Virus record (IMG/VR): IMGVR_UViG_3300033144_005399
Coordinates: 1 to 52,885 of that record
Strand: one strand, 5' to 3'
DNA from: a virus
Length of the DNA stretch: 52,885 nucleotides
This document shows, piece after piece, positions 1-52,885 of this stretch. Under the pieces are notes generated by a model, which had not been told where the DNA came from, searched no databases, and saw only the letters and a program-made list of their open reading frames with translations. Within the stretch, counting starts at the first letter, position 1, and the number at the start of each line of letters is the position of its first letter. A program made the translations under genes and the position numbers.

Positions 1-1
1 C

Positions 2-49
2 ACGACCGTGATCTGCTGGGGTGCGAAGGACATCAACGGCTCGCTCTAG
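2..49 (+). CDS. 3' end of an unknown upstream gene (partial)
   Basis: The first bases read as fifteen codons in frame 2, ending in TAG at 47-49 (TTVICWGAKDINGSL). The composition looks like real protein, and the other two frames are less convincing. In phages of this layout a terminase large subunit often precedes this region, but fifteen residues are too few to assign a family, so no function is given. Confidence 0.45.
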   Translation, partial: TTVICWGAKDINGSL

Positions 50-65
50 TCCGACTCGGGCGAGG

Positions 66-95
66 GCACACCACGTGCTCGTCCGCGTGGTGCGC
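66..95 (+). terminator. Intergenic stem-loop, possible weak terminator
   Basis: GCACACCACG (66-75) can pair with CGTGGTGCGC (86-95), giving a ten-base-pair stem with one mismatch and a ten-base loop. It lies between the partial gene ending at 49 and the next likely start at 172. There is no T-run after it, so it may be an mRNA processing or stability hairpin rather than an intrinsic terminator. Confidence 0.3.
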
Positions 96-171
96 TAGGG
101 CGGCGGTGTCGAGCCACACCGTCATCGTCGGATGGCTGGCGGGGGCTGCCCGACACTTTCGGAAGGGCTCG

Positions 172-1761
172 ATGTCAGATCGCGATCGGCTCCACAAGGC
201 ACCCAGCTTCGGTACTCCGGGGCTGGGTGTTCCTGCGACGAAGGAGTCATCGCGCTGGCACACCGGCGGGCCCGGTCACTTCCCGAGCTACAGCTCCATG
301 AAGCTGCGCGCGCTCGGGCGCTCGGGCATGGGCGAGCTGCAAGCGCTCACCATCGCGGTGAACAAGCTCTTCCGCACGGAAGACGAGTTCGGCCGCCCGC
401 CTCCGCACGTCATCACGGTCGAGGATGTGACGCGCGGCATCGTCATCGACCCGGTGGATCAGGAGAAGATTCAGCAGCTCGTTACGAACACCAGTGCGCA
501 CTTCGATCAGAAGTCGCAGACCCAGCGGCTCTTCCACGCGCGCGGCCGGCTGACCGAGGTGCTACGACATTCGTACAAGCACATCGAATCGGATACTCGC
601 ATGGAACTGGTGAGGCGTGCGGTAGCCTACTGGAAGCGCAATGGGCAGACGGACTACGGCAAGGACCCCACGGTTCGGTGGAGGAAGAGCATGAGGCTCG
701 TGATCCCAAGGCAGCGCAGCGCGCTTCACAAGGCGCTGTTCATCGGACCTCGCGGTGGTAAGTGGGCCGATGCGAAGCACACCATCCCGTGGGGGGAGCA
801 ACACGGGAAGAAGCCACGCCGGAAGCCTTCCGGGGGAGCGAAGAAGCTGCCTCGGAAGTTGGCTTTGGAGTCGCGGAACATCGACCTCCATCTGGCATCG
901 CTCAGCCGCAAGGGCACGTCCAGCTACACGGAGCGTGATGCGATCCAGATGAAGATGCGCTCTCTGTACAAGCGCAGAAAGGAGATCCGGCAGCAGTCCG
1001 GCGCGCGTGATCTGAGCGAGTTCGAAGCGATGGTCGCCAGAGGGGCGCTGAAGAAGAAGAAGCCGACGCACGGCGAGGAGGCTCGGCGTGCGCGCGCGAA
1101 GGCAGCGGAGGCACATCCTGATTTCCACGCAGCGATCGAGCAGGGCCGAGTGCAGGGCGACCTACTGCATCACGTCCACACCGCGAAGACCTTCCTCGCC
1201 GCTCACCGCGCAACGCTCCCCGCTCTCATGAACGTCATCAACGAAGCCGCGCCTCCGGGCGCGAGGGTACAGAGCCGCGTCAAGACGTTGGAGAGCACGC
1301 TCGGCAAGTTGGTGCGCAAGACGAAGTACGCCGACGCGACGAAGCTGCAAGACGCGACGGGTGTGCGAATCGTGTGCGGCACCATCGACGAGGTGAAGTC
1401 GACGGTCGCGAAGCTCAGAGCGAAGTACAGGATCATCGAGGAGGACGACTACATCGATTCGCCCGCCCCGGGCGACTACCGGTCGCACCATCTGATCATC
1501 GAGCACGGCGGCGTCGCGAAAGAGATCCAGATCCGCACGAAGAACCAGCACAAGATGGCGGACTGGACGCACGACATCTACAAGCCGCGCACACCCGAGC
1601 AGGCCGCGGCTGTCGAGCGATATAAGAAGGTGCTGGCCGCGTACTCGAAGCAGGCGGCGGATCACTTCTACAGCGCGGACAAGGGCGAGCATCCCCCCGA
1701 CCCGGACCTGCCGCCCTGTACACCGGTCGTGAAGACAACCCTGGGGTGCCTCGATGCCTGA
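172..1761 (+). CDS. RelA/SpoT-fold alarmone synthetase-like phage protein
   Basis: This 529-aa protein carries a RelA/SpoT nucleotidyltransferase-like domain at about residues 355-470. Visible motifs are the basic R-x-K pair (R369, K371) followed by S and K in the ATP-binding segment, ATGVRIVC at 395-402, a DYRSHHLII strand equivalent to the usual GYRSIH, and EIQIRT at 451-456 containing the catalytic Glu, followed by QHKMADW. This fold transfers pyrophosphate to GDP/GTP (or ATP) to make (p)ppGpp or related alarmones. I see no HD hydrolase domain. Residues 188-207 carry the GPRGGKWADAKHTIPW module shared with the giant protein at 13255, preceded by LHKA. The N-terminal 180 residues are not recognised. 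I chose ATG 172 because GGAAGG lies 5 nt upstream; GTG 106 is in frame but overlaps the hairpin region. Activity is inferred; a tRNA pyrophosphorylating variant (toxSAS-like) is possible. Confidence 0.8.
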   Translation: MSDRDRLHKAPSFGTPGLGVPATKESSRWHTGGPGHFPSYSSMKLRALGRSGMGELQALTIAVNKLFRTEDEFGRPPPHVITVEDVTRGIVIDPVDQEKIQQLVTNTSAHFDQKSQTQRLFHARGRLTEVLRHSYKHIESDTRMELVRRAVAYWKRNGQTDYGKDPTVRWRKSMRLVIPRQRSALHKALFIGPRGGKWADAKHTIPWGEQHGKKPRRKPSGGAKKLPRKLALESRNIDLHLASLSRKGTSSYTERDAIQMKMRSLYKRRKEIRQQSGARDLSEFEAMVARGALKKKKPTHGEEARRARAKAAEAHPDFHAAIEQGRVQGDLLHHVHTAKTFLAAHRATLPALMNVINEAAPPGARVQSRVKTLESTLGKLVRKTKYADATKLQDATGVRIVCGTIDEVKSTVAKLRAKYRIIEEDDYIDSPAPGDYRSHHLIIEHGGVAKEIQIRTKNQHKMADWTHDIYKPRTPEQAAAVERYKKVLAAYSKQAADHFYSADKGEHPPDPDLPPCTPVVKTTLGCLDA

Positions 1762-3130
1762 CACGATGATGCTGCGCCTGAACGCGCAACGAGCGATGAC
1801 GCCGAAGGCGGGTGAGGGTTTCAACGTCGTCGGCGTGGACTCCTTCGAGGAGGCGGGTGACGAGCTGTACCTCGTCGCTCACTTCGACACGCGCGTCGAG
1901 GCGGAGCGCAAGGTCGAGTCGTACCAGAAGTCGACGATGGATCGCATTCACATCTACGGGCAGTCGGGGCCCGGTCTGAAGAAGGCGCGCAAGGCGCGCG
2001 GTGGCGCGTACCACGTGCGCATCGTGCTCCCGAGCGGGAAGCTGAAGCACTTCTACGATCGGGGCGCATACGAGCGCTGGTGTGATCGTAACGACATCGA
2101 GCCGCACGTCACTGGCGAAGGCAAGCTGCGCGACGCGGCTGACCGTCGCGGGCACGCGCTGGTATCCGACGGCCCGCCGCAGGCTGCGACATACGGATGG
2201 GACAAGCTGGAGGATGACGTGCCCGGTCCGAAGCCGGGCGCGCGGCGCATGGAGCGGCTTCAGGGGAAGATGACGAACGGTGACTACGCCGCGCTCGGTG
2301 CCGCGTTCATGAGCGCGAAGAAGGAACCAGGCGCGCTACCGCCGCGGCGACCTTCGAGCCATAGCCGAACCCCGACACAAGCCCGCACGTCAGAGCGGGG
2401 CCGGCAGCGCACCGGAGAGCTTCGCGTGCGCCCCGGTGCCCCGCGCCGGAACGAGAACACCGGTAGCGTGTTCGACCGTCGGCACACCCCCTCGCCGGGA
2501 CTCACCCGCCGACACGGCCGTACCGTGTCGAGGCACACTCGGATACCGCACTCGCCGCCGAGAAGGGCCACCGACGTTCATCGCGGGCGCATGAGCGCGC
2601 CGATGATGGATACTGACTTCGCGCAGCTCGGTGCTGCGTTCATGAGCGCGAAGCAGTCGCGTTCCATCCTGCCGACTCGTCGCATGGGCGGGTTGCCGCA
2701 GCGGCTTCGTGATCGTCGCGCGGCTCGTGCGCAGGCGCAGCACGAGCTTCCCAAGACGGGGCAGGCGAAGATGAGCGACTACAATCGCGTGCGTGCGGCG
2801 CAGGCGGGTGAGGGCCGGTCTCGGATGGGCCGTGTCGATCGCTCCCCTCGCCGCTCGCTCGGCCGCACCATTCAGCATGCGACGCCGCGCCATCGGGGGG
2901 ATCGCCCGCCGCCGTCGATGTCGGGTGCCCCGGAGCGTGCGCATCGGCAGCTCCCGTCTGCGCCGCAGCCTCCGCGGAAGAGGAGTAGGACCAAGCCCTT
3001 GGCGACTTCGAGGCGGCTCCATGCGGCCATGGCGCGCTCTGATCTCGTGCGCCCCGATCTGAAGAAGCACACGGAGTCGCAGCTCGTCTACCGCACGCCG
3101 CAGTCGCGCAAGATCAGCCTGGAGTGGTAG
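1754..3130 (+). CDS. Low-complexity basic virion-type protein with EYAALGA-like repeats
   Basis: This 458-aa protein overlaps the preceding gene by 8 nt, suggesting translational coupling. The first about 60 residues look folded (GFNVVGVDSFEEAGDELYL), and the middle has a conserved-looking AYHVRIVLPSGKLKHFYDRGAY segment. From about residue 160 the chain is Arg/Pro/Ser-rich and probably disordered. Two copies of a short repeat, [RQ]G[KR]M..DYAALGAAFMSAK, occur at nt 2257-2319 and 2587-2652; four related copies occur in the gene at 4224. I recognise no catalytic domain. The position among head genes and the strong positive charge suggest an internal head protein or packaged DNA-binding protein, which is inference. 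Confidence 0.7.
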   Translation: MPDTMMLRLNAQRAMTPKAGEGFNVVGVDSFEEAGDELYLVAHFDTRVEAERKVESYQKSTMDRIHIYGQSGPGLKKARKARGGAYHVRIVLPSGKLKHFYDRGAYERWCDRNDIEPHVTGEGKLRDAADRRGHALVSDGPPQAATYGWDKLEDDVPGPKPGARRMERLQGKMTNGDYAALGAAFMSAKKEPGALPPRRPSSHSRTPTQARTSERGRQRTGELRVRPGAPRRNENTGSVFDRRHTPSPGLTRRHGRTVSRHTRIPHSPPRRATDVHRGRMSAPMMDTDFAQLGAAFMSAKQSRSILPTRRMGGLPQRLRDRRAARAQAQHELPKTGQAKMSDYNRVRAAQAGEGRSRMGRVDRSPRRSLGRTIQHATPRHRGDRPPPSMSGAPERAHRQLPSAPQPPRKRSRTKPLATSRRLHAAMARSDLVRPDLKKHTESQLVYRTPQSRKISLEW

Positions 3131-4183
3131 GTGCCGTTCCGCTCCGAAAAGCAGCGCCGCTACATGCACGCGAATCTGCCGAAGATCGCGGAGCGATGGG
3201 AGCGCGCGCACGCGAAGATGAGCCGGCCGGCGAAGGTGCACGCGTTCTACAGAGACCGCGCGAAGATGAAAGCGAAGAAGAAGCCGAAGCTCGGTGTCGC
3301 CGAGGGCGAGTCAGGTCCGCGTCTGTTCGCGCGCCTCGGCCTGTTCGCGATCGGCGATCCCAACGAGGACCGACCGGTGTTGCTGGAGCCCGGCGGTCAC
3401 GTGAGTGCCGCGCGCCCCGCGGGTACGCCGAGCGCGAAGATGAAGCGCCACATCGTCTTCGAGCCCAGCGCGAAGATGTCGATGAGGCAGCTCAATCACA
3501 CGGTCAACGGCGACGACGAGGGCGAGAACGGGCACCACGATGGGCACCCCGGCTCGCACGCGCGCGTGACGGACGTCTGGGGTGCGGACGCACTGACGGC
3601 CAGCTTCGTCACGCCCGGTGAGCTGCTGCGCAAGTCGAACATGAGCAGGCTGCCGCAGGTTGCCGCGATCGGCGGCAGCGCGCCGCGTGAAGAGACGCCC
3701 GCGTTGCCCGACTTCCAAGAGATCTACTACCAGCCTGAGAGCGACGAGAAGCACAAGCTGGAGCGCGAGCAGGCGGAGACGCGTCGGCTCGCGGACGCGC
3801 GTCGCAACACCGCGAGGTACGGTATCCACGGTCCCGCGATCACACCGACGCTGACGCCGCAGATCCGATGGGAGCCCGAGGAAGATCCGACCGAGCACAC
3901 CGGGCCGAAGCTCGGGCAGAAGAAACCGACGGTGCGTGCGGACATCGACCAGGAGCGCATCTACGCCGGCAGCGAGCATCAAGTCGGCACGCTGAAGCAG
4001 AAGACCGACGAGGGTCGTGTCCCGCGTTCGGGGGATCGCCGCGATGACGTCGCGTGGTGGGATACCGAAGACGACGAAGACGACGAAGACGACGAAGACG
4101 ACGAAGACGACGAAGACGAGAGCGCAGAGAAGGCGCTCCGTGTCATTTCACCGCGAGAGCTGCTACGAAAGGGGCGCGCGTGA
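3131..4183 (+). CDS. Phage protein with N-terminal KQRRYMHANLP motif and acidic C-terminal tail
   Basis: This 350-aa protein starts at GTG 3131, immediately after the previous stop; GGAG at 3121-3124 fits as ribosome binding site. Its N-terminus (FRSEKQRRYMHANLPKIAER) is a short motif found at the start or end of many uncharacterised phage structural-module proteins. Two LLRK[SG] junctions occur, one internal (ELLRKSNMSRL) and one at the extreme C-terminus (ELLRKGRA), matching the candidate protease site discussed in the findings. A perfect 9-bp tandem repeat encodes an Asp/Glu run near the C-terminus. No enzyme motif is visible. An internal head or scaffold-like role is plausible but unproven. 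Confidence 0.7.
   Translation: MPFRSEKQRRYMHANLPKIAERWERAHAKMSRPAKVHAFYRDRAKMKAKKKPKLGVAEGESGPRLFARLGLFAIGDPNEDRPVLLEPGGHVSAARPAGTPSAKMKRHIVFEPSAKMSMRQLNHTVNGDDEGENGHHDGHPGSHARVTDVWGADALTASFVTPGELLRKSNMSRLPQVAAIGGSAPREETPALPDFQEIYYQPESDEKHKLEREQAETRRLADARRNTARYGIHGPAITPTLTPQIRWEPEEDPTEHTGPKLGQKKPTVRADIDQERIYAGSEHQVGTLKQKTDEGRVPRSGDRRDDVAWWDTEDDEDDEDDEDDEDDEDESAEKALRVISPRELLRKGRA
4067..4120 (+). repeat. Six 9-bp tandem units encoding an acidic run
   Basis: Six consecutive GAAGACGAC units (the last ends GAG) encode Glu-Asp-Asp repeats near the C-terminus of the gene at 3131. The units are identical at DNA level, so the array is probably young or length-variable through slippage. Confidence 0.9.
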
Positions 4184-4223
4184 CTAAGTGCGTGCCGAAG
4201 CGCAGTATCTAGCGCAGGAGATC

Positions 4224-7205
4224 ATGATGGACGCCATCGAGCAGCTCAATCACCTCTTCAAAGCCTTCCCCCCGAAGAAGGGCAAGGATGAGGAGAAGGA
4301 CGCGAAGAGCAAGGGTGGAGACTGCCCGACTTCCGACAAGGATGGCGACGGTACGCCGAACGCGCTCGACGCAGCGCCGGATGACGCGGGCGACGACTCG
4401 ACGGTCGGCGACGAAGAGGGGTTCCCCGAAGAGGGCGACACCTTCGGTGAAGAGGGTGACGAAGAGGGGTTCCCGCCCGAAGAGGGGGACGGCGAGTTCC
4501 CGCCCGAAGAGGGTGGCGGCGAGTTCCCGCCCGAAGAGGGTGGCGGCGGGATGGATCCGGCGACGGTCGAGCTGGTCGAGCAGCTCGCGGCGGCGGAGAA
4601 GGATTTCTACGCGGCGAAGGGGATGCACGGTCCCGATCACCACAAGGCCGAGATGGCGATGGAGGTGTTCCACAAGCTCGTGCGCAAGCTCGCGAAGCAG
4701 GTGCATCCCAACGTCGGCAAAGAACAGCCGATGGACAACGGCGAAGAGGGCAACGGTGCGCCTCCCTTCGGTCAGGAAGAGCAGGACAACGGCGGTGGTG
4801 CCAACGGCGACGCATATGGCGGCGCACCCTTCGGCGCGCAGGGTGGCGAGAAGGCCGGATACTCGCAGGACGACGGCGAGCAGGTCGGCGACTACGAGGG
4901 TGGCGAGGACAAAGAGAAGAAGCCCCCGGTCGACAAGGATGAGGTCGTCAAGGAAGCGAAGAAGGCGGGCATGAGCGACGAAGCCATCGAGATGATGGTG
5001 AAGGCGTTGTCGGCGAAACAGGAGATGCTGGAGCCGACGGTCGGCGAGAAGATGAAGGGGAAGATGGAGCCCGACATCGCGAACTACTCGGGCGACCCGA
5101 TGAGCGGCAAGTTCATCGATTGGGCGGGCACGGGTCTCGTCGGGCGCATGAACGAAGCGGACAAGGACGGCAGGCCGAGCGGCATCACCGGCGACAACCC
5201 CTACGAGGGCAGCAACGCAGGCGAGGCGCACCCGCACTACGCCTACAACGAGGGGCCGTTCAGCGGGCAGAAGTTCCCGACCAAGACGCCTGGTCCTCCG
5301 CACGGGAAGATGCACGCGAAGGTCGTGACGCCGAGCGACGTCGTGACGCCGAGCGACATGCAGGGCAAACAATACGCGGCGGGCGCCGGTCTCAGGATGC
5401 GCCCGAGCGCCGGCCCCGGTCCGAAGCAGCCGACGACGCAGCAGCGCGGCTTTCGTCCCGCCAACAAGCCGTCGCGCGCGGCGACGCTGCGGGGTCGCAT
5501 GAGCGAAGAGCCGAGCGGCGGCGAGTACGCAGCGCTCGGCGCGGCGATGCGGAGGGATACTCCTCCGGGTCCTCCGTTCAGCGCGAAGCAGAGCGGCTCG
5601 CGCGCAGCGCACGGGCCTTCGCATGCGTCGGGCCGCGCTGGCGGTCCTACGGCGAGCGTGCCGAAGCCGACGACGGGTGGGCGCACGATCAGCGGGCGCG
5701 ACTTCGAACGCACCGCGACGACGATGGTGCGGCGCGGTGCGGGAGTACGCCAGCTCCGCGACAAGTTTCACGGGCCTTCGCAGGCGTACCGTCGCCGGCC
5801 CCGCACGCAGTCAACGGCGTCGATGCATCCCGGTCTGCGTGGTCGCATGAGCGAGGGCATGGAGTTCGTCGAGCTGGGCGCGAAGATGCGCGGTGCCATG
5901 GAAGGCCCGCATGAGCGCCGTCCGAAGCCGCACGCCCGCCCGCCGCGCAGGACGCTCGGGTACGCGACGGCTGCGCGCGAGGCGGCGAGCGACGCTATCG
6001 ATCGTGTCCGGGGGTACGGTGACGCGGGTCCGAAGCGGTCGACGACGGCGCAGAAGAAGAACCCCCCCGGATCGCCGGGTCGTCCTGGGGGATCGAGCGA
6101 GCTGGGCGACCCGTATGCGAGCATGCACGGTAAGCAGCACCACGGGCCTGCCGCGCCGACCCCCGTCAAGACTGGCGGCGGCGGGCCGAGGATCGGGATG
6201 GGCGGTGCGCCTACCAACAGGGGCACGAAGCAGCCCGCGATCGGAGTGCACGGTCGGAGCCGCATGCCTCCGGGGCGCAAGCGCGTCCACGGCGGCGGCA
6301 CGGGTCCCAACCGGGGCCGTCCGCGCGTCGGACCGATCACGGTGCGGCGTATCCCGCACGCGAGCATGCGCGGGAAGATGGTCGTCGAGGCTCCGCACGG
6401 GCTCGACTACGCGCACCTCGGTGCGATGATGCGCGACCAGGATACCGGTCCGAAGCCGCAGTCCCCGAGCGGGGGCAAGCCTCCGATGTCGGGCGCGATG
6501 GACGACCCGGGTCCCAAGCGCGTCTCGCACCGTCAGACGTGGCCGCTGACGGGAAAGCCGGAGACGTCGTTGTCGGGGCAGATGACCGGCAAGCGGACTG
6601 GCGAGCGCCGGCCCGGCACGTTCGGGAGCGCTGGCTCCCAGAAGCCGAAGAAGCAGCACGGGGCGCGTCCTCGCCCCCCGTCTCCGCCTCCGCCCGAGCG
6701 CCCCGATGCTGGTCCGAAGAAGGTGGGTCGGGGACGCAGGCGCGGCCCCAACTGGGCTGAGCGGGCGGGCGTCGGCGTTACGCCCCGCCAGCGGCGCGCG
6801 GCACCGGCGAACGCGCGCGGTCGCGATCGGGCCATTCGGGCGCTGGACCCTGCCGACCGGTCGGCGACCTCGCTGGGCCGGGGGTTCGGTCCTTCTGCCG
6901 TGCGGGCCGTGGTGAGGGCGGGTGCGGCGGCCGGCGGGCCGCAGCGTCAGGGAAGGGCTCCCCACCATGCCGGACCGAAGACTGCGCGCGCGAAGATGAG
7001 CGCGAAGCAGACGGATACCCCTGGGTACGTGCGGCATTCGCCCGAGCAGTACCGGAGCGTGGCCGAGCACATGGTCCCGCGGTCGCCTCCCCCGAGGGCC
7101 GGGCGGAAGCGTGTGCACGGCGGCGGTGTCAGCGCGAAGATGAGCGAGGAGCCCCAGGGCCACGAGTACGCCGCGCTCGGTGCGTTCATGCGGCAGGGCC
7201 GTTAG
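4224..7205 (+). CDS. Large disordered repeat protein with TSP3-like calcium motif
   Basis: This protein of about 993 aa is probably an internal head protein. The likely start is ATG 4224 or ATG 4227, with CAGGAG just upstream; an in-frame GTG at 4188 is less likely. Residues about 38-58 contain DKDGDGTPNALDAAPDD, which matches thrombospondin type 3 calcium-binding loops (DxDxDG with following Asp residues). An acidic stretch with PPEEGGGEF repeats follows, then a helical segment around residues 110-165 (DPATVELVEQLAAAEKDFYA). After about residue 380 the chain becomes basic and Gly/Pro/Lys/Arg-rich. Four copies of the EYAALGA-type repeat occur at nt 5491-5551, 5841-5892, 6370-6435 and 7132-7194, the last ending the protein. 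The N-terminus has LFKAF, fitting the proposed L-x-K-A protease junction. The function is not recognised; acidic-then-basic disorder suggests DNA or capsid-interior binding. Confidence 0.7.
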   Translation: MMDAIEQLNHLFKAFPPKKGKDEEKDAKSKGGDCPTSDKDGDGTPNALDAAPDDAGDDSTVGDEEGFPEEGDTFGEEGDEEGFPPEEGDGEFPPEEGGGEFPPEEGGGGMDPATVELVEQLAAAEKDFYAAKGMHGPDHHKAEMAMEVFHKLVRKLAKQVHPNVGKEQPMDNGEEGNGAPPFGQEEQDNGGGANGDAYGGAPFGAQGGEKAGYSQDDGEQVGDYEGGEDKEKKPPVDKDEVVKEAKKAGMSDEAIEMMVKALSAKQEMLEPTVGEKMKGKMEPDIANYSGDPMSGKFIDWAGTGLVGRMNEADKDGRPSGITGDNPYEGSNAGEAHPHYAYNEGPFSGQKFPTKTPGPPHGKMHAKVVTPSDVVTPSDMQGKQYAAGAGLRMRPSAGPGPKQPTTQQRGFRPANKPSRAATLRGRMSEEPSGGEYAALGAAMRRDTPPGPPFSAKQSGSRAAHGPSHASGRAGGPTASVPKPTTGGRTISGRDFERTATTMVRRGAGVRQLRDKFHGPSQAYRRRPRTQSTASMHPGLRGRMSEGMEFVELGAKMRGAMEGPHERRPKPHARPPRRTLGYATAAREAASDAIDRVRGYGDAGPKRSTTAQKKNPPGSPGRPGGSSELGDPYASMHGKQHHGPAAPTPVKTGGGGPRIGMGGAPTNRGTKQPAIGVHGRSRMPPGRKRVHGGGTGPNRGRPRVGPITVRRIPHASMRGKMVVEAPHGLDYAHLGAMMRDQDTGPKPQSPSGGKPPMSGAMDDPGPKRVSHRQTWPLTGKPETSLSGQMTGKRTGERRPGTFGSAGSQKPKKQHGARPRPPSPPPPERPDAGPKKVGRGRRRGPNWAERAGVGVTPRQRRAAPANARGRDRAIRALDPADRSATSLGRGFGPSAVRAVVRAGAAAGGPQRQGRAPHHAGPKTARAKMSAKQTDTPGYVRHSPEQYRSVAEHMVPRSPPPRAGRKRVHGGGVSAKMSEEPQGHEYAALGAFMRQGR
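4470..4550 (+). repeat. Three 27-bp tandem units (FPPEEGG-type)
   Basis: Three nearly identical 27-bp units start at 4470, 4497 and 4524. They encode FPPEEGDGE, FPPEEGGGE and FPPEEGGGG. This is a coding tandem duplication in the acidic part of the gene at 4224. Confidence 0.85.
5322..5357 (+). repeat. Perfect 18-bp direct duplication
   Basis: GTCGTGACGCCGAGCGAC occurs twice in immediate succession (5322-5339 and 5340-5357), encoding VVTPSD twice in the gene at 4224. It marks recent slippage in a low-complexity region. Confidence 0.85.
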
Positions 7206-7207
7206 TC

Positions 7208-8620
7208 ATGGAGAAGAGCATGGACGCGATCGACGCACTCGAAAGTCTCAGCAAGGGCGGCCCGTATGTCGGCCCCAAGGGCGGTCTGTGGGCCGACGCG
7301 AAGCACACGGTTTCGTGGAGCGACCGCAAGTCGAAGAAGCGGAAGTCGAAGGGCAAGGGTATCCGCGAGATCAAGACCCGCACGAAGAGCCACGGCAAGG
7401 GGATCACCGAGGTCATCAAGCTCGGCTCGAAGCGCGACATCGAGGAGAAGACGCTCCCCGCGTGGACGGGCGAGAAGAAGGGTACCTCGCGCCGCTACAA
7501 GGGCCCCGAGGGCGGGCTCCCTACGCCGAGCAAGGGACATCCGGTCGAGGACGCACCCGTGGGGGACGAAGGTCCCCAGACGCTGCGTCGCTTCAAGGGG
7601 CCGGCGGGTGTCTCGCCCGACACCAAAGAGGCGTACCTGGAGCGCTTCATGGGGACCGGCAAGGGCATCGACTTCGGCGGAGGTCCGGGGGGCTCGGGAG
7701 AGCCGGGCGTCCTGCGGCGCGACAAGGGCCCGGGGCGCAAGCCCTTCCCCTGGCAGACGGGACCGAAGGCGTCGAAGCCGCACTTTCTGGAGCGTGGGGA
7801 AGTGCCGCCGCCGCACACGCGCGAGAGTGCTCAGGCGCAGTACGACCGAGCACAGGAGTCAGCCGGCCGTGCGTACAAACGCAAGTACCGGAAGAGCATC
7901 GATGCGGAGGGGCGTCCGCTGATCAAGGGCGGTCTCTACAGCTTCCGCGATCCCCACGACGGCAAGGCGAGGCTGCTGCCGGCCGCGTACCTGTTCGACT
8001 ACCTGTGCGCGTTCGTCTGCGAGGCGTATGAGCACGAGGTCACGGAGCCCGCGCACAAGTTCACGAACGTGCGCGATCTGCCGACGACGATGGCCCGCGC
8101 GATCATGGGCGAGCTGGTCGTGAGGATGACGAAGGACACGAACCTTCGGCGCGCGTGCCAGAAGTTCAAGTGCACCGTCGACACGATCGCGACGCTGCTC
8201 GTGAAGAAGAACATCCTGAAGACGCACAGCGACGCGATGCCGACCGACAGCGACAGCGCCGCCGCGATGGGCGCAGGCATGCTCTCCGAGGCCGAGGTGA
8301 TGGCGTACAGCAAGCCGTCGCCGTGGATGCAGAAGAGCGACTCGCACGTGCACATCGGTGTGGGCCGGCTCGTCGACCGCACGCCCGAGAACCTCGCACA
8401 CACGCTGATCGACGACTCGCAGGATCCTCACGCGCTCGTGCGCAAGAGTATCCGTGACTCGGTGGTCGAGCACGGCTCGCAGCTCGCCCACCCGGAGGAG
8501 GTCGCGGTGACGCGCTCGGCTGACTGCCCGGTGCACGCGCGCGAGATACACAAGGCGATGAACCTGTGGAACCCGATGGGACCGTGCACGTGTGGCGCGG
8601 AGCCCAACCCATACGGCTGA
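7208..8620 (+). CDS. Unknown protein with GPRGGKW-type module and C-terminal Cys/His cluster
   Basis: This 470-aa protein starts 2 nt after the preceding stop. After sixteen residues ending LSK it has a copy of the shared module (GGPYVGPKGGLWADAKHTVSW, residues 17-37), with PK and L variants. Residues 40-230 are basic and repetitive. From about residue 238 a folded part begins (GGLYSFRDPHDGKARLLPAAYLFDYLCAFV). It is followed by a helical segment (RDLPTTMARAIMGELVVRM) and a KCTVDTIATLLVKKNI stretch that looks like a helix-turn-helix. The C-terminus (CPVHAREIHKAMNLW..GPCTCG) has Cys/His residues that could bind zinc. I do not recognise the family. It sits just before the portal, so a packaged or head-assembly role is likely but inferred. 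Confidence 0.7.
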   Translation: MEKSMDAIDALESLSKGGPYVGPKGGLWADAKHTVSWSDRKSKKRKSKGKGIREIKTRTKSHGKGITEVIKLGSKRDIEEKTLPAWTGEKKGTSRRYKGPEGGLPTPSKGHPVEDAPVGDEGPQTLRRFKGPAGVSPDTKEAYLERFMGTGKGIDFGGGPGGSGEPGVLRRDKGPGRKPFPWQTGPKASKPHFLERGEVPPPHTRESAQAQYDRAQESAGRAYKRKYRKSIDAEGRPLIKGGLYSFRDPHDGKARLLPAAYLFDYLCAFVCEAYEHEVTEPAHKFTNVRDLPTTMARAIMGELVVRMTKDTNLRRACQKFKCTVDTIATLLVKKNILKTHSDAMPTDSDSAAAMGAGMLSEAEVMAYSKPSPWMQKSDSHVHIGVGRLVDRTPENLAHTLIDDSQDPHALVRKSIRDSVVEHGSQLAHPEEVAVTRSADCPVHAREIHKAMNLWNPMGPCTCGAEPNPYG

Positions 8621-8623
8621 CGC

Positions 8624-10795
8624 ATGGGGCTTTACGAGGACATCCGAGGAGCGACAGGCACTGGGCTGACGAGGCTCGGCGACTGGATGGCGGGAAGCGA
8701 CGACGACGTTTCCAAATCGGACATGAACGAGGTGCTCGCGAAGTCGGGCATGGGTCTGCCCGATCCGACTGAAGAGAAGCCCCGCGCTCTATTTCATGAT
8801 CCGTATTCGGTCATGGATTGGGGAGGCTGGCGACAGCGACCGTCGTCGCTGACGTATGAGACGCTGCGGCAGATGACGACGAGCAACACGGTCATCGCCG
8901 CGATCCTCAATCTGCGCATTCACCAAGTCGGTGCGTTCTGCCGACCGCAGCAAGGTAAGTACGACCGCGGATACCGAGTCATCCTCCGCGACCGGCGCGA
9001 CCAGAAGAAGGCGATGACGCCGGGCGAGCAGAAGGAAGCGGACGCCATCGAGCGCATGCTGGAGTCGACGGGCATGATGCTCCCCGACGAGCGCCCGAGC
9101 GACCGCGACAACTTCCGCTCGTTCAGCAAAAAGTCTGTGCGCGATGTGCTCACGTATGACCAGTGGTGCTTCGAGAAGATCCGCGACCGCAAGGGACGCG
9201 TGTCGCGCTTCATCGCGCTGCCTTCCGAGACCATCCGGCCGGCGGTATCCGACATCGAGCACATGGACCCGGCCGAGATCCGCAACCGCGTGTCGCACGT
9301 GCAGGTCTACGAGAACACCGTCATCGCGGAGTTCGCATCCGATGATCTCGCGTGGTGCGTGATGAACCCGCGCAGCGACCTGCGCACGAACGGTTTCGGC
9401 TTCAGCTTCACCGAGCAGATCGTTCGGCTCGTCACGTCGTGGCTGTTCGGCTTCGAATACAACACGAAGTTCTTCACGCAGGGCTCAGCGATCAAAGGAC
9501 TGCTCAACATCAAGGGCGCGATCCCCGATCGTCAAATGCGAGCTTTTCGTCGAATGTGGTACTCGCAACTTGCGAGCATACAGAACGCCTGGAAAACGCC
9601 GATCCTGAACTCCGACGACATCCAGTGGGTATCCATGCACTCGGCAAACCGAGAGATGGAGTACGCCGCCTGGATGGATTGGTTGTGCTTGGGAGGCGAT
9701 TCGGTCATCACTACCGAGAACGGCAACTTGCCCCTGCGCGAGCTGGTCGGCCAAGAGTTCCGAATCTGGGATGGCGACGGATACCACGCAGCGCGCGCGG
9801 TCGAGACGGGCGTGCGCGAGATCGCGATGACGAAGCTGTCCAACGGCTCCGAGCTTCGGTCTTCCCCGGAGCATCTGTTCCGCGTCCGGGTCGAGGGCGT
9901 TGTGGATTGGGTAGCGCAGAAGGATCTCGTACAGGGCGACGAGGTGCTGCTCGACCCGAAGACGGCGACGCCCGACGAGACCGAGTACCCCACGGCTGTC
10001 GTGGTCGAGGCGTGGCAAACGGGGCAGAGCGAGTCGATGTTCGACGTCGAGGTGTTCAACGATCGGCATCTGTTCTTCGCGAACGGAATCGCGGTCCATA
10101 ACACGAAGCTCATCTGCGCCGTGTTCGGCATCGACCCCGTGGAGATCAACTTCATCTTCGGCGGCGGAGGATCGGCCGGCGGCGGAAGCGCGATGTTCGA
10201 TCGCCGACCGAATGCGGCCGAGGTCACCGAGAGCAAGGACAAGGGCCTGCGTCCGCTGCTCACGCACATGGAGGACCACCTCAACCAGCACATCGTCTGG
10301 GATATGAATCCCGACTTCGAGTTCTCGTGGACGGGCTTCGACGCGGCGGCTGAAGCGGTCGAGCGCGAGGCGCGCATGACCGAGGTCACGAGGGTGAAGA
10401 CGGTCAACCAGATCCGCGCGGAGATGGATGAGCCCCCTCTCCCGGGCAAGCTCGGCGACCTGATTCTCGACCCGACCTTCTTCCAGTGGATGATGGCTCA
10501 GGAGGCCGCACAGCAGGAAGGCGGCGAGATGGGCGGCGAGATGGGCGAGGGCGGGCCCCCTGGAGCGCCTGGAGCGCCCCCGGGTGGCGCGGAGCCTCCC
10601 ATGGGCCCGACGCCTGTGGCGGCCGCTGAGGGCGGCGCTGAGGACGACGAAGAGGACTTCCTTCAGGGCATGCACCCCGGTGTCGACGACGACGACGACC
10701 ACGACGACCTGCTCGCAGCGAGCTACACGGTCATCGAGCAGACCGAGGACGTGCTACGGAAGAGCTGGTACGACGGCGATCTGGACGGAGGATAA
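8624..10795 (+). CDS. Portal protein interrupted by a mini-intein
   Basis: The 723-aa precursor gives a mature portal of about 584 aa after removal of a 139-residue intein (residues 355-493). The portal forms the dodecameric DNA entry/exit ring at one capsid vertex. Supporting segments are SYETLRQM-like LTYETLRQMTTSNTVIAAIL near residue 90, the MEYAAWMDWL segment before the intein, and KLICAVFGIDPVEINFIFGG directly after it. These read as one canonical portal block when the intein is removed. The C-terminal 200 residues are Gly/Pro-rich and acidic. L-x-K-S junctions occur near both ends (VLAKSGMG at about residues 36-43; DVLRKSWYDGD at the C-terminus), consistent with maturation trimming, which is inferred. 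Confidence 0.92.
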   Translation: MGLYEDIRGATGTGLTRLGDWMAGSDDDVSKSDMNEVLAKSGMGLPDPTEEKPRALFHDPYSVMDWGGWRQRPSSLTYETLRQMTTSNTVIAAILNLRIHQVGAFCRPQQGKYDRGYRVILRDRRDQKKAMTPGEQKEADAIERMLESTGMMLPDERPSDRDNFRSFSKKSVRDVLTYDQWCFEKIRDRKGRVSRFIALPSETIRPAVSDIEHMDPAEIRNRVSHVQVYENTVIAEFASDDLAWCVMNPRSDLRTNGFGFSFTEQIVRLVTSWLFGFEYNTKFFTQGSAIKGLLNIKGAIPDRQMRAFRRMWYSQLASIQNAWKTPILNSDDIQWVSMHSANREMEYAAWMDWLCLGGDSVITTENGNLPLRELVGQEFRIWDGDGYHAARAVETGVREIAMTKLSNGSELRSSPEHLFRVRVEGVVDWVAQKDLVQGDEVLLDPKTATPDETEYPTAVVVEAWQTGQSESMFDVEVFNDRHLFFANGIAVHNTKLICAVFGIDPVEINFIFGGGGSAGGGSAMFDRRPNAAEVTESKDKGLRPLLTHMEDHLNQHIVWDMNPDFEFSWTGFDAAAEAVEREARMTEVTRVKTVNQIRAEMDEPPLPGKLGDLILDPTFFQWMMAQEAAQQEGGEMGGEMGEGGPPGAPGAPPGGAEPPMGPTPVAAAEGGAEDDEEDFLQGMHPGVDDDDDHDDLLAASYTVIEQTEDVLRKSWYDGDLDGG
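9686..10102 (+). other. Mini-intein within the portal gene
   Basis: These 417 nt encode a Hint/intein domain: N-terminal CLGGDSVITTENGNLPLREL (block A with Cys1), SSPEHLFRVR (block B with its His), VEVFNDRHLFFANG (block F) and IAVHN at the end (block G, His-Asn). The +1 extein residue is Thr. At 139 residues there is no room for a homing endonuclease. All residues needed for protein splicing appear present, so it is probably active, though immobile on its own. Confidence 0.92.
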
Positions 10796-10797
10796 CG

Positions 10798-11559
10798 ATG
10801 GGCGTGCGCACCAATGTCGAGCTGACGGTTCAGATCGGGCAGGACAACCAGCTTCTCGACTTCATCTTCGATCGGGATCTCTCGGCGCTGCTCGACACGC
10901 TCGACCGCGGGACCGCGATGGTCATCTCGATGGTATCCGGCGAGACGAACTACGCCGTGCCGTTCGGCGACGTAGCCGAGGCGCGGCTGGTCTACATCGA
11001 GGCCGACGGCGAGATCGCTGTGACCTTCGGTGGCGGGCTCGCCACGGCGGCGTTCCTCACGGGCGTAGGGGGCACGTACCCGACGACGTTCGTGGGAGGC
11101 GAGACGCTCTCGCTCGACATCGACGGCACGCCCATCGCGGTGGTGTTCACCATCGCCGCGCAGCTCCTCGCGGACGTCATCAACGAGATCAACGCGGCCG
11201 CCGCGCTGCTCGGGCTCGCGCCCATCGCGAGCGACGTCGCTGGGCAGCTTCGGCTCACCAGCCTGACCACCGGCGACCCCGGTTCGACGGTCGAGGTCGT
11301 GGCGGGTGGGACCGCGCTCGCGACGCTCGGACTCACGGCGGCGACTGCGGTCGGAGTGAACGCGACGGCGGCGACCTCGCCGGTATCCGTCCGGCGCCCC
11401 GCCGATCCTGCGGGTGCGAGTGCGGCCGCGGGGGTCGACGCGTTCCTGCTCGGAACGATTCAGACGACCTCCATCACCATCGACAATACCGCAGGTCAGG
11501 ACGTGCGCGTGCGCATCGCACTCGCTGGGGATCTGGTCGCCGACCCGGCGGCGTGCTGA
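10798..11559 (+). CDS. Unknown structural protein with flagellin/hook-like beta domain
   Basis: This 253-aa protein starts two bases after the portal stop. It is rich in Ala, Gly, Thr and Val. The centre (TLSLDIDGTPIAVVFTIAAQLLADVINEIN, then GSTVEVVAGGTALATLGLT) resembles the beta-rich insertion domains found in flagellar hook-associated proteins and in some phage sheath and decoration proteins. In these, an xVxIDGxxxxVxF strand pair is followed by a helix bearing AxxINA. A C-terminal beta segment (TTSITIDNTAGQDVRVRIAL) looks like a capsid- or tail-associated beta sandwich. No enzyme motif is seen. Its place between portal and the Mu F-like gene suggests a head or neck accessory protein. Confidence 0.6.
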   Translation: MGVRTNVELTVQIGQDNQLLDFIFDRDLSALLDTLDRGTAMVISMVSGETNYAVPFGDVAEARLVYIEADGEIAVTFGGGLATAAFLTGVGGTYPTTFVGGETLSLDIDGTPIAVVFTIAAQLLADVINEINAAAALLGLAPIASDVAGQLRLTSLTTGDPGSTVEVVAGGTALATLGLTAATAVGVNATAATSPVSVRRPADPAGASAAAGVDAFLLGTIQTTSITIDNTAGQDVRVRIALAGDLVADPAAC

Positions 11560-11566
11560 GCGCTCT

Positions 11567-13255
11567 GTGGAAGAGACGCCGCAGGGGGTACAGCACGAGG
11601 TACCAGCGGACGACCGGCTTCGGAAAGCGACCGGTGAAGATCGGACGTTCGACACGCACCCCGCGATGTCGGAGCTGCACACCGCTGTCGGCATCGCGTA
11701 CAAAGCGCAGTTCAAGCGCATGCTGGAAGTCATCGAGGAGTACGTGGATCGCGTCGTACTGCTGCGCCCCGGTCCGCATCTGTTCACGCCGACCGACTTC
11801 GAAAAGATCCGCAGCATCATTCGCGACTTCCATCTCGCGTTCGTCATCGGCGTGGTGCATCCCGAAGCCGCAGCTCCTCGCATCGTTCAGGGGCTCATCG
11901 ACAAGGGGATACTGCCGAGCGATCTCGCCTTCACGTTTCAGCCGCCCTCGCCGCGCGTGCTGCCGCCGCAACGGCTGAGCCTCATCGACACCAGCTTCGA
12001 GTACGGGCGCTCGCTGCTTCCGTTGCGCGAGCACCGACGCGCACCGTCTGACGAGTCGCTCGTGCAGTTCGAAGCGCGACGCCCGGTGCCTCTGTCGATC
12101 GAAGAGCGGGCGGCGCGCGATTGGGCGCGCATGAGCGCGGCGACGCACATCACCGGTCTCGGTGATCGGTTCTCTGGGGACTTCACAACGCGTGCGGTCG
12201 AAGAGGACCGTGCGCAGCGGAAGCGCTACGAGAAGGTCGTGCGCGAAGCCGTCTCGACCAGTGCCAAAAAGCGAACGAGCTGGCGTTCCATCGCGAGTGA
12301 GATCGGGCAGAAGACCGGCGACTGGTCGCGCAACCTCGGCCGCATCGCGGCGACGGAATCGCAGGGCGCGATGCAGGCGGGTATCGTCGAAGGGCTGAAG
12401 AAGCGCGAGCAGAAGAAGCCCGAGGAGATCTATGTCGCGAAGCAACCGGCCCCTGACGCGTGCGACGACTGCGTGCGGCTGCATCTCGTTGGCGCGACGC
12501 GAGGCGCACCGCCGCGGATCTTCAAGCTCAGCGATTTGGAAGCGAACGGGACGAACATCGGGAAGACGCGCCCAGCCTGGCAAGCCGTCGTCGGCGCGAC
12601 CCACCCGTGGTGCGGGTGCGACCTAGTGCACGTGCCCGAAGGCTGGATGTTCGATGCGGACGGCAGCCTCGTGCCCGAGTTCATGACCCGCTCCGGGTAC
12701 CTGGAATCCGATCTGCGCAAAGCGATGGACATGACCTACGGCGACGCGGTGCCGCTGCACGGTATCTCGGTGCGCGTCGGTGACCCGACGGTGCGCGAAG
12801 AGATCGAGCGCATCATCGCGATCACACCGCGCGAGGTCTTCGACAAGCGCGTCGGCGTGACGTTGGTGACGACTGACATCCCGCGCGTGCAGAACCCGCT
12901 CGAAGAGCATGACTTTGCGTATTGGACTGCGAACGAGATCCGGCTCATGAACAATCTGCCCGCGGGGAAGATCGAGCGCGTGCTGCCGCACGAGATCGGG
13001 CACTCTCTGAACGTGTACCTCATGAACCAGCTCGGCGGAGTGAAGCCCGTGCGTGCGTGGCATGACAAGCTGTGGAAGATCAGCCAAGAGGAGGGCTTCG
13101 TCAGCGACTACGCGAAGAAGCTGCCGATCGAGAACGCTGCCGAGGTCACGATGCTCTACCTCTACAACCGTGCGCGGCTCATGGTCGTGTTCCCGCGACA
13201 GTTCGCGTTCGTCCACAAGGCGTACCGCGCCATCTTCAGGAAGAAGGCGGCGTGA
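11567..13255 (+). CDS. Mu F-like head morphogenesis protein with C-terminal metallopeptidase
   Basis: From GTG 11567, eight nt after the previous stop, the product is 562 aa; ATG 11666 is an alternative start. Residues about 35-350 match phage Mu F/SPP1 gp7-type minor head proteins. They include a helical N-terminal half, IAATESQGAMQAGIVEGL, then CDDCVRLHL and a HPWCGCDLVHVP metal-binding cluster, usual for this family. These proteins bind the portal and can be packaged and injected. The C-terminal 170 residues add a zincin domain: LPHEIGHSLN (HEIGH at residues 475-479), then SDYAKKLPIENAAEVTML, where the Glu of AAE is the expected third zinc ligand. This resembles anthrax lethal factor-type peptidases. 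Mu F proteins with variable C-terminal effectors are a known phage toxin architecture. LRKA occurs near the N-terminus. It overlaps the next start by one base (TGATG). Confidence 0.88.
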   Translation: MEETPQGVQHEVPADDRLRKATGEDRTFDTHPAMSELHTAVGIAYKAQFKRMLEVIEEYVDRVVLLRPGPHLFTPTDFEKIRSIIRDFHLAFVIGVVHPEAAAPRIVQGLIDKGILPSDLAFTFQPPSPRVLPPQRLSLIDTSFEYGRSLLPLREHRRAPSDESLVQFEARRPVPLSIEERAARDWARMSAATHITGLGDRFSGDFTTRAVEEDRAQRKRYEKVVREAVSTSAKKRTSWRSIASEIGQKTGDWSRNLGRIAATESQGAMQAGIVEGLKKREQKKPEEIYVAKQPAPDACDDCVRLHLVGATRGAPPRIFKLSDLEANGTNIGKTRPAWQAVVGATHPWCGCDLVHVPEGWMFDADGSLVPEFMTRSGYLESDLRKAMDMTYGDAVPLHGISVRVGDPTVREEIERIIAITPREVFDKRVGVTLVTTDIPRVQNPLEEHDFAYWTANEIRLMNNLPAGKIERVLPHEIGHSLNVYLMNQLGGVKPVRAWHDKLWKISQEEGFVSDYAKKLPIENAAEVTMLYLYNRARLMVVFPRQFAFVHKAYRAIFRKKAA

Positions 13256-16200
13256 TGGCTATCGCTACCATCGCAGAGCTGCACGCCTTCGCGACCGGCG
13301 GGCCTTTCATCGGGCCACGCGGTGGAAAGTGGGCAGACGCAAAGCGCACCATCCCGTGGAAGGACGCGCCTGCGGATCGAGCAAAGGCTCGCGCGAAGGA
13401 GAAGCGCGCTGCACGGCGCGAGAAGCGCGAGCCCGGCGAGTGGGCGACCTCCCCCGAGGCGAAGGTTGCCACGCTGGACGCGGGCTCAGGCGAGCGGCTG
13501 TACCGGCTGTCAGCAGACGGGTACGACGTGCACTGGCACCACGAGAAGCACGGCTGGCGCGAGGTGGTGAACTACGACCAGAAGCAGAAGGTGAAGGAGC
13601 ACTTCGACCCGTCGCTGAAACGGACCGAGCCGCGTCCCGATCCATACGCACCCGAGCCCGAGGACGAAGACACCGGGCACCGCATGGGTCACCAGCCGTC
13701 GAAGTACGCGCCCGCGCACGCGTTGGAGAGTGTGCAGCCGGGCATCCTGAATGAGCCTCACCACTACACTGCGTTTCGCGAACAGCTCCGCGAGTTCTGG
13801 CCGAAGTTGAAGGCAGCGCAGGGCAACCCCGACGCGAAGATCACGATCTACCGCGCGCTGCCGAAGGGGAAGGAAGCGTTCGCTACCGGCGATTGGGTAT
13901 CTCTCTCCCGCATGTACGCGCAGGATCATGCCGAGGGCGAAAAGGGCTGGCGCGTAGCGGCGGTCGACGTTCCGCTCCGCGACTTGCATTGGGCGGGCGA
14001 TGACCTTGCCGAGTGGGGCTACTTCGGCAGTGACCTGAAGAAGGCCGGGCCTTTCATCGGACCTCGCGGTGGAAAGTGGGCAGACGCAAAGCGCACCATC
14101 CCGTGGAAGAAGAAGAAGCCGAAGAAGCGCGCGAAGCCGAAGAAGCGCGCGAAGCCGAAGCCGGAGCCGAAGACGGAGCCCGACGCAGGCGAGGCATGCG
14201 GTAGCTGCTACGAAGATGCCGCGAGCGCGATCAGCGCCCCGTTCGATGAGACGTTCGCGGACTGGAAGCTCGTGCACGGGCGTCCGCGCCTGACGCGCCC
14301 CCCGTTCGTGCGCTTCGGTCACGCGTGGCTGGAGAAGGGAGATACCGTCTACGACGCGGCCAGCGGTCGAACGCTGTCGAAGGCGCTCTACTACCACTCG
14401 GGTCAGATCACCGATGAGGAGCGCTACACGTACACGCGCACCGAAGCGCGCTTCATGATCGTCAAGCACCAGCATTGGGGACCGTGGGATGGCGTCGAGG
14501 CGAAGGGTCTCGGCTTCTCGTCTGAGCACGACGACCTGGAGAAGGGCCGTAAGCTCCACTACCGCACGAAGTTCCAAGGGCTGCCGATCAGCGTCGAGAA
14601 CCGTGCGGGCTCGCGGAGATACTGGACCGAGAGCAAGAGCGGTGAGTCGGGCAGCACGAAGATGATCGTCCCATACGGCTACATCCGTGGGTTCATCGGC
14701 AAAGACGGCGATGAGATCGATGTGTTCGTCGGGCCCGACAAAAAGAGCGAGCGCGTGTTCATCGTGAACCAGCGCGCGTCGGTCGACCTGCGCAAGTTCG
14801 ACGAGCACAAGGTGATGCTCGGCTTCGGTTCGGTATCCGCTGCGAAGAGCGCGTACCTGAAGCACTACGACAAGCGCGGCCCGAGCTTCCTGGGTTCGAT
14901 CCGTCAGTGGACGATGAGCCGGTTCAAGCGATGGCTCGAAGGCGGCAACCTGAGCGAGCCCGCGGCGAAGAGCGCATGGGAAGACGAGCTTCACAAGGCC
15001 GGTCCGTTCGTGGGTCCGCGTGGTGGGCTGTGGGCTGACGCGAAGCATACGATCTCATGGCGCGAGAGCATCGGGCGCGAGGGTCCGCGCACAGGTGCGA
15101 TCAGTGTTCCCGATGCGGCCGTGCATGCCGCTGTCGATGACTTGCTGTCGAAGCCGGGGCTGTCGTTCGGGGTCGTGCCCCGCAGTGGGGACAGAGACGT
15201 TACATCGCGGTGGAAGACGCGAGTGCAGTTCAAGGACGCGCGCGGAAAGGCACGCGAGATACTGGTGCGGGTGCAGCACGACCCGAGGCTGACCCATGAA
15301 CACCGTCGCGGGGGTTCTGGGATCAGTGGGCAGTACCAGAGCCAGTTCCAGACGTACATCGATCCGAAGACGAAGAAGCAAGAGGGTGTGATCACAGACC
15401 ACATCGAGCTGAATCTGCGTGCGGGAGATTGGGGTAAGGAAAAGCTCGCGAGCGCGATGCGCGACGTGCTGTCGCACGAGCTGACGCACGCTGCTGACCC
15501 GTGGCTCGCGGAAGCGACGAAGCGGCACTCGCAGTCGCCTGAAAAGGGCAGCCCCGTTCTCAGCGGAAGAACTACCGGCTTCCGGTCGGCCTACGTCGCC
15601 TATTTGAATCAGCCGGTAGAGGTCACAGCAACCATTCAGCAGATCAAGCGCGAGATCACCGACGTGAGGGTCGCAGCCGAGATCAAGGATGACCCTGAGT
15701 GGATGCGCCCCGAGTTCCTGCTCGGATACTCAGACCGATGGAAGAAGGTCGGCGAGCACTACACCGAGAAGAACAAGCGGCGGGTGCTGCGCGCGATCTT
15801 CGACATGCGTGAGTCGCTGCTCGCGGGAACGACGAAGCCGATCGCGAAGGCCGGTGTGCTCTACGTTCCGCTCGCGAAAGCGGGCCCCTTCGTAGGTCCG
15901 CGTGGAGGGTTGTGGGCTGACGCGAAGCACACCATCGCGTGGCGCGCGAACTACATGAACCGCGAGCGCAACGAAGCGCGCATCGAAGCGCTCGGTCGCC
16001 AGCTCGGCCGCGCCATCAAAGAGGGCAAGGAATCGGATCGTCGGTACGCGGCGAAGGCGCTCGAAGCGGACCACGGCGTGCCGGTCCATCATGAAGCGAA
16101 GGGTGAGCCGCCGAAGCCGCCGCCGAAGCTGAAGAAGAGGCTCTTCCACAGCGCACCCGCGCACGTGATGGAGAGCATCCAAGAGAACGGGCTCGTACCG

Positions 16201-19047
16201 CGGCAGGGCTCGGGTCTGTTCGAGCACGGGGGCTATGGCGCGCACTCGCAGGGCAAGGTGTTCCTGAGCGACAACTTCAGCGCGGCGAAGCAGTGGCACG
16301 GCAAGGTCGAGGACATGCTGCAAACGCGCGACGAGTCGGATACCTGGAAGCACGACGCCGTGATGCTGCGCGTGAAGCATCGCCGCACTGCGCGCGATCC
16401 TGTTGGCGACGACGATGTGAGCGGATCGCGGCAGACGAAGAAGACCGTCCCGCCTGAGCACATCGAGTACCACGACAAAGAGCACGGCTGGCGACCCGTA
16501 CATGAGTGGTCCGGGGGGAAGCACAGCGAGCTGGATTACGGCGAGGAAGCCGCGGCACACAAAAGCCACGGCGTGCTCGGCACGCTCAGCATCGGTGACC
16601 TGAAGCTGATCAAGTCGCAGCTCGCGAAGGGCTGCTCGGTCTGCGGCTTCTTCCACGGCTCGGGTAGCGACGGACCGACTCCCGATTGTGCGGATCTCGC
16701 GAAGGGCGGCCCGTACATCGGACCCCGAGGCGGGAAGTGGGCTGACATCAAGCACACGATCCACTGGACGGAGAAGAAGCCGAAGAAGCCGCGCAAGAAA
16801 GCGAAGCCGAAGAAGAAGAAGCGGCAGTATCCGTGGGGCGAGTCGGAGTGGACCGAAGAGCAGTTCACGGTCGGCGACTTCGACAAGAGCCCGGAGAACT
16901 GGCAGTGGTTCCATGAGCACGGGCGCGTTGCGATCGGAGGCCCCGACGGCGGCGTGCAGTTCGACTCGATGCACCCGGTGAAGTACGGGGGCAAGAAAGG
17001 CGCGCTCTACCAGATCGTCGGCAAGGGCGAAGCAGGCTGGTACCGGCTCCGCGATGTGAGCACGAACGAAGAGCGCACCGTCGCCGAGGATCGCGTGTTC
17101 CCCGTCTTCCATCAAAAGGGCGGTCGCTCGGGTATGCCCTTGCTGCCCCCGAAGACGAAGAGGGGGAAGAAGAAGCGCGCAGGGAAGCCCGCCAAGAAGC
17201 CCGCGGCGGGCACGGGTGGAATATGGCAGAAGCCGCCCGTCATCGAGACCGGCGAGGAGACTCCGCCCGCACCGGGGGAGACGACCGAGCGGATACCGAG
17301 CTTCGCCGACAGCCTCGCTGAGGAAGGTACCGCGCTCCATAAGATGGAGAACGGTGCCTTCATGCGGCACACGCGCATCGAGTACGAGGTCGACGAAGGC
17401 GACGTGCGCCAGCGCAACAAGGTCTCACGCAACGCGGTCGACAACCACACGAAGACGCAGCTCCTCGCCGAGTTCGAAGGCATGATCGTGAACACCGCGG
17501 TGGACGCGCGGAAGCGGTTCCGCCTCGACGCTCAGGAGCTGGAAGATCTGCGAGCTTCGGCGATGGAGGGATTGCTGGTCGCCGTCGAGCGGTATCCGGG
17601 TGGGCGCCCGTTCGCTGGGTACGCGCAGATCTACGCGCGGGAGTACGCGCGCATCTACGGCGCGAAGGTGATGAGCGATGTCGGCTCGCTGCCGCGTCGT
17701 GTGCGCAAAGCGATCCCGAAGTACCTCGCGGCGAAGGCCGAGGCGGCGGCCGCGCTCGGCACCATGAACCCGACGCCCGCACAGGTCGTGCCCTTCTGGC
17801 GCATGCAGAAGCGCGACATGCACAAGCTCGACGCGAAGGATCCGCAGCGCAACGAACCGCTGCCGTTGCGCACGTACAAGCTCGCGCAGAAGGAGCGCAC
17901 CGTCACCCCCGAGGGCAAGCGTAAGAAGGAGACGATCGCGAAGGACGTGCGCGAGCACCCGGGCAAGCGCGAGTGGGCCGAAAGAATCCACAAGTTCCTC
18001 ACAGGGCAGGCGACCGCGCAAGGGTCCGAGTTCTTTGAGGGAGGTCGCGATGTGCTCCCGGGTGTCCACATCGGCGCGGGGATGTCGGAGCGCGAGAAGA
18101 TCGAGATCCGTGCGTCGGTTCAGAAGGCGCTGGAGGGGCTCGACAAGCACGAGATCCGGGTGAAGACCGGACGGCAGACCAGCCTCTACCGCGGGGACAC
18201 CGCGACCATGGTCATGCAGGAGCTGGGACTCACGGCGAGCGGCGAGAGTGTTCCTCGCAAAGAGATCGCGGCGAACGTCGTGATCGAGCGGCGCACGCTG
18301 AAGGGTGACTGGAAGCAGCTCAGCCTCCGCCAGAAGGAAACCCTGGTCGGCGAGTTCTTGCAGCGCGGGTTCGCTGTGATGAAGAAGCGCATGGGCGGCG
18401 AGCTGGGGGAGAGCCTGGTCGGACGCGCCGCCGACATCGTGTCGCCTCCTCCGCCCGCGGAGCGCGGGCCGACATGGGCGCAGCGCGTGAAGGCGCATTC
18501 GAAGTCGGTATCCGTCGACAAGGTGCGCGCGTACCGCAAGCGTGAGCGTGATCGTCTTCGTCGAGTGCGCGACGGCATCCGTGCGCGAGCTGAGAAGATG
18601 CCGCACGGGCCCGACCGTGATCACCAGCTCGACCTCGCCGAGAGCACGAAGAATGTGCTGCGCCGCATCGACCGGATGAGCAACCGGCAGATCAAGATCG
18701 CCATCGCGCAGCACGAGATGACGACCGGGCCGAAGTCGGCCGCGATGCGTCGGTTGATGACGCAGGCGGCGGCGGTGGAGCCCTACACGTCCGGCGAGAA
18801 GGGCCTGTCCACGGTGGTGCTGACGGACCCCGCAACGGGGCGCAGTCGGAAGGTGCGTGTCTCCTCGATTCGCGACATCGCACCGGGTGGTCGCTTGACG
18901 AAGGCTGTCGAGACGACGGATACCGTGACGGCGGGGCTACTCTGGGACATGATGCACCGCCCGCGGTTGACGCAACTGCTCATGGCCGAGGACTCTGTAC
19001 CGAGTCTCGACCGTGCTCGGGTCGAAGCAATGATCGGACTGCACTGA
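13255..19047 (+). CDS. Giant polyvalent protein: ART, pyrophosphatase-like, peptidase, ART, sigma-70-like domains
   Basis: The ATG at 13255 shares a base with the upstream TGA and gives 1930 aa. Five GPRGGKWADAKHTIPW modules (residues 15-35, 264-284, 582-602, 876-896, 1151-1171) divide the chain. Segment 1 has an ADP-ribosyltransferase-like core (ITIYRALPKG, GDWVSLSRMYAQDH, DLAEWGYF; about 197-257). Segment 2 has an inorganic-pyrophosphatase-like domain (VPYGYIRGFIGKDGDEIDVF, about 429-560). Segment 3 is a metallopeptidase (HELTH, 741-745; YLNQPVEVTA probably gives the third ligand). Segment 4 is KptA/PARP-like (LFHSAPAHVMESIQENGL to TVPPEHIEYHD, about 963-1074). Segment 5 holds a sigma-70 region 2/3-like stretch (about 1403-1530) and an unassigned helical tail. 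Such proteins are thought to be packaged and injected. Each module after the first follows L-x-K, a possible protease cut. Domain calls are by motif; catalysis is inferred. Confidence 0.85.
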   Translation: MAIATIAELHAFATGGPFIGPRGGKWADAKRTIPWKDAPADRAKARAKEKRAARREKREPGEWATSPEAKVATLDAGSGERLYRLSADGYDVHWHHEKHGWREVVNYDQKQKVKEHFDPSLKRTEPRPDPYAPEPEDEDTGHRMGHQPSKYAPAHALESVQPGILNEPHHYTAFREQLREFWPKLKAAQGNPDAKITIYRALPKGKEAFATGDWVSLSRMYAQDHAEGEKGWRVAAVDVPLRDLHWAGDDLAEWGYFGSDLKKAGPFIGPRGGKWADAKRTIPWKKKKPKKRAKPKKRAKPKPEPKTEPDAGEACGSCYEDAASAISAPFDETFADWKLVHGRPRLTRPPFVRFGHAWLEKGDTVYDAASGRTLSKALYYHSGQITDEERYTYTRTEARFMIVKHQHWGPWDGVEAKGLGFSSEHDDLEKGRKLHYRTKFQGLPISVENRAGSRRYWTESKSGESGSTKMIVPYGYIRGFIGKDGDEIDVFVGPDKKSERVFIVNQRASVDLRKFDEHKVMLGFGSVSAAKSAYLKHYDKRGPSFLGSIRQWTMSRFKRWLEGGNLSEPAAKSAWEDELHKAGPFVGPRGGLWADAKHTISWRESIGREGPRTGAISVPDAAVHAAVDDLLSKPGLSFGVVPRSGDRDVTSRWKTRVQFKDARGKAREILVRVQHDPRLTHEHRRGGSGISGQYQSQFQTYIDPKTKKQEGVITDHIELNLRAGDWGKEKLASAMRDVLSHELTHAADPWLAEATKRHSQSPEKGSPVLSGRTTGFRSAYVAYLNQPVEVTATIQQIKREITDVRVAAEIKDDPEWMRPEFLLGYSDRWKKVGEHYTEKNKRRVLRAIFDMRESLLAGTTKPIAKAGVLYVPLAKAGPFVGPRGGLWADAKHTIAWRANYMNRERNEARIEALGRQLGRAIKEGKESDRRYAAKALEADHGVPVHHEAKGEPPKPPPKLKKRLFHSAPAHVMESIQENGLVPRQGSGLFEHGGYGAHSQGKVFLSDNFSAAKQWHGKVEDMLQTRDESDTWKHDAVMLRVKHRRTARDPVGDDDVSGSRQTKKTVPPEHIEYHDKEHGWRPVHEWSGGKHSELDYGEEAAAHKSHGVLGTLSIGDLKLIKSQLAKGCSVCGFFHGSGSDGPTPDCADLAKGGPYIGPRGGKWADIKHTIHWTEKKPKKPRKKAKPKKKKRQYPWGESEWTEEQFTVGDFDKSPENWQWFHEHGRVAIGGPDGGVQFDSMHPVKYGGKKGALYQIVGKGEAGWYRLRDVSTNEERTVAEDRVFPVFHQKGGRSGMPLLPPKTKRGKKKRAGKPAKKPAAGTGGIWQKPPVIETGEETPPAPGETTERIPSFADSLAEEGTALHKMENGAFMRHTRIEYEVDEGDVRQRNKVSRNAVDNHTKTQLLAEFEGMIVNTAVDARKRFRLDAQELEDLRASAMEGLLVAVERYPGGRPFAGYAQIYAREYARIYGAKVMSDVGSLPRRVRKAIPKYLAAKAEAAAALGTMNPTPAQVVPFWRMQKRDMHKLDAKDPQRNEPLPLRTYKLAQKERTVTPEGKRKKETIAKDVREHPGKREWAERIHKFLTGQATAQGSEFFEGGRDVLPGVHIGAGMSEREKIEIRASVQKALEGLDKHEIRVKTGRQTSLYRGDTATMVMQELGLTASGESVPRKEIAANVVIERRTLKGDWKQLSLRQKETLVGEFLQRGFAVMKKRMGGELGESLVGRAADIVSPPPPAERGPTWAQRVKAHSKSVSVDKVRAYRKRERDRLRRVRDGIRARAEKMPHGPDRDHQLDLAESTKNVLRRIDRMSNRQIKIAIAQHEMTTGPKSAAMRRLMTQAAAVEPYTSGEKGLSTVVLTDPATGRSRKVRVSSIRDIAPGGRLTKAVETTDTVTAGLLWDMMHRPRLTQLLMAEDSVPSLDRARVEAMIGLH
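13297..13359 (+). repeat. GPRGGKW module A
   Basis: This 63-bp segment encodes GGPFIGPRGGKWADAKRTIPW. It is almost identical in DNA to module B at 14044-14106 (about two or three base differences), but differs more from the modules at 14998, 15880 and 16705, implying recent duplication or gene conversion between A and B. Confidence 0.85.
14044..14106 (+). repeat. GPRGGKW module B
   Basis: This segment encodes AGPFIGPRGGKWADAKRTIPW directly after DLKK. It is followed by a Lys/Pro-rich linker (KKKKPKKRAKPKKRAKPK). Confidence 0.85.
14998..15060 (+). repeat. GPRGGKW module C
   Basis: This segment encodes AGPFVGPRGGLWADAKHTISW after ELHK, separating the pyrophosphatase-like domain from the HELTH metallopeptidase. 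Confidence 0.85.
15880..15942 (+). repeat. GPRGGKW module D
   Basis: This segment encodes AGPFVGPRGGLWADAKHTIAW after PLAK, separating the peptidase from the second ADP-ribosyltransferase-like domain. It pairs with module C in using GGLW. Confidence 0.85.
16705..16767 (+). repeat. GPRGGKW module E
   Basis: This segment encodes GGPYIGPRGGKWADIKHTIHW after DLAK, followed by a Lys-rich linker, separating the second ADP-ribosyltransferase-like domain from the sigma-like part. Confidence 0.85.
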
Positions 19048-19054
19048 GGGTGAG

Positions 19055-19345
19055 ATGTCAGAGATTTGGCAAATCGGACGCGTAGGGCCCAAGGGCAAGC
19101 TGTCGCATGCCTTCAATATCCGCCGCACGGATGACGGCGGGATCAAGCTCTCCAAGGCGCAGGGCCTGACCGAGGCCGAGCGTCATGATCTCTTCGCGCA
19201 CTTCGGCAGGGTGCATCAAGCGCGCACCGGCGGGTACCGCGACGGTGAGCATTGGGAGGGCTGGAAGAAAGTGGAACCCGGAACCGAGCAGCACTTCCTG
19301 AAAGCCGTCTGGAGTCTCCCCGGACTCTTCAAGGTGATGGGCTAA
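19055..19345 (+). CDS. Small unknown protein
   Basis: This 96-aa protein starts 7 nt after the giant protein stop, with GAGGGTGAG just upstream as ribosome binding site. It begins MSEIWQIGRVGPKGKLSHAF and contains LTEAERHDLFAHFGRVH and a Trp-rich end (EHWEGWKKVEPGTEQ). I do not recognise a family. It lies between the two giant proteins and its stop overlaps the next start (TAATG), so it may be a co-produced partner or chaperone of one of them; that is inference. Confidence 0.65.
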   Translation: MSEIWQIGRVGPKGKLSHAFNIRRTDDGGIKLSKAQGLTEAERHDLFAHFGRVHQARTGGYRDGEHWEGWKKVEPGTEQHFLKAVWSLPGLFKVMG

Positions 19346-22300
19346 TGCAGTACGTCATCCCCGCGCGACGCGCCGGTGTCGATGCGCTCGTGAAAGCCGT
19401 CTTCTCGCGAGGCCCGCGGCCCGGCGTGAAGTACATCAAAAAGGTGCCCTACTTCTCAGGTGGGAAGATGAAGTGGCGCTACTACTACCGCGACGAGCAC
19501 TCGCGGAAGCATGGTCGCGGGCACCATGATCCGTACAACGATCACGACCATCACCTCATCGGCGAACTGAAGGATCACCACAAGAACCTCGTCGGCAAGG
19601 TGCGCTCGGCCATCGAGACCGGCATGCAGTTCATCAAGGGACTCTTCGGTTTCAAAAAGCAGCCCGACACAGCGGCCGGTGCGGTGTTCACGCAGAAGTT
19701 CATCGAGCCCCCCATCGCGGCGGAGAAGGAAGGGAAGTCTCCCGACGCGAATGCCGCGACCGTGAAGATGGCGCAGGCGATCGAGATGTTGCCCGATCAT
19801 CTGAAGGCGATGGTCGACCCCGCCCAGATACCGAAGGTCAAGGGTGGGAAGTACAAGGGGCTGAAGAGCTTCTCGCTCCTCGACAACATGGAGGATCCGT
19901 ACCTCCTCCGTCTCGGGCTCCTGGGGATGCTCACGGTCGGCGGTCACGCCAGTCGCACGGAGGGGCATCTCATCGTCAACGGCCTGAGCTTCGAGGGAGG
20001 TAAGAAAGGCGTCACCAGCAAGCCCGATTTCAACTCGCCCGAGACGGTCACCGAGGAGGTGTTCTGGCACGAGTTCGGTCACCACATCCACTACGCCATC
20101 GAGGAGAGCATCACGCGCGGTGAGCTGACGTGGAAGAAGGCATGGGAGGAGTGGGCCGACGGGCTGGACGGGAAGAAGATCAGCGGGTACGCGGGCTCAC
20201 ACACGTATGAGGATTTCGCGGAGTCGTTCGCGTGCATGATCTCGCATCCGAAGCAGCTCGCGATGGTCTGCAAGGAACGGTACGAGTGGATGCAGCAGCA
20301 TCTGTTCGAGCATCTTCCCGAGCAGGAGAAGATGGTTCAGGTCGACGACGAAGAGCTGGCGTGGTGGAACGCCAAGCCGCACACGAAGGTGACTGCGGCG
20401 CTCTTCCAGGCGCGGAAGAAGGAGGGAGCCGCGGCTCCCTTCCACCCGATGCACTCGGAGAAGGATCAGTTCTACACGGTATCCATCGAGGGGCGCACCG
20501 TGTACCTCCGCATGGGCCCGCCGTCGAAGGTCGACGAGGCCGGCTGGCATCGGATGCCCGAGACGACGTACACCGAGACCATCGAGGGTGCGGACGGCAA
20601 GCCCGTGACGATCACGCTGCCGCGCAACGAGAATCTCGTCGGTGCGCGCTTCAAGGCTCAGAGCGCGGCGAAGGAGATCTACGACGAGCGCGGTGTCGCG
20701 CTGACGAATCACCAGGCGTTCCTGCACCTATTCCAAGACGACAAAGACCTCATCGATTGGATGCCCGATGACATCGCGGAGTACGGCAAGTCTCCGCGGT
20801 GGAAGAAGAACAAGGAAGGGAAGGACACGAAGACCCAGGAGAAGGATCCCGAAACGGGAGAGCCGCTCTGGGACTACCGCCCCACCGAGGTGCACAACCT
20901 CAGCCGCCGCATGTTCGAAGCGCTCGGTTTCAAAAAGGCGCACACGAAAGAGAACGAGCGCAAGCGGCTGCTGAAGGTCGTCGTCGCGCAGAAGGAATGG
21001 GACCGCGTAAAGGCGAAGCACGAGGCAGGGAAGAAGCTCACGAAGAAAGAGAAGAGCCTGCTCTTCGAGTACGAGAAGGTCACGTCCGAGAAGACCGGCA
21101 AGGAAACAGTCACGACGCACGTCGTCGCTGAGAAGCCGCGTCCTGACTTCGACGAGTACCAGGGCAAAAAGCTCGGCCGTATCCAGTGGGCTCCGCATGA
21201 GATGACGCGCCACGAGTTCATGCAGAAGAGCGGCACCTTCGCGTTCGGCGAAATGAAGGCGTCGAAGAAGACCGCGCCCTACCTCGCACGCGACGAAGAC
21301 GGCAACGTGGTCATGAAGGCCGACGGCACGCCGCTCACTACCGCGACGGTCTACGAACAGGAGAACCCGGACGGGAGCTGGACGAAGGTCACCGTCAACA
21401 CTTCGGCTCCGTTCAACCGAGGGGATACCATCTACGTGCCCGACAAGTCGGGCAACTGGAAGCGCCACACGCTCGACAGCGGTTCGATCGATCCCTTCAT
21501 CATCGCGCGTGAGCACGGCACGACCATGAAGGCGCTGCTCTCGCACAACGGCAAGTTCGCGCGCGGGCAGATCACCGATCCGATCCTCGCCGCGCTCATC
21601 AACCCAGGCGACATCCCGATCGCCGACTCGACGAAGCTCCAAGAGTTGATGCGCGAAGCCGCGTCGGTGCACAACGTCGACCCGGAGACGCAGGAGCCGT
21701 ACACCGGGCGGCGTGTGTGGGTAACGCTTGCCGGTGAGCCCGGTGGGGGGTCGGCGAAGAGCATGCGCGCGAACGCGCACATCCAGGTGGAGTTCGACGG
21801 CTCGGGCCCCCCGCGGGTGGTGGGGCCGTATTGGGAGCGCAAGCTCGGCAAAGCGCCCGTGCGTGTGGATGAGCTGCTCAACAAGTTCGACGAGATCACC
21901 ACGCCTCTGATCAAAGAGCAGAAGGCAAAGATCGTCCAGGCGAAGCCGGGCGGGCTGGTGTGGTTCGTAGACCCGAAGAGCGAGAAGCGTGTGCTCGGCA
22001 CGTATGTCAAGAAAAGGAAGGACCCGAAGACGAAGAAGGAGCTGTTCATGGTGCAGCCGCTTCCGGGTCAGGCGGCGGGTTCCGCGAAGCACATAGTGGG
22101 CGTGCAAAAGGTCGAACCGGTAACCGATGATCTCGTGCCCGGAAATCCGACGCTGCGGAAGCGGAAGGTGCAGCCGCTGGAGAAGGATCTGCTGCTCTAC
22201 ATGGATGAGGTGCCCCGCGGTTCGGCTACGAACGAGACGCGAGGGAACATCCGAATCCTTCTGCCGACCGACGGCTCCATCACGATGGAACAGGTGAAGA

Positions 22301-25300
22301 AGTATCCGGGCGTGCGGATCCTTGAGCCGACTCCCGGCGACAGAGCTTTGCGCGTCACGATCAGCCCGAAGGATCTTCCTGAGTTCCGCGCACGCGTCGG
22401 CGGATTCATGATGGGCAGTCGCGTGCTCGCGAAGCTCGCGGAAGAGGATACCCGCTCGCGCATCCTCGCGGAGGAGAGCGGCAAGCAACAGATCGTCGAA
22501 CCCGAAGACCTGGAGAACGACGAAGGCAACATCAACCCCGAGGGCCCGCTGCGCGGACTCGTCGAGGGCGACGACGGTATCCAGCCAGGCGAGCACCGCA
22601 TTCGCGCGCTCCAGAAGCTCGCGAAGAACAACGGCCGCCTCTACGCCGCGCACTTCATGGGCACCGGCAAGACCGCGCTCGCGATCATGGCGAGCCAGAT
22701 GATGCGCAACCTCGCGGATCCCAGCGACCCCTCGAAGCCGCATCCGAAGCAGCTCAAAAAGAAGGTGATGCACGTTGTCCCGCTGAACACGGCCGACGGC
22801 TGGTTCCAAGAGTATGTGCGCTTCCTCGGTGCACCGACCGTGGTCGGCGCGGAGTCACTGAGCGGTGCGCAGCAGCTTCCGAAGCTCCCGAAGCGCAATG
22901 CTCGGGAGAAGGATGAGAGCTACCGACAGCGCGTGATGACGTTCTGGAAGAACGCGATCAAGAGCAACCCGAAGCTCTGGAACCCGTGGACCGATGCCGG
23001 CGACAACGTGGTCGCACCGATGGAGTATTTCCGCGACAACGAAGAGGCGCTGCGCCTCACGGGAATGTTCGACGGCATGGTCGTCGATGAGGCGCACAAG
23101 GTCGCGCGCGAAAACCAGCTCTCGAAAGCCATCGAGCGCTGGAACCCGCAGATGAACCTGTTCCTGCTGCTCAGCGGGACGCCCATCACGAACAACCTGA
23201 AGGTGCTGCCTCGCATCGTGGATCTCGTCACGGCCGGTGAGGTGAAGCTCGGGACCGAGGAGGAGTTCACCGAGCGGTATCTCATCGAGAGCGCGACGAT
23301 GCGCGCGTACAACCGGCGCTCCGCCGTGAAAACCGATCTCAACCCGCAACGTGTCGGTGAGCTGGCGGGTATCCTTCAGCCGATCATGGACGTCGCGACG
23401 ACAGCCGACGTCAAGGGCAAGTCCATGCCCGCGGTACTGCTCGATGAGAACGAGCCTGCGCACATGATCGGGCAGCAGGCTCGCATGTACCGGCTCGCGA
23501 TGGCGCAGACCACCGACGCCGAGCGCGAGGCGATGGGAGCCTCGGCTGCGCTCGGACTCGACGAGGGGGGTCTGCTCTCGCCGGACGCGCGCCGCAAGAT
23601 CGCAGTCGCGCGCAGCATCGCGAACGCACCGAGCTACAAGGCCCCCGACGATCGCGAGGACGCGACCTACGAAGAGACCACCGCTCGTGTCGATCGACGC
23701 GGCAACCAGATCGTCGAGAAGACGACGCAGGTATTCGAGCTGCCGTCGCTCGGGAAGATGACGAACAAGCGGACGGATAGGGGCATCGCATGGGGCGGTG
23801 TGTGGCCCGACACCTCGGATGTCGTCGCCGGCCGCATCACGCAGGGTTACTACGAGGCGCTCCATAAGTACGTCCACCGCGTGCTGGGCGTTGGGTACGA
23901 GTTCCTCGAAGGCAAAAAGATCGCGGGCTCCCCGCAGGGGAAGAAGCTCCTCGCCGCGCTGCGCAACAAGGGCGAGTACATCACGAACACCGGAGAGAAG
24001 TGGCAGAAGGGTATCCGCTACTCGGGAGGAGGGAAGCTGAAGAACCCCGACTTCGGACCCGAGGGGATGATCTGCCGCGGCAAGCTCAATGAGCGGACCG
24101 GCGAGATCACGAAGCTCACGGAGATCGGCAAAAAGGCCGCGACCTACTACGACAGTCAGACCGGGCAGTGGAAGCCGGTAGAGGTGAAGCCTGGTCATCT
24201 GTTCGTGCGCGACACGCGCTCGAAGATGCTCGGCGTCTTCTACGATCAGGAGGATTGGGAGTTCACCGGTCGGTTCGACACGAAGGCCGAGAGCGGCACG
24301 ACCGACGACGGTGAAGACGGTCCGAAGATCCCCGACGTCAGCACGCTCACGCGTAAGCAGATGGAGGCGCTCGCGAAGAAGCACGAGATCAGCCTCCCCG
24401 ACGACATAGACGACGAGGTGTTCCGCGCGCTGCTCGAAGACGCGCTTCGGAAGAAGGTGCTCGGGCGCAAGGGCAATCAGCAGGGGCCGAAGGCAGGCCG
24501 CGAAGGGATGACCATCCAGCGTCACCCCGCGCGCCGCGAAGCACGCGCTCAGTTCGACATGGCGGTGACCACGAACAATGCGAAGTGCGACAAGCTCGAA
24601 GAGCACATGCGCGAAGCGCTGAAAGAGAAGACCGGCGGCGGTGCGCAGGATCAGGGGATCATCTTCGGCAACCGCATCGGCAGCGCCGTGCGCACGGCCG
24701 AGTCGAAGCTCCGCATGCTGGGCTACATGGATGTCAACGAGGCTCTCGGGAATCCCGAGTGGTCGACGGATCACGACAAAAAGCGCGCGCTGGGGACCCG
24801 CAAGTTCTACGTCACGTACATGGGCAAGGGTGCGACGCTCGGGGACCGCGACATCAACTCCGAGATCTTCCGCCACGTGCAGGATGACTTCGGTTCGGAT
24901 ACCGGTACGTCGATGTTCGTGCAGCGCTCGATGTACGGCACGTCGAAGAACCGGATGCTGCGCGCCGAGCAGATGGAAGAGCCGTGGGGGAAGTCGCAGC
25001 GGGCGAAGATCAAACAGAACTTCGTCGATGGCACCGGCGCGTCTACGAAGAGCGGAACGCCTCGCGGGCTTGAGGTGCCGATGCGTGTCGTCGGCTGGAA
25101 GAACGACGACGGCAGTGTCGGGCAGCGCTACGTCTATGAGAGTGAGCTGACGACGGCTGCGAAGCGTCAGGTCGCCGCGCTGGAGATCAAAATGCGCTCG
25201 CAGCGCGGCGCGGCGAAGGAGAAGACGAACCGTCAGGTCTACGAGATCATGAAGCCCTTCTTCTCGGAGAAGAGGCCGCTCACCGACGACCAGATCGACA

Positions 25301-26778
25301 TCTACAACAACTGTCAGATCATGGTCGCGTCGGACGCAGCGAACGTCGGCATGAACTGGCCGGTGAAGCATCTGTGGATGTACGACTCGCTGTTCAGCCC
25401 GATGGAGGAGTGGCAGCGCATCACGCGCGCGGCGCGCATGCTCCCGCCCGCAGTCCGCGGTCCCGCGAAGAAGCTCATCGAGAAGATCGGCGCGTACATC
25501 TCGAAGATCGAAGCGCAGAACGACTTCAAGGAATACGAGGGCGTCGACAGCGCGATGCTCATCGTGCGCGAAGCGATCGAGAAAGCGCTCACGCCAGCGG
25601 AGCGTGCGGAGCTGAACGACCTGCCTGGGGGTGCGCCCGATCAGATTCTGGAAGCGTGGTTCGCGAAGCGAGCGTTCGACAAGATCGCAAGTGCTCGCGA
25701 GGAGGTGGGCGCTCAGCTCCGACAGACCGGGGACATCCCCGACCCGACGCGCCCGCTAGAGAGCCTCATCCCGCCCGAGGCGATCACCGAAGCCGACATC
25801 ATGAATCACATCCTTCGCAACCACATGACGGGCTTCGATCTGGAGATCCTGAAGAGCCGCCGCTACCTCGTGGATGTGAAGCGCCTCACGGTATCCGTCG
25901 ATGTGCCCGAGTTCGTCGACATCACGGTCACCGATCCGATGACGGGTAAGCGGGGCAAGGTGCGGATCCCGACCGGGGAGATGCTCACCGAATCGCCCGC
26001 GCTCGCGGAGAAGAGCCAGCTCGCGCAGGGGCGCGCGAAGATGGTGCCTTACGAATACTTCCTGAAGGTCGTGCAGAACGAGCAGCCGAAGCACACGAAG
26101 TACGACTACACGCCCGCATGGCGCGGATCGCTCGCGGCGTTCTCGCTGCTCGAAGATGGGCAGGGCAACCCCGTGGGCGCCGCTCCCATGCTCGTCGAGA
26201 TCCAGAACGCTGACGGCTCGCGCAGCTTCGTCACGCAGGCGGAGTTCGAGGCGGCGGGCGGGAAGCTGAAGGAGCCACCCATCAAGGCCAAGACCGCGAA
26301 GCGCGAGGAGGGTCCGAAGAAGCAGGGCCCATCAACACCGATGGCGGCGGTCAAGGCGAAGCTCGGCGGAGACACCTTCGGTTGGAAGGGGGGCAGCGGG
26401 AAGATCTTCATCTCGACCCCGAAGGATGCGGGGCTCCCGTATCTGGCGGTCGACCCCTCGCACCGGCGCGAGGCACCCGCGGGGAGCGCTGACTACGCGG
26501 AGTGGAGTGCGACCTACGAGGTTCCGCTATACCGTGCGGTCGAAGACCGGCTGAAGAGTCTCGGGCTCGGGCATCTTTCCATCGAGATCGATGCGGGGGG
26601 CTACGTGCAGCTACACCCCGGCGCGTCGGGCGAGTACGGCACGACGCCACCTTCCGCGGCCGGCGCGGGCAAACCGAAGAAGGGCCGCAAAGCGCCGCCC
26701 GGGTTCGACCCCGAGGGCATGCAGCCCGAAGACCTGCGGAAGAAGTCGATGCGGTTCGTTGTGCCGCGGGGGAGATAA
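19345..26778 (+). CDS. Giant polyvalent protein: HEFGH metallopeptidase fused to SNF2-type helicase
   Basis: The ATG at 19345 overlaps the upstream stop and yields 2477 aa. An N-terminal LVKA junction is followed by KYIKKVPYFSGGKMKWRYYY, a motif also seen in other large phage proteins. A zincin domain has HEFGH (residues 242-246), and TYEDFAESFA probably supplies the third zinc ligand. Residues about 690-766 contain a DTIYVPDKSGNWKRHTL..IAREHGTTMKALL stretch that looks LysM-like. The helicase has Walker A MGTGKTALA (GTGKT 1106-1110), DEAH at 1248-1251, LLLSGTPIT (SGTP 1277-1280), a C-terminal half with MVASDAANVGMNW (about 1993), and motif VI QRITRAAR (about 2024). This is the SNF2/superfamily 2 arrangement. 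Comparable proteins such as P1 DarB are packaged and protect or remodel incoming DNA. A long insertion separates the helicase halves. Role in the cell is inferred. Confidence 0.88.
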   Translation: MQYVIPARRAGVDALVKAVFSRGPRPGVKYIKKVPYFSGGKMKWRYYYRDEHSRKHGRGHHDPYNDHDHHLIGELKDHHKNLVGKVRSAIETGMQFIKGLFGFKKQPDTAAGAVFTQKFIEPPIAAEKEGKSPDANAATVKMAQAIEMLPDHLKAMVDPAQIPKVKGGKYKGLKSFSLLDNMEDPYLLRLGLLGMLTVGGHASRTEGHLIVNGLSFEGGKKGVTSKPDFNSPETVTEEVFWHEFGHHIHYAIEESITRGELTWKKAWEEWADGLDGKKISGYAGSHTYEDFAESFACMISHPKQLAMVCKERYEWMQQHLFEHLPEQEKMVQVDDEELAWWNAKPHTKVTAALFQARKKEGAAAPFHPMHSEKDQFYTVSIEGRTVYLRMGPPSKVDEAGWHRMPETTYTETIEGADGKPVTITLPRNENLVGARFKAQSAAKEIYDERGVALTNHQAFLHLFQDDKDLIDWMPDDIAEYGKSPRWKKNKEGKDTKTQEKDPETGEPLWDYRPTEVHNLSRRMFEALGFKKAHTKENERKRLLKVVVAQKEWDRVKAKHEAGKKLTKKEKSLLFEYEKVTSEKTGKETVTTHVVAEKPRPDFDEYQGKKLGRIQWAPHEMTRHEFMQKSGTFAFGEMKASKKTAPYLARDEDGNVVMKADGTPLTTATVYEQENPDGSWTKVTVNTSAPFNRGDTIYVPDKSGNWKRHTLDSGSIDPFIIAREHGTTMKALLSHNGKFARGQITDPILAALINPGDIPIADSTKLQELMREAASVHNVDPETQEPYTGRRVWVTLAGEPGGGSAKSMRANAHIQVEFDGSGPPRVVGPYWERKLGKAPVRVDELLNKFDEITTPLIKEQKAKIVQAKPGGLVWFVDPKSEKRVLGTYVKKRKDPKTKKELFMVQPLPGQAAGSAKHIVGVQKVEPVTDDLVPGNPTLRKRKVQPLEKDLLLYMDEVPRGSATNETRGNIRILLPTDGSITMEQVKKYPGVRILEPTPGDRALRVTISPKDLPEFRARVGGFMMGSRVLAKLAEEDTRSRILAEESGKQQIVEPEDLENDEGNINPEGPLRGLVEGDDGIQPGEHRIRALQKLAKNNGRLYAAHFMGTGKTALAIMASQMMRNLADPSDPSKPHPKQLKKKVMHVVPLNTADGWFQEYVRFLGAPTVVGAESLSGAQQLPKLPKRNAREKDESYRQRVMTFWKNAIKSNPKLWNPWTDAGDNVVAPMEYFRDNEEALRLTGMFDGMVVDEAHKVARENQLSKAIERWNPQMNLFLLLSGTPITNNLKVLPRIVDLVTAGEVKLGTEEEFTERYLIESATMRAYNRRSAVKTDLNPQRVGELAGILQPIMDVATTADVKGKSMPAVLLDENEPAHMIGQQARMYRLAMAQTTDAEREAMGASAALGLDEGGLLSPDARRKIAVARSIANAPSYKAPDDREDATYEETTARVDRRGNQIVEKTTQVFELPSLGKMTNKRTDRGIAWGGVWPDTSDVVAGRITQGYYEALHKYVHRVLGVGYEFLEGKKIAGSPQGKKLLAALRNKGEYITNTGEKWQKGIRYSGGGKLKNPDFGPEGMICRGKLNERTGEITKLTEIGKKAATYYDSQTGQWKPVEVKPGHLFVRDTRSKMLGVFYDQEDWEFTGRFDTKAESGTTDDGEDGPKIPDVSTLTRKQMEALAKKHEISLPDDIDDEVFRALLEDALRKKVLGRKGNQQGPKAGREGMTIQRHPARREARAQFDMAVTTNNAKCDKLEEHMREALKEKTGGGAQDQGIIFGNRIGSAVRTAESKLRMLGYMDVNEALGNPEWSTDHDKKRALGTRKFYVTYMGKGATLGDRDINSEIFRHVQDDFGSDTGTSMFVQRSMYGTSKNRMLRAEQMEEPWGKSQRAKIKQNFVDGTGASTKSGTPRGLEVPMRVVGWKNDDGSVGQRYVYESELTTAAKRQVAALEIKMRSQRGAAKEKTNRQVYEIMKPFFSEKRPLTDDQIDIYNNCQIMVASDAANVGMNWPVKHLWMYDSLFSPMEEWQRITRAARMLPPAVRGPAKKLIEKIGAYISKIEAQNDFKEYEGVDSAMLIVREAIEKALTPAERAELNDLPGGAPDQILEAWFAKRAFDKIASAREEVGAQLRQTGDIPDPTRPLESLIPPEAITEADIMNHILRNHMTGFDLEILKSRRYLVDVKRLTVSVDVPEFVDITVTDPMTGKRGKVRIPTGEMLTESPALAEKSQLAQGRAKMVPYEYFLKVVQNEQPKHTKYDYTPAWRGSLAAFSLLEDGQGNPVGAAPMLVEIQNADGSRSFVTQAEFEAAGGKLKEPPIKAKTAKREEGPKKQGPSTPMAAVKAKLGGDTFGWKGGSGKIFISTPKDAGLPYLAVDPSHRREAPAGSADYAEWSATYEVPLYRAVEDRLKSLGLGHLSIEIDAGGYVQLHPGASGEYGTTPPSAAGAGKPKKGRKAPPGFDPEGMQPEDLRKKSMRFVVPRGR

Positions 26779-26781
26779 CCG

Positions 26782-27093
26782 ATGGGACTCTACGAGAGCG
26801 GGCGCAGCGGGAGTGACCTCGATTTCTTCGAGGACATTTTCAACGTCGGTATCCCCTTCGAGGGGAAGATCGACGTCGGCTACTTCATCGACATCCCCAA
26901 CGCCGACATCGCACGCCGAGCCCTGCGGTTCCTCAGCGATCAGAACAACGAGTTCGAGCTGCGCGCACGGCACCCCGAGGACGACATGCTGCGGCTCTGG
27001 CGTGGCGTCTTCCGCGGGTGCATCGCGCACGGCGTCGAGATCCCGGCTGACCTGAAGGGCTACGCGAAGCGCCTCGGGATCATTGTCCCGTGA
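26782..27093 (+). CDS. Small unknown protein
   Basis: This 103-aa protein follows the helicase by three bases, with GGGGGAGAT as ribosome binding site. It begins MGLYESGRSGSDLDFFEDIF and contains IPNADIARRALRFLSDQNNE and HPEDDMLRLWRGVFRGCIAHG. It appears helical and acidic. No family is recognised. It overlaps the following zinc-ribbon gene by four bases, suggesting joint translation. Confidence 0.65.
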   Translation: MGLYESGRSGSDLDFFEDIFNVGIPFEGKIDVGYFIDIPNADIARRALRFLSDQNNEFELRARHPEDDMLRLWRGVFRGCIAHGVEIPADLKGYAKRLGIIVP

Positions 27094-27308
27094 CCGACTG
27101 CCCCCACTGCGACAAGCCTGTCTTTCGCAAAAGCGCGGACGGTCAGAAGCTGAAAGCGCGCACTCGGATCGTGGTGCTGCACAAGTCGGGCGGCGTCGAG
27201 ATCAACTGCGGAAGCTGCGGCAAGGGTATCCTTCTGCCGCTCGCGCGGGTGGAGGGCGAGGACATTCGCAAGGCCGAGATGCCGCGGCTGGTTGCGCGGC
27301 GGGGTTGA
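27090..27308 (+). CDS. Small zinc-ribbon protein (Com-like)
   Basis: This 72-aa protein starts at GTG 27090, overlapping the previous stop (GTGA). It has two Cys pairs, CPHC near the N-terminus and CGSC at about residue 47, spaced as in a zinc ribbon, and KARTRIVVLHKSGGVEINC between them. Small Cys4 proteins such as Mu Com act as translational activators, but similarity beyond the Cys spacing is weak, so regulator versus structural zinc protein cannot be decided. Its stop codon overlaps a TTGACA hexamer. Confidence 0.65.
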   Translation: MTDCPHCDKPVFRKSADGQKLKARTRIVVLHKSGGVEINCGSCGKGILLPLARVEGEDIRKAEMPRLVARRG

Positions 27309-27334
27309 CAGTATCCGCAAACGGGTGCCATACC
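27305..27334 (+). promoter_or_regulatory. Candidate sigma-70-type promoter before capsid operon
   Basis: A perfect -35 hexamer TTGACA (27305-27310) is followed after 18 nt by CATACC (27329-27334), which matches three of six -10 positions. The spacer contains one RGTATCC motif. The terminator at 27366 would lie in the leader of any transcript made here. The weak -10 keeps confidence low. Confidence 0.25.
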
Positions 27335-27365
27335 ACCCGAGTGGCCTAGTCGCGTGTGCGACAGA

Positions 27366-27402
27366 GAGGCGGGACAACCCTGAGGGGTCTCCCGCCTTTT
27401 TT
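27366..27402 (+). terminator. Rho-independent terminator
   Basis: GGCGGGA (27368-27374) pairs with TCCCGCC (27390-27396), directly followed by six T residues (27397-27402); the loop contains CCCTGAGGG, which can extend pairing. It separates the giant-protein operon from the protease-scaffold-capsid block and is the clearest terminator in the window. If the upstream TTGACA promoter is real, it would act as an attenuator. Confidence 0.85.
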
Positions 27403-27416
27403 CATTCCTGAGCATC

Positions 27417-28127
27417 ATGAACTCCCCCTTCGCCTTCGACTTCGACGTAGAGGTCTTCGAGAAAGCCAGCGCGGCCGCCGGTAAGGAGCGCCGCATCGGC
27501 GGCATCATCTCGACCGACCACCTCGACAGGCAGGGCGAAGTGCTCATCGCTGAGGGCCTGGACCTGGATCCCTTCCTCTCCAAGGGCTGGTTCAATGACA
27601 ACCACAGCCCCGACACGGACGGCGTGGTTGGGTATCCAGAGTTCGCGGAGCTGCGGACGCTCCCCGGCGGGTTGCACAAGGGCTGGTACGTCGAGGGGTA
27701 CCTGCTGAAGACCGATCGCGCGACGCGCATCTGGGATCTGGCGAAGGATCTCCAGAAGCACGATCGCAAGCTCGGCTTTTCGGTCGAGGGCGGCATCACC
27801 GAGCGCGACACCAACGACTCGAAGAAGGTGCGCAAGGCTGTGGTGCGCGAGGTCGCGATCACGAAGTGCCCGGTCAACGTCGAGACGGCGCTGGAAGTGC
27901 TCGTGAAGAGTCTCAGCGCTGGCAGCGCGGGCGTGAACCCAGGCGCTGTGCCGGGCGAGGGTTTCGCACTGCGCACCGAGGCGCTCGAAGCCAAGAAGAA
28001 GAAGAAGAAGCGCCGCTTCAGGAAGTCTGAAGCGATCAACCTATTGATGCGCGCGAATCCTCGCGTCACGCGCGAGCATGCGACGAAGATCATCGACTAT
28101 GCGCTGCGCCATCACCGCGCTGCCTAG
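27417..28127 (+). CDS. HK97-type prohead protease (S78-like)
   Basis: This 236-aa serine protease cleaves scaffold and capsid precursors during head maturation. RIGGIISTDHLDRQGEVL is the usual N-terminal strand. The catalytic His is probably H63 in WFNDNHSPD, and the catalytic Ser S122 in LGFSVEGGI. The C-terminal 75 residues go beyond the core. They hold LVKSLSAG (residues 162-169), then PGEGFALRTEALEA, which is repeated in the major capsid at 29169-29270, and a Lys/Arg-rich tail (KKKKKKRRFRK). The protease therefore seems to carry its own cleavage site, so its basic tail may be removed in the prohead. It precedes the scaffold and capsid genes, the usual order. Confidence 0.88.
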   Translation: MNSPFAFDFDVEVFEKASAAAGKERRIGGIISTDHLDRQGEVLIAEGLDLDPFLSKGWFNDNHSPDTDGVVGYPEFAELRTLPGGLHKGWYVEGYLLKTDRATRIWDLAKDLQKHDRKLGFSVEGGITERDTNDSKKVRKAVVREVAITKCPVNVETALEVLVKSLSAGSAGVNPGAVPGEGFALRTEALEAKKKKKKRRFRKSEAINLLMRANPRVTREHATKIIDYALRHHRAA

Positions 28128-28139
28128 AGGAGACGAGCC

Positions 28140-29045
28140 ATGAGTGACGAGCAAGAAGAGCTGGAGATGGACGGAATCACCGCATCGCTCGATGAGCTGG
28201 TGAAGGCAGCCGACGCCACCGAGGTCGTGAAGTCGTATGGGGGCACCAACGTCGAGACGTCCGGCCGGTACGACGAGGACGGCAAGGGTGGCGGCGGCAT
28301 GGCCGAAGCCGGCGACATGGGTGGTCTCGACGACATGATGATCGGGAAGATGGCGCAGTCGCTCATCGACGCCGGTTTCGACGCTGGAGAGATCCAGGCG
28401 TTCATGACGGCGAAGCAGGAAGACGAAGACGAGGACGACGAGGAGGAGGAGTACGAGCGCGCCGCGCCCGTGGCCGCGCCCGAGGGCGAGCCCATGCGCA
28501 AGGCGATGGATGAGTACCGTGACGACTCCGACATCGCAGACGCGATCGACGTGTCTCCGTTCCTCGAAGCGCTCACGACGCGCACCGCCGATCAGCTCGA
28601 CGGTATCCGCAAGTCGCTGCTCGATCACCGCGGGCGCACTCAGCACGTGCAGCGCGCGACGGCCGCAGCCATCCACCAGATCGGCACGCTCCAGAAGGGC
28701 ATGGCCGACATCCTCGGCGCGCTCGACGACCGGCTGAACCTCATGGAGCGTCAGCCCGCCGGACGGCGCAGTGCCGGATCGCTCTCGGGCGCTCGCGCGC
28801 TCCAGAAGAGCATGCCCGGCGAAGCCGGCGGCGGCGGAGACACGCTCATGAAGAGCGAGGTCATCGGCACGCTCACGTACATGAACCTGGAGAAGGGGAT
28901 CAGTGACATCGGCGGTCGAGGGACCGGTCAGATGGCGATGATGCTCGAAGGTGGCGGCGTCATCGATCAGCAGACCGTCGATGCCGTGAACGGATTCCTG
29001 GCGGCTCATCCCGCCGAAGCAGACGCAGCGCGTAACTACCGGTAG
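28140..29045 (+). CDS. Scaffold-like head assembly protein
   Basis: This 301-aa acidic, Met/Gln-rich protein lies directly between prohead protease and major capsid, where phages place the scaffold. GAGGAGACG upstream is a strong ribosome binding site. An acidic run (EDEDEDDEEEE) near residue 105 is followed by long predicted helices (TADQLDGIRKSLLDHRGRTQ; ATAAAIHQIGTLQKGMADIL), typical of coiled scaffolds. L-x-K-[A/S/G] junctions recur (ELVKAADA, TLQKGMAD, ALQKSMPG), consistent with clearance by the protease. Identification rests on position and composition, not on a recognised domain. Confidence 0.7.
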   Translation: MSDEQEELEMDGITASLDELVKAADATEVVKSYGGTNVETSGRYDEDGKGGGGMAEAGDMGGLDDMMIGKMAQSLIDAGFDAGEIQAFMTAKQEDEDEDDEEEEYERAAPVAAPEGEPMRKAMDEYRDDSDIADAIDVSPFLEALTTRTADQLDGIRKSLLDHRGRTQHVQRATAAAIHQIGTLQKGMADILGALDDRLNLMERQPAGRRSAGSLSGARALQKSMPGEAGGGGDTLMKSEVIGTLTYMNLEKGISDIGGRGTGQMAMMLEGGGVIDQQTVDAVNGFLAAHPAEADAARNYR

Positions 29046-29087
29046 TCCGGTCGGCGCACCAACGAATCGAACGGAAGGAATAGGAAC

Positions 29088-30506
29088 ATGCTCGGAGCTT
29101 TCGTAAGCGCTCAGGACTACCGTGACTACAGCGGGTACGGGACGGTGCAGTCGCCTGGGGAGATCGCAGATCTCCGCAAGGCGCTTAGCGCCGGACAGGA
29201 CGTCAACGATCCGGGTGTCGCACCCGGCGTCGGCTTCCCGCTGCGCACGGAGTCGCTCGAAGCGACCCTGAAAAATCTCACCTACGAGATGGACGAGATC
29301 AAGCTTTTCAAATCCATCCCCAAGGTACCAGCGACAAATACAGTTGAGGAGTTCAATCGCTTGCTGAGTTATGGCTCGGCGGGCGCGCGGCAGTTCAACC
29401 GCGGCTTCTTCGACGAAGGTGACCTTCCTGAGGAGGAAGATAGCACCTACGAAAGAGTGACGATCCTGATTCGATTTATCGGGATCACCGGCAGAGTGAC
29501 GCACGTCGCCAACACTATCCGCGCTGCACATGGAAATGTAGTTGCGCTCGAAACGATGAACAAAACGATGGAGCTGTTGCGCAACTTGGAGAACTCGTTG
29601 TTCTTCGGCGACAACACTCTTATCCCGCAACAGTGGGATGGTCTCGAACGTCTCATCACCGACGGCGCTCCCGACAACGTGATCGACCTTCGCGGCGCAC
29701 CGCTCACCGAAGAAGCGATGAACGACTTCCTGTTGCAGATTCGCGACAACTTCGGCATGGCGACCGACTGCTACTTCGGCACCGGTCCGTTCGCTGATCT
29801 CGCGAAGCAGGTCTACGACAGACAGAGGTTCGCGTATGCGCCCGCACCCGGTGTGCTCGGCGCAACCGTGACGGCCTTCCAAGGTCAGCACGGCAAGGTG
29901 AACTTGCATGACCACGTGTTCATCACGGACGGCGACACCGCTGTCGCCGCGGGTATCGGCCGCACCGACCGTCGTCCGCTCGCACCGACGAACCCCGTCG
30001 CAACCGCAGCCGCACCCGCCGTGGGTTCGGAGTTCCTCGCGGCCGACATCGGCACGTACATCTACCGTGTCGTCGCCGGCAACAGGTTCGGCCTGAGCGC
30101 TCCGATCGACACGGCGGGTGTCATCGTCGCCGCCGGTGACGGCGTGACGTTCACCGTCGCCGACGGTGGGCAGGACACGACGTTCTACGAAATCTATCGG
30201 ACTGCGATCGGCGCAGCGGTCGGTACCGCACGGTTGATGACGCGTGTCGCGCGCACGGGCGCAACGCAGGTCATCACCGACCTGAACGCCGACATCCCCG
30301 GCACGAGCAAGGGCTTCGTGCTCATGCAGAACCAGCGGTCGTTTGCATGGAGCCAGCTCTTGCCAATGACCCGCATCCCACTTGCGGCCATCGACACTTC
30401 CATACGCTGGGCTCAGGTGCTGTACGGCGCAATGAAGCTTTACACGCCTGCAAAGAACATTGTCGTCAAAAACATCGGTCGAGCAGCCGGCTCGCTCGGT
30501 AGCTGA
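29088..30506 (+). CDS. Major capsid protein
   Basis: This 472-aa protein follows the protease and scaffold-like genes, with GGAAGGAA as ribosome binding site. The segment LRTESLEATLKNLTYEMDE followed by IPKVPATNTVEEFNRL is the conserved start of the shell domain in a broad family of HK97-fold capsids. Residues 29-36 (LRKALSAG) mirror the LVKSLSAG of the protease, so cleavage after K31 would remove a short N-terminal peptide; HK97 capsid is likewise cut after a Lys before Ser-Leu. A beta-rich insertion at about residues 300-410 (TYIYRVVAGNRFGLSAPIDT) looks like an Fn3/Ig-type surface domain. Codon use here is slightly less GC-biased than in neighbours, and no exact GTATCC core occurs in the gene. 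Confidence 0.88.
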   Translation: MLGAFVSAQDYRDYSGYGTVQSPGEIADLRKALSAGQDVNDPGVAPGVGFPLRTESLEATLKNLTYEMDEIKLFKSIPKVPATNTVEEFNRLLSYGSAGARQFNRGFFDEGDLPEEEDSTYERVTILIRFIGITGRVTHVANTIRAAHGNVVALETMNKTMELLRNLENSLFFGDNTLIPQQWDGLERLITDGAPDNVIDLRGAPLTEEAMNDFLLQIRDNFGMATDCYFGTGPFADLAKQVYDRQRFAYAPAPGVLGATVTAFQGQHGKVNLHDHVFITDGDTAVAAGIGRTDRRPLAPTNPVATAAAPAVGSEFLAADIGTYIYRVVAGNRFGLSAPIDTAGVIVAAGDGVTFTVADGGQDTTFYEIYRTAIGAAVGTARLMTRVARTGATQVITDLNADIPGTSKGFVLMQNQRSFAWSQLLPMTRIPLAAIDTSIRWAQVLYGAMKLYTPAKNIVVKNIGRAAGSLGS

Positions 30507-30531
30507 ACGTAGCGACACACGCTGGTAGGAT

Positions 30532-30559
30532 GGGCGAGCGGGCAATAGCTCGTTCGCCC
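30532..30559 (+). terminator. Hairpin after major capsid
   Basis: GGGCGA (30532-30537) pairs with TCGCCC (30554-30559), and an inner GAGC/GCTC pairing is an alternative. It lies in the 75-nt gap after the capsid gene. Only GTTCT follows rather than a T-run, so it may be a partial terminator or an mRNA 3' stabiliser. Confidence 0.4.
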
Positions 30560-30581
30560 GTTCTCGCTAAGGGAGATACCG

Positions 30582-31076
30582 ATGGAGATCCAGAACCCAA
30601 ACCTCGCGAACACGAGCGTCGGACTTCGCTACACGCGAGACGACGACGGTGTGCCGGTTGTCGTGCACGGTGACGAACGCGGTGTGTTCGACGTTCCCGA
30701 CAAGGACGGCGAGTTCATGGTTGCGACGCCCGGCTGGAAGAGGGTGCGCAAGGCGGTGCCCGTTCTCGGCGGCACTTCCGGCGATGACAGCTTCGGCGTG
30801 GACGCGCCCGAGCCTGCGCTCGTTCCGAAACCTCCGAAGCCCTCGACGGCTCGCGACGACGAGACGACCACGAAGGTGAGCTACGACGGGGATACCCAGC
30901 CACCGCCCGACGACGACGAGGGCGAGGAAGAGGAGTACGAGGAAGTCGACCTCGACTCGATGGACAAGGATGAGCTTCTCGCACTCGCCGAGGAGCAAGA
31001 GATCGAAGGCATCAACAAGCGCTGGGGTGAGGAGCGCCTGCGCGCACATCTCTCCGAAGCGCTCGAAGAGGAGTAA
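30582..31076 (+). CDS. Head-associated protein with HeH/SAP-like C-terminus
   Basis: This 164-aa protein follows the capsid with ribosome binding site AAGGGAG. The N-terminal 65 residues (GLRYTRDDDGVPVVVHGDER; FMVATPGWKRVR) look like a small beta fold found in short phage head proteins. A Pro-rich and acidic linker follows. The last 40 residues (DLDSMDKDELLALAEEQEIEGINKRW, then LRAHL) form a helix-extended-helix typical of HeH/SAP-like motifs common at the ends of phage head proteins, where they may contact nucleic acid or other head proteins. Exact role is unknown. Confidence 0.65.
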   Translation: MEIQNPNLANTSVGLRYTRDDDGVPVVVHGDERGVFDVPDKDGEFMVATPGWKRVRKAVPVLGGTSGDDSFGVDAPEPALVPKPPKPSTARDDETTTKVSYDGDTQPPPDDDEGEEEEYEEVDLDSMDKDELLALAEEQEIEGINKRWGEERLRAHLSEALEEE

Positions 31077-31079
31077 GCG

Positions 31080-31430
31080 ATGGCTGCCGAAGCTGACGAC
31101 CTCCGCTATTTCTATGGCGGAACCATCGGGCGCTCGCAGGAGCTGGCGATCACGGACGCGGCTTCGACCGAGCCCACCGAGTCGCTCCCGCTGGGGCGCT
31201 ACCTCGTGCACATCCTCGACGCGACCGGTCGCATCTACGTCGCGCAGGGAGCCTTCGGTACCGTCGCGGTCGCAGCTCCGGCTGCGGCTCCGGCCTTCCC
31301 GATGGACAACGATGGGATCAAGGCGTTCGAGTTCGTCTCGAAGCCCGGTCTCAACAGCATCGCGGCGCGCGCCACGGCAGCGGTGACTGCCACGCTCGTC
31401 ATCACGAAGATCAGCCGCGGCAAGAACTGA
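31080..31430 (+). CDS. Small head protein, paralogue of the protein at 32058
   Basis: This 116-aa protein shares a pattern with the 135-aa protein at 32058: LPLGRYLVHILDATGRIYVAQGAF here and LPPGRYLIQALALADDQVVWV there, each followed by an Ala/Pro linker, FP, a central strand, a Gly, and a C-terminal TLVITKIS/TLYISRVS strand. The two look like tandem duplicates separated by one gene. Size, beta content and position fit a capsid decoration or stabilisation protein, but that is inferred. Confidence 0.65.
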   Translation: MAAEADDLRYFYGGTIGRSQELAITDAASTEPTESLPLGRYLVHILDATGRIYVAQGAFGTVAVAAPAAAPAFPMDNDGIKAFEFVSKPGLNSIAARATAAVTATLVITKISRGKN

Positions 31431-31437
31431 GGCGACG

Positions 31438-32061
31438 ATGCCCGGCAGCTCGTCATTGCGTTCGCGCCTCGTGAGTGCAGCGGTGCACCAAGGTCAGCCG
31501 GGGATGCTCGGGGAGGCTCCCGCGGGAGGGCTCCCCTTCGAGGCGTTCCCGGCGCTCTCGGATGGGAGCTGGGTCGACATCGCGACGCCCGTGCGCACGC
31601 CTGCACTCGCGGACCCTTTCGGGGGCACCGTCGCGGAGACCATCGAAGACGACAACGCGGCGGCGTTGGAGGGCATCACACGCACGACGACGCTCGCGCT
31701 CGTCGGCGGTCGGTCGTACAAGGTCGAGCACTACGTTCTCAAAGACCTCGACGAGACGCGCTTCCCCGAGCTGCAACATGTTCGCGGGGGGGATACCGCG
31801 CACTGCCAGCTCAACACGCGCACGGGTGCTTCGATGGTCCGCGCGTCGGCCGGTTTCACGGGTGTCGGCTTCGTCGTCGTCACGGCGCCTAGCAACGCGC
31901 TGTGGTGGAAGTGCACCACGGTCGTCACCGCGAACACCGCGGGGACCCTCACGAAGAATGTCCTCGTCGGCGGCAGCGCGGTCTTCGGGAACGCGCCGCT
32001 CGTCGGAGACCTCGGATCGATCGGATACTTCCCCGGTCAGCTTAGGCAGACTTCGCTGTGA
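31438..32061 (+). CDS. Unknown structural protein between paralogous head genes
   Basis: This 207-aa protein is beta-rich. It contains SWVDIATPVRTPALADPFGG, YKVEHYVLKDLDETRFPEL, and a C-terminal half made of alternating strands (GFTGVGFVVVTAPSNALWWK; TLTKNVLVGGSAVFGNAPL). No motif allows a family call. It overlaps the next gene by four bases (GTGA). The most likely role is a minor head or decoration component. Confidence 0.6.
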   Translation: MPGSSSLRSRLVSAAVHQGQPGMLGEAPAGGLPFEAFPALSDGSWVDIATPVRTPALADPFGGTVAETIEDDNAAALEGITRTTTLALVGGRSYKVEHYVLKDLDETRFPELQHVRGGDTAHCQLNTRTGASMVRASAGFTGVGFVVVTAPSNALWWKCTTVVTANTAGTLTKNVLVGGSAVFGNAPLVGDLGSIGYFPGQLRQTSL

Positions 32062-32465
32062 GCGGGGACGCCCATCGCGGCGACCACGACGTCGCGTATT
32101 ACGAAGCTGCGATCGAGAACACGGTCGCGCTGGTCGCGACGGTCGGCAGCCTGACCGAGACACCGGATGACGGTGGCGCGCTGCCGCCCGGCCGCTACCT
32201 CATCCAGGCGCTCGCTCTCGCCGACGATCAGGTCGTGTGGGTACACGTCGGGAAGTTCGTGAAGGGCACGGCGCTCGCGCCTGGGGCCCCTACCGCGGCG
32301 GGGGAGAAACGCTTCCCGCTCACGGCGACCATCGTCGCCATCGAGACCCACTGTTTGGCCGGATACTCTGATCGCATCGCGGCTCAGGTGAGCACGGGCG
32401 CGAACGTCACGCTCTACATCTCGCGCGTCTCGACGCAGGTTCAGAAGAGCAATCAGAGGGCGTAG
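32058..32465 (+). CDS. Small head protein, paralogue of the protein at 31080
   Basis: This 135-aa protein begins at GTG 32058 inside the previous stop. See the entry at 31080 for the shared pattern (PGRYLI, FPLTA, IAAQVSTGANVTLYISRVS). The N-terminus is longer (MSGDAHRGDHDVAYYEAAIE). The duplicates have diverged widely in sequence, so they probably do related but non-identical jobs in the capsid. Confidence 0.65.
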   Translation: MSGDAHRGDHDVAYYEAAIENTVALVATVGSLTETPDDGGALPPGRYLIQALALADDQVVWVHVGKFVKGTALAPGAPTAAGEKRFPLTATIVAIETHCLAGYSDRIAAQVSTGANVTLYISRVSTQVQKSNQRA

Positions 32466-32782
32466 TGCTGACGCGCGGGTACACGGCGGGCGGGCTGAGC
32501 AGCGACGCGCACGAGAACCTCGACACGTTGGTACACAAGCTCGCGGAGACGAGCGAGACGGAGCTGTTCTACGCGGGGGGTGATCTCACGCGGCTGACGG
32601 TGTGGCAGACGGCTGCGCGGCTGATCAAAGTGCGGGAGTACATCCTCACCTACGGCGCCGGGGATCTGACAGACGCGGTGATCACGCAGCACGATGAGGT
32701 CGGCGTCGTGGTTCAGACTTTGACGAAGGCGTTCATCTACGCGGGCGGGGATCTGGTCACCGTCACCACGGTGGAGACGTAG
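32465..32782 (+). CDS. Small unknown structural protein
   Basis: This 105-aa protein starts at GTG 32465, sharing one base with the previous stop (TAGTG). It contains SSDAHENLDTLVHKLAETSE and two similar segments, TELFYAGGDLTRLTVW and KAFIYAGGDLVTVTTVE, with LTYGAGDLTDAVI between. That is an internal threefold (Y.AGDL) repeat, suggesting a small repetitive beta structure. Similar short proteins occur beside head fibre or neck genes. No confident role. Confidence 0.6.
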   Translation: MLTRGYTAGGLSSDAHENLDTLVHKLAETSETELFYAGGDLTRLTVWQTAARLIKVREYILTYGAGDLTDAVITQHDEVGVVVQTLTKAFIYAGGDLVTVTTVET

Positions 32783-32786
32783 CGCC

Positions 32787-33692
32787 ATGTTTCCAGAGGC
32801 AGGTTGGAAACACACACGACAGGTGGGCGGGGTCGCGAATAACGAGACTCCCGATTTCCACGGGCGCACGCCCGCGAACATTATCAGCGGAGCGAAGGCC
32901 AACTACACCGCGGGGAACATCGCCACGGTCTCGGTGCAAGACGGCAACTGGGTCAACAATCTCAACTCGATCACGCTCGCCACGACGCGACGGCAGAACG
33001 CCATGTTCCGGTTCGACATCACGGCGCCCGGCACGCTGATCACGATGAGCAACTTCGTCGACTTCTCTCACGTCGTCGAAGGCACGCAGCGGAACCACAC
33101 GATCAAAACCTACGTGTGGAACGTCAACACGCTTGCTTGGGTGGAGCTTGCGTCGCACGGCGGGTTCGGCACGCCGCGCTCGATGAGCGGTCCGGTCACT
33201 GCGCCGTTCACCGATTACGTGGACGGAACAAACAAGTGCTACATCCTGATCTGGGATTACGAGGGCACGTACAATAGCGGTGGGACCGGGTGCGTTCGCG
33301 AGGGCTCGACGATCCAGACGCCGAGCGGGCCCGTGCTGGTCTCCAAGCTCAACCCCGGCGACCGGATACTGTCATGGGAGATGGGTAATCTCATCGAGGC
33401 GCTCGTGCATGAGGTCACGCATCACTACGAGGAGCTTTGGAGAATGTTCACCCTCACGACGTCGGCCGGAGTCGCGGTGGTGACGCACAATCACATCATC
33501 GAAACGGAGGCGGGCGACAAGGCCGCGGAGGATCTGACGCTAGACGACAGGATGCTGAGCTTGGCTGGTGTGTGGACGCCCATCGTTTCCATCGAAAGCG
33601 TCGAGGAGTCGTGCCACGTGTACGACGTCCAAGGACGTTGCCCCAACTTTTTTGTCGGCGACGGCATCGGCGTGAACGTGATGCAGACATGA
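32787..33692 (+). CDS. Virion protein with C-terminal Hint (intein-like) domain
   Basis: This 301-aa protein has two parts. Residues 1-168 are beta-rich (DFHGRTPANIISGAKANY; FDITAPGTLITMSNFVD; TYVWNVNTLAWVELASH), resembling a virion beta sandwich that ends in YNSGGTG. At C169 a Hint domain begins: GCVREGSTIQTPSGPVLV, LNPGDRILSW, block B AGVAVVTHNHIIE, and block F-like VYDVQGRCPNFFVGDGIGV. The protein then ends NVMQT instead of the His-Asn plus nucleophile needed for splicing. So N-terminal thioester chemistry may remain while C-terminal cleavage is lost, as in Hedgehog-like or bacterial intein-like domains. Likely products are cleavage of the N-part or its transfer to another nucleophile. The next gene overlaps by four bases. 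Confidence 0.8.
   Translation: MFPEAGWKHTRQVGGVANNETPDFHGRTPANIISGAKANYTAGNIATVSVQDGNWVNNLNSITLATTRRQNAMFRFDITAPGTLITMSNFVDFSHVVEGTQRNHTIKTYVWNVNTLAWVELASHGGFGTPRSMSGPVTAPFTDYVDGTNKCYILIWDYEGTYNSGGTGCVREGSTIQTPSGPVLVSKLNPGDRILSWEMGNLIEALVHEVTHHYEELWRMFTLTTSAGVAVVTHNHIIETEAGDKAAEDLTLDDRMLSLAGVWTPIVSIESVEESCHVYDVQGRCPNFFVGDGIGVNVMQT
33291..33689 (+). other. Hint domain lacking terminal His-Asn
   Basis: Codons 169-301 of the gene at 32787. The nucleophile Cys169 and block B (T-H-x-H context, VVTHNH) are present; the C-terminal splice block is not. It is distinct in sequence from the portal intein, so it is not a recent copy of it. Confidence 0.8.
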
Positions 33693-34453
33693 GCTTGTGG
33701 GGTAAGTCGCTGCTCGACGCGTGGCGTCTCTTCGGGGACGGCAAGCTGGGCCAAGAGATCACGGCGAAGAATCTCTACCGCTGGACCACGAAGATCGGCG
33801 ACGTGGTGGTGGATGACGGCGAGTACACGTTTTTCGAGTACCTCTTTCCGCGGGCTCTCGTCGGCATGTGGGGTCTGTTTGATTTGGTGATCGCGTTGGC
33901 GATTCTGGACTGCGAGCTGTCCGTGGACCGGCAGCGCACGTGGGACATGCTGCACGTGGGCGCAGGGTCGGGCCGCCTCACGAGCGCCGTCTCCTCATGG
34001 AAGGCGCCGCTCCGGTGCTACTCCATCGACAACGACCCCAGCGCGATCACGCTCATGGAGGCGCGCGACGTTCCGTGCGAGTGGATGGACGCGCACGACA
34101 TGAGCGCGTTCGCCGACGACAGCTTTCCCCTCGTCGTGATCTCATTCTGGATGATCAGTCAGAGCACGGACATCGAGACCCTGATCGCGGAATGTGCGCG
34201 CGTCGCGTCCGAGAAGGTGATCGTGGCCGGTTGGTTCGCCAAGGGGCTCGGGCACGAGAGGCCCGTCAAGGTGGTCGAAACGATGACCGACTGGCAGGGC
34301 AACACGGAGGACTACTCGACTACGGCGTGGCATCGAGATCACGTACTCAGGCTGTTCGCGGCAGAGTCGATGAAGCCTACGGTAACGCGGACTTTTCTGA
34401 CGTTGGATGCTAAGCCCGACGAAATCTCATGGCTCGTAGAGGTAGGGTTCTAG
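33689..34453 (+). CDS. SAM-dependent methyltransferase-like protein
   Basis: Starting at ATG 33689, which overlaps the previous stop (ATGA), the product is 254 aa. It shows a class I Rossmann methyltransferase pattern: motif I MLHVGAGSGRLT (V90-G95), an acidic end to the second strand in CYSIDNDPSAI, and a motif IV-like SFPLVVISFWMIS. The N-terminal 85 residues are hydrophobic and may form a membrane or packing segment (FPRALVGMWGLFDLVIALAIL). Substrate cannot be told; no NPPY/DPPY motif of adenine N6 methylases is seen. Lying immediately after the Hint-domain gene and within head genes, it may modify virion protein or be cargo. A structural protein that borrowed the fold is also possible. 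Confidence 0.65.
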   Translation: MSLWGKSLLDAWRLFGDGKLGQEITAKNLYRWTTKIGDVVVDDGEYTFFEYLFPRALVGMWGLFDLVIALAILDCELSVDRQRTWDMLHVGAGSGRLTSAVSSWKAPLRCYSIDNDPSAITLMEARDVPCEWMDAHDMSAFADDSFPLVVISFWMISQSTDIETLIAECARVASEKVIVAGWFAKGLGHERPVKVVETMTDWQGNTEDYSTTAWHRDHVLRLFAAESMKPTVTRTFLTLDAKPDEISWLVEVGF

Positions 34454-34454
34454 T

Positions 34455-36236
34455 GTGTCGGTCGGAAGTAACTCCAATCTTCGGATCTGGTACGAGACGC
34501 TCACGCTCATGTTCCCATCGCTCGTGTCGGCGGGCGCGCTGCTACGGAAGAGGGAGACGGATACCGTGCTAGTTGCTGGAGCTGTGCGAGACCTGATCGC
34601 CGTGGTGCACGCCACCGACGGCAGCCAGTTCACCGCTGCGACGTTCGGCGTGGTGCGCCTGGAGCAGCCGGGTGACGCAGCCGACGGTTGGTATTGGAAC
34701 GAGACTACGGTGGCGTGGGCGGCAGCGCTGACGGTCAATCAAGTCGCCACGCACTTGGAGGCGGGGCAACATCTCTACCTTCTTCCCGCCGCCGCGACGA
34801 CCGGCCGGGCTGGCGCGATCATTCATTTCACGTTCACCGACCACATGACCGAGGCGACGGCGACGACTGTCTGCACGGGCGGCGAGCATCTCGTCGTGAC
34901 CGACCCGCTCGACGGTCCGGTCGCGCACGACGCGCAGCTCATCACCACGCACGGCGCGGGGAGCTGGCAACAGGTGATCGCGACGGGGCAACTGAACGAG
35001 GTGCCCAACGCGAGCAGCGTGGTCACGACGGGAACGGTCGCGTCCGGCACCTACGCCAGCACGGCTTTGCTCGACGGTGTGTACTGGCAGATCCAAGACG
35101 ACACCGGTGAGATCGAAATGTATTTCGAGTTCCTCATCGCGGCCGATGGCGTCCCGGTGTCGGTGTCGCACGAGGGGCGGCTCTCTGGTGCGGGCGATGA
35201 CCTCGATGTGTTCGCCTACAACTGGCTCGGCACCGCGTGGGAACAGATCGGAACCTTGCTGGGCAAGAACTCGCCCGCCGATGAGGTGACCTCGTTTGCG
35301 CTGTTCTCTCAGCACGTCGGGGCCGGGGCGAACCTCGGCAAGGTCCGCGTTCGCTTCTACACCGCGGCCGGTCTGACCACGGCGAACTTCTATTCCGATC
35401 AGGTGATCCTGAGCTACGCCGTGATCAACCGCAGCGTGGGTTACGCCGATGGTGCCATCTGGGTCGACACCGCGAACGGCGCTGCGGGCTCGACCCCGTT
35501 CATCAACGGCGTCGCCGACAACCCGGTGCTCACTTGGGCCGACGCTCTGCTGCTCTCGGCAGCTCTCGGCATTCGACGCTTCAGAGTCGCGGGCGGGAGC
35601 ACGATCACGCTCACCGCGAACAGCGACGCTTTCCAGATCATCGGCGCGGAGTACACCTTGAATCTGGGCGGGCAGTCGATCGCCGCTGCCTTCATTCAGG
35701 GAGCGACTGTCGCGGGCATAAGCGCGGGGCTCGACGCGCGGTTCATCGGATGCCGGATCGGCACGACCAGCCTGACGCAGTGCGGGATGGGTGGCTGCGC
35801 GATCACCGATGTAATCACGCTTCTGTCGGCGGGGCCGTACATCCTCGACGCCTGTTTCAGTGCGGTCGCTGGGGTCGGGTCTCCCGTGGTCGACTTCGGC
35901 GCGGCGGTCGGCGACACGCAGCTCAACGTGCGACACTGGTCGGGAGGCATCGAAGTGCGGAACATGAACGCGGCCGGTACCGATACGATGAGCTTGGAAG
36001 GGGAGGGGCAGCTCATCCTCGCCGCGAGCTGCGTCGGCGGAACGATCGCGGTGCGAGGGGAGTTCACTCTTACCGACAACGCGGGCGGAGCGGTGGCGCT
36101 CTCCGACGACGCGCGGCTGACGCGCTCGGAGCTGGCCGACGCGATTTGGGATGAGCCGCACGCGGGGCACTTCGCGGCCGGGACGTTCGGATCGCTCGTG
36201 CGCTTGATTCGCGCGTGGCTGGGGCTCTCAGGGTGA
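34455..36236 (+). CDS. Large beta-rich structural protein (head fibre or collar-like)
   Basis: This 593-aa protein starts at GTG 34455 right after the previous stop. Several beta-rich sections are visible: an N-terminal FPSLVSAGALLRKRETDTVLV region, a central sandwich (DGVYWQIQDDTGEIEMYFEF; VRVRFYTAAGLTTANFYSDQ), and a stretch with regularly spaced strands resembling a beta helix (STITLTANSDAFQIIGAEYT; ARFIGCRIGTTSLTQCGMGG). The C-terminus has ELADAIWDEPHAGHFAAGTF, a motif common at the end of metagenomic phage structural proteins. LLRKR occurs near residue 30. A trimeric fibre or collar role is inferred. Confidence 0.6.
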   Translation: MSVGSNSNLRIWYETLTLMFPSLVSAGALLRKRETDTVLVAGAVRDLIAVVHATDGSQFTAATFGVVRLEQPGDAADGWYWNETTVAWAAALTVNQVATHLEAGQHLYLLPAAATTGRAGAIIHFTFTDHMTEATATTVCTGGEHLVVTDPLDGPVAHDAQLITTHGAGSWQQVIATGQLNEVPNASSVVTTGTVASGTYASTALLDGVYWQIQDDTGEIEMYFEFLIAADGVPVSVSHEGRLSGAGDDLDVFAYNWLGTAWEQIGTLLGKNSPADEVTSFALFSQHVGAGANLGKVRVRFYTAAGLTTANFYSDQVILSYAVINRSVGYADGAIWVDTANGAAGSTPFINGVADNPVLTWADALLLSAALGIRRFRVAGGSTITLTANSDAFQIIGAEYTLNLGGQSIAAAFIQGATVAGISAGLDARFIGCRIGTTSLTQCGMGGCAITDVITLLSAGPYILDACFSAVAGVGSPVVDFGAAVGDTQLNVRHWSGGIEVRNMNAAGTDTMSLEGEGQLILAASCVGGTIAVRGEFTLTDNAGGAVALSDDARLTRSELADAIWDEPHAGHFAAGTFGSLVRLIRAWLGLSG

Positions 36237-36820
36237 CGGCGAGCGGAGGCAGTGACTTGGGTGACAACGGAACAGGGCAGCATCGTCTCCCCGGTTACGT
36301 GGACGACGAGCAGAGGAGCAAGCCGATGAGGAAACAGCGCGACTCTGATCCGGTGCCCGCGCATCTGAAGAAGACGAAGGCGGTCGTCGACTTCCTAAAG
36401 TACGTGATCGCGCTCGTCATCGGGATCGCTGCGCTCGGGTGGATGGGGCACGAGTACATCGGGCAGTTCCAGACCACGGAAGAGGCGGAGGCGGCAGCGA
36501 CGGCTGTGGCAATCGAGCGCGCTTCATCGCACGAGCATGTGCAGATCGCGATCGACGAGAACGGTGACGCGATCAGGAACGTGCGCATCCACGGCGTGCG
36601 CATCGAGCTAGAGCAGCGGAGCACGAACGATCGCCTCGACCAGCTCCTCGCGCTCCAGAGGGCGGATACCCGTGCGGAGCGCCGCGATGCAGAGCGCCGT
36701 GTCGATGAGCTTCAGCGCCGCATCGAGCGCCGCGAGCGCGTCATCCGAAACCCGGTCGCCTTGCAGCGGGTGGCGGATCAGGTCGAGGATGATCCACTAT
36801 CAGGGCTGGACGGACTATGA
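36233..36820 (+). CDS. Single-pass membrane protein with coiled coil
   Basis: GTG 36233 overlaps the previous stop (GTGA) and gives 195 aa; ATG 36327 is an alternative. One clear transmembrane helix (VVDFLKYVIALVIGIAALGW) is followed by a long charged helical region (RLDQLLALQRADTRAERRDA and on) with strong coiled-coil character. Topology with a short N-terminal arm and a long coiled tail recalls phage holin-like or spanin-like proteins, but no lysis genes are nearby. Its position between a fibre-like gene and neck genes gives no decisive clue. Function unknown. Confidence 0.6.
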   Translation: MTASGGSDLGDNGTGQHRLPGYVDDEQRSKPMRKQRDSDPVPAHLKKTKAVVDFLKYVIALVIGIAALGWMGHEYIGQFQTTEEAEAAATAVAIERASSHEHVQIAIDENGDAIRNVRIHGVRIELEQRSTNDRLDQLLALQRADTRAERRDAERRVDELQRRIERRERVIRNPVALQRVADQVEDDPLSGLDGL

Positions 36821-37920
36821 CTGCGAACACGATCCCCATCACGACCGTCGAGAATGCGAACGCACCGGCGATCAGCGCGGGTGCGCTCGGCACGTGCATC
36901 ACGGTATCCGTCAATGACGACAACGTGGCCGAGGTCATCGATTGCGGCTTCGATCGGCTCATCCTCGAACGCTCTCAGAACGGGGGCCTGAGCTGGGCCG
37001 AGATCACGCTGCCGAGCGAGCGCGGCGTGCTGGAAGCTGCCACGACGGAGTACAAGCTCGTCGACCGCAGAGGCGACGCCGCGTACTCGTACCGCACGCG
37101 GTACATGGCGAGCGCGGGCGCACTGAAGGGTGAGTGCAGCGACCCGAGCGAAGCCATCGCGGGCGAGGGGCTCGCGCTGCGTTCGCTGCTCACCGTGCCC
37201 GAGCTGAAGAACCGCTACTTCTTCGGCGTCGACATCACTGACGACGCAGGCAACCCGCTCACGAACGCGACGTTCCGGCACTACATCCTCACGGCGATCC
37301 GGTGGCTGGAGCACCAGCTCGACATTCCGATCCTGCCGACCTCGTTCTGCGAGTTTCACGACTACTACCGAAACGACTACGACGCATTCCAGTTCATCCA
37401 GCTCGACAACTACCCGCTGATCTCCGTGGAGGAGTTCCGCGTGCAGTATCCGTCGGGGCAGAATGTGATCGTGTTCCCGCAGGAATGGCTGCGCTTGAAC
37501 CTGCCCGAAGGGCACGTGCAGATCGTTCCGACAGCGGGCACGCTGAGCGAGATACTCGTCGGGCAAGGCGGCTCGTTCTTGCCCGCGATTTACAACGGCC
37601 TGTCGTACCTCCCGCAGCTCTTCCAGCTTCAGTACACGGCGGGCTTCGAAGACGGCAAGGTGCCGAGGAACATCATCGACGTGATCGGGAAGTTCGCGTC
37701 GCTCGGACCGTTCGACATCTTCGGCGACCTCATCGTCGGCGCGGGCATCGCGACGCTCTCGCTGTCGATGGACGGGCTCTCGCAAACCATCGGCTCAACT
37801 TCGTCGGCTACGAACGCCGGCTACGGGGCACGCGTAATCCAATACACTCGGTATATAAAGGATCAAATCCCGTTGCTCCGCCGCTACTACAAGCGACCCG
37901 GAAGGATGGTCGTGGCGTAG
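36817..37920 (+). CDS. Head-tail connector protein with N-terminal Fn3-like domain
   Basis: This 367-aa protein overlaps the previous gene by four bases. Residues 30-115 read as a fibronectin III-like fold (FDRLILERSQNGGLSWAEIT; YKLVDRRGDAAYSYRTRYMA). From residue about 130 a connector-type segment follows: LTVPELKNRYFFGVDITDDA, YILTAIRWLEHQLDIPILP, then FQFIQLDNYPLISVEEFRV and LPQLFQLQYTAGFEDGKVP. This pattern matches phage head-tail adaptor proteins that dock under the portal. GEGLALRS at about residue 119 faintly echoes the capsid/protease block. Role as neck protein is supported by gene order. Confidence 0.7.
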   Translation: MTANTIPITTVENANAPAISAGALGTCITVSVNDDNVAEVIDCGFDRLILERSQNGGLSWAEITLPSERGVLEAATTEYKLVDRRGDAAYSYRTRYMASAGALKGECSDPSEAIAGEGLALRSLLTVPELKNRYFFGVDITDDAGNPLTNATFRHYILTAIRWLEHQLDIPILPTSFCEFHDYYRNDYDAFQFIQLDNYPLISVEEFRVQYPSGQNVIVFPQEWLRLNLPEGHVQIVPTAGTLSEILVGQGGSFLPAIYNGLSYLPQLFQLQYTAGFEDGKVPRNIIDVIGKFASLGPFDIFGDLIVGAGIATLSLSMDGLSQTIGSTSSATNAGYGARVIQYTRYIKDQIPLLRRYYKRPGRMVVA

Positions 37921-38768
37921 TGGCTGCGCGGAAGATCAAAGCGCCGACTCCGCGCGTGGAGTCTGACCGCATCGTCGTGGTGCCTCCGACGATCGCGGAC
38001 AAGGATACCGACGAGCCGCTGCCGCCGCTCGGCAAGGTGCGTTCGGACTTCAGGCCCGAAGAGTTCGTCCGCGTCCTGAACCAGCACGGGAAGTACGTCA
38101 TCTGGCGCAAGGCGCTGCTCTGCCCGTGTCTGAACGAAGACACCGGGCAAGCGTCGCTCGTCTGCACGGACTGTGACGGCAGCGGCTACCTCTACATCGA
38201 TCCTGTCGACATTCGCGCGCACATGGCGCAGTTCGACAAGTCGACGAAGATCTACGAGAAGTTCGGGCTCTGGCAGGAAGGCAGCGTTTCCGTCACCGTC
38301 GAGCCGAAGTACCGGCTCGGGTACCGCGACTCGATCGAGATGAAGGACTCGCTCATGTCCTTCAATGAGCTGCTGAAGAAGAATAACCGCAGGGGTATCC
38401 GATCGAAGCTCCCGGCCGGTGTCGACTCTGCGCGCTACCGCATCACGAACCTCACGAAGATGATCTACCGCGACGTGGCGAGCGGGCTCATCATCGCGCT
38501 GGAAGGCGGGACGCATTTCACAGTCACGAAGGACGGGTGGATCGAGTGGACCGCGAGCGGCAACACGCAGGTTCCCGCGGGCACCTTTCTCAGCGTGCAC
38601 TACGACTTCCATCCCGTGTTCCTGATCGAGAGCTGGCCGCACGCGACGCGTGACGATGTGAGCGGTCGCAAGAGCACGACGCCGCGCGTGATAAGCCTCC
38701 CGCTTCAAGCGATGGGCAAGCTCGACTTTCTCACGGACGTGAACGCGCCGGTGACGGGGGCCGTGTGA
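37920..38768 (+). CDS. Neck protein with Cys4 zinc-binding motif
   Basis: The start is GTG 37920, sharing one base with the previous TAG, giving 282 aa. CPCLNEDTGQASLVCTDCDG has four cysteines in a zinc-knuckle arrangement followed by GSGYLY. This CxC...CxxCxGxG signature recurs in phage neck/head-closure proteins. The rest is beta-rich (YRLGYRDSIEMKDSLMSFNE; GNTQVPAGTFLSVHYDFHPV). The gene sits between the connector and tail completion genes. Assignment is by context and the Cys motif. Confidence 0.65.
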   Translation: MAARKIKAPTPRVESDRIVVVPPTIADKDTDEPLPPLGKVRSDFRPEEFVRVLNQHGKYVIWRKALLCPCLNEDTGQASLVCTDCDGSGYLYIDPVDIRAHMAQFDKSTKIYEKFGLWQEGSVSVTVEPKYRLGYRDSIEMKDSLMSFNELLKKNNRRGIRSKLPAGVDSARYRITNLTKMIYRDVASGLIIALEGGTHFTVTKDGWIEWTASGNTQVPAGTFLSVHYDFHPVFLIESWPHATRDDVSGRKSTTPRVISLPLQAMGKLDFLTDVNAPVTGAV

Positions 38769-39562
38769 GGGTCAAAGTGAACCTCACGCCCGTGGCCGCG
38801 ACCATCCTCGCGGCGCTGCCGGTGAGCGCTGACCGCGCGCGGATCATCAAGGGGCTCGGTGCGGCCGCGATGGATCACTGGAAGCGGCTCGGGCGCGAGC
38901 GCCTGCGCTCGTCGTCGCAGGATTACCGCAAGGGACTTCAGTACCGCGAGTCGGGCGGCAAGGCGTACATCATCCTCGTCGGCCGCCTCGCGAACATGGT
39001 CGAGAACGGGTGGTCCGGCGGCGACATGCGCGACTGGATGCTCAGCGGTCCCGGTGTGCGCATCGGGAAGAAGGGCCCGTACCGGAACGTGAAGTTCCAG
39101 CACGGCACCCCCGGCACGACCGGGCGCAACGTAGGGCCCGTGGTGCCGCAGGCGATATACGCGCCGATGAAACGGCTGGAAGCGACGCTCTCGCGACCGG
39201 GCAAAGCCGTGGGCAAGGTCGGGGCGGAGACGACCGTGTGGGGCGAACGGCTGCACCCGGCGATGCCGATGAAGGACAAGGCGCGGCGGGTTCTAGAGCG
39301 CAAAGAGCGACCGTGGCACGCCACGTCGGTCTACACCGCGATGGTGCGTCACGGTCAGCACGAGAGCGATGGTAAGGGCGGCCACAAGATCTCAACCGCT
39401 GGATACTCGTCGTGGCGGCGCATCTCGCGCTTCAAGCCGAAGGGTGAGCGTCGCAACAGTTGGCTGCACGGCGGCATCAAGCCGGGCAAGTTCCTCGCGA
39501 AGGAAGTGCAGTCGCACATCGAGAGCCTCGCGTTTGGGATCGTCACGAAGGCCACGCGATGA
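38765..39562 (+). CDS. Neck / tail completion-like protein
   Basis: This 265-aa protein starts at GTG 38765 and overlaps the previous gene by four bases. The N-terminal part (ADRARIIKGLGAAAMDHWKR; YRKGLQYRESGGKAYIILVG; LANMVENGWSGGDM) resembles HK97 gp10-type tail completion or minor tail proteins, which use a helix-strand core with a [LIV]xxxxExG segment. The C-terminal half is basic (WRRISRFKPKGERRNSWLHG) and unassigned. The likely role is joining head and tail. Confidence 0.6.
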   Translation: MRVKVNLTPVAATILAALPVSADRARIIKGLGAAAMDHWKRLGRERLRSSSQDYRKGLQYRESGGKAYIILVGRLANMVENGWSGGDMRDWMLSGPGVRIGKKGPYRNVKFQHGTPGTTGRNVGPVVPQAIYAPMKRLEATLSRPGKAVGKVGAETTVWGERLHPAMPMKDKARRVLERKERPWHATSVYTAMVRHGQHESDGKGGHKISTAGYSSWRRISRFKPKGERRNSWLHGGIKPGKFLAKEVQSHIESLAFGIVTKATR

Positions 39563-40380
39563 CGAATCGGAAGGAGCGATTGCTGCGCAACCTCGGGGGC
39601 ACGTTCGAGCAGACCGACGAGCGCGCGCAGCCGTTCTTCGACGGCCCGATACAGACCGAGATGCGCACGTCGGTCGTCATGGCCGAGCGCATTCTCCTCG
39701 CGGTGCTTCGCTCCGAAGTGGCGCGGCTGTCGGCGGATACTGACGAGGCCCGTGGCGAGCTGACCCGCATCTTCAGCCACATCTTCGATCCGACCATCGG
39801 CGCGACCGAGCGCGCGTCGTTCGTGACTGACTTCCAACGGCGGCCCCCGACGACGGTCCTGGGGTACCCGCGGACCACCACGGAGATGCCCTGTTTCGCG
39901 ATGACGCTGGAGAACGACGAGGAGGGCGAGGCCCCGATCCTCGGGAAGTACGTCGGGCAGACGCTCGAAGGCGAAGACCCTCCGGGCGGCGAGGACGCGG
40001 AGTACGAGGGCGCGTTCTTCGACCAGACCTACGGTATCTACGTCTACGCGCAGCACGCGGATCAGTGCGCGTACCTCTACCAGTTCGGCAAGCTGCTGCT
40101 CTTCGGCGCGCGACAGGCTTTGGAGGCGGCGGGGATCATCGACCCGACCTACTCCGGCGGAGAGCTGACGCCCGAGGAGATGTACCTGCCCGAAAATCTG
40201 TACGCGCGAGTGCTGCGCGTCCGCGCGAAAACCTTGATGACGGTGCCCCGTTTGCTCCTCCATCGGGACGGGAGACGGCTCCGCGCAACTGGTATCTTCA
40301 TGAAAGATGTCGTAGTAGATGGGATGCGCGGCGGTGTGACACCCTACGCCGAGGTACCGGGAGATGAGAGCGATGGCTAG
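39559..40380 (+). CDS. Probable tail terminator / neck protein
   Basis: ATG 39559 overlaps the previous stop (ATGA), giving 273 aa. The N-terminal half is helical (MAERILLAVLRSEVARLSAD). The central part has strands (YGIYVYAQHADQCAYLYQFG) and LLLFGARQALEAAG, compatible with a tail terminator-like alpha/beta fold. It directly precedes the small basic protein and sheath gene, where terminator genes are common in myoviruses. No diagnostic motif is visible, so confidence in function is moderate. Confidence 0.55.
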   Translation: MTNRKERLLRNLGGTFEQTDERAQPFFDGPIQTEMRTSVVMAERILLAVLRSEVARLSADTDEARGELTRIFSHIFDPTIGATERASFVTDFQRRPPTTVLGYPRTTTEMPCFAMTLENDEEGEAPILGKYVGQTLEGEDPPGGEDAEYEGAFFDQTYGIYVYAQHADQCAYLYQFGKLLLFGARQALEAAGIIDPTYSGGELTPEEMYLPENLYARVLRVRAKTLMTVPRLLLHRDGRRLRATGIFMKDVVVDGMRGGVTPYAEVPGDESDG

Positions 40381-40699
40381 AGGCAGGCGAGGACGCGCCA
40401 CGGTCGAGGTCGAGGAGCCTTCAGAAGCCCCTCAGACGGCTCCGAGCCCCGAGGTGGGCGAGGACACACCCGAGGTCGCCCCCGCGGCCCCTGCGCCTGC
40501 TCAGGCGGCAGCAGCCCGTCGTGGCCGCGCCCGAGGTCCCCAGGAGATCGGCGCTCGTCGTTTCTTCGGCGCTCGCATCGGTCAAGACCCCATCGTGCGA
40601 GCGTTCGTGTCGGTCGACAAATCCGAGCACGGCAACCGAAAACTGTCCCGCGAAGAGTGGGTCAAGGCGTACCAGAGCTTCTGCTCTGCCCCCCGTTGA
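40373..40699 (+). CDS. Small Ala/Pro-rich basic protein before the sheath
   Basis: ATG 40373 (108 aa) overlaps the previous stop and has GGGAG about 8 nt upstream; ATG 40364 is an in-frame alternative. The first 60 residues are disordered (VEVEEPSEAPQTAPSPEVGE and on). The C-terminal 50 residues look folded (GARRFFGARIGQDPIVRAFV; KLSREEWVKAYQSFCSAPR). I do not recognise it. It could be a sheath assembly factor by position only. Confidence 0.55.
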   Translation: MARGRRGRATVEVEEPSEAPQTAPSPEVGEDTPEVAPAAPAPAQAAAARRGRARGPQEIGARRFFGARIGQDPIVRAFVSVDKSEHGNRKLSREEWVKAYQSFCSAPR

Positions 40700-40720
40700 T
40701 CTGAGGAGAAGGATACCCGA

Positions 40721-43006
40721 ATGGCAACCGCGATTTTCTTCAACGGGCGGCGGATCAACGTCCCCCAAGCGGTCAGTGAGATCGACGCTTCCGCGTTGGC
40801 GGCCGTGTCGCCTTCAGCGGTCGGCATCGTCGCGCTCCTCGGCACGGCCGAGGGTGGCAAACCGCTCGACGCGTGCGAGGAGTTCGCTGACTCCACGCGC
40901 TCGGACTCGCTGCGCAACAAGTATCGGTCCGGCGACCTGCTGACGGCCGGTCTCTTCGCGTTCGAGCCGAGCGCCGACGACGCGGTTCCCGGCGGCGCGC
41001 AGCGACTTGTCACCGTGAAGGTGAACGACTCTACGCAGTCGATCGCGACGCTGGTCGATGCCGCCGTCGCGGACGCGGTGGATCTGACGTCCAGCGATTG
41101 GGGTCAGTTCACCGAGCAGATCAACATCGACGTCGCGGCGGGCACCGTCCAGGGCAAGCTGATCACGATCATCTTCGAGGACGTCACCGAGACGTTCGAC
41201 GACGTGGGCGGCGACGCGATCATGGACGTGCTCTACACGCCCGGCACCGACGGCTGGGACGTCCCGATGCCTGCTGCCATCGCCGCGCTCGGCTTCACCG
41301 CGACGGGCTCCAAGGCGGAGACCGGGCTCGGCGCGGAGATGACCGCGGTCATCCCCGCGGGTCTTCCCGCAGGGTTGGAGATTCTGAGCGCGGGCGCGGA
41401 GCCCACGCAGCCGACGGTGACCATCTATGGGCTCGTCGGCGTCGTGGCGACGCGTGAGACGCTCACGCTCACCGCTGCCGGTGTGACGGCCGTGCCCACC
41501 GCGTCGCTTCTCTGGGACAAGGTGCTCGGGGCATCCATCTCGGGAACGACGGCGAACACCGTTACGGTGCGCGTTGCTGGCGGTGGTGCGACGGCGCTCA
41601 CCATCGGCGCCGGTGCCGACGGTACGGCCGGTGTCGTGCTCGTCTCGAACGGCATCGCCGCGGGCGTGCTCACGGTCAGCATCGACGTGAACGCTGCGTT
41701 CGACGCCGCGTACTTCGGCATCAACTCAGCGGGCGCCGAGGTGCAGGAGCGCTTCGACATGACGCTCGGCACGACGCCGGTGGTCGGCGTGGTTCCCTTC
41801 GCGGACGTCGATGTCATCGCACTCGGCGACTTCATCGTCGGCCGCACGGTCACCGCGACCCTCACGACGATCAGCGTGCTGGTCGCGACCTTCCCGACGG
41901 TGCAGCGTGTCGTCGATCGGCTGAACGCGCTCGACGGCATCACCGCGAACGCGACGGTCAGCAACCCGACCACGTTCAATCTCGTCGATGCGGACTACGC
42001 AGCCGCCGCGGACATCACCACGCCCGCGCAGGAATACTACGCGGACCTCTACGAGTTCATCACCGCGATCAACGAGGGCAGCCAGTACATCGACGCCGCA
42101 CGTGCGACGGCCGCGTCGGCAGTGCCCGCGAATCTCGCGGCTCCGGTGTTCCTCGCGGGGGGTACCGAGGGCCCGTCGACCATCACCGAGTGGCAGACGG
42201 CGTTCACGGCGCTTCAGAAGCGTCGCGTGAACATCATCGTGCCGCTCTCGCGCGACCCCGCGGTCCACAGTCTGTGCCTCACGCACCTCGTCGCGCGCGC
42301 CGGCCGGCTCCGCAGCGAAGCGAACGGCTACATCGGTCACGCGGATACTGACCTCGCGGGCACCTCGCTCACGGTCACGAAGAGCGAGATCGTCGCACTT
42401 CAGTCGCGGCACCTCTCGCATCTCGCACAGGAGATTCAGCGCTTCGACGCGGTGACCGGAGAGGCGACGTTCTACTCCCCGTACCACCTCGCCGCCATCT
42501 GCGCGGGCATGCAGGCGGGCAGCGCCATCGGCGAGCCGCTCACGCGCAAGCGTCCCATCGCGACCGACATCCGGCAGGACAGCTCGTGGACGGTCGAGGA
42601 CAACGTGGAGTCGCTCATCGACGCGGGTCTCATGATGTTCGAGAAGATCGACGGCATCGGTATCCGTTGCGTGCGCAGCATCACCGGACATCTCGCCGAC
42701 GACAACCTCGTCTTCACGGAGATGAGCGCGAATGAGTCGGCGAACACCGCGGTGTTCGAGTTCCGCACTGCGCTGGAGCGGAAGATCGGCCAGCGCGCGC
42801 TGGCGGGAACGGCCGCGGCAATCAAGGGTCTCGCGAACGACGTGCTCGGACGTCTCATCGACGACGAGATCATCGTCGCGTACCGCGCGCTTCAGGTGGA
42901 ACAGATCGGGGACGTGTTTCCCGTGAGCGTCGAAATCGCGCCGGTGGTTCCGGTCAACTTCATCCCCATCACGGTGCACCTCGTCGCGCTTCGGACCGCG
43001 GCGTAA
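40721..43006 (+). CDS. Tail sheath protein
   Basis: This 761-aa contractile tail sheath subunit has an excellent ribosome binding site (GAGGAGAAGG) upstream of ATG 40721. The N-terminus (NVPQAVSEIDASALAAVSPS, then VGIVALLGTAEGGKP) is the standard sheath start. The C-terminal part holds YIGHADTDLAGTSLTVTKSE, SPYHLAAICAGMQAGSAIGE, TRKRPIA and EMSANESANTAVFEFRTALE, followed by VSVEIAPVVPVNFIPITVHL. These match the conserved sheath core and the C-terminal arm that links subunits. The insertion at about residues 150-440 is Ala/Thr/Val-rich with beta domains and is larger than in minimal sheaths. It establishes the virion as a myovirus. Confidence 0.92.
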   Translation: MATAIFFNGRRINVPQAVSEIDASALAAVSPSAVGIVALLGTAEGGKPLDACEEFADSTRSDSLRNKYRSGDLLTAGLFAFEPSADDAVPGGAQRLVTVKVNDSTQSIATLVDAAVADAVDLTSSDWGQFTEQINIDVAAGTVQGKLITIIFEDVTETFDDVGGDAIMDVLYTPGTDGWDVPMPAAIAALGFTATGSKAETGLGAEMTAVIPAGLPAGLEILSAGAEPTQPTVTIYGLVGVVATRETLTLTAAGVTAVPTASLLWDKVLGASISGTTANTVTVRVAGGGATALTIGAGADGTAGVVLVSNGIAAGVLTVSIDVNAAFDAAYFGINSAGAEVQERFDMTLGTTPVVGVVPFADVDVIALGDFIVGRTVTATLTTISVLVATFPTVQRVVDRLNALDGITANATVSNPTTFNLVDADYAAAADITTPAQEYYADLYEFITAINEGSQYIDAARATAASAVPANLAAPVFLAGGTEGPSTITEWQTAFTALQKRRVNIIVPLSRDPAVHSLCLTHLVARAGRLRSEANGYIGHADTDLAGTSLTVTKSEIVALQSRHLSHLAQEIQRFDAVTGEATFYSPYHLAAICAGMQAGSAIGEPLTRKRPIATDIRQDSSWTVEDNVESLIDAGLMMFEKIDGIGIRCVRSITGHLADDNLVFTEMSANESANTAVFEFRTALERKIGQRALAGTAAAIKGLANDVLGRLIDDEIIVAYRALQVEQIGDVFPVSVEIAPVVPVNFIPITVHLVALRTAA

Positions 43007-43018
43007 CGGAGACGGAAC

Positions 43019-43453
43019 ATGACGACCCGAGGCTTGGTTCTCACCGGCGCACGCGCGCGCTTGCTCATCAACGGTGTCAAGGTAGCTCTCGCTACCAACG
43101 TCTCGTACAGTGAGGAGATCGCGCATGACCCCCTTGAAGTTTTGGATGATTTCGCGGTAGCCGAACACGTGCCGACCGCCTACCGCTGCACCTTCAGCGC
43201 GCAGATGGTTCGCGTGATCACGAACACGATCAAGAACCGCGATGGCGTTGTCATCATGCCGCGCCTCGAAGACATCCTCACGGCCGAGGAGCTGACGGCG
43301 ACGGTCGAAGACGCAGGCACCGGCAGCGTGCTCGCGAACATCGAGCGCGTGAAGGCGGTGCGCTACACGAACAACATCGGCGCTCGGGGCATGGTCCTGA
43401 CCGACGTCGAGTTCGTCGCGATCCGGGTTCGCAACGAATCCGAGATCGTCTAG
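43019..43453 (+). CDS. Tail tube protein
   Basis: This 144-aa protein immediately follows the sheath, the usual place for the tube subunit. GARARLLINGVKVALATNVS and YSEEIAHDPLEVLDDFAVAE are the typical N-terminal strands; a long-loop segment AYRCTFSAQMVRVITNTI and the C-terminal VLTDVEFVAIRVRNESEIV complete the tube beta barrel. It will polymerise inside the sheath to form the DNA conduit. Confidence 0.85.
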   Translation: MTTRGLVLTGARARLLINGVKVALATNVSYSEEIAHDPLEVLDDFAVAEHVPTAYRCTFSAQMVRVITNTIKNRDGVVIMPRLEDILTAEELTATVEDAGTGSVLANIERVKAVRYTNNIGARGMVLTDVEFVAIRVRNESEIV

Positions 43454-43461
43454 CTGACGCA

Positions 43462-43479
43462 CGCGGCTGGCTCGCCGCG
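43462..43479 (+). other. Hairpin between tail tube and chaperone genes
   Basis: CGCGG (43462-43466) pairs with CCGCG (43475-43479) around an 8-nt loop in the 43-nt gap after the tube gene. There is no T-run. It may tune read-through from the highly expressed sheath/tube genes. Confidence 0.3.
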
Positions 43480-43496
43480 CGCAGAAGGAGATACCC

Positions 43497-44021
43497 ATGG
43501 AAAGCCCCGACGAGATCAGCAAGCGCTTGGACGACGCGCACGCGGATCTCATCCAGACACCCGAGGAGAAGGCCGGCGCCTTGACACCGGTCACCACCAT
43601 CCAGCTCGATGCGAAGGGCACGACCCGGCATTGGGCTGGCGAGTTCACGTACAAGGTCCCGACGCTCGCCGACCAGATCAAGATCGGCGCGATGAAGACG
43701 GCGTACCTGCCGATGGGCAGCGCCAACGATCCGACCGCGGCGATGCTCGTCGAGCAGATCTGCTACCTGGAGATCACGCTCACGAAGAAGCCCGATTGGT
43801 GGAAGCCGATGGACTTCTACGACGCCACACCGGTATCCGCTTTGTACAAGGAGGTGACTCAGTACGAGCGTCGATTTCACGGCGAGCGTGAGGACGCCAT
43901 TGCAGATGAAGGCGGAGCTGTCGGAGTGGAAGAACCCGATGGAGACGGTGGCGTTGATGTGGGCCGAAAAGTTCAGCCTCCCGCCCAACGATCCGAGACT
44001 CTTGTCTCTCACAGCGCGTGA
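43497..44021 (+). CDS. Tail assembly chaperone (G-like), N-terminal frame
   Basis: This 174-aa protein has a strong ribosome binding site (AGAAGGAG) before ATG 43497. It lies between tail tube and tape measure, the fixed position of the tail assembly chaperone pair. HWAGEFTYKVPTLADQIKIG, then LVEQICYLEITLTKKPDWW and a PVSALYKEVTQYERRFHGE helix look like the folded G part. The last about 40 residues (EEPDGDGGVDVGRKVQPPAQ) look like non-native sequence lying opposite real coding in the +1 frame, supporting frameshift fusion with the gene at 43888. Confidence 0.8.
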   Translation: MESPDEISKRLDDAHADLIQTPEEKAGALTPVTTIQLDAKGTTRHWAGEFTYKVPTLADQIKIGAMKTAYLPMGSANDPTAAMLVEQICYLEITLTKKPDWWKPMDFYDATPVSALYKEVTQYERRFHGEREDAIADEGGAVGVEEPDGDGGVDVGRKVQPPAQRSETLVSHSA

Positions 44022-44250
44022 GGCCATTGAGCAGATCAACGGGCTCGCGGCGCTAGAGATGGTACGCGCGGAGCGCGTGACGGCGGAGACCCAGAAGACC
44101 ACGATTCACAACGATCCCCGTGGACGCACAGACGAAGCAGCAGTCTCGATCGCGGATACTCCGCATCTGACCGGCGATCCTGAATGGGACGCGATCGAGT
44201 TGGCGGAAACCAACCCGACGAAGGAGCCCTTGAAGGTCGCTCATGGCTGA
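43888..44250 (+). CDS. Tail assembly chaperone (T-like), reached by frameshift
   Basis: This frame is open from just after a TGA at 43855-43857. MKAELSEWKNPMETVALMWA and EKFSLPPNDPRLLSLTAREA, followed by EQINGLAALEMVRAERVTAE, form a convincing helical T domain. Its GTG 43888 has no clear ribosome binding site. It is in frame +1 (equivalently -2) relative to the G-like gene, so ribosomes must shift between 43858 and 44021 to make a G-T fusion. Phage Mu uses -2 and most others -1 at this locus. The slip site is not obvious; CGA-AAA-G near 43970 is one candidate. Independent translation remains possible. Confidence 0.7.
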   Translation: MRTPLQMKAELSEWKNPMETVALMWAEKFSLPPNDPRLLSLTAREAIEQINGLAALEMVRAERVTAETQKTTIHNDPRGRTDEAAVSIADTPHLTGDPEWDAIELAETNPTKEPLKVAHG

Positions 44251-46492
44251 GCAGAGATACCGGACCGTCATCGAGATCGGGGTCGAGGACCGGGAGGTTC
44301 GCGGGCTCGACGAGACGATCTCTCGCGCCTTCGACGACCGGACGTTGATCGCCTTCGAGCGCGCCATCGAGCGCAGCACCCGCTCGATGTCGAAGCTGGT
44401 GCGGGAGAGCGAGAAGCTGGAGCGCGTGCTGCGGCGCGTCGAGGGGCTCCAGGGCGGCTTCGGAGGCGGAGGCGGCGCCGGTGGCGGAGGAGGGCTCGGA
44501 GCGCCTCCTGTCGGCGGTGGGGGCGGCGGAGGGGGCGGCGACATCGCGGCAGCCCTCAACAACGTCGCGCGGTCGGTTCAGCAGCTCCAGTCCATCAATC
44601 AGCAGCAGGGCCGGCAGCAGATCCGCCGGACGGCGGTGGGGACAGCCATCGGGCGCATGGCGACGGGAAGCATGGGGGGCACAGCCATTCAGTCCCTCGT
44701 CACGGCCATCCCGTGGATCGGGCCGGTCCTCGGCGCGGGCATGGGCGCGATGCAGCAGTTCTACCAGGAGCACATGGGTGTCCGCGAGGCCGAGGCGCGG
44801 AACTACGGCACGACCGGCATGCGGGGCACGCGCGGCACGCGCATGGCGGGTCCCGCGGGCCGCGGGCAGGGCTTCCAGCGCTTCGGCTACGACCCGGGTC
44901 AGGCGGTCTCGCAGGTCGCCAACATCTCCCGGCAGACCGGGCGACGTGGCGGCCAAGGCGGTGCGCGCGGAGGGCTCTACGGAGCCGGCGGCAGCTTCGT
45001 GCCTCGCTTGATGGAAGCTCAGGAGTACATGGGGCTCGGGCAGCTCGGCGGCATCACAGGGGCAGCAGAGACGGCTGGCGGTCAGGTCGCGGACCCAACG
45101 ACTCAGATCATGCAGGCGATCAGCTCGGGCGTCGTGACAGGTATCCGCGTCTCGCGCCTCGATCGCTACTTCTCGCAGATCGCTTCGACGGTCGAAGACA
45201 TGCGCTCGCGAGGCTTCGACATCTCGCCCGAGAGCCTCATGCAGGCGAGCCAGGGGTTCGGGCAGCTCGGGCGCTCCCCGGGAGGCGGCAACCGGTTCCA
45301 AGGCGCGTCAGGCGCGGCGATGGCGCGCAGCATGACGGGCGCGATGACGGGCGGTCTCGGCCGGACACCGGGCGTCGCGAGCCTGGTCGCGCTGCGGGCG
45401 GCCGGCTACGGCCAAGGGGGCGTCGGGTACCAGGAAGCGCTCCGCCGCATCCAGAGCGGAGACCCGGCTGTCATGCAATCGATCGTCACTGCGATCAACG
45501 ATGCAGCCGGGAACGATCCCGCGGTCGCGGCGGAGATGCACACGCAGCTTGGGCAGTCGCTCTACGGGCGGGTGCCGTCGCAGGTCGACGCGGACGCGCT
45601 GGCGAGTGGCGACACATCCTTCCTCACCGGAGGTGTCAGCACGAGACCGGGGCAAGAGGCACTCGCCGCTGCGGCCGAGGGTGGTACGCGCGCGCAGGCC
45701 GCCTCAGCCGGCGAGGCGGGATACCGTGCGGGGCGTCAACGTCTCGGTGGGCGCGTCGCGGCTGCGGGCGGCGTTCAGGCGATGCGCAACGCGGACCTGC
45801 GCGTGTTGGGTATCTTCCTTCCGCGCATTAGCGGTGCGATCGATTCGATCGTCGATTTCATCTCAGGGACGATGACGGCGTTCGACGAGGGCGGCATCAC
45901 GGGCGCGATGGCGCACATGGGGAGCGAGATCGTCGGAGGTATCCTTCGGCACATGAGCGCGGCCATCACCGAAGCCTTTGGCGGGATGGTCGTTCTAATG
46001 GCTCGGGCGCTCAACAGCATTCCGGGCGTCAGCATCGACATCGGCGAGCTGGAGACGCGCGTTGCCCAGCATGTAGCGGCCACACGGCGCATGGCGGACG
46101 ACCCCGAAGGTGCGATGGCGGGGGCGCGCGGCGAAGCGGGTACGGCGCGCAACGTCATCACCCCGCGCTCGGCCCGCAGCCGGCGGCAGCGAGAGCAGTT
46201 CCGAAATCTGGCGTCGCGTCATGCGATGGCGGGAGGTACGACCATGCCACCGCGCCCGGAGGGATCTTCTGTGTCCGCTGCGCGGTGGAGTCAGTTGTGG
46301 CGCGACTACCAAGAGGAATCGGGCGGGACGATGGATCTGCCCTTCGCGGATCAGATGGGCGGCGGTCCGCACGAGCTGGATCAGGAAGTCGCGAGGCGAG
46401 CGCAATCACTTGCCGATGTTCTTCAGCAGCGCGCGAGTCAAAGCGGCGGGGGCGGCGCGTCGGAGAGCACCGTGTCCCCCGGCGAGGAATGA
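44243..46492 (+). CDS. Tail tape measure protein
   Basis: This 749-aa protein follows the chaperone genes and precedes the baseplate genes. The N-terminus has long charged helices (LIAFERAIERSTRSMSKLVR; SEKLERVLRRVEGLQGG), followed by poly-Gly linkers, a hydrophobic segment (IQSLVTAIPWIGPVLGAGMG) and further hydrophobic helices near residues 520-600 (VLGIFLPRISGAIDSIVDFI; AFGGMVVLMARALNSI). This fits the tape measure that sets tail length and is ejected during infection. At 749 residues the tail would be moderately short for a myovirus. It overlaps the upstream gene by eight bases. Confidence 0.8.
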   Translation: MAEQRYRTVIEIGVEDREVRGLDETISRAFDDRTLIAFERAIERSTRSMSKLVRESEKLERVLRRVEGLQGGFGGGGGAGGGGGLGAPPVGGGGGGGGGDIAAALNNVARSVQQLQSINQQQGRQQIRRTAVGTAIGRMATGSMGGTAIQSLVTAIPWIGPVLGAGMGAMQQFYQEHMGVREAEARNYGTTGMRGTRGTRMAGPAGRGQGFQRFGYDPGQAVSQVANISRQTGRRGGQGGARGGLYGAGGSFVPRLMEAQEYMGLGQLGGITGAAETAGGQVADPTTQIMQAISSGVVTGIRVSRLDRYFSQIASTVEDMRSRGFDISPESLMQASQGFGQLGRSPGGGNRFQGASGAAMARSMTGAMTGGLGRTPGVASLVALRAAGYGQGGVGYQEALRRIQSGDPAVMQSIVTAINDAAGNDPAVAAEMHTQLGQSLYGRVPSQVDADALASGDTSFLTGGVSTRPGQEALAAAAEGGTRAQAASAGEAGYRAGRQRLGGRVAAAGGVQAMRNADLRVLGIFLPRISGAIDSIVDFISGTMTAFDEGGITGAMAHMGSEIVGGILRHMSAAITEAFGGMVVLMARALNSIPGVSIDIGELETRVAQHVAATRRMADDPEGAMAGARGEAGTARNVITPRSARSRRQREQFRNLASRHAMAGGTTMPPRPEGSSVSAARWSQLWRDYQEESGGTMDLPFADQMGGGPHELDQEVARRAQSLADVLQQRASQSGGGGASESTVSPGEE

Positions 46493-48535
46493 GTGCCTCG
46501 CGAGGACCGGCAGCGGTGGAATCAGGCAACGCACACGCGTGCGGTCGTCTCGTTCCACACTGACGAGGGTTTCGACTCGGGCCTGATCCGTTTGCATCCT
46601 GACTTCGGTCAGATCGTCGGGGTATCCACGGACAAGAGTATGGGCGCGGCCGCGGGGTCGTTCACCGTCGTGGTGAAGAAGCCACCACGTACCGAGTTCC
46701 TGCGACGAAGCTGGCGGAACCTCTGGATCGATCCCGAGCAGGTATGGGTGCGCATCAAGTTCATCGTCGATGGCGAAACCATCGACACGATGTTCGGGCA
46801 GATCGACACCGTTAGCGAGAGCACTTCTCGTTCGGGCGGCGGTGCACGCAACGAGACGTTCACGATCTCGGGGCGCGACTTCGGCAAGGTGTTCGAGACG
46901 ACCGAGCTGTTCACGAACTTCTACTCATCCGAGGCGCAGTCGCAGGGGATACTGTCGATGGCTGCCCTGATCCGTGCGGGGATGGACAACATCTCAGGCA
47001 CACCGGCCCACTTCCAGCGGTTCCTCATCGAGACGTGGCTGGCGAACAACAACATCGGTGAAGCGCAGTGGCGGTTGCCGGCTTCGCTCGGCGGGGATGC
47101 GTTCTCCGCGCTGCTGAATCTCGGGACGATCCAGCGCATGACGCAGCGCACGAACGGAGTGCTCCACAACCCCACCATCATCGACATCAACGGGCAGCAG
47201 GGGAACAAGCTCTGGGAGTCGATGACGAACCTCTCTCATGGGCTGCTCAATGAGCTGTGGGTCGACCTCGCGCCCCCACCGTCAGCGCCTCCCGCTCAGC
47301 TTCCTTCCTCCGTGTTCCCGACGGCCACAATCACGAACGTGTCGAACCGACCGTCGGCAGCGAGCACGCCGCCGCTCGATGGGCTCGTGCCGAGCGTGTA
47401 CCTGCGCGAGCGACCCTTCCCGACACGCAACCGGGCAGGCACGCAGACCAACAATCGGAAATGGGATCAGCTACGCACACGCGTTCTGCAAAAGGGCGAC
47501 GTGCAGTCGAGACAGCTCGCGCGCGGCGGAGCGTCGCACCGGTACAACTATTGGCAGCTCGATGCCGTCGGGCTCGCGTCGCAGGATTACGGCAACGTGA
47601 ACATTCTCCAGCGCGGCATCGAGGGGGTCGACCCGGGACGCCCGGGGAACAACCCGATCTTCAATGAAGAGAGCATGCAGCGGCACGGTATCCGCCGGTA
47701 CTTCCAGTCGACCCGGTTCCTGCCTCTGCGTCAGACGGACCCCGATGCCGAGATCTGGATCCGCGCCGCCGCGGGCTGGCTGAAGAAGCTGCACGACTGG
47801 TACTCCATCGCACCCTTCCAGTTGAGCGGTTCGATCGGCACGACGCGCGTCATGCCTGAGATTCGGATCGGCGAGCGCATCAAAGAGGTGCGCGATGAGG
47901 GGACCATCGTCTACTACTGCGAGGGCGTGTCCCATGAGTGGCAGTATCCGAATGCAGGGCGCACCACGCTCACACTCACGCGCGGGGAGTACGAGAACGC
48001 CGATCTGCTCGGCCGCATCTACCGGCAGCATGAAAACCCGAGGACGCTGAGCGCGCGGGAGCGGTGCTTCGTGACGGCTGTGCAAACCGACGCGCAGCTT
48101 CAGACGGGCAGCGGGCAGTCGCCAGAGCTGATCGATCAGCTCGCTCGGGGCTGCACGTTCGCGGCGGTCGCAGGAGACGAGTCGGGGTTCACCACCGACC
48201 CGGGGGCGGGTGAGTTGTCGGGGCCGGGCGACGAGATCTCGCGCACGCAGCGCACGCTCACGGCCGAGCGCGACGGGACCGTACCTCCTCGGGTGGATCC
48301 CAACGCTCCCGCCACGCAGGATCCGGGCATGAACCCGACGCTCGACGACACCGACCCCGCCATCGGCGACGACGAGCTGCCGGCACCCGGCGCTTCGACG
48401 ACCGAGCCGGGTGATCCGGCGCTGAGTCGAGAGGGGCTCGAAGCGGGCGAGCCGATCGAAACCGAGGGGCTCGACGGACTCGACTTCGACGACGCGAGCG
48501 ACGATCCGATCTTGGGCATCGAGGACGTACCGTGA
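46493..48535 (+). CDS. Baseplate hub protein (gpD/gp27-like)
   Basis: GTG 46493 directly follows the previous stop, giving 680 aa. The N-terminal part (LHPDFGQIVGVSTDKSMGAA; SFTVVVKKPP; FIVDGETIDTMFGQIDTVSE; ETFTISGRDFGKVFETTELF) matches the first domain of baseplate hub proteins of the gpD/gp27 type. Later, GSIGTTRVMPEIRIGERIKE and EGTIVYYCEGVSHEWQYPN with TTLTLTRGE form the returning strands of the hub ring. The C-terminal 130 residues are acidic and Pro-rich and probably disordered. The spike gene follows with a four-base overlap, as expected for a hub-spike pair. Confidence 0.82.
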   Translation: MPREDRQRWNQATHTRAVVSFHTDEGFDSGLIRLHPDFGQIVGVSTDKSMGAAAGSFTVVVKKPPRTEFLRRSWRNLWIDPEQVWVRIKFIVDGETIDTMFGQIDTVSESTSRSGGGARNETFTISGRDFGKVFETTELFTNFYSSEAQSQGILSMAALIRAGMDNISGTPAHFQRFLIETWLANNNIGEAQWRLPASLGGDAFSALLNLGTIQRMTQRTNGVLHNPTIIDINGQQGNKLWESMTNLSHGLLNELWVDLAPPPSAPPAQLPSSVFPTATITNVSNRPSAASTPPLDGLVPSVYLRERPFPTRNRAGTQTNNRKWDQLRTRVLQKGDVQSRQLARGGASHRYNYWQLDAVGLASQDYGNVNILQRGIEGVDPGRPGNNPIFNEESMQRHGIRRYFQSTRFLPLRQTDPDAEIWIRAAAGWLKKLHDWYSIAPFQLSGSIGTTRVMPEIRIGERIKEVRDEGTIVYYCEGVSHEWQYPNAGRTTLTLTRGEYENADLLGRIYRQHENPRTLSARERCFVTAVQTDAQLQTGSGQSPELIDQLARGCTFAAVAGDESGFTTDPGAGELSGPGDEISRTQRTLTAERDGTVPPRVDPNAPATQDPGMNPTLDDTDPAIGDDELPAPGASTTEPGDPALSREGLEAGEPIETEGLDGLDFDDASDDPILGIEDVP

Positions 48536-49539
48536 AGCAGCCAGTTCGACTTCGAGGCGGCGTCATCGTGCAGAGCGGTATCGGCCTTCGCAACAGGCGT
48601 GCGGCCGAGAGCATGCATAGGCCCCGTCGCTCGCACTACCGCGCGCTCGTGGTGAACACGAACGTCACCGATGAGCAAGACGAGCTAGGCCCGCAGTACG
48701 CGGTCGAGTGCGACGTGCTCCTCGTGGGGAGCGGGGAGCGCTTGCTGGGCGTGCACGTGCTCCAGCGGCAGCATGGGATCAACAATGTGCACGACCTGTG
48801 GATCCCGCGTCCGAGCACGCGCGTGATCAGCGGCAATGGCGACCTGAACCTCGTCGCGGCGGTATCCCGTCGCGGCACGCGCATCGGGCCGATGACTCCC
48901 TTCGACGACACGGACGGGGACATGGTGCTCGTCAGCTTCATCGAAGGACGGCAGGACTGGCCGATCATCGTGGGAGCGCTTCCTCACCAGCGCACGAACC
49001 GCATCGTCATCGCGGGTGAAGGGTGGGCCGAGGGCAGCGGCGCAACCCAGCGCGGCGTGCCCGAGAAGAACGAATACTACGTGCACCACAACGGTGCGGA
49101 GATCCGCGTCAACGGTTCCGGCGAGGTGCTGATTGACACCGTGGGCGCGTACACGGATGAGACGACCGAAGACGAGTCAGCCGACGTCGGACAGGTGCGC
49201 ATCCGAGTGAAGGAAGCCGACGACACGTCGGTGCGCTTCACGGTCGCGATCGGCGAGGACGACGACGTGCTCGAAGTCTTCAAAGACGGTTCGCAGCTCC
49301 GCATCGATCTCGGTGCGGGCGCCGACGAGCAGCTCGTGCTCGGCAATCGTTTGAAGACCTACATCACCGACGAGATCGCGACGAAGGTGAACACGTTCTG
49401 GTCGGCGGTCTATGCGATCCACAAGCACACGATTCCGATGGCCGGAACCACCGGCGCCCCCGACACACCTCAGACCGAGACCATCGCGGTGCTCCCCGAC
49501 ACCGCTCTCTCAGATCTCGCGAAAACGAAAAAGACCTGA
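48532..49539 (+). CDS. Baseplate spike protein (gpV/gp5-like OB fold)
   Basis: GTG 48532 overlaps the hub stop (GTGA), giving 335 aa. An OB-fold N-terminal region is visible: HYRALVVNTNVTDEQDELGP, YAVECDVLLVG, GDMVLVSFIEGRQDWPIIVG and ALPHQ. A beta-helical section follows (YYVHHNGAEIRVNGSGEVLI; GQVRIRVKEADDTSVRFTVA). The HKHTIP segment near the C-terminus (YAIHKHTIPMAGTTGAP) is typical of spike tips, where His residues bind a metal. No lysozyme domain is inserted, unlike T4 gp5. Confidence 0.82.
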   Translation: MKQPVRLRGGVIVQSGIGLRNRRAAESMHRPRRSHYRALVVNTNVTDEQDELGPQYAVECDVLLVGSGERLLGVHVLQRQHGINNVHDLWIPRPSTRVISGNGDLNLVAAVSRRGTRIGPMTPFDDTDGDMVLVSFIEGRQDWPIIVGALPHQRTNRIVIAGEGWAEGSGATQRGVPEKNEYYVHHNGAEIRVNGSGEVLIDTVGAYTDETTEDESADVGQVRIRVKEADDTSVRFTVAIGEDDDVLEVFKDGSQLRIDLGAGADEQLVLGNRLKTYITDEIATKVNTFWSAVYAIHKHTIPMAGTTGAPDTPQTETIAVLPDTALSDLAKTKKT

Positions 49540-49817
49540 TGCCACTTCTAGCAGGAACAGCGACGACCGCGGACTCGATGGCGAAGGCGCTCTACGACGC
49601 GACGAACGCAGAGTTCGGGGTGGTGACCGGCGCTCTGGATACCGATCGGCAGCGCATGTGCGAGGTCTTCGCATCTGCCGTCGTGAGTCACATCGCAGGC
49701 TTTGCCGACGTGCGCATCAAATCAACCGACGCTGGGCTTCAGCGCGACCCCGTTGCCCCCAACGATCTCACGGACGCACCGGGCGCGGATGTAGTGCTGG
49801 TCGGTGCTGTCGAGTAG
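49539..49817 (+). CDS. Small baseplate-region protein
   Basis: This 92-aa protein starts at ATG 49539, sharing one base with the spike stop (TGATG). SMAKALYDATNAEFGVVTGA and RMCEVFASAVVSHIAGFADV are helical; the C-terminus is extended. Similar short helical proteins lie between spike and wedge genes in many myoviruses but are mostly uncharacterised. Role unknown. Confidence 0.6.
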   Translation: MPLLAGTATTADSMAKALYDATNAEFGVVTGALDTDRQRMCEVFASAVVSHIAGFADVRIKSTDAGLQRDPVAPNDLTDAPGADVVLVGAVE

Positions 49818-49829
49818 GATGGTGCGGAA

Positions 49830-51626
49830 ATGACCGAGACGGGCGTAGCGGGGGGAGGGAATGCAGGTCCGGGCTCCCCGTCGGAGTTCACCTTGCAGGG
49901 TCCCGACGGGTCCGAAGCGAGTATCCACGAGCTGCGCGCGGGCTTTCAACAGGGCTTCGTTTTCGAGCTGGTCGATCTGTCGGCGCAGAGCGAGCCGCTC
50001 GAAGTGATCGTGCTCGTGCTCAATCCGCGCAGTTACACGCTCAGTGAGCCGTTCCAGCTCACGCTCACCCCGACCGAGGACAATACGGTCATCGCCGAAG
50101 AGAACGGCATCATCATTCGCGAGATCACCCTTGAAGGGACGTTCGGTCTCACGAAGAAGAAGGCGACCGGGTTCCTCGGCGCGCAGGGGAATGGTGCCTC
50201 GCTCAGCGGCACGGAGCATTTCAACAAGCTCCGCAATATGTTTCGACGCTACAGCTCGCTGAAGAAAGACCCAGCGCGCAACGCGGACATTCAGCTCATC
50301 TTCCACAGTCTTCGCGACGAAGATCACTTCATCGTGACGCCGCGTAGTTTCGAAACCCCGCGCGACGCGCGCACGACACGCGTGCATTACGATTACCGCA
50401 TACAGCTCGCCGCGATCGGGGCTGCCGAGACGAGCCTGCTGGAGCGTCAGCCGAGTACGTCGGATTTCGACTTCACCGATGTGCTGCGTGAGATCAATGA
50501 GGCGTTCAACGATGCGCGTGGCGCGTTCGCCGATGCGACGAAGCGGGTCAGCGAGATCAAGCGCAAGGTCGCGAACATCTCGACGGTGCTGAATAACGCG
50601 GCGCAGATCATCAACGCGGTCGGCGGCTTTCTCTCAGGCACGGCCGACCTGATCAACTTCCCGCTGCGCGCGGTGACGTCGGCTGCCGAGTCGCTCGCCG
50701 GTGCGGCCGACACGCTCGCGGATAGCATCGACGATGTGGCGGGCACGAAGACCGAGACGTTCTCCTCGGACTCACGGAACATCCGACGCATCGAAGCAGC
50801 GTTCGATCGCATCGCGATGTTCCCATCGAAGTTCGAAGACTCGATCGAGCGCATTAGCGGCACCTACCAAGGACCGCAGCGCTTCACGGTGTTCGACGTC
50901 GAGAACAATGTCGCTGGCGCACAGGACAGCGCGCGCACGGAAGCTGTGGCGGGATCAGCGCATCGGTTCGGGCTGGACCTCGACACCGGCGGTGGGACGG
51001 AGCGCGTGCGCGTCTCACGGACGGATACCATCGACTCGATCGCAGCCGACGCGGGAACGAGCCCCGAGACGATCATCATCATCAACGATCTGAGGCCCCC
51101 GTACATTAGCTCGGGGGGCGGGCCGGGTGTGAAGCGACCAGGCGACACGATGCTGATCCCGTCGCGAGCGGGCGGGGGAACCAGCACCGAGCCGGGCAGT
51201 GAGTATCTCTCTCCCGAGGACGCGCTCTACGGGGTCGACTTCAAGTTCGACGACGAGGTGCTCAGGAAGGAGGGGCGCTTCGACCTGAGTGTTGCGAACA
51301 GCCTCTTCGACGCCGAGCTGTCCAGCGGTGTCGCGAACGTGGTGCAGGGCACGCAGATCACGGTGCTGACCGAGATCGGTGCAACGGTGTTTGTTCCCGA
51401 GGTAGGGCTGCGGCGCAACGTCGGAACGAAGGGAACGATCCAGCATGTGCTACTCGCGAGCATTCGCTTGCGTGAGGGGATCCTGGTAGACCCGCGGATT
51501 TCTGGTATCCAGTCACTCCGTGTCGTTCTCGACGGCGATGTGCTGACGCAAGAGATTACACCCATCATCGGTACGTCTCGCCGAGGGGTGAAACTGGTGC
51601 TCCCGTTCGGGCGCGCTTCTGGGTAG
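49830..51626 (+). CDS. Baseplate wedge fusion: gp53-like, LysM and gp25-like domains
   Basis: This 598-aa protein has three parts. The N-terminal 200 residues (FVFELVDLSAQSEPLEVIVL; PRSYTLSEPFQLTLTPTED; IIIREITLEGTFG) resemble baseplate/LysM wedge proteins. A helical section spans 205-300. A LysM-like region at about 390-447 (VSRTDTIDSIAADAGTSPET, then RPGDTMLIPS) follows. The C-terminal 135 residues (DALYGVDFKFDDEVLRKEGR; SSGVANVVQGTQITVLTEIG; TVFVPEVGLRRNVG; DPRISGIQSLRVVLDGDVL) match the GPW/gp25 wedge family. In T4, gp53 and gp25 are separate wedge proteins, so here they seem fused. It precedes the baseplate J gene. Confidence 0.78.
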   Translation: MTETGVAGGGNAGPGSPSEFTLQGPDGSEASIHELRAGFQQGFVFELVDLSAQSEPLEVIVLVLNPRSYTLSEPFQLTLTPTEDNTVIAEENGIIIREITLEGTFGLTKKKATGFLGAQGNGASLSGTEHFNKLRNMFRRYSSLKKDPARNADIQLIFHSLRDEDHFIVTPRSFETPRDARTTRVHYDYRIQLAAIGAAETSLLERQPSTSDFDFTDVLREINEAFNDARGAFADATKRVSEIKRKVANISTVLNNAAQIINAVGGFLSGTADLINFPLRAVTSAAESLAGAADTLADSIDDVAGTKTETFSSDSRNIRRIEAAFDRIAMFPSKFEDSIERISGTYQGPQRFTVFDVENNVAGAQDSARTEAVAGSAHRFGLDLDTGGGTERVRVSRTDTIDSIAADAGTSPETIIIINDLRPPYISSGGGPGVKRPGDTMLIPSRAGGGTSTEPGSEYLSPEDALYGVDFKFDDEVLRKEGRFDLSVANSLFDAELSSGVANVVQGTQITVLTEIGATVFVPEVGLRRNVGTKGTIQHVLLASIRLREGILVDPRISGIQSLRVVLDGDVLTQEITPIIGTSRRGVKLVLPFGRASG

Positions 51627-51629
51627 CCG

Positions 51630-52885
51630 ATGCCGATTTTTCAACCACGCAACAGGGTCCAGATTCTCCGCGAGATGGTCGCACGCACCATCGCACGCTC
51701 GCGTCTCGTCGGGCTCACTCGGAACTCGACCGTGTTCCACGCGCTCTCGGGCGCGGCGAACGAAGACGCCGAGCAATATTTCCAGATGGCTCGCCTGCGC
51801 GAGCTGTTTGCGATCGATCGCGCGACCGGCTCCGACCTCGACGAACGCGCCGCCGAGATCGTGCCCAACATCATCGTGCGCCGTGGCGCGCTGCACGCCA
51901 GCGGCACGGTCGTCTTCAGTCGGCCGGGTGTCGTGGGCACTGTCACGATCCCGGTGGGGTCGCAGGTCGCTGCCAGCGACGCGGACGGCGACATTCGCTT
52001 CCGCACGACGTCGGCCGGATCCATCCCCGCCGCGTCTACGGTATCCGGTGCCATCGACGTCATCGCGACTGAGGCGGGGATCCGCGGCAACGTCGAGGCG
52101 GCGGATATCGTCAAGCTCATCACCCGCATCCCCGGCGTGACGGGTGTGGCGAATGCAGCGAAGTACAGCAACGGTGCGGACCGCGAGAGCGACCAGAACT
52201 TCCGCGCTCGACTGAAGGCGTTCGTGCAGGCGATCAGCCGCGGCACGCCGACCGCGCTAGAAGCATTCGCGCGCAACGTGATCCTGAACGATGGCCGTCG
52301 CGTGATCTTCGCGAAGGACGTCGAGCCGGTGGTCGCGACCGGGCAGTCGGAGCTGTTCATCGATGACGGCACCGGCAGCGTGGAGGAGTACAGCTCCGAG
52401 TTCATCGCAGGCGCGGATACCTTCCTCGCGGCCGCGCTCGGTGGCGAGACCGAGCTGTTCACGACCTCGCGCCCGATTCGCGATGACGGATCGTTCGCGA
52501 TGGAGGTGGATACTCTTCTGGACGCGCCCAGCTTGGGCGCGGGCTTCGTCACGATCGTGCGCGGCACAGACTACGAGCTGAACTCGGCGAGGGGACAGAT
52601 CGAGCTGCTGAGCGGCGGCGCAGTTCCGGTGATGTTGGTCGGCTACGGCGCGCGAGCGAACTACCGGTACTACACCGGGCTCATCCAAGAGACGCAGCGG
52701 ATCATCGACGGCGACCCTGCGACGCCCACGCGCCGACCGGGCGTGCGCGCGGCGGGCACGACGGTGTTCGTCAAGGCACCGGCCACGGTGTTCCAGAGCG
52801 TCGCCGGTGGCGTCTCGGTGCTTCCTGACTTCGACACCGTGGCCGTCGGCAACGAAGTCGAGAGCGCGGTGCAGGACTACATCAA
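51630..52885 (+). CDS. Baseplate J-like wedge protein (partial, cut by window edge)
   Basis: An open frame of 418 codons runs from ATG 51630, three bases after the previous stop, to the end of the window. GSDLDERAAEIVPNIIVRRG, ALHASGTVVFSRPGVVGTVT, IPVGSQVAASDADGDIRFRT and EAGIRGNVEAADIV, followed by RESDQNFRARLKAFVQAISR and GTPTALEAFAR, are the standard baseplate J (Mu gp47, P2 J, T4 gp6) signature. The protein forms the inner ring of the baseplate wedge. The C-terminal end lies outside the window. Confidence 0.9.
   Translation, partial: MPIFQPRNRVQILREMVARTIARSRLVGLTRNSTVFHALSGAANEDAEQYFQMARLRELFAIDRATGSDLDERAAEIVPNIIVRRGALHASGTVVFSRPGVVGTVTIPVGSQVAASDADGDIRFRTTSAGSIPAASTVSGAIDVIATEAGIRGNVEAADIVKLITRIPGVTGVANAAKYSNGADRESDQNFRARLKAFVQAISRGTPTALEAFARNVILNDGRRVIFAKDVEPVVATGQSELFIDDGTGSVEEYSSEFIAGADTFLAAALGGETELFTTSRPIRDDGSFAMEVDTLLDAPSLGAGFVTIVRGTDYELNSARGQIELLSGGAVPVMLVGYGARANYRYYTGLIQETQRIIDGDPATPTRRPGVRAAGTTVFVKAPATVFQSVAGGVSVLPDFDTVAVGNEVESAVQDYI

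What the first reader, a model, noticed from the sequence alone, without database searches (positions are those of the whole stretch)
33291..33689. A virion protein ending in a Hint domain without the C-terminal splice block
Cys169 and the THNH block remain, but the chain ends GIGVNVMQT, so ordinary splicing is impossible. Hedgehog-like or bacterial intein-like chemistry could cleave the beta-rich N-part or attach it covalently to another molecule, such as a capsid subunit, lipid or amine. Two different Hint domains in one structural module is striking.
Basis: partly seen in the sequence, partly recalled or inferred. Interest (0 to 1): 0.75.

Follow-up and report, generated by a model that had tools for sequence, protein, structure and literature searches.

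The report
Phage protein with N-cleavage-only Hint tail
A gene in an uncultivated phage makes a short beta-rich protein ending in a self-cutting (intein-type) domain whose front-end chemistry looks intact while every residue of the back-end, splicing chemistry is gone; it probably cuts itself off the front part, an unusual but not unprecedented use of the domain.

Summary
Gene 32787-33692 (301 aa) ends in a complete Hint fold: 46 bits versus at most 12 for 1,000 shuffles, and a model matching inteins, BIL domains and Hedgehog. Cys169, preceded by Gly, and T233-H-N-H236 are present. Block F His is Pro286, the terminal His-Asn is replaced by N-V-MQT, and no C-extein or +1 nucleophile follows. 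No reading frame hides an HN end, and the stop overlaps the next start (ATGA). Splicing is therefore excluded, while N-side chemistry (N-S shift, cleavage after Gly168) is possible.

I could not confirm that it is a virion protein. The N-part has no relatives, and the gene lies in a variable stretch between capsid and neck genes that in relatives holds structural and non-structural genes. No relative has this gene. The second Hint, in the portal, is an ordinary mini-intein from an unrelated lineage.

Best reading: a BIL-like, N-cleavage-only Hint derived from an intein (0.5). Main rival: a decaying intein that lost its C-extein (0.3). Covalent attachment of the N-part to another molecule has no support here; a Hedgehog-type lipid adduct is unlikely because nothing follows the Hint. 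It counts as a new member of a known kind.

The parts
32787..33692 (+). 301-aa gene: beta-rich N-part plus C-terminal Hint domain
   Evidence: ORF; codon-position GC like neighbouring phage genes, third position 0.82-0.83
32787..33290 (+). N-part, residues 1-168, ending S-G-G-T-G before Cys169; predicted mostly beta at low confidence; no relatives found
   Evidence: weak resemblance to a beta domain in the 34455-36236 product (8 of 500 shuffles score as high)
33291..33689 (+). Hint domain, residues 169-301, complete fold
33291..33293 (+). Cys169 (block A nucleophile), preceded by Gly168
   Evidence: invariant column in alignments A3 and A4
33483..33494 (+). block B T233-H-N-H236 (TxxH)
   Evidence: H236 invariant in A3
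33639..33689 (+). degenerate blocks F and G: C285-P286-N-F-F-V-G-D-G-I-G-V-N297-V298-M-Q-T; block F His is Pro, terminal His-Asn absent
   Evidence: alignment with true mini-inteins
33689..34453 (+). next gene, class I SAM methyltransferase (Methyltransf_11 3.6e-8); start overlaps the stop of the Hint gene (ATGA 33689-33692)
34455..36236 (+). 593-aa beta-rich protein, no clear relatives, same variable stretch
36817..37920 (+). conserved neck gene (phrog_772, about 40% identical to SPO1 gp6.3) bounding the variable stretch; carries an intein in some relatives
9686..10102 (+). second Hint: 139-aa mini-intein in the portal gene (C...VHN|T), full splice block
   Evidence: relative L006 has an uninterrupted portal

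Best explanation
The gene encodes a fusion of a small beta-rich phage protein (residues 1-168) with a C-terminal Hint domain of intein origin that has kept only the first half of the splicing chemistry. Cys169 would attack the Gly168-Cys169 bond, helped by T233/H236, giving a thioester of the N-part. With no block F His, no His-Asn and no +1 nucleophile, the thioester can only be broken by water or an outside nucleophile. The N-part ending ...SGGTG would be released from the 133-residue Hint tail, as in B-type bacterial intein-like (BIL) domains. Shown: the fold, the intact N-side residues, the missing C-side residues, the intact reading frame and the variable-locus setting. Inferred: the cleavage itself, that it is useful to the phage (for example timed release or exposure of a new C-terminus), and that the N-part is structural.
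For: Full Hint fold in the model: pLDDT about 65-89 over residues 171-300; TM 0.88-0.89 to gp41-1 intein, 0.80 to BIL 2lwy, 0.74-0.78 to Tetrahymena BIL2. All three N-side catalytic positions kept (C169, T233, H236) with Gly at -1, and all four C-side positions lost (block F His, penultimate His, Asn, +1 nucleophile), 3/3 versus 0/4. The frame is open with codon-position composition like its neighbours and tightly coupled to the next gene. The gene lies in a variable stretch, as reviews describe for BIL domains; the same review says B-type BILs keep all motifs but the C-terminal one and cleave at the N-side (PMC7765530). A second viral protein with Cys1 and TxxH and no HN block at its C-terminus exists in L103.
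Against: No relative of the protein was found in IMG/VR, GTDB genomes, phage or plasmid records, so nothing shows that the N-side residues are kept by selection. The C-side losses could stem from a single event. The N-part may lack its last strand, which would fit a truncated host domain.
Confidence: 0.5

Rival explanations
1. A decaying intein. A mini-intein sat near the C-end of a beta-sandwich protein; its C-extein and splice block were lost, perhaps when the methyltransferase gene arrived, and what remains has no selected function, whether or not it cleaves.
For: The phage group carries many inteins and also splicing-dead Hint remnants. The methyltransferase gene is absent from the relatives examined. 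The N-part's weak match to the domain in the 34455 product stops before the last strand. The gene is a singleton.
Against: No frameshift, stop or codon drift. Damage is confined to the C-side; all N-side catalytic residues and the whole fold remain.
Confidence: 0.3
2. A transferase: the thioester is resolved by an amine of a partner protein, so the N-part is attached covalently, as reported for the BIL2 domain of the Tetrahymena BUBL1 locus.
For: BIL2 structures are the top fold matches. BIL2 makes lysine isopeptide bonds (PMC8616854). The N-part ends in a small flexible SGGTG.
Against: The fold ranking does not discriminate between Hint kinds. BIL2 retains its C-terminal block (crystallised as N143A). 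No partner, no lysine motif and no adduct data here.
Confidence: 0.1
3. Hedgehog-like transfer to a lipid or other small alcohol.
For: Same Hint fold (TM 0.76 to 1at0) and Gly-Cys junction.
Against: Hedgehog proteins couple this to a sterol-recognition region after the Hint (PMC7906309 abstract); here the chain ends four residues after the last predicted Hint strand.
Confidence: 0.03
4. Sequencing or assembly error hiding a normal intein end and C-extein.
For: Single metagenomic contig.
Against: No HN[CSTA] in any of the three frames from 33291 to about 34500. Block F and G residues differ by substitution within an intact frame. The next gene starts exactly at the stop.
Confidence: 0.04

Closest known systems
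B-type bacterial intein-like (BIL) domains (Amitai 2003, Dassa 2004, as reviewed in PMC7765530)
   Same: Intein motifs kept except the C-terminal one; expected N-side cleavage; found in variable, non-conserved contexts
   Different: Here it is the very C-terminus of a phage protein; no BIL profile was available to test sequence membership
Class 1 mini-inteins of phages (this window's portal intein, Cane17 portal intein, gp41-1)
   Same: Same fold, Cys1, block B TxxH, similar length (133 aa)
   Different: No block F His, no HN, no +1 nucleophile, no C-extein; at most 29% identical
BIL2 of the Tetrahymena BUBL1 locus (6y75, 6tmm)
   Same: Top fold match; Hint next to a small domain
   Different: BIL2 has its C-terminal splice residues and a ubiquitin-like neighbour, and acts by isopeptide formation
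Hedgehog Hog domain (1at0)
   Same: C-terminal Hint using only the N-S shift, Gly-Cys junction
   Different: No sterol-recognition region here
Pfam Hint_2 (PF13403)
   Same: Best Pfam match, in the first 29 residues
   Different: Below the curated cut-off and covers positions 2-30 of 147 only
L103 protein (IMGVR_UViG_3300037522_000189)
   Same: Viral protein ending in a Hint with Cys1 and TKDH but no HN block
   Different: Different N-part, 20% identical in the Hint; also a singleton

Membership tests
Class 1 intein | Cys/Ser at position 1 | tested here: met
   C169
Class 1 intein | block B TxxH | tested here: met
   T233-H-N-H236
Class 1 intein | block F His and terminal His-Asn | tested here: not met
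   P286; chain ends GVNVMQT
Class 1 intein | C-extein starting with Cys/Ser/Thr | tested here: not met
   stop codon at once; no HN[CSTA] in any frame downstream
Class 3 intein | no Cys1; Cys in block F of the WCT motif | tested here: not met
   Cys1 present; the D of VYDV sits where gp41-1 D107C was engineered (position inferred alignment and entry 6riz)
A-type BIL | conserved C-terminal His-Asn | tested here: not met
B-type BIL | intein motifs present except the C-terminal motif | tested here: met
   blocks A, B and the F strand present, His-Asn absent; the block F His is also lost
B-type BIL | variable, non-conserved context | tested here: met
   variable stretch of 0.7-4.3 kb between conserved genes in relatives
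B-type BIL | N-side autocleavage | not testable with these tools
   needs protein expression
B-type BIL | sequence kinship to known B-type BILs | not tested
   no BIL model in the libraries used
Hedgehog Hog | Hint fold | tested here: met
   TM 0.76 to 1at0
Hedgehog Hog | sterol/adduct-recognition region after the Hint | tested here: not met
   chain ends four residues after the last strand
Pfam Hint_2 PF13403 | score above curated cut-off | tested here: not met
   26.2 versus 28.4 bits
Virion structural protein | homology of the N-part to a structural family | tested here: inconclusive
   no relatives; only a marginal resemblance to a neighbour

The most novel reading that the evidence does not exclude
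The Hint tail is an active conjugation device: it activates the N-part as a thioester and hands it to an amine of another phage or host protein, giving ATP-free covalent decoration of the virion or of a host target.
Probability: 0.07. Interest if true: 0.8.

Novelty: new member of a known kind. Interest (0 to 1): 0.4.

Why it matters
If the N-side cleavage is active, it would be a clear case of a phage recruiting an intein as a maturation or release switch rather than carrying it as a parasite, and an easily expressed 301-aa test protein for N-cleavage-only Hint chemistry. If it is a relic, it shows how inteins end: they lose the C-side first while the N-side remains. It would not by itself change views of the Hint superfamily, because N-cleaving Hints without a C-terminal block are already known.

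Tried and rejected
Homologue searches for the full protein, the Hint and the N-part failed in viral contigs, GTDB genomes, phages (9, 18, 19: only true inteins at about 30%) and plasmids. A motif scan for the FF[VA]GDG end gave only chance matches in unrelated frames. A scan with the neighbouring methyltransferase found nothing. A scan with the L103 Hint found only itself. The structure of the N-part is unreliable, alone (mean pLDDT 38) or in the full model. Frameshift: rejected. Split or trans-splicing intein: rejected, as blocks A to F are all in one chain. Pretoxin-type Hint with a toxin after it: rejected, as nothing follows the Hint. A survey of 119 viral loci with a Hint block A motif gave mostly inteins, partial N-halves or contig-edge cuts; among Hints whose chain ends soon after without HN I saw L103 and a Hint_2-like one in L134.

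Full report
What is there. The window is a virus record. From portal (8624-10795, phrog portal), major capsid protein (29088-30506, phrog_752), a neck protein related to SPO1 gp6.3 (36817-37920) and neighbouring genes, I infer a relative of SPO1-like myoviruses. The gene in question, 32787-33692, encodes 301 aa. Residues 169-301 are a Hint domain. A profile made only from true mini-inteins gives it 46 bits, against at most 12.4 bits for 1,000 shuffles. An AlphaFold2 model made with an alignment of eight Hints has pLDDT of about 65-89 over the Hint part, and Foldseek finds inteins, BILs and Hedgehog at TM 0.74-0.89 normalised to the target.

Active-site inventory. Block A Cys169 follows Gly168 (...SGGTG|CVREG). 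Block B is THNH (233-236), the TxxH motif. The block F strand (HVYDVQ...NFF) is present, but the position of its catalytic His is Pro286 (CPNFF versus HHTFI or RHLFF in true inteins). Block G, normally VHN, reads VNV followed by MQT and stop. N-side catalytic residues are 3 of 3 present; C-side residues, counting the missing +1 nucleophile, 0 of 4. No HN[CSTA] exists in any frame up to about 34500, and the stop overlaps the next gene's start as ATGA, so a hidden frameshifted end is not credible. Codon-position GC of the N-part and Hint matches the neighbouring genes.

Context. Seventeen loci related by capsid protein and more related by the neck gene show that the stretch between the capsid/decoration-like genes and the neck gene is variable, about 0.7 to 4.3 kb. 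In relatives it holds fibre-like or LamG-like proteins, glycine-rich proteins, coiled-coil proteins and, in L006, a PAS-domain histidine kinase with two response-regulator proteins (names from my reading of the sequences). So position alone does not prove a virion protein. None of the relatives has this Hint gene or its N-part, nor is the methyltransferase next to it found in them. The N-part has no relatives anywhere I could search. A marginal resemblance to a beta domain of the nearby 34455-36236 product (8 of 500 shuffles as good) hints at the same beta-sandwich type and at a missing last strand, but is too weak to build on.

The other Hint. The portal gene carries a 139-aa mini-intein with C1, an SPEH block B, HN and Thr+1; the spliced portal aligns without interruption to L006. 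It is a sister (54-61% identity) of inteins inserted in the neck gene of L181, L185 and L186 (SATN|C...HN|SGYGAR), and only 20% identical to the finding's Hint. So the two Hints in the window have separate origins, in a group of phages that gathers inteins. Several of these relatives also have a free-standing ORF of about 435 aa with a Hint-like start and end, no Cys1 and no HN: splicing-dead Hints do occur in this group.

Mechanism. From established Hint chemistry, Cys1 plus the block B residues suffice for the N-S acyl shift; branch resolution and C-cleavage need Asn and the block F and penultimate His. The retained half predicts a thioester at Gly168 that hydrolyses or meets another nucleophile, separating the N-part from the Hint tail. 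This is what reviews say of B-type BIL domains (PMC7765530). Amine transfer is known for the BIL2 domain of Tetrahymena (PMC8616854), but that Hint has its C-side residues, and nothing here points to a partner. Lipid transfer as in Hedgehog needs a recognition region, absent here.

Function or decay? For function: damage is strictly one-sided, fold and frame are intact, and L103 shows the same half-preserved arrangement independently. For decay: no relatives, so no test of selection; loss of the C-side could be one event linked to the arrival of the methyltransferase gene; inteins are abundant in the group. I put 0.5 on an active N-cleaving Hint that serves the phage, 0.3 on a relic, 0.1 on a transferase and the rest on others.

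Novelty. Viral proteins named Hint-domain proteins of about 230-420 aa are common in the BFVD structure library, and N-cleaving Hints without a C-block are a known kind. This is a new member, in an unusual place, with a clean active-site split that makes it a convenient test protein.

Noticed in passing
window 9686-10102: Portal gene carries a full mini-intein without endonuclease; L006 has the uninterrupted portal.
   Followed up: yes
L181:7051-8586, L185:2917-4452, L186:7953-9488: Neck gene (phrog_772 homologue) interrupted by a mini-intein, sister of the window's portal intein.
   Followed up: yes
L177:9356-10711, L178, L179:8347-9651, L180, L181:8811-10121, L186:9481-10788: Free-standing ORF of about 435 aa just after the neck gene: Hint-like start and end without Cys1 or HN, with a LAGLIDADG-endonuclease-like middle by eye (no Pfam hit). 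Possibly a splicing-dead intein acting as a trans homing endonuclease for the endonuclease-free mini-inteins nearby.
   Followed up: partly
L103 (IMGVR_UViG_3300037522_000189), frame on the minus strand: 526-aa phage protein ending in a Hint with Cys1 and TKDH but no HN block; a second example of a terminal half-preserved Hint.
   Followed up: partly
L200 (record of L184): RecA-like protein with an intein that starts with Ala (GK|ALSLDTP...THN|S).
   Followed up: no
window 7259-7318, 13300-13359, 14047-14106, 15001-15060, 15883-15942, 16708-16767, and one in ORF 106-1761: Motif GP(F/Y)(I/V)GP(R/K)GG(K/L)WAD.(K/R)(H/R)T(I/V).W repeated at least seven times in three proteins, five of them at intervals along one 1,991-aa ORF, as if marking the start of successive modules.
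   Followed up: partly
L006:13339-15712: PAS-type histidine kinase and two response-regulator proteins in the variable stretch between capsid and neck genes.
   Followed up: no
window 19252-26778: 2,508-aa ORF with helicase-like segments upstream of the capsid genes.
   Followed up: no
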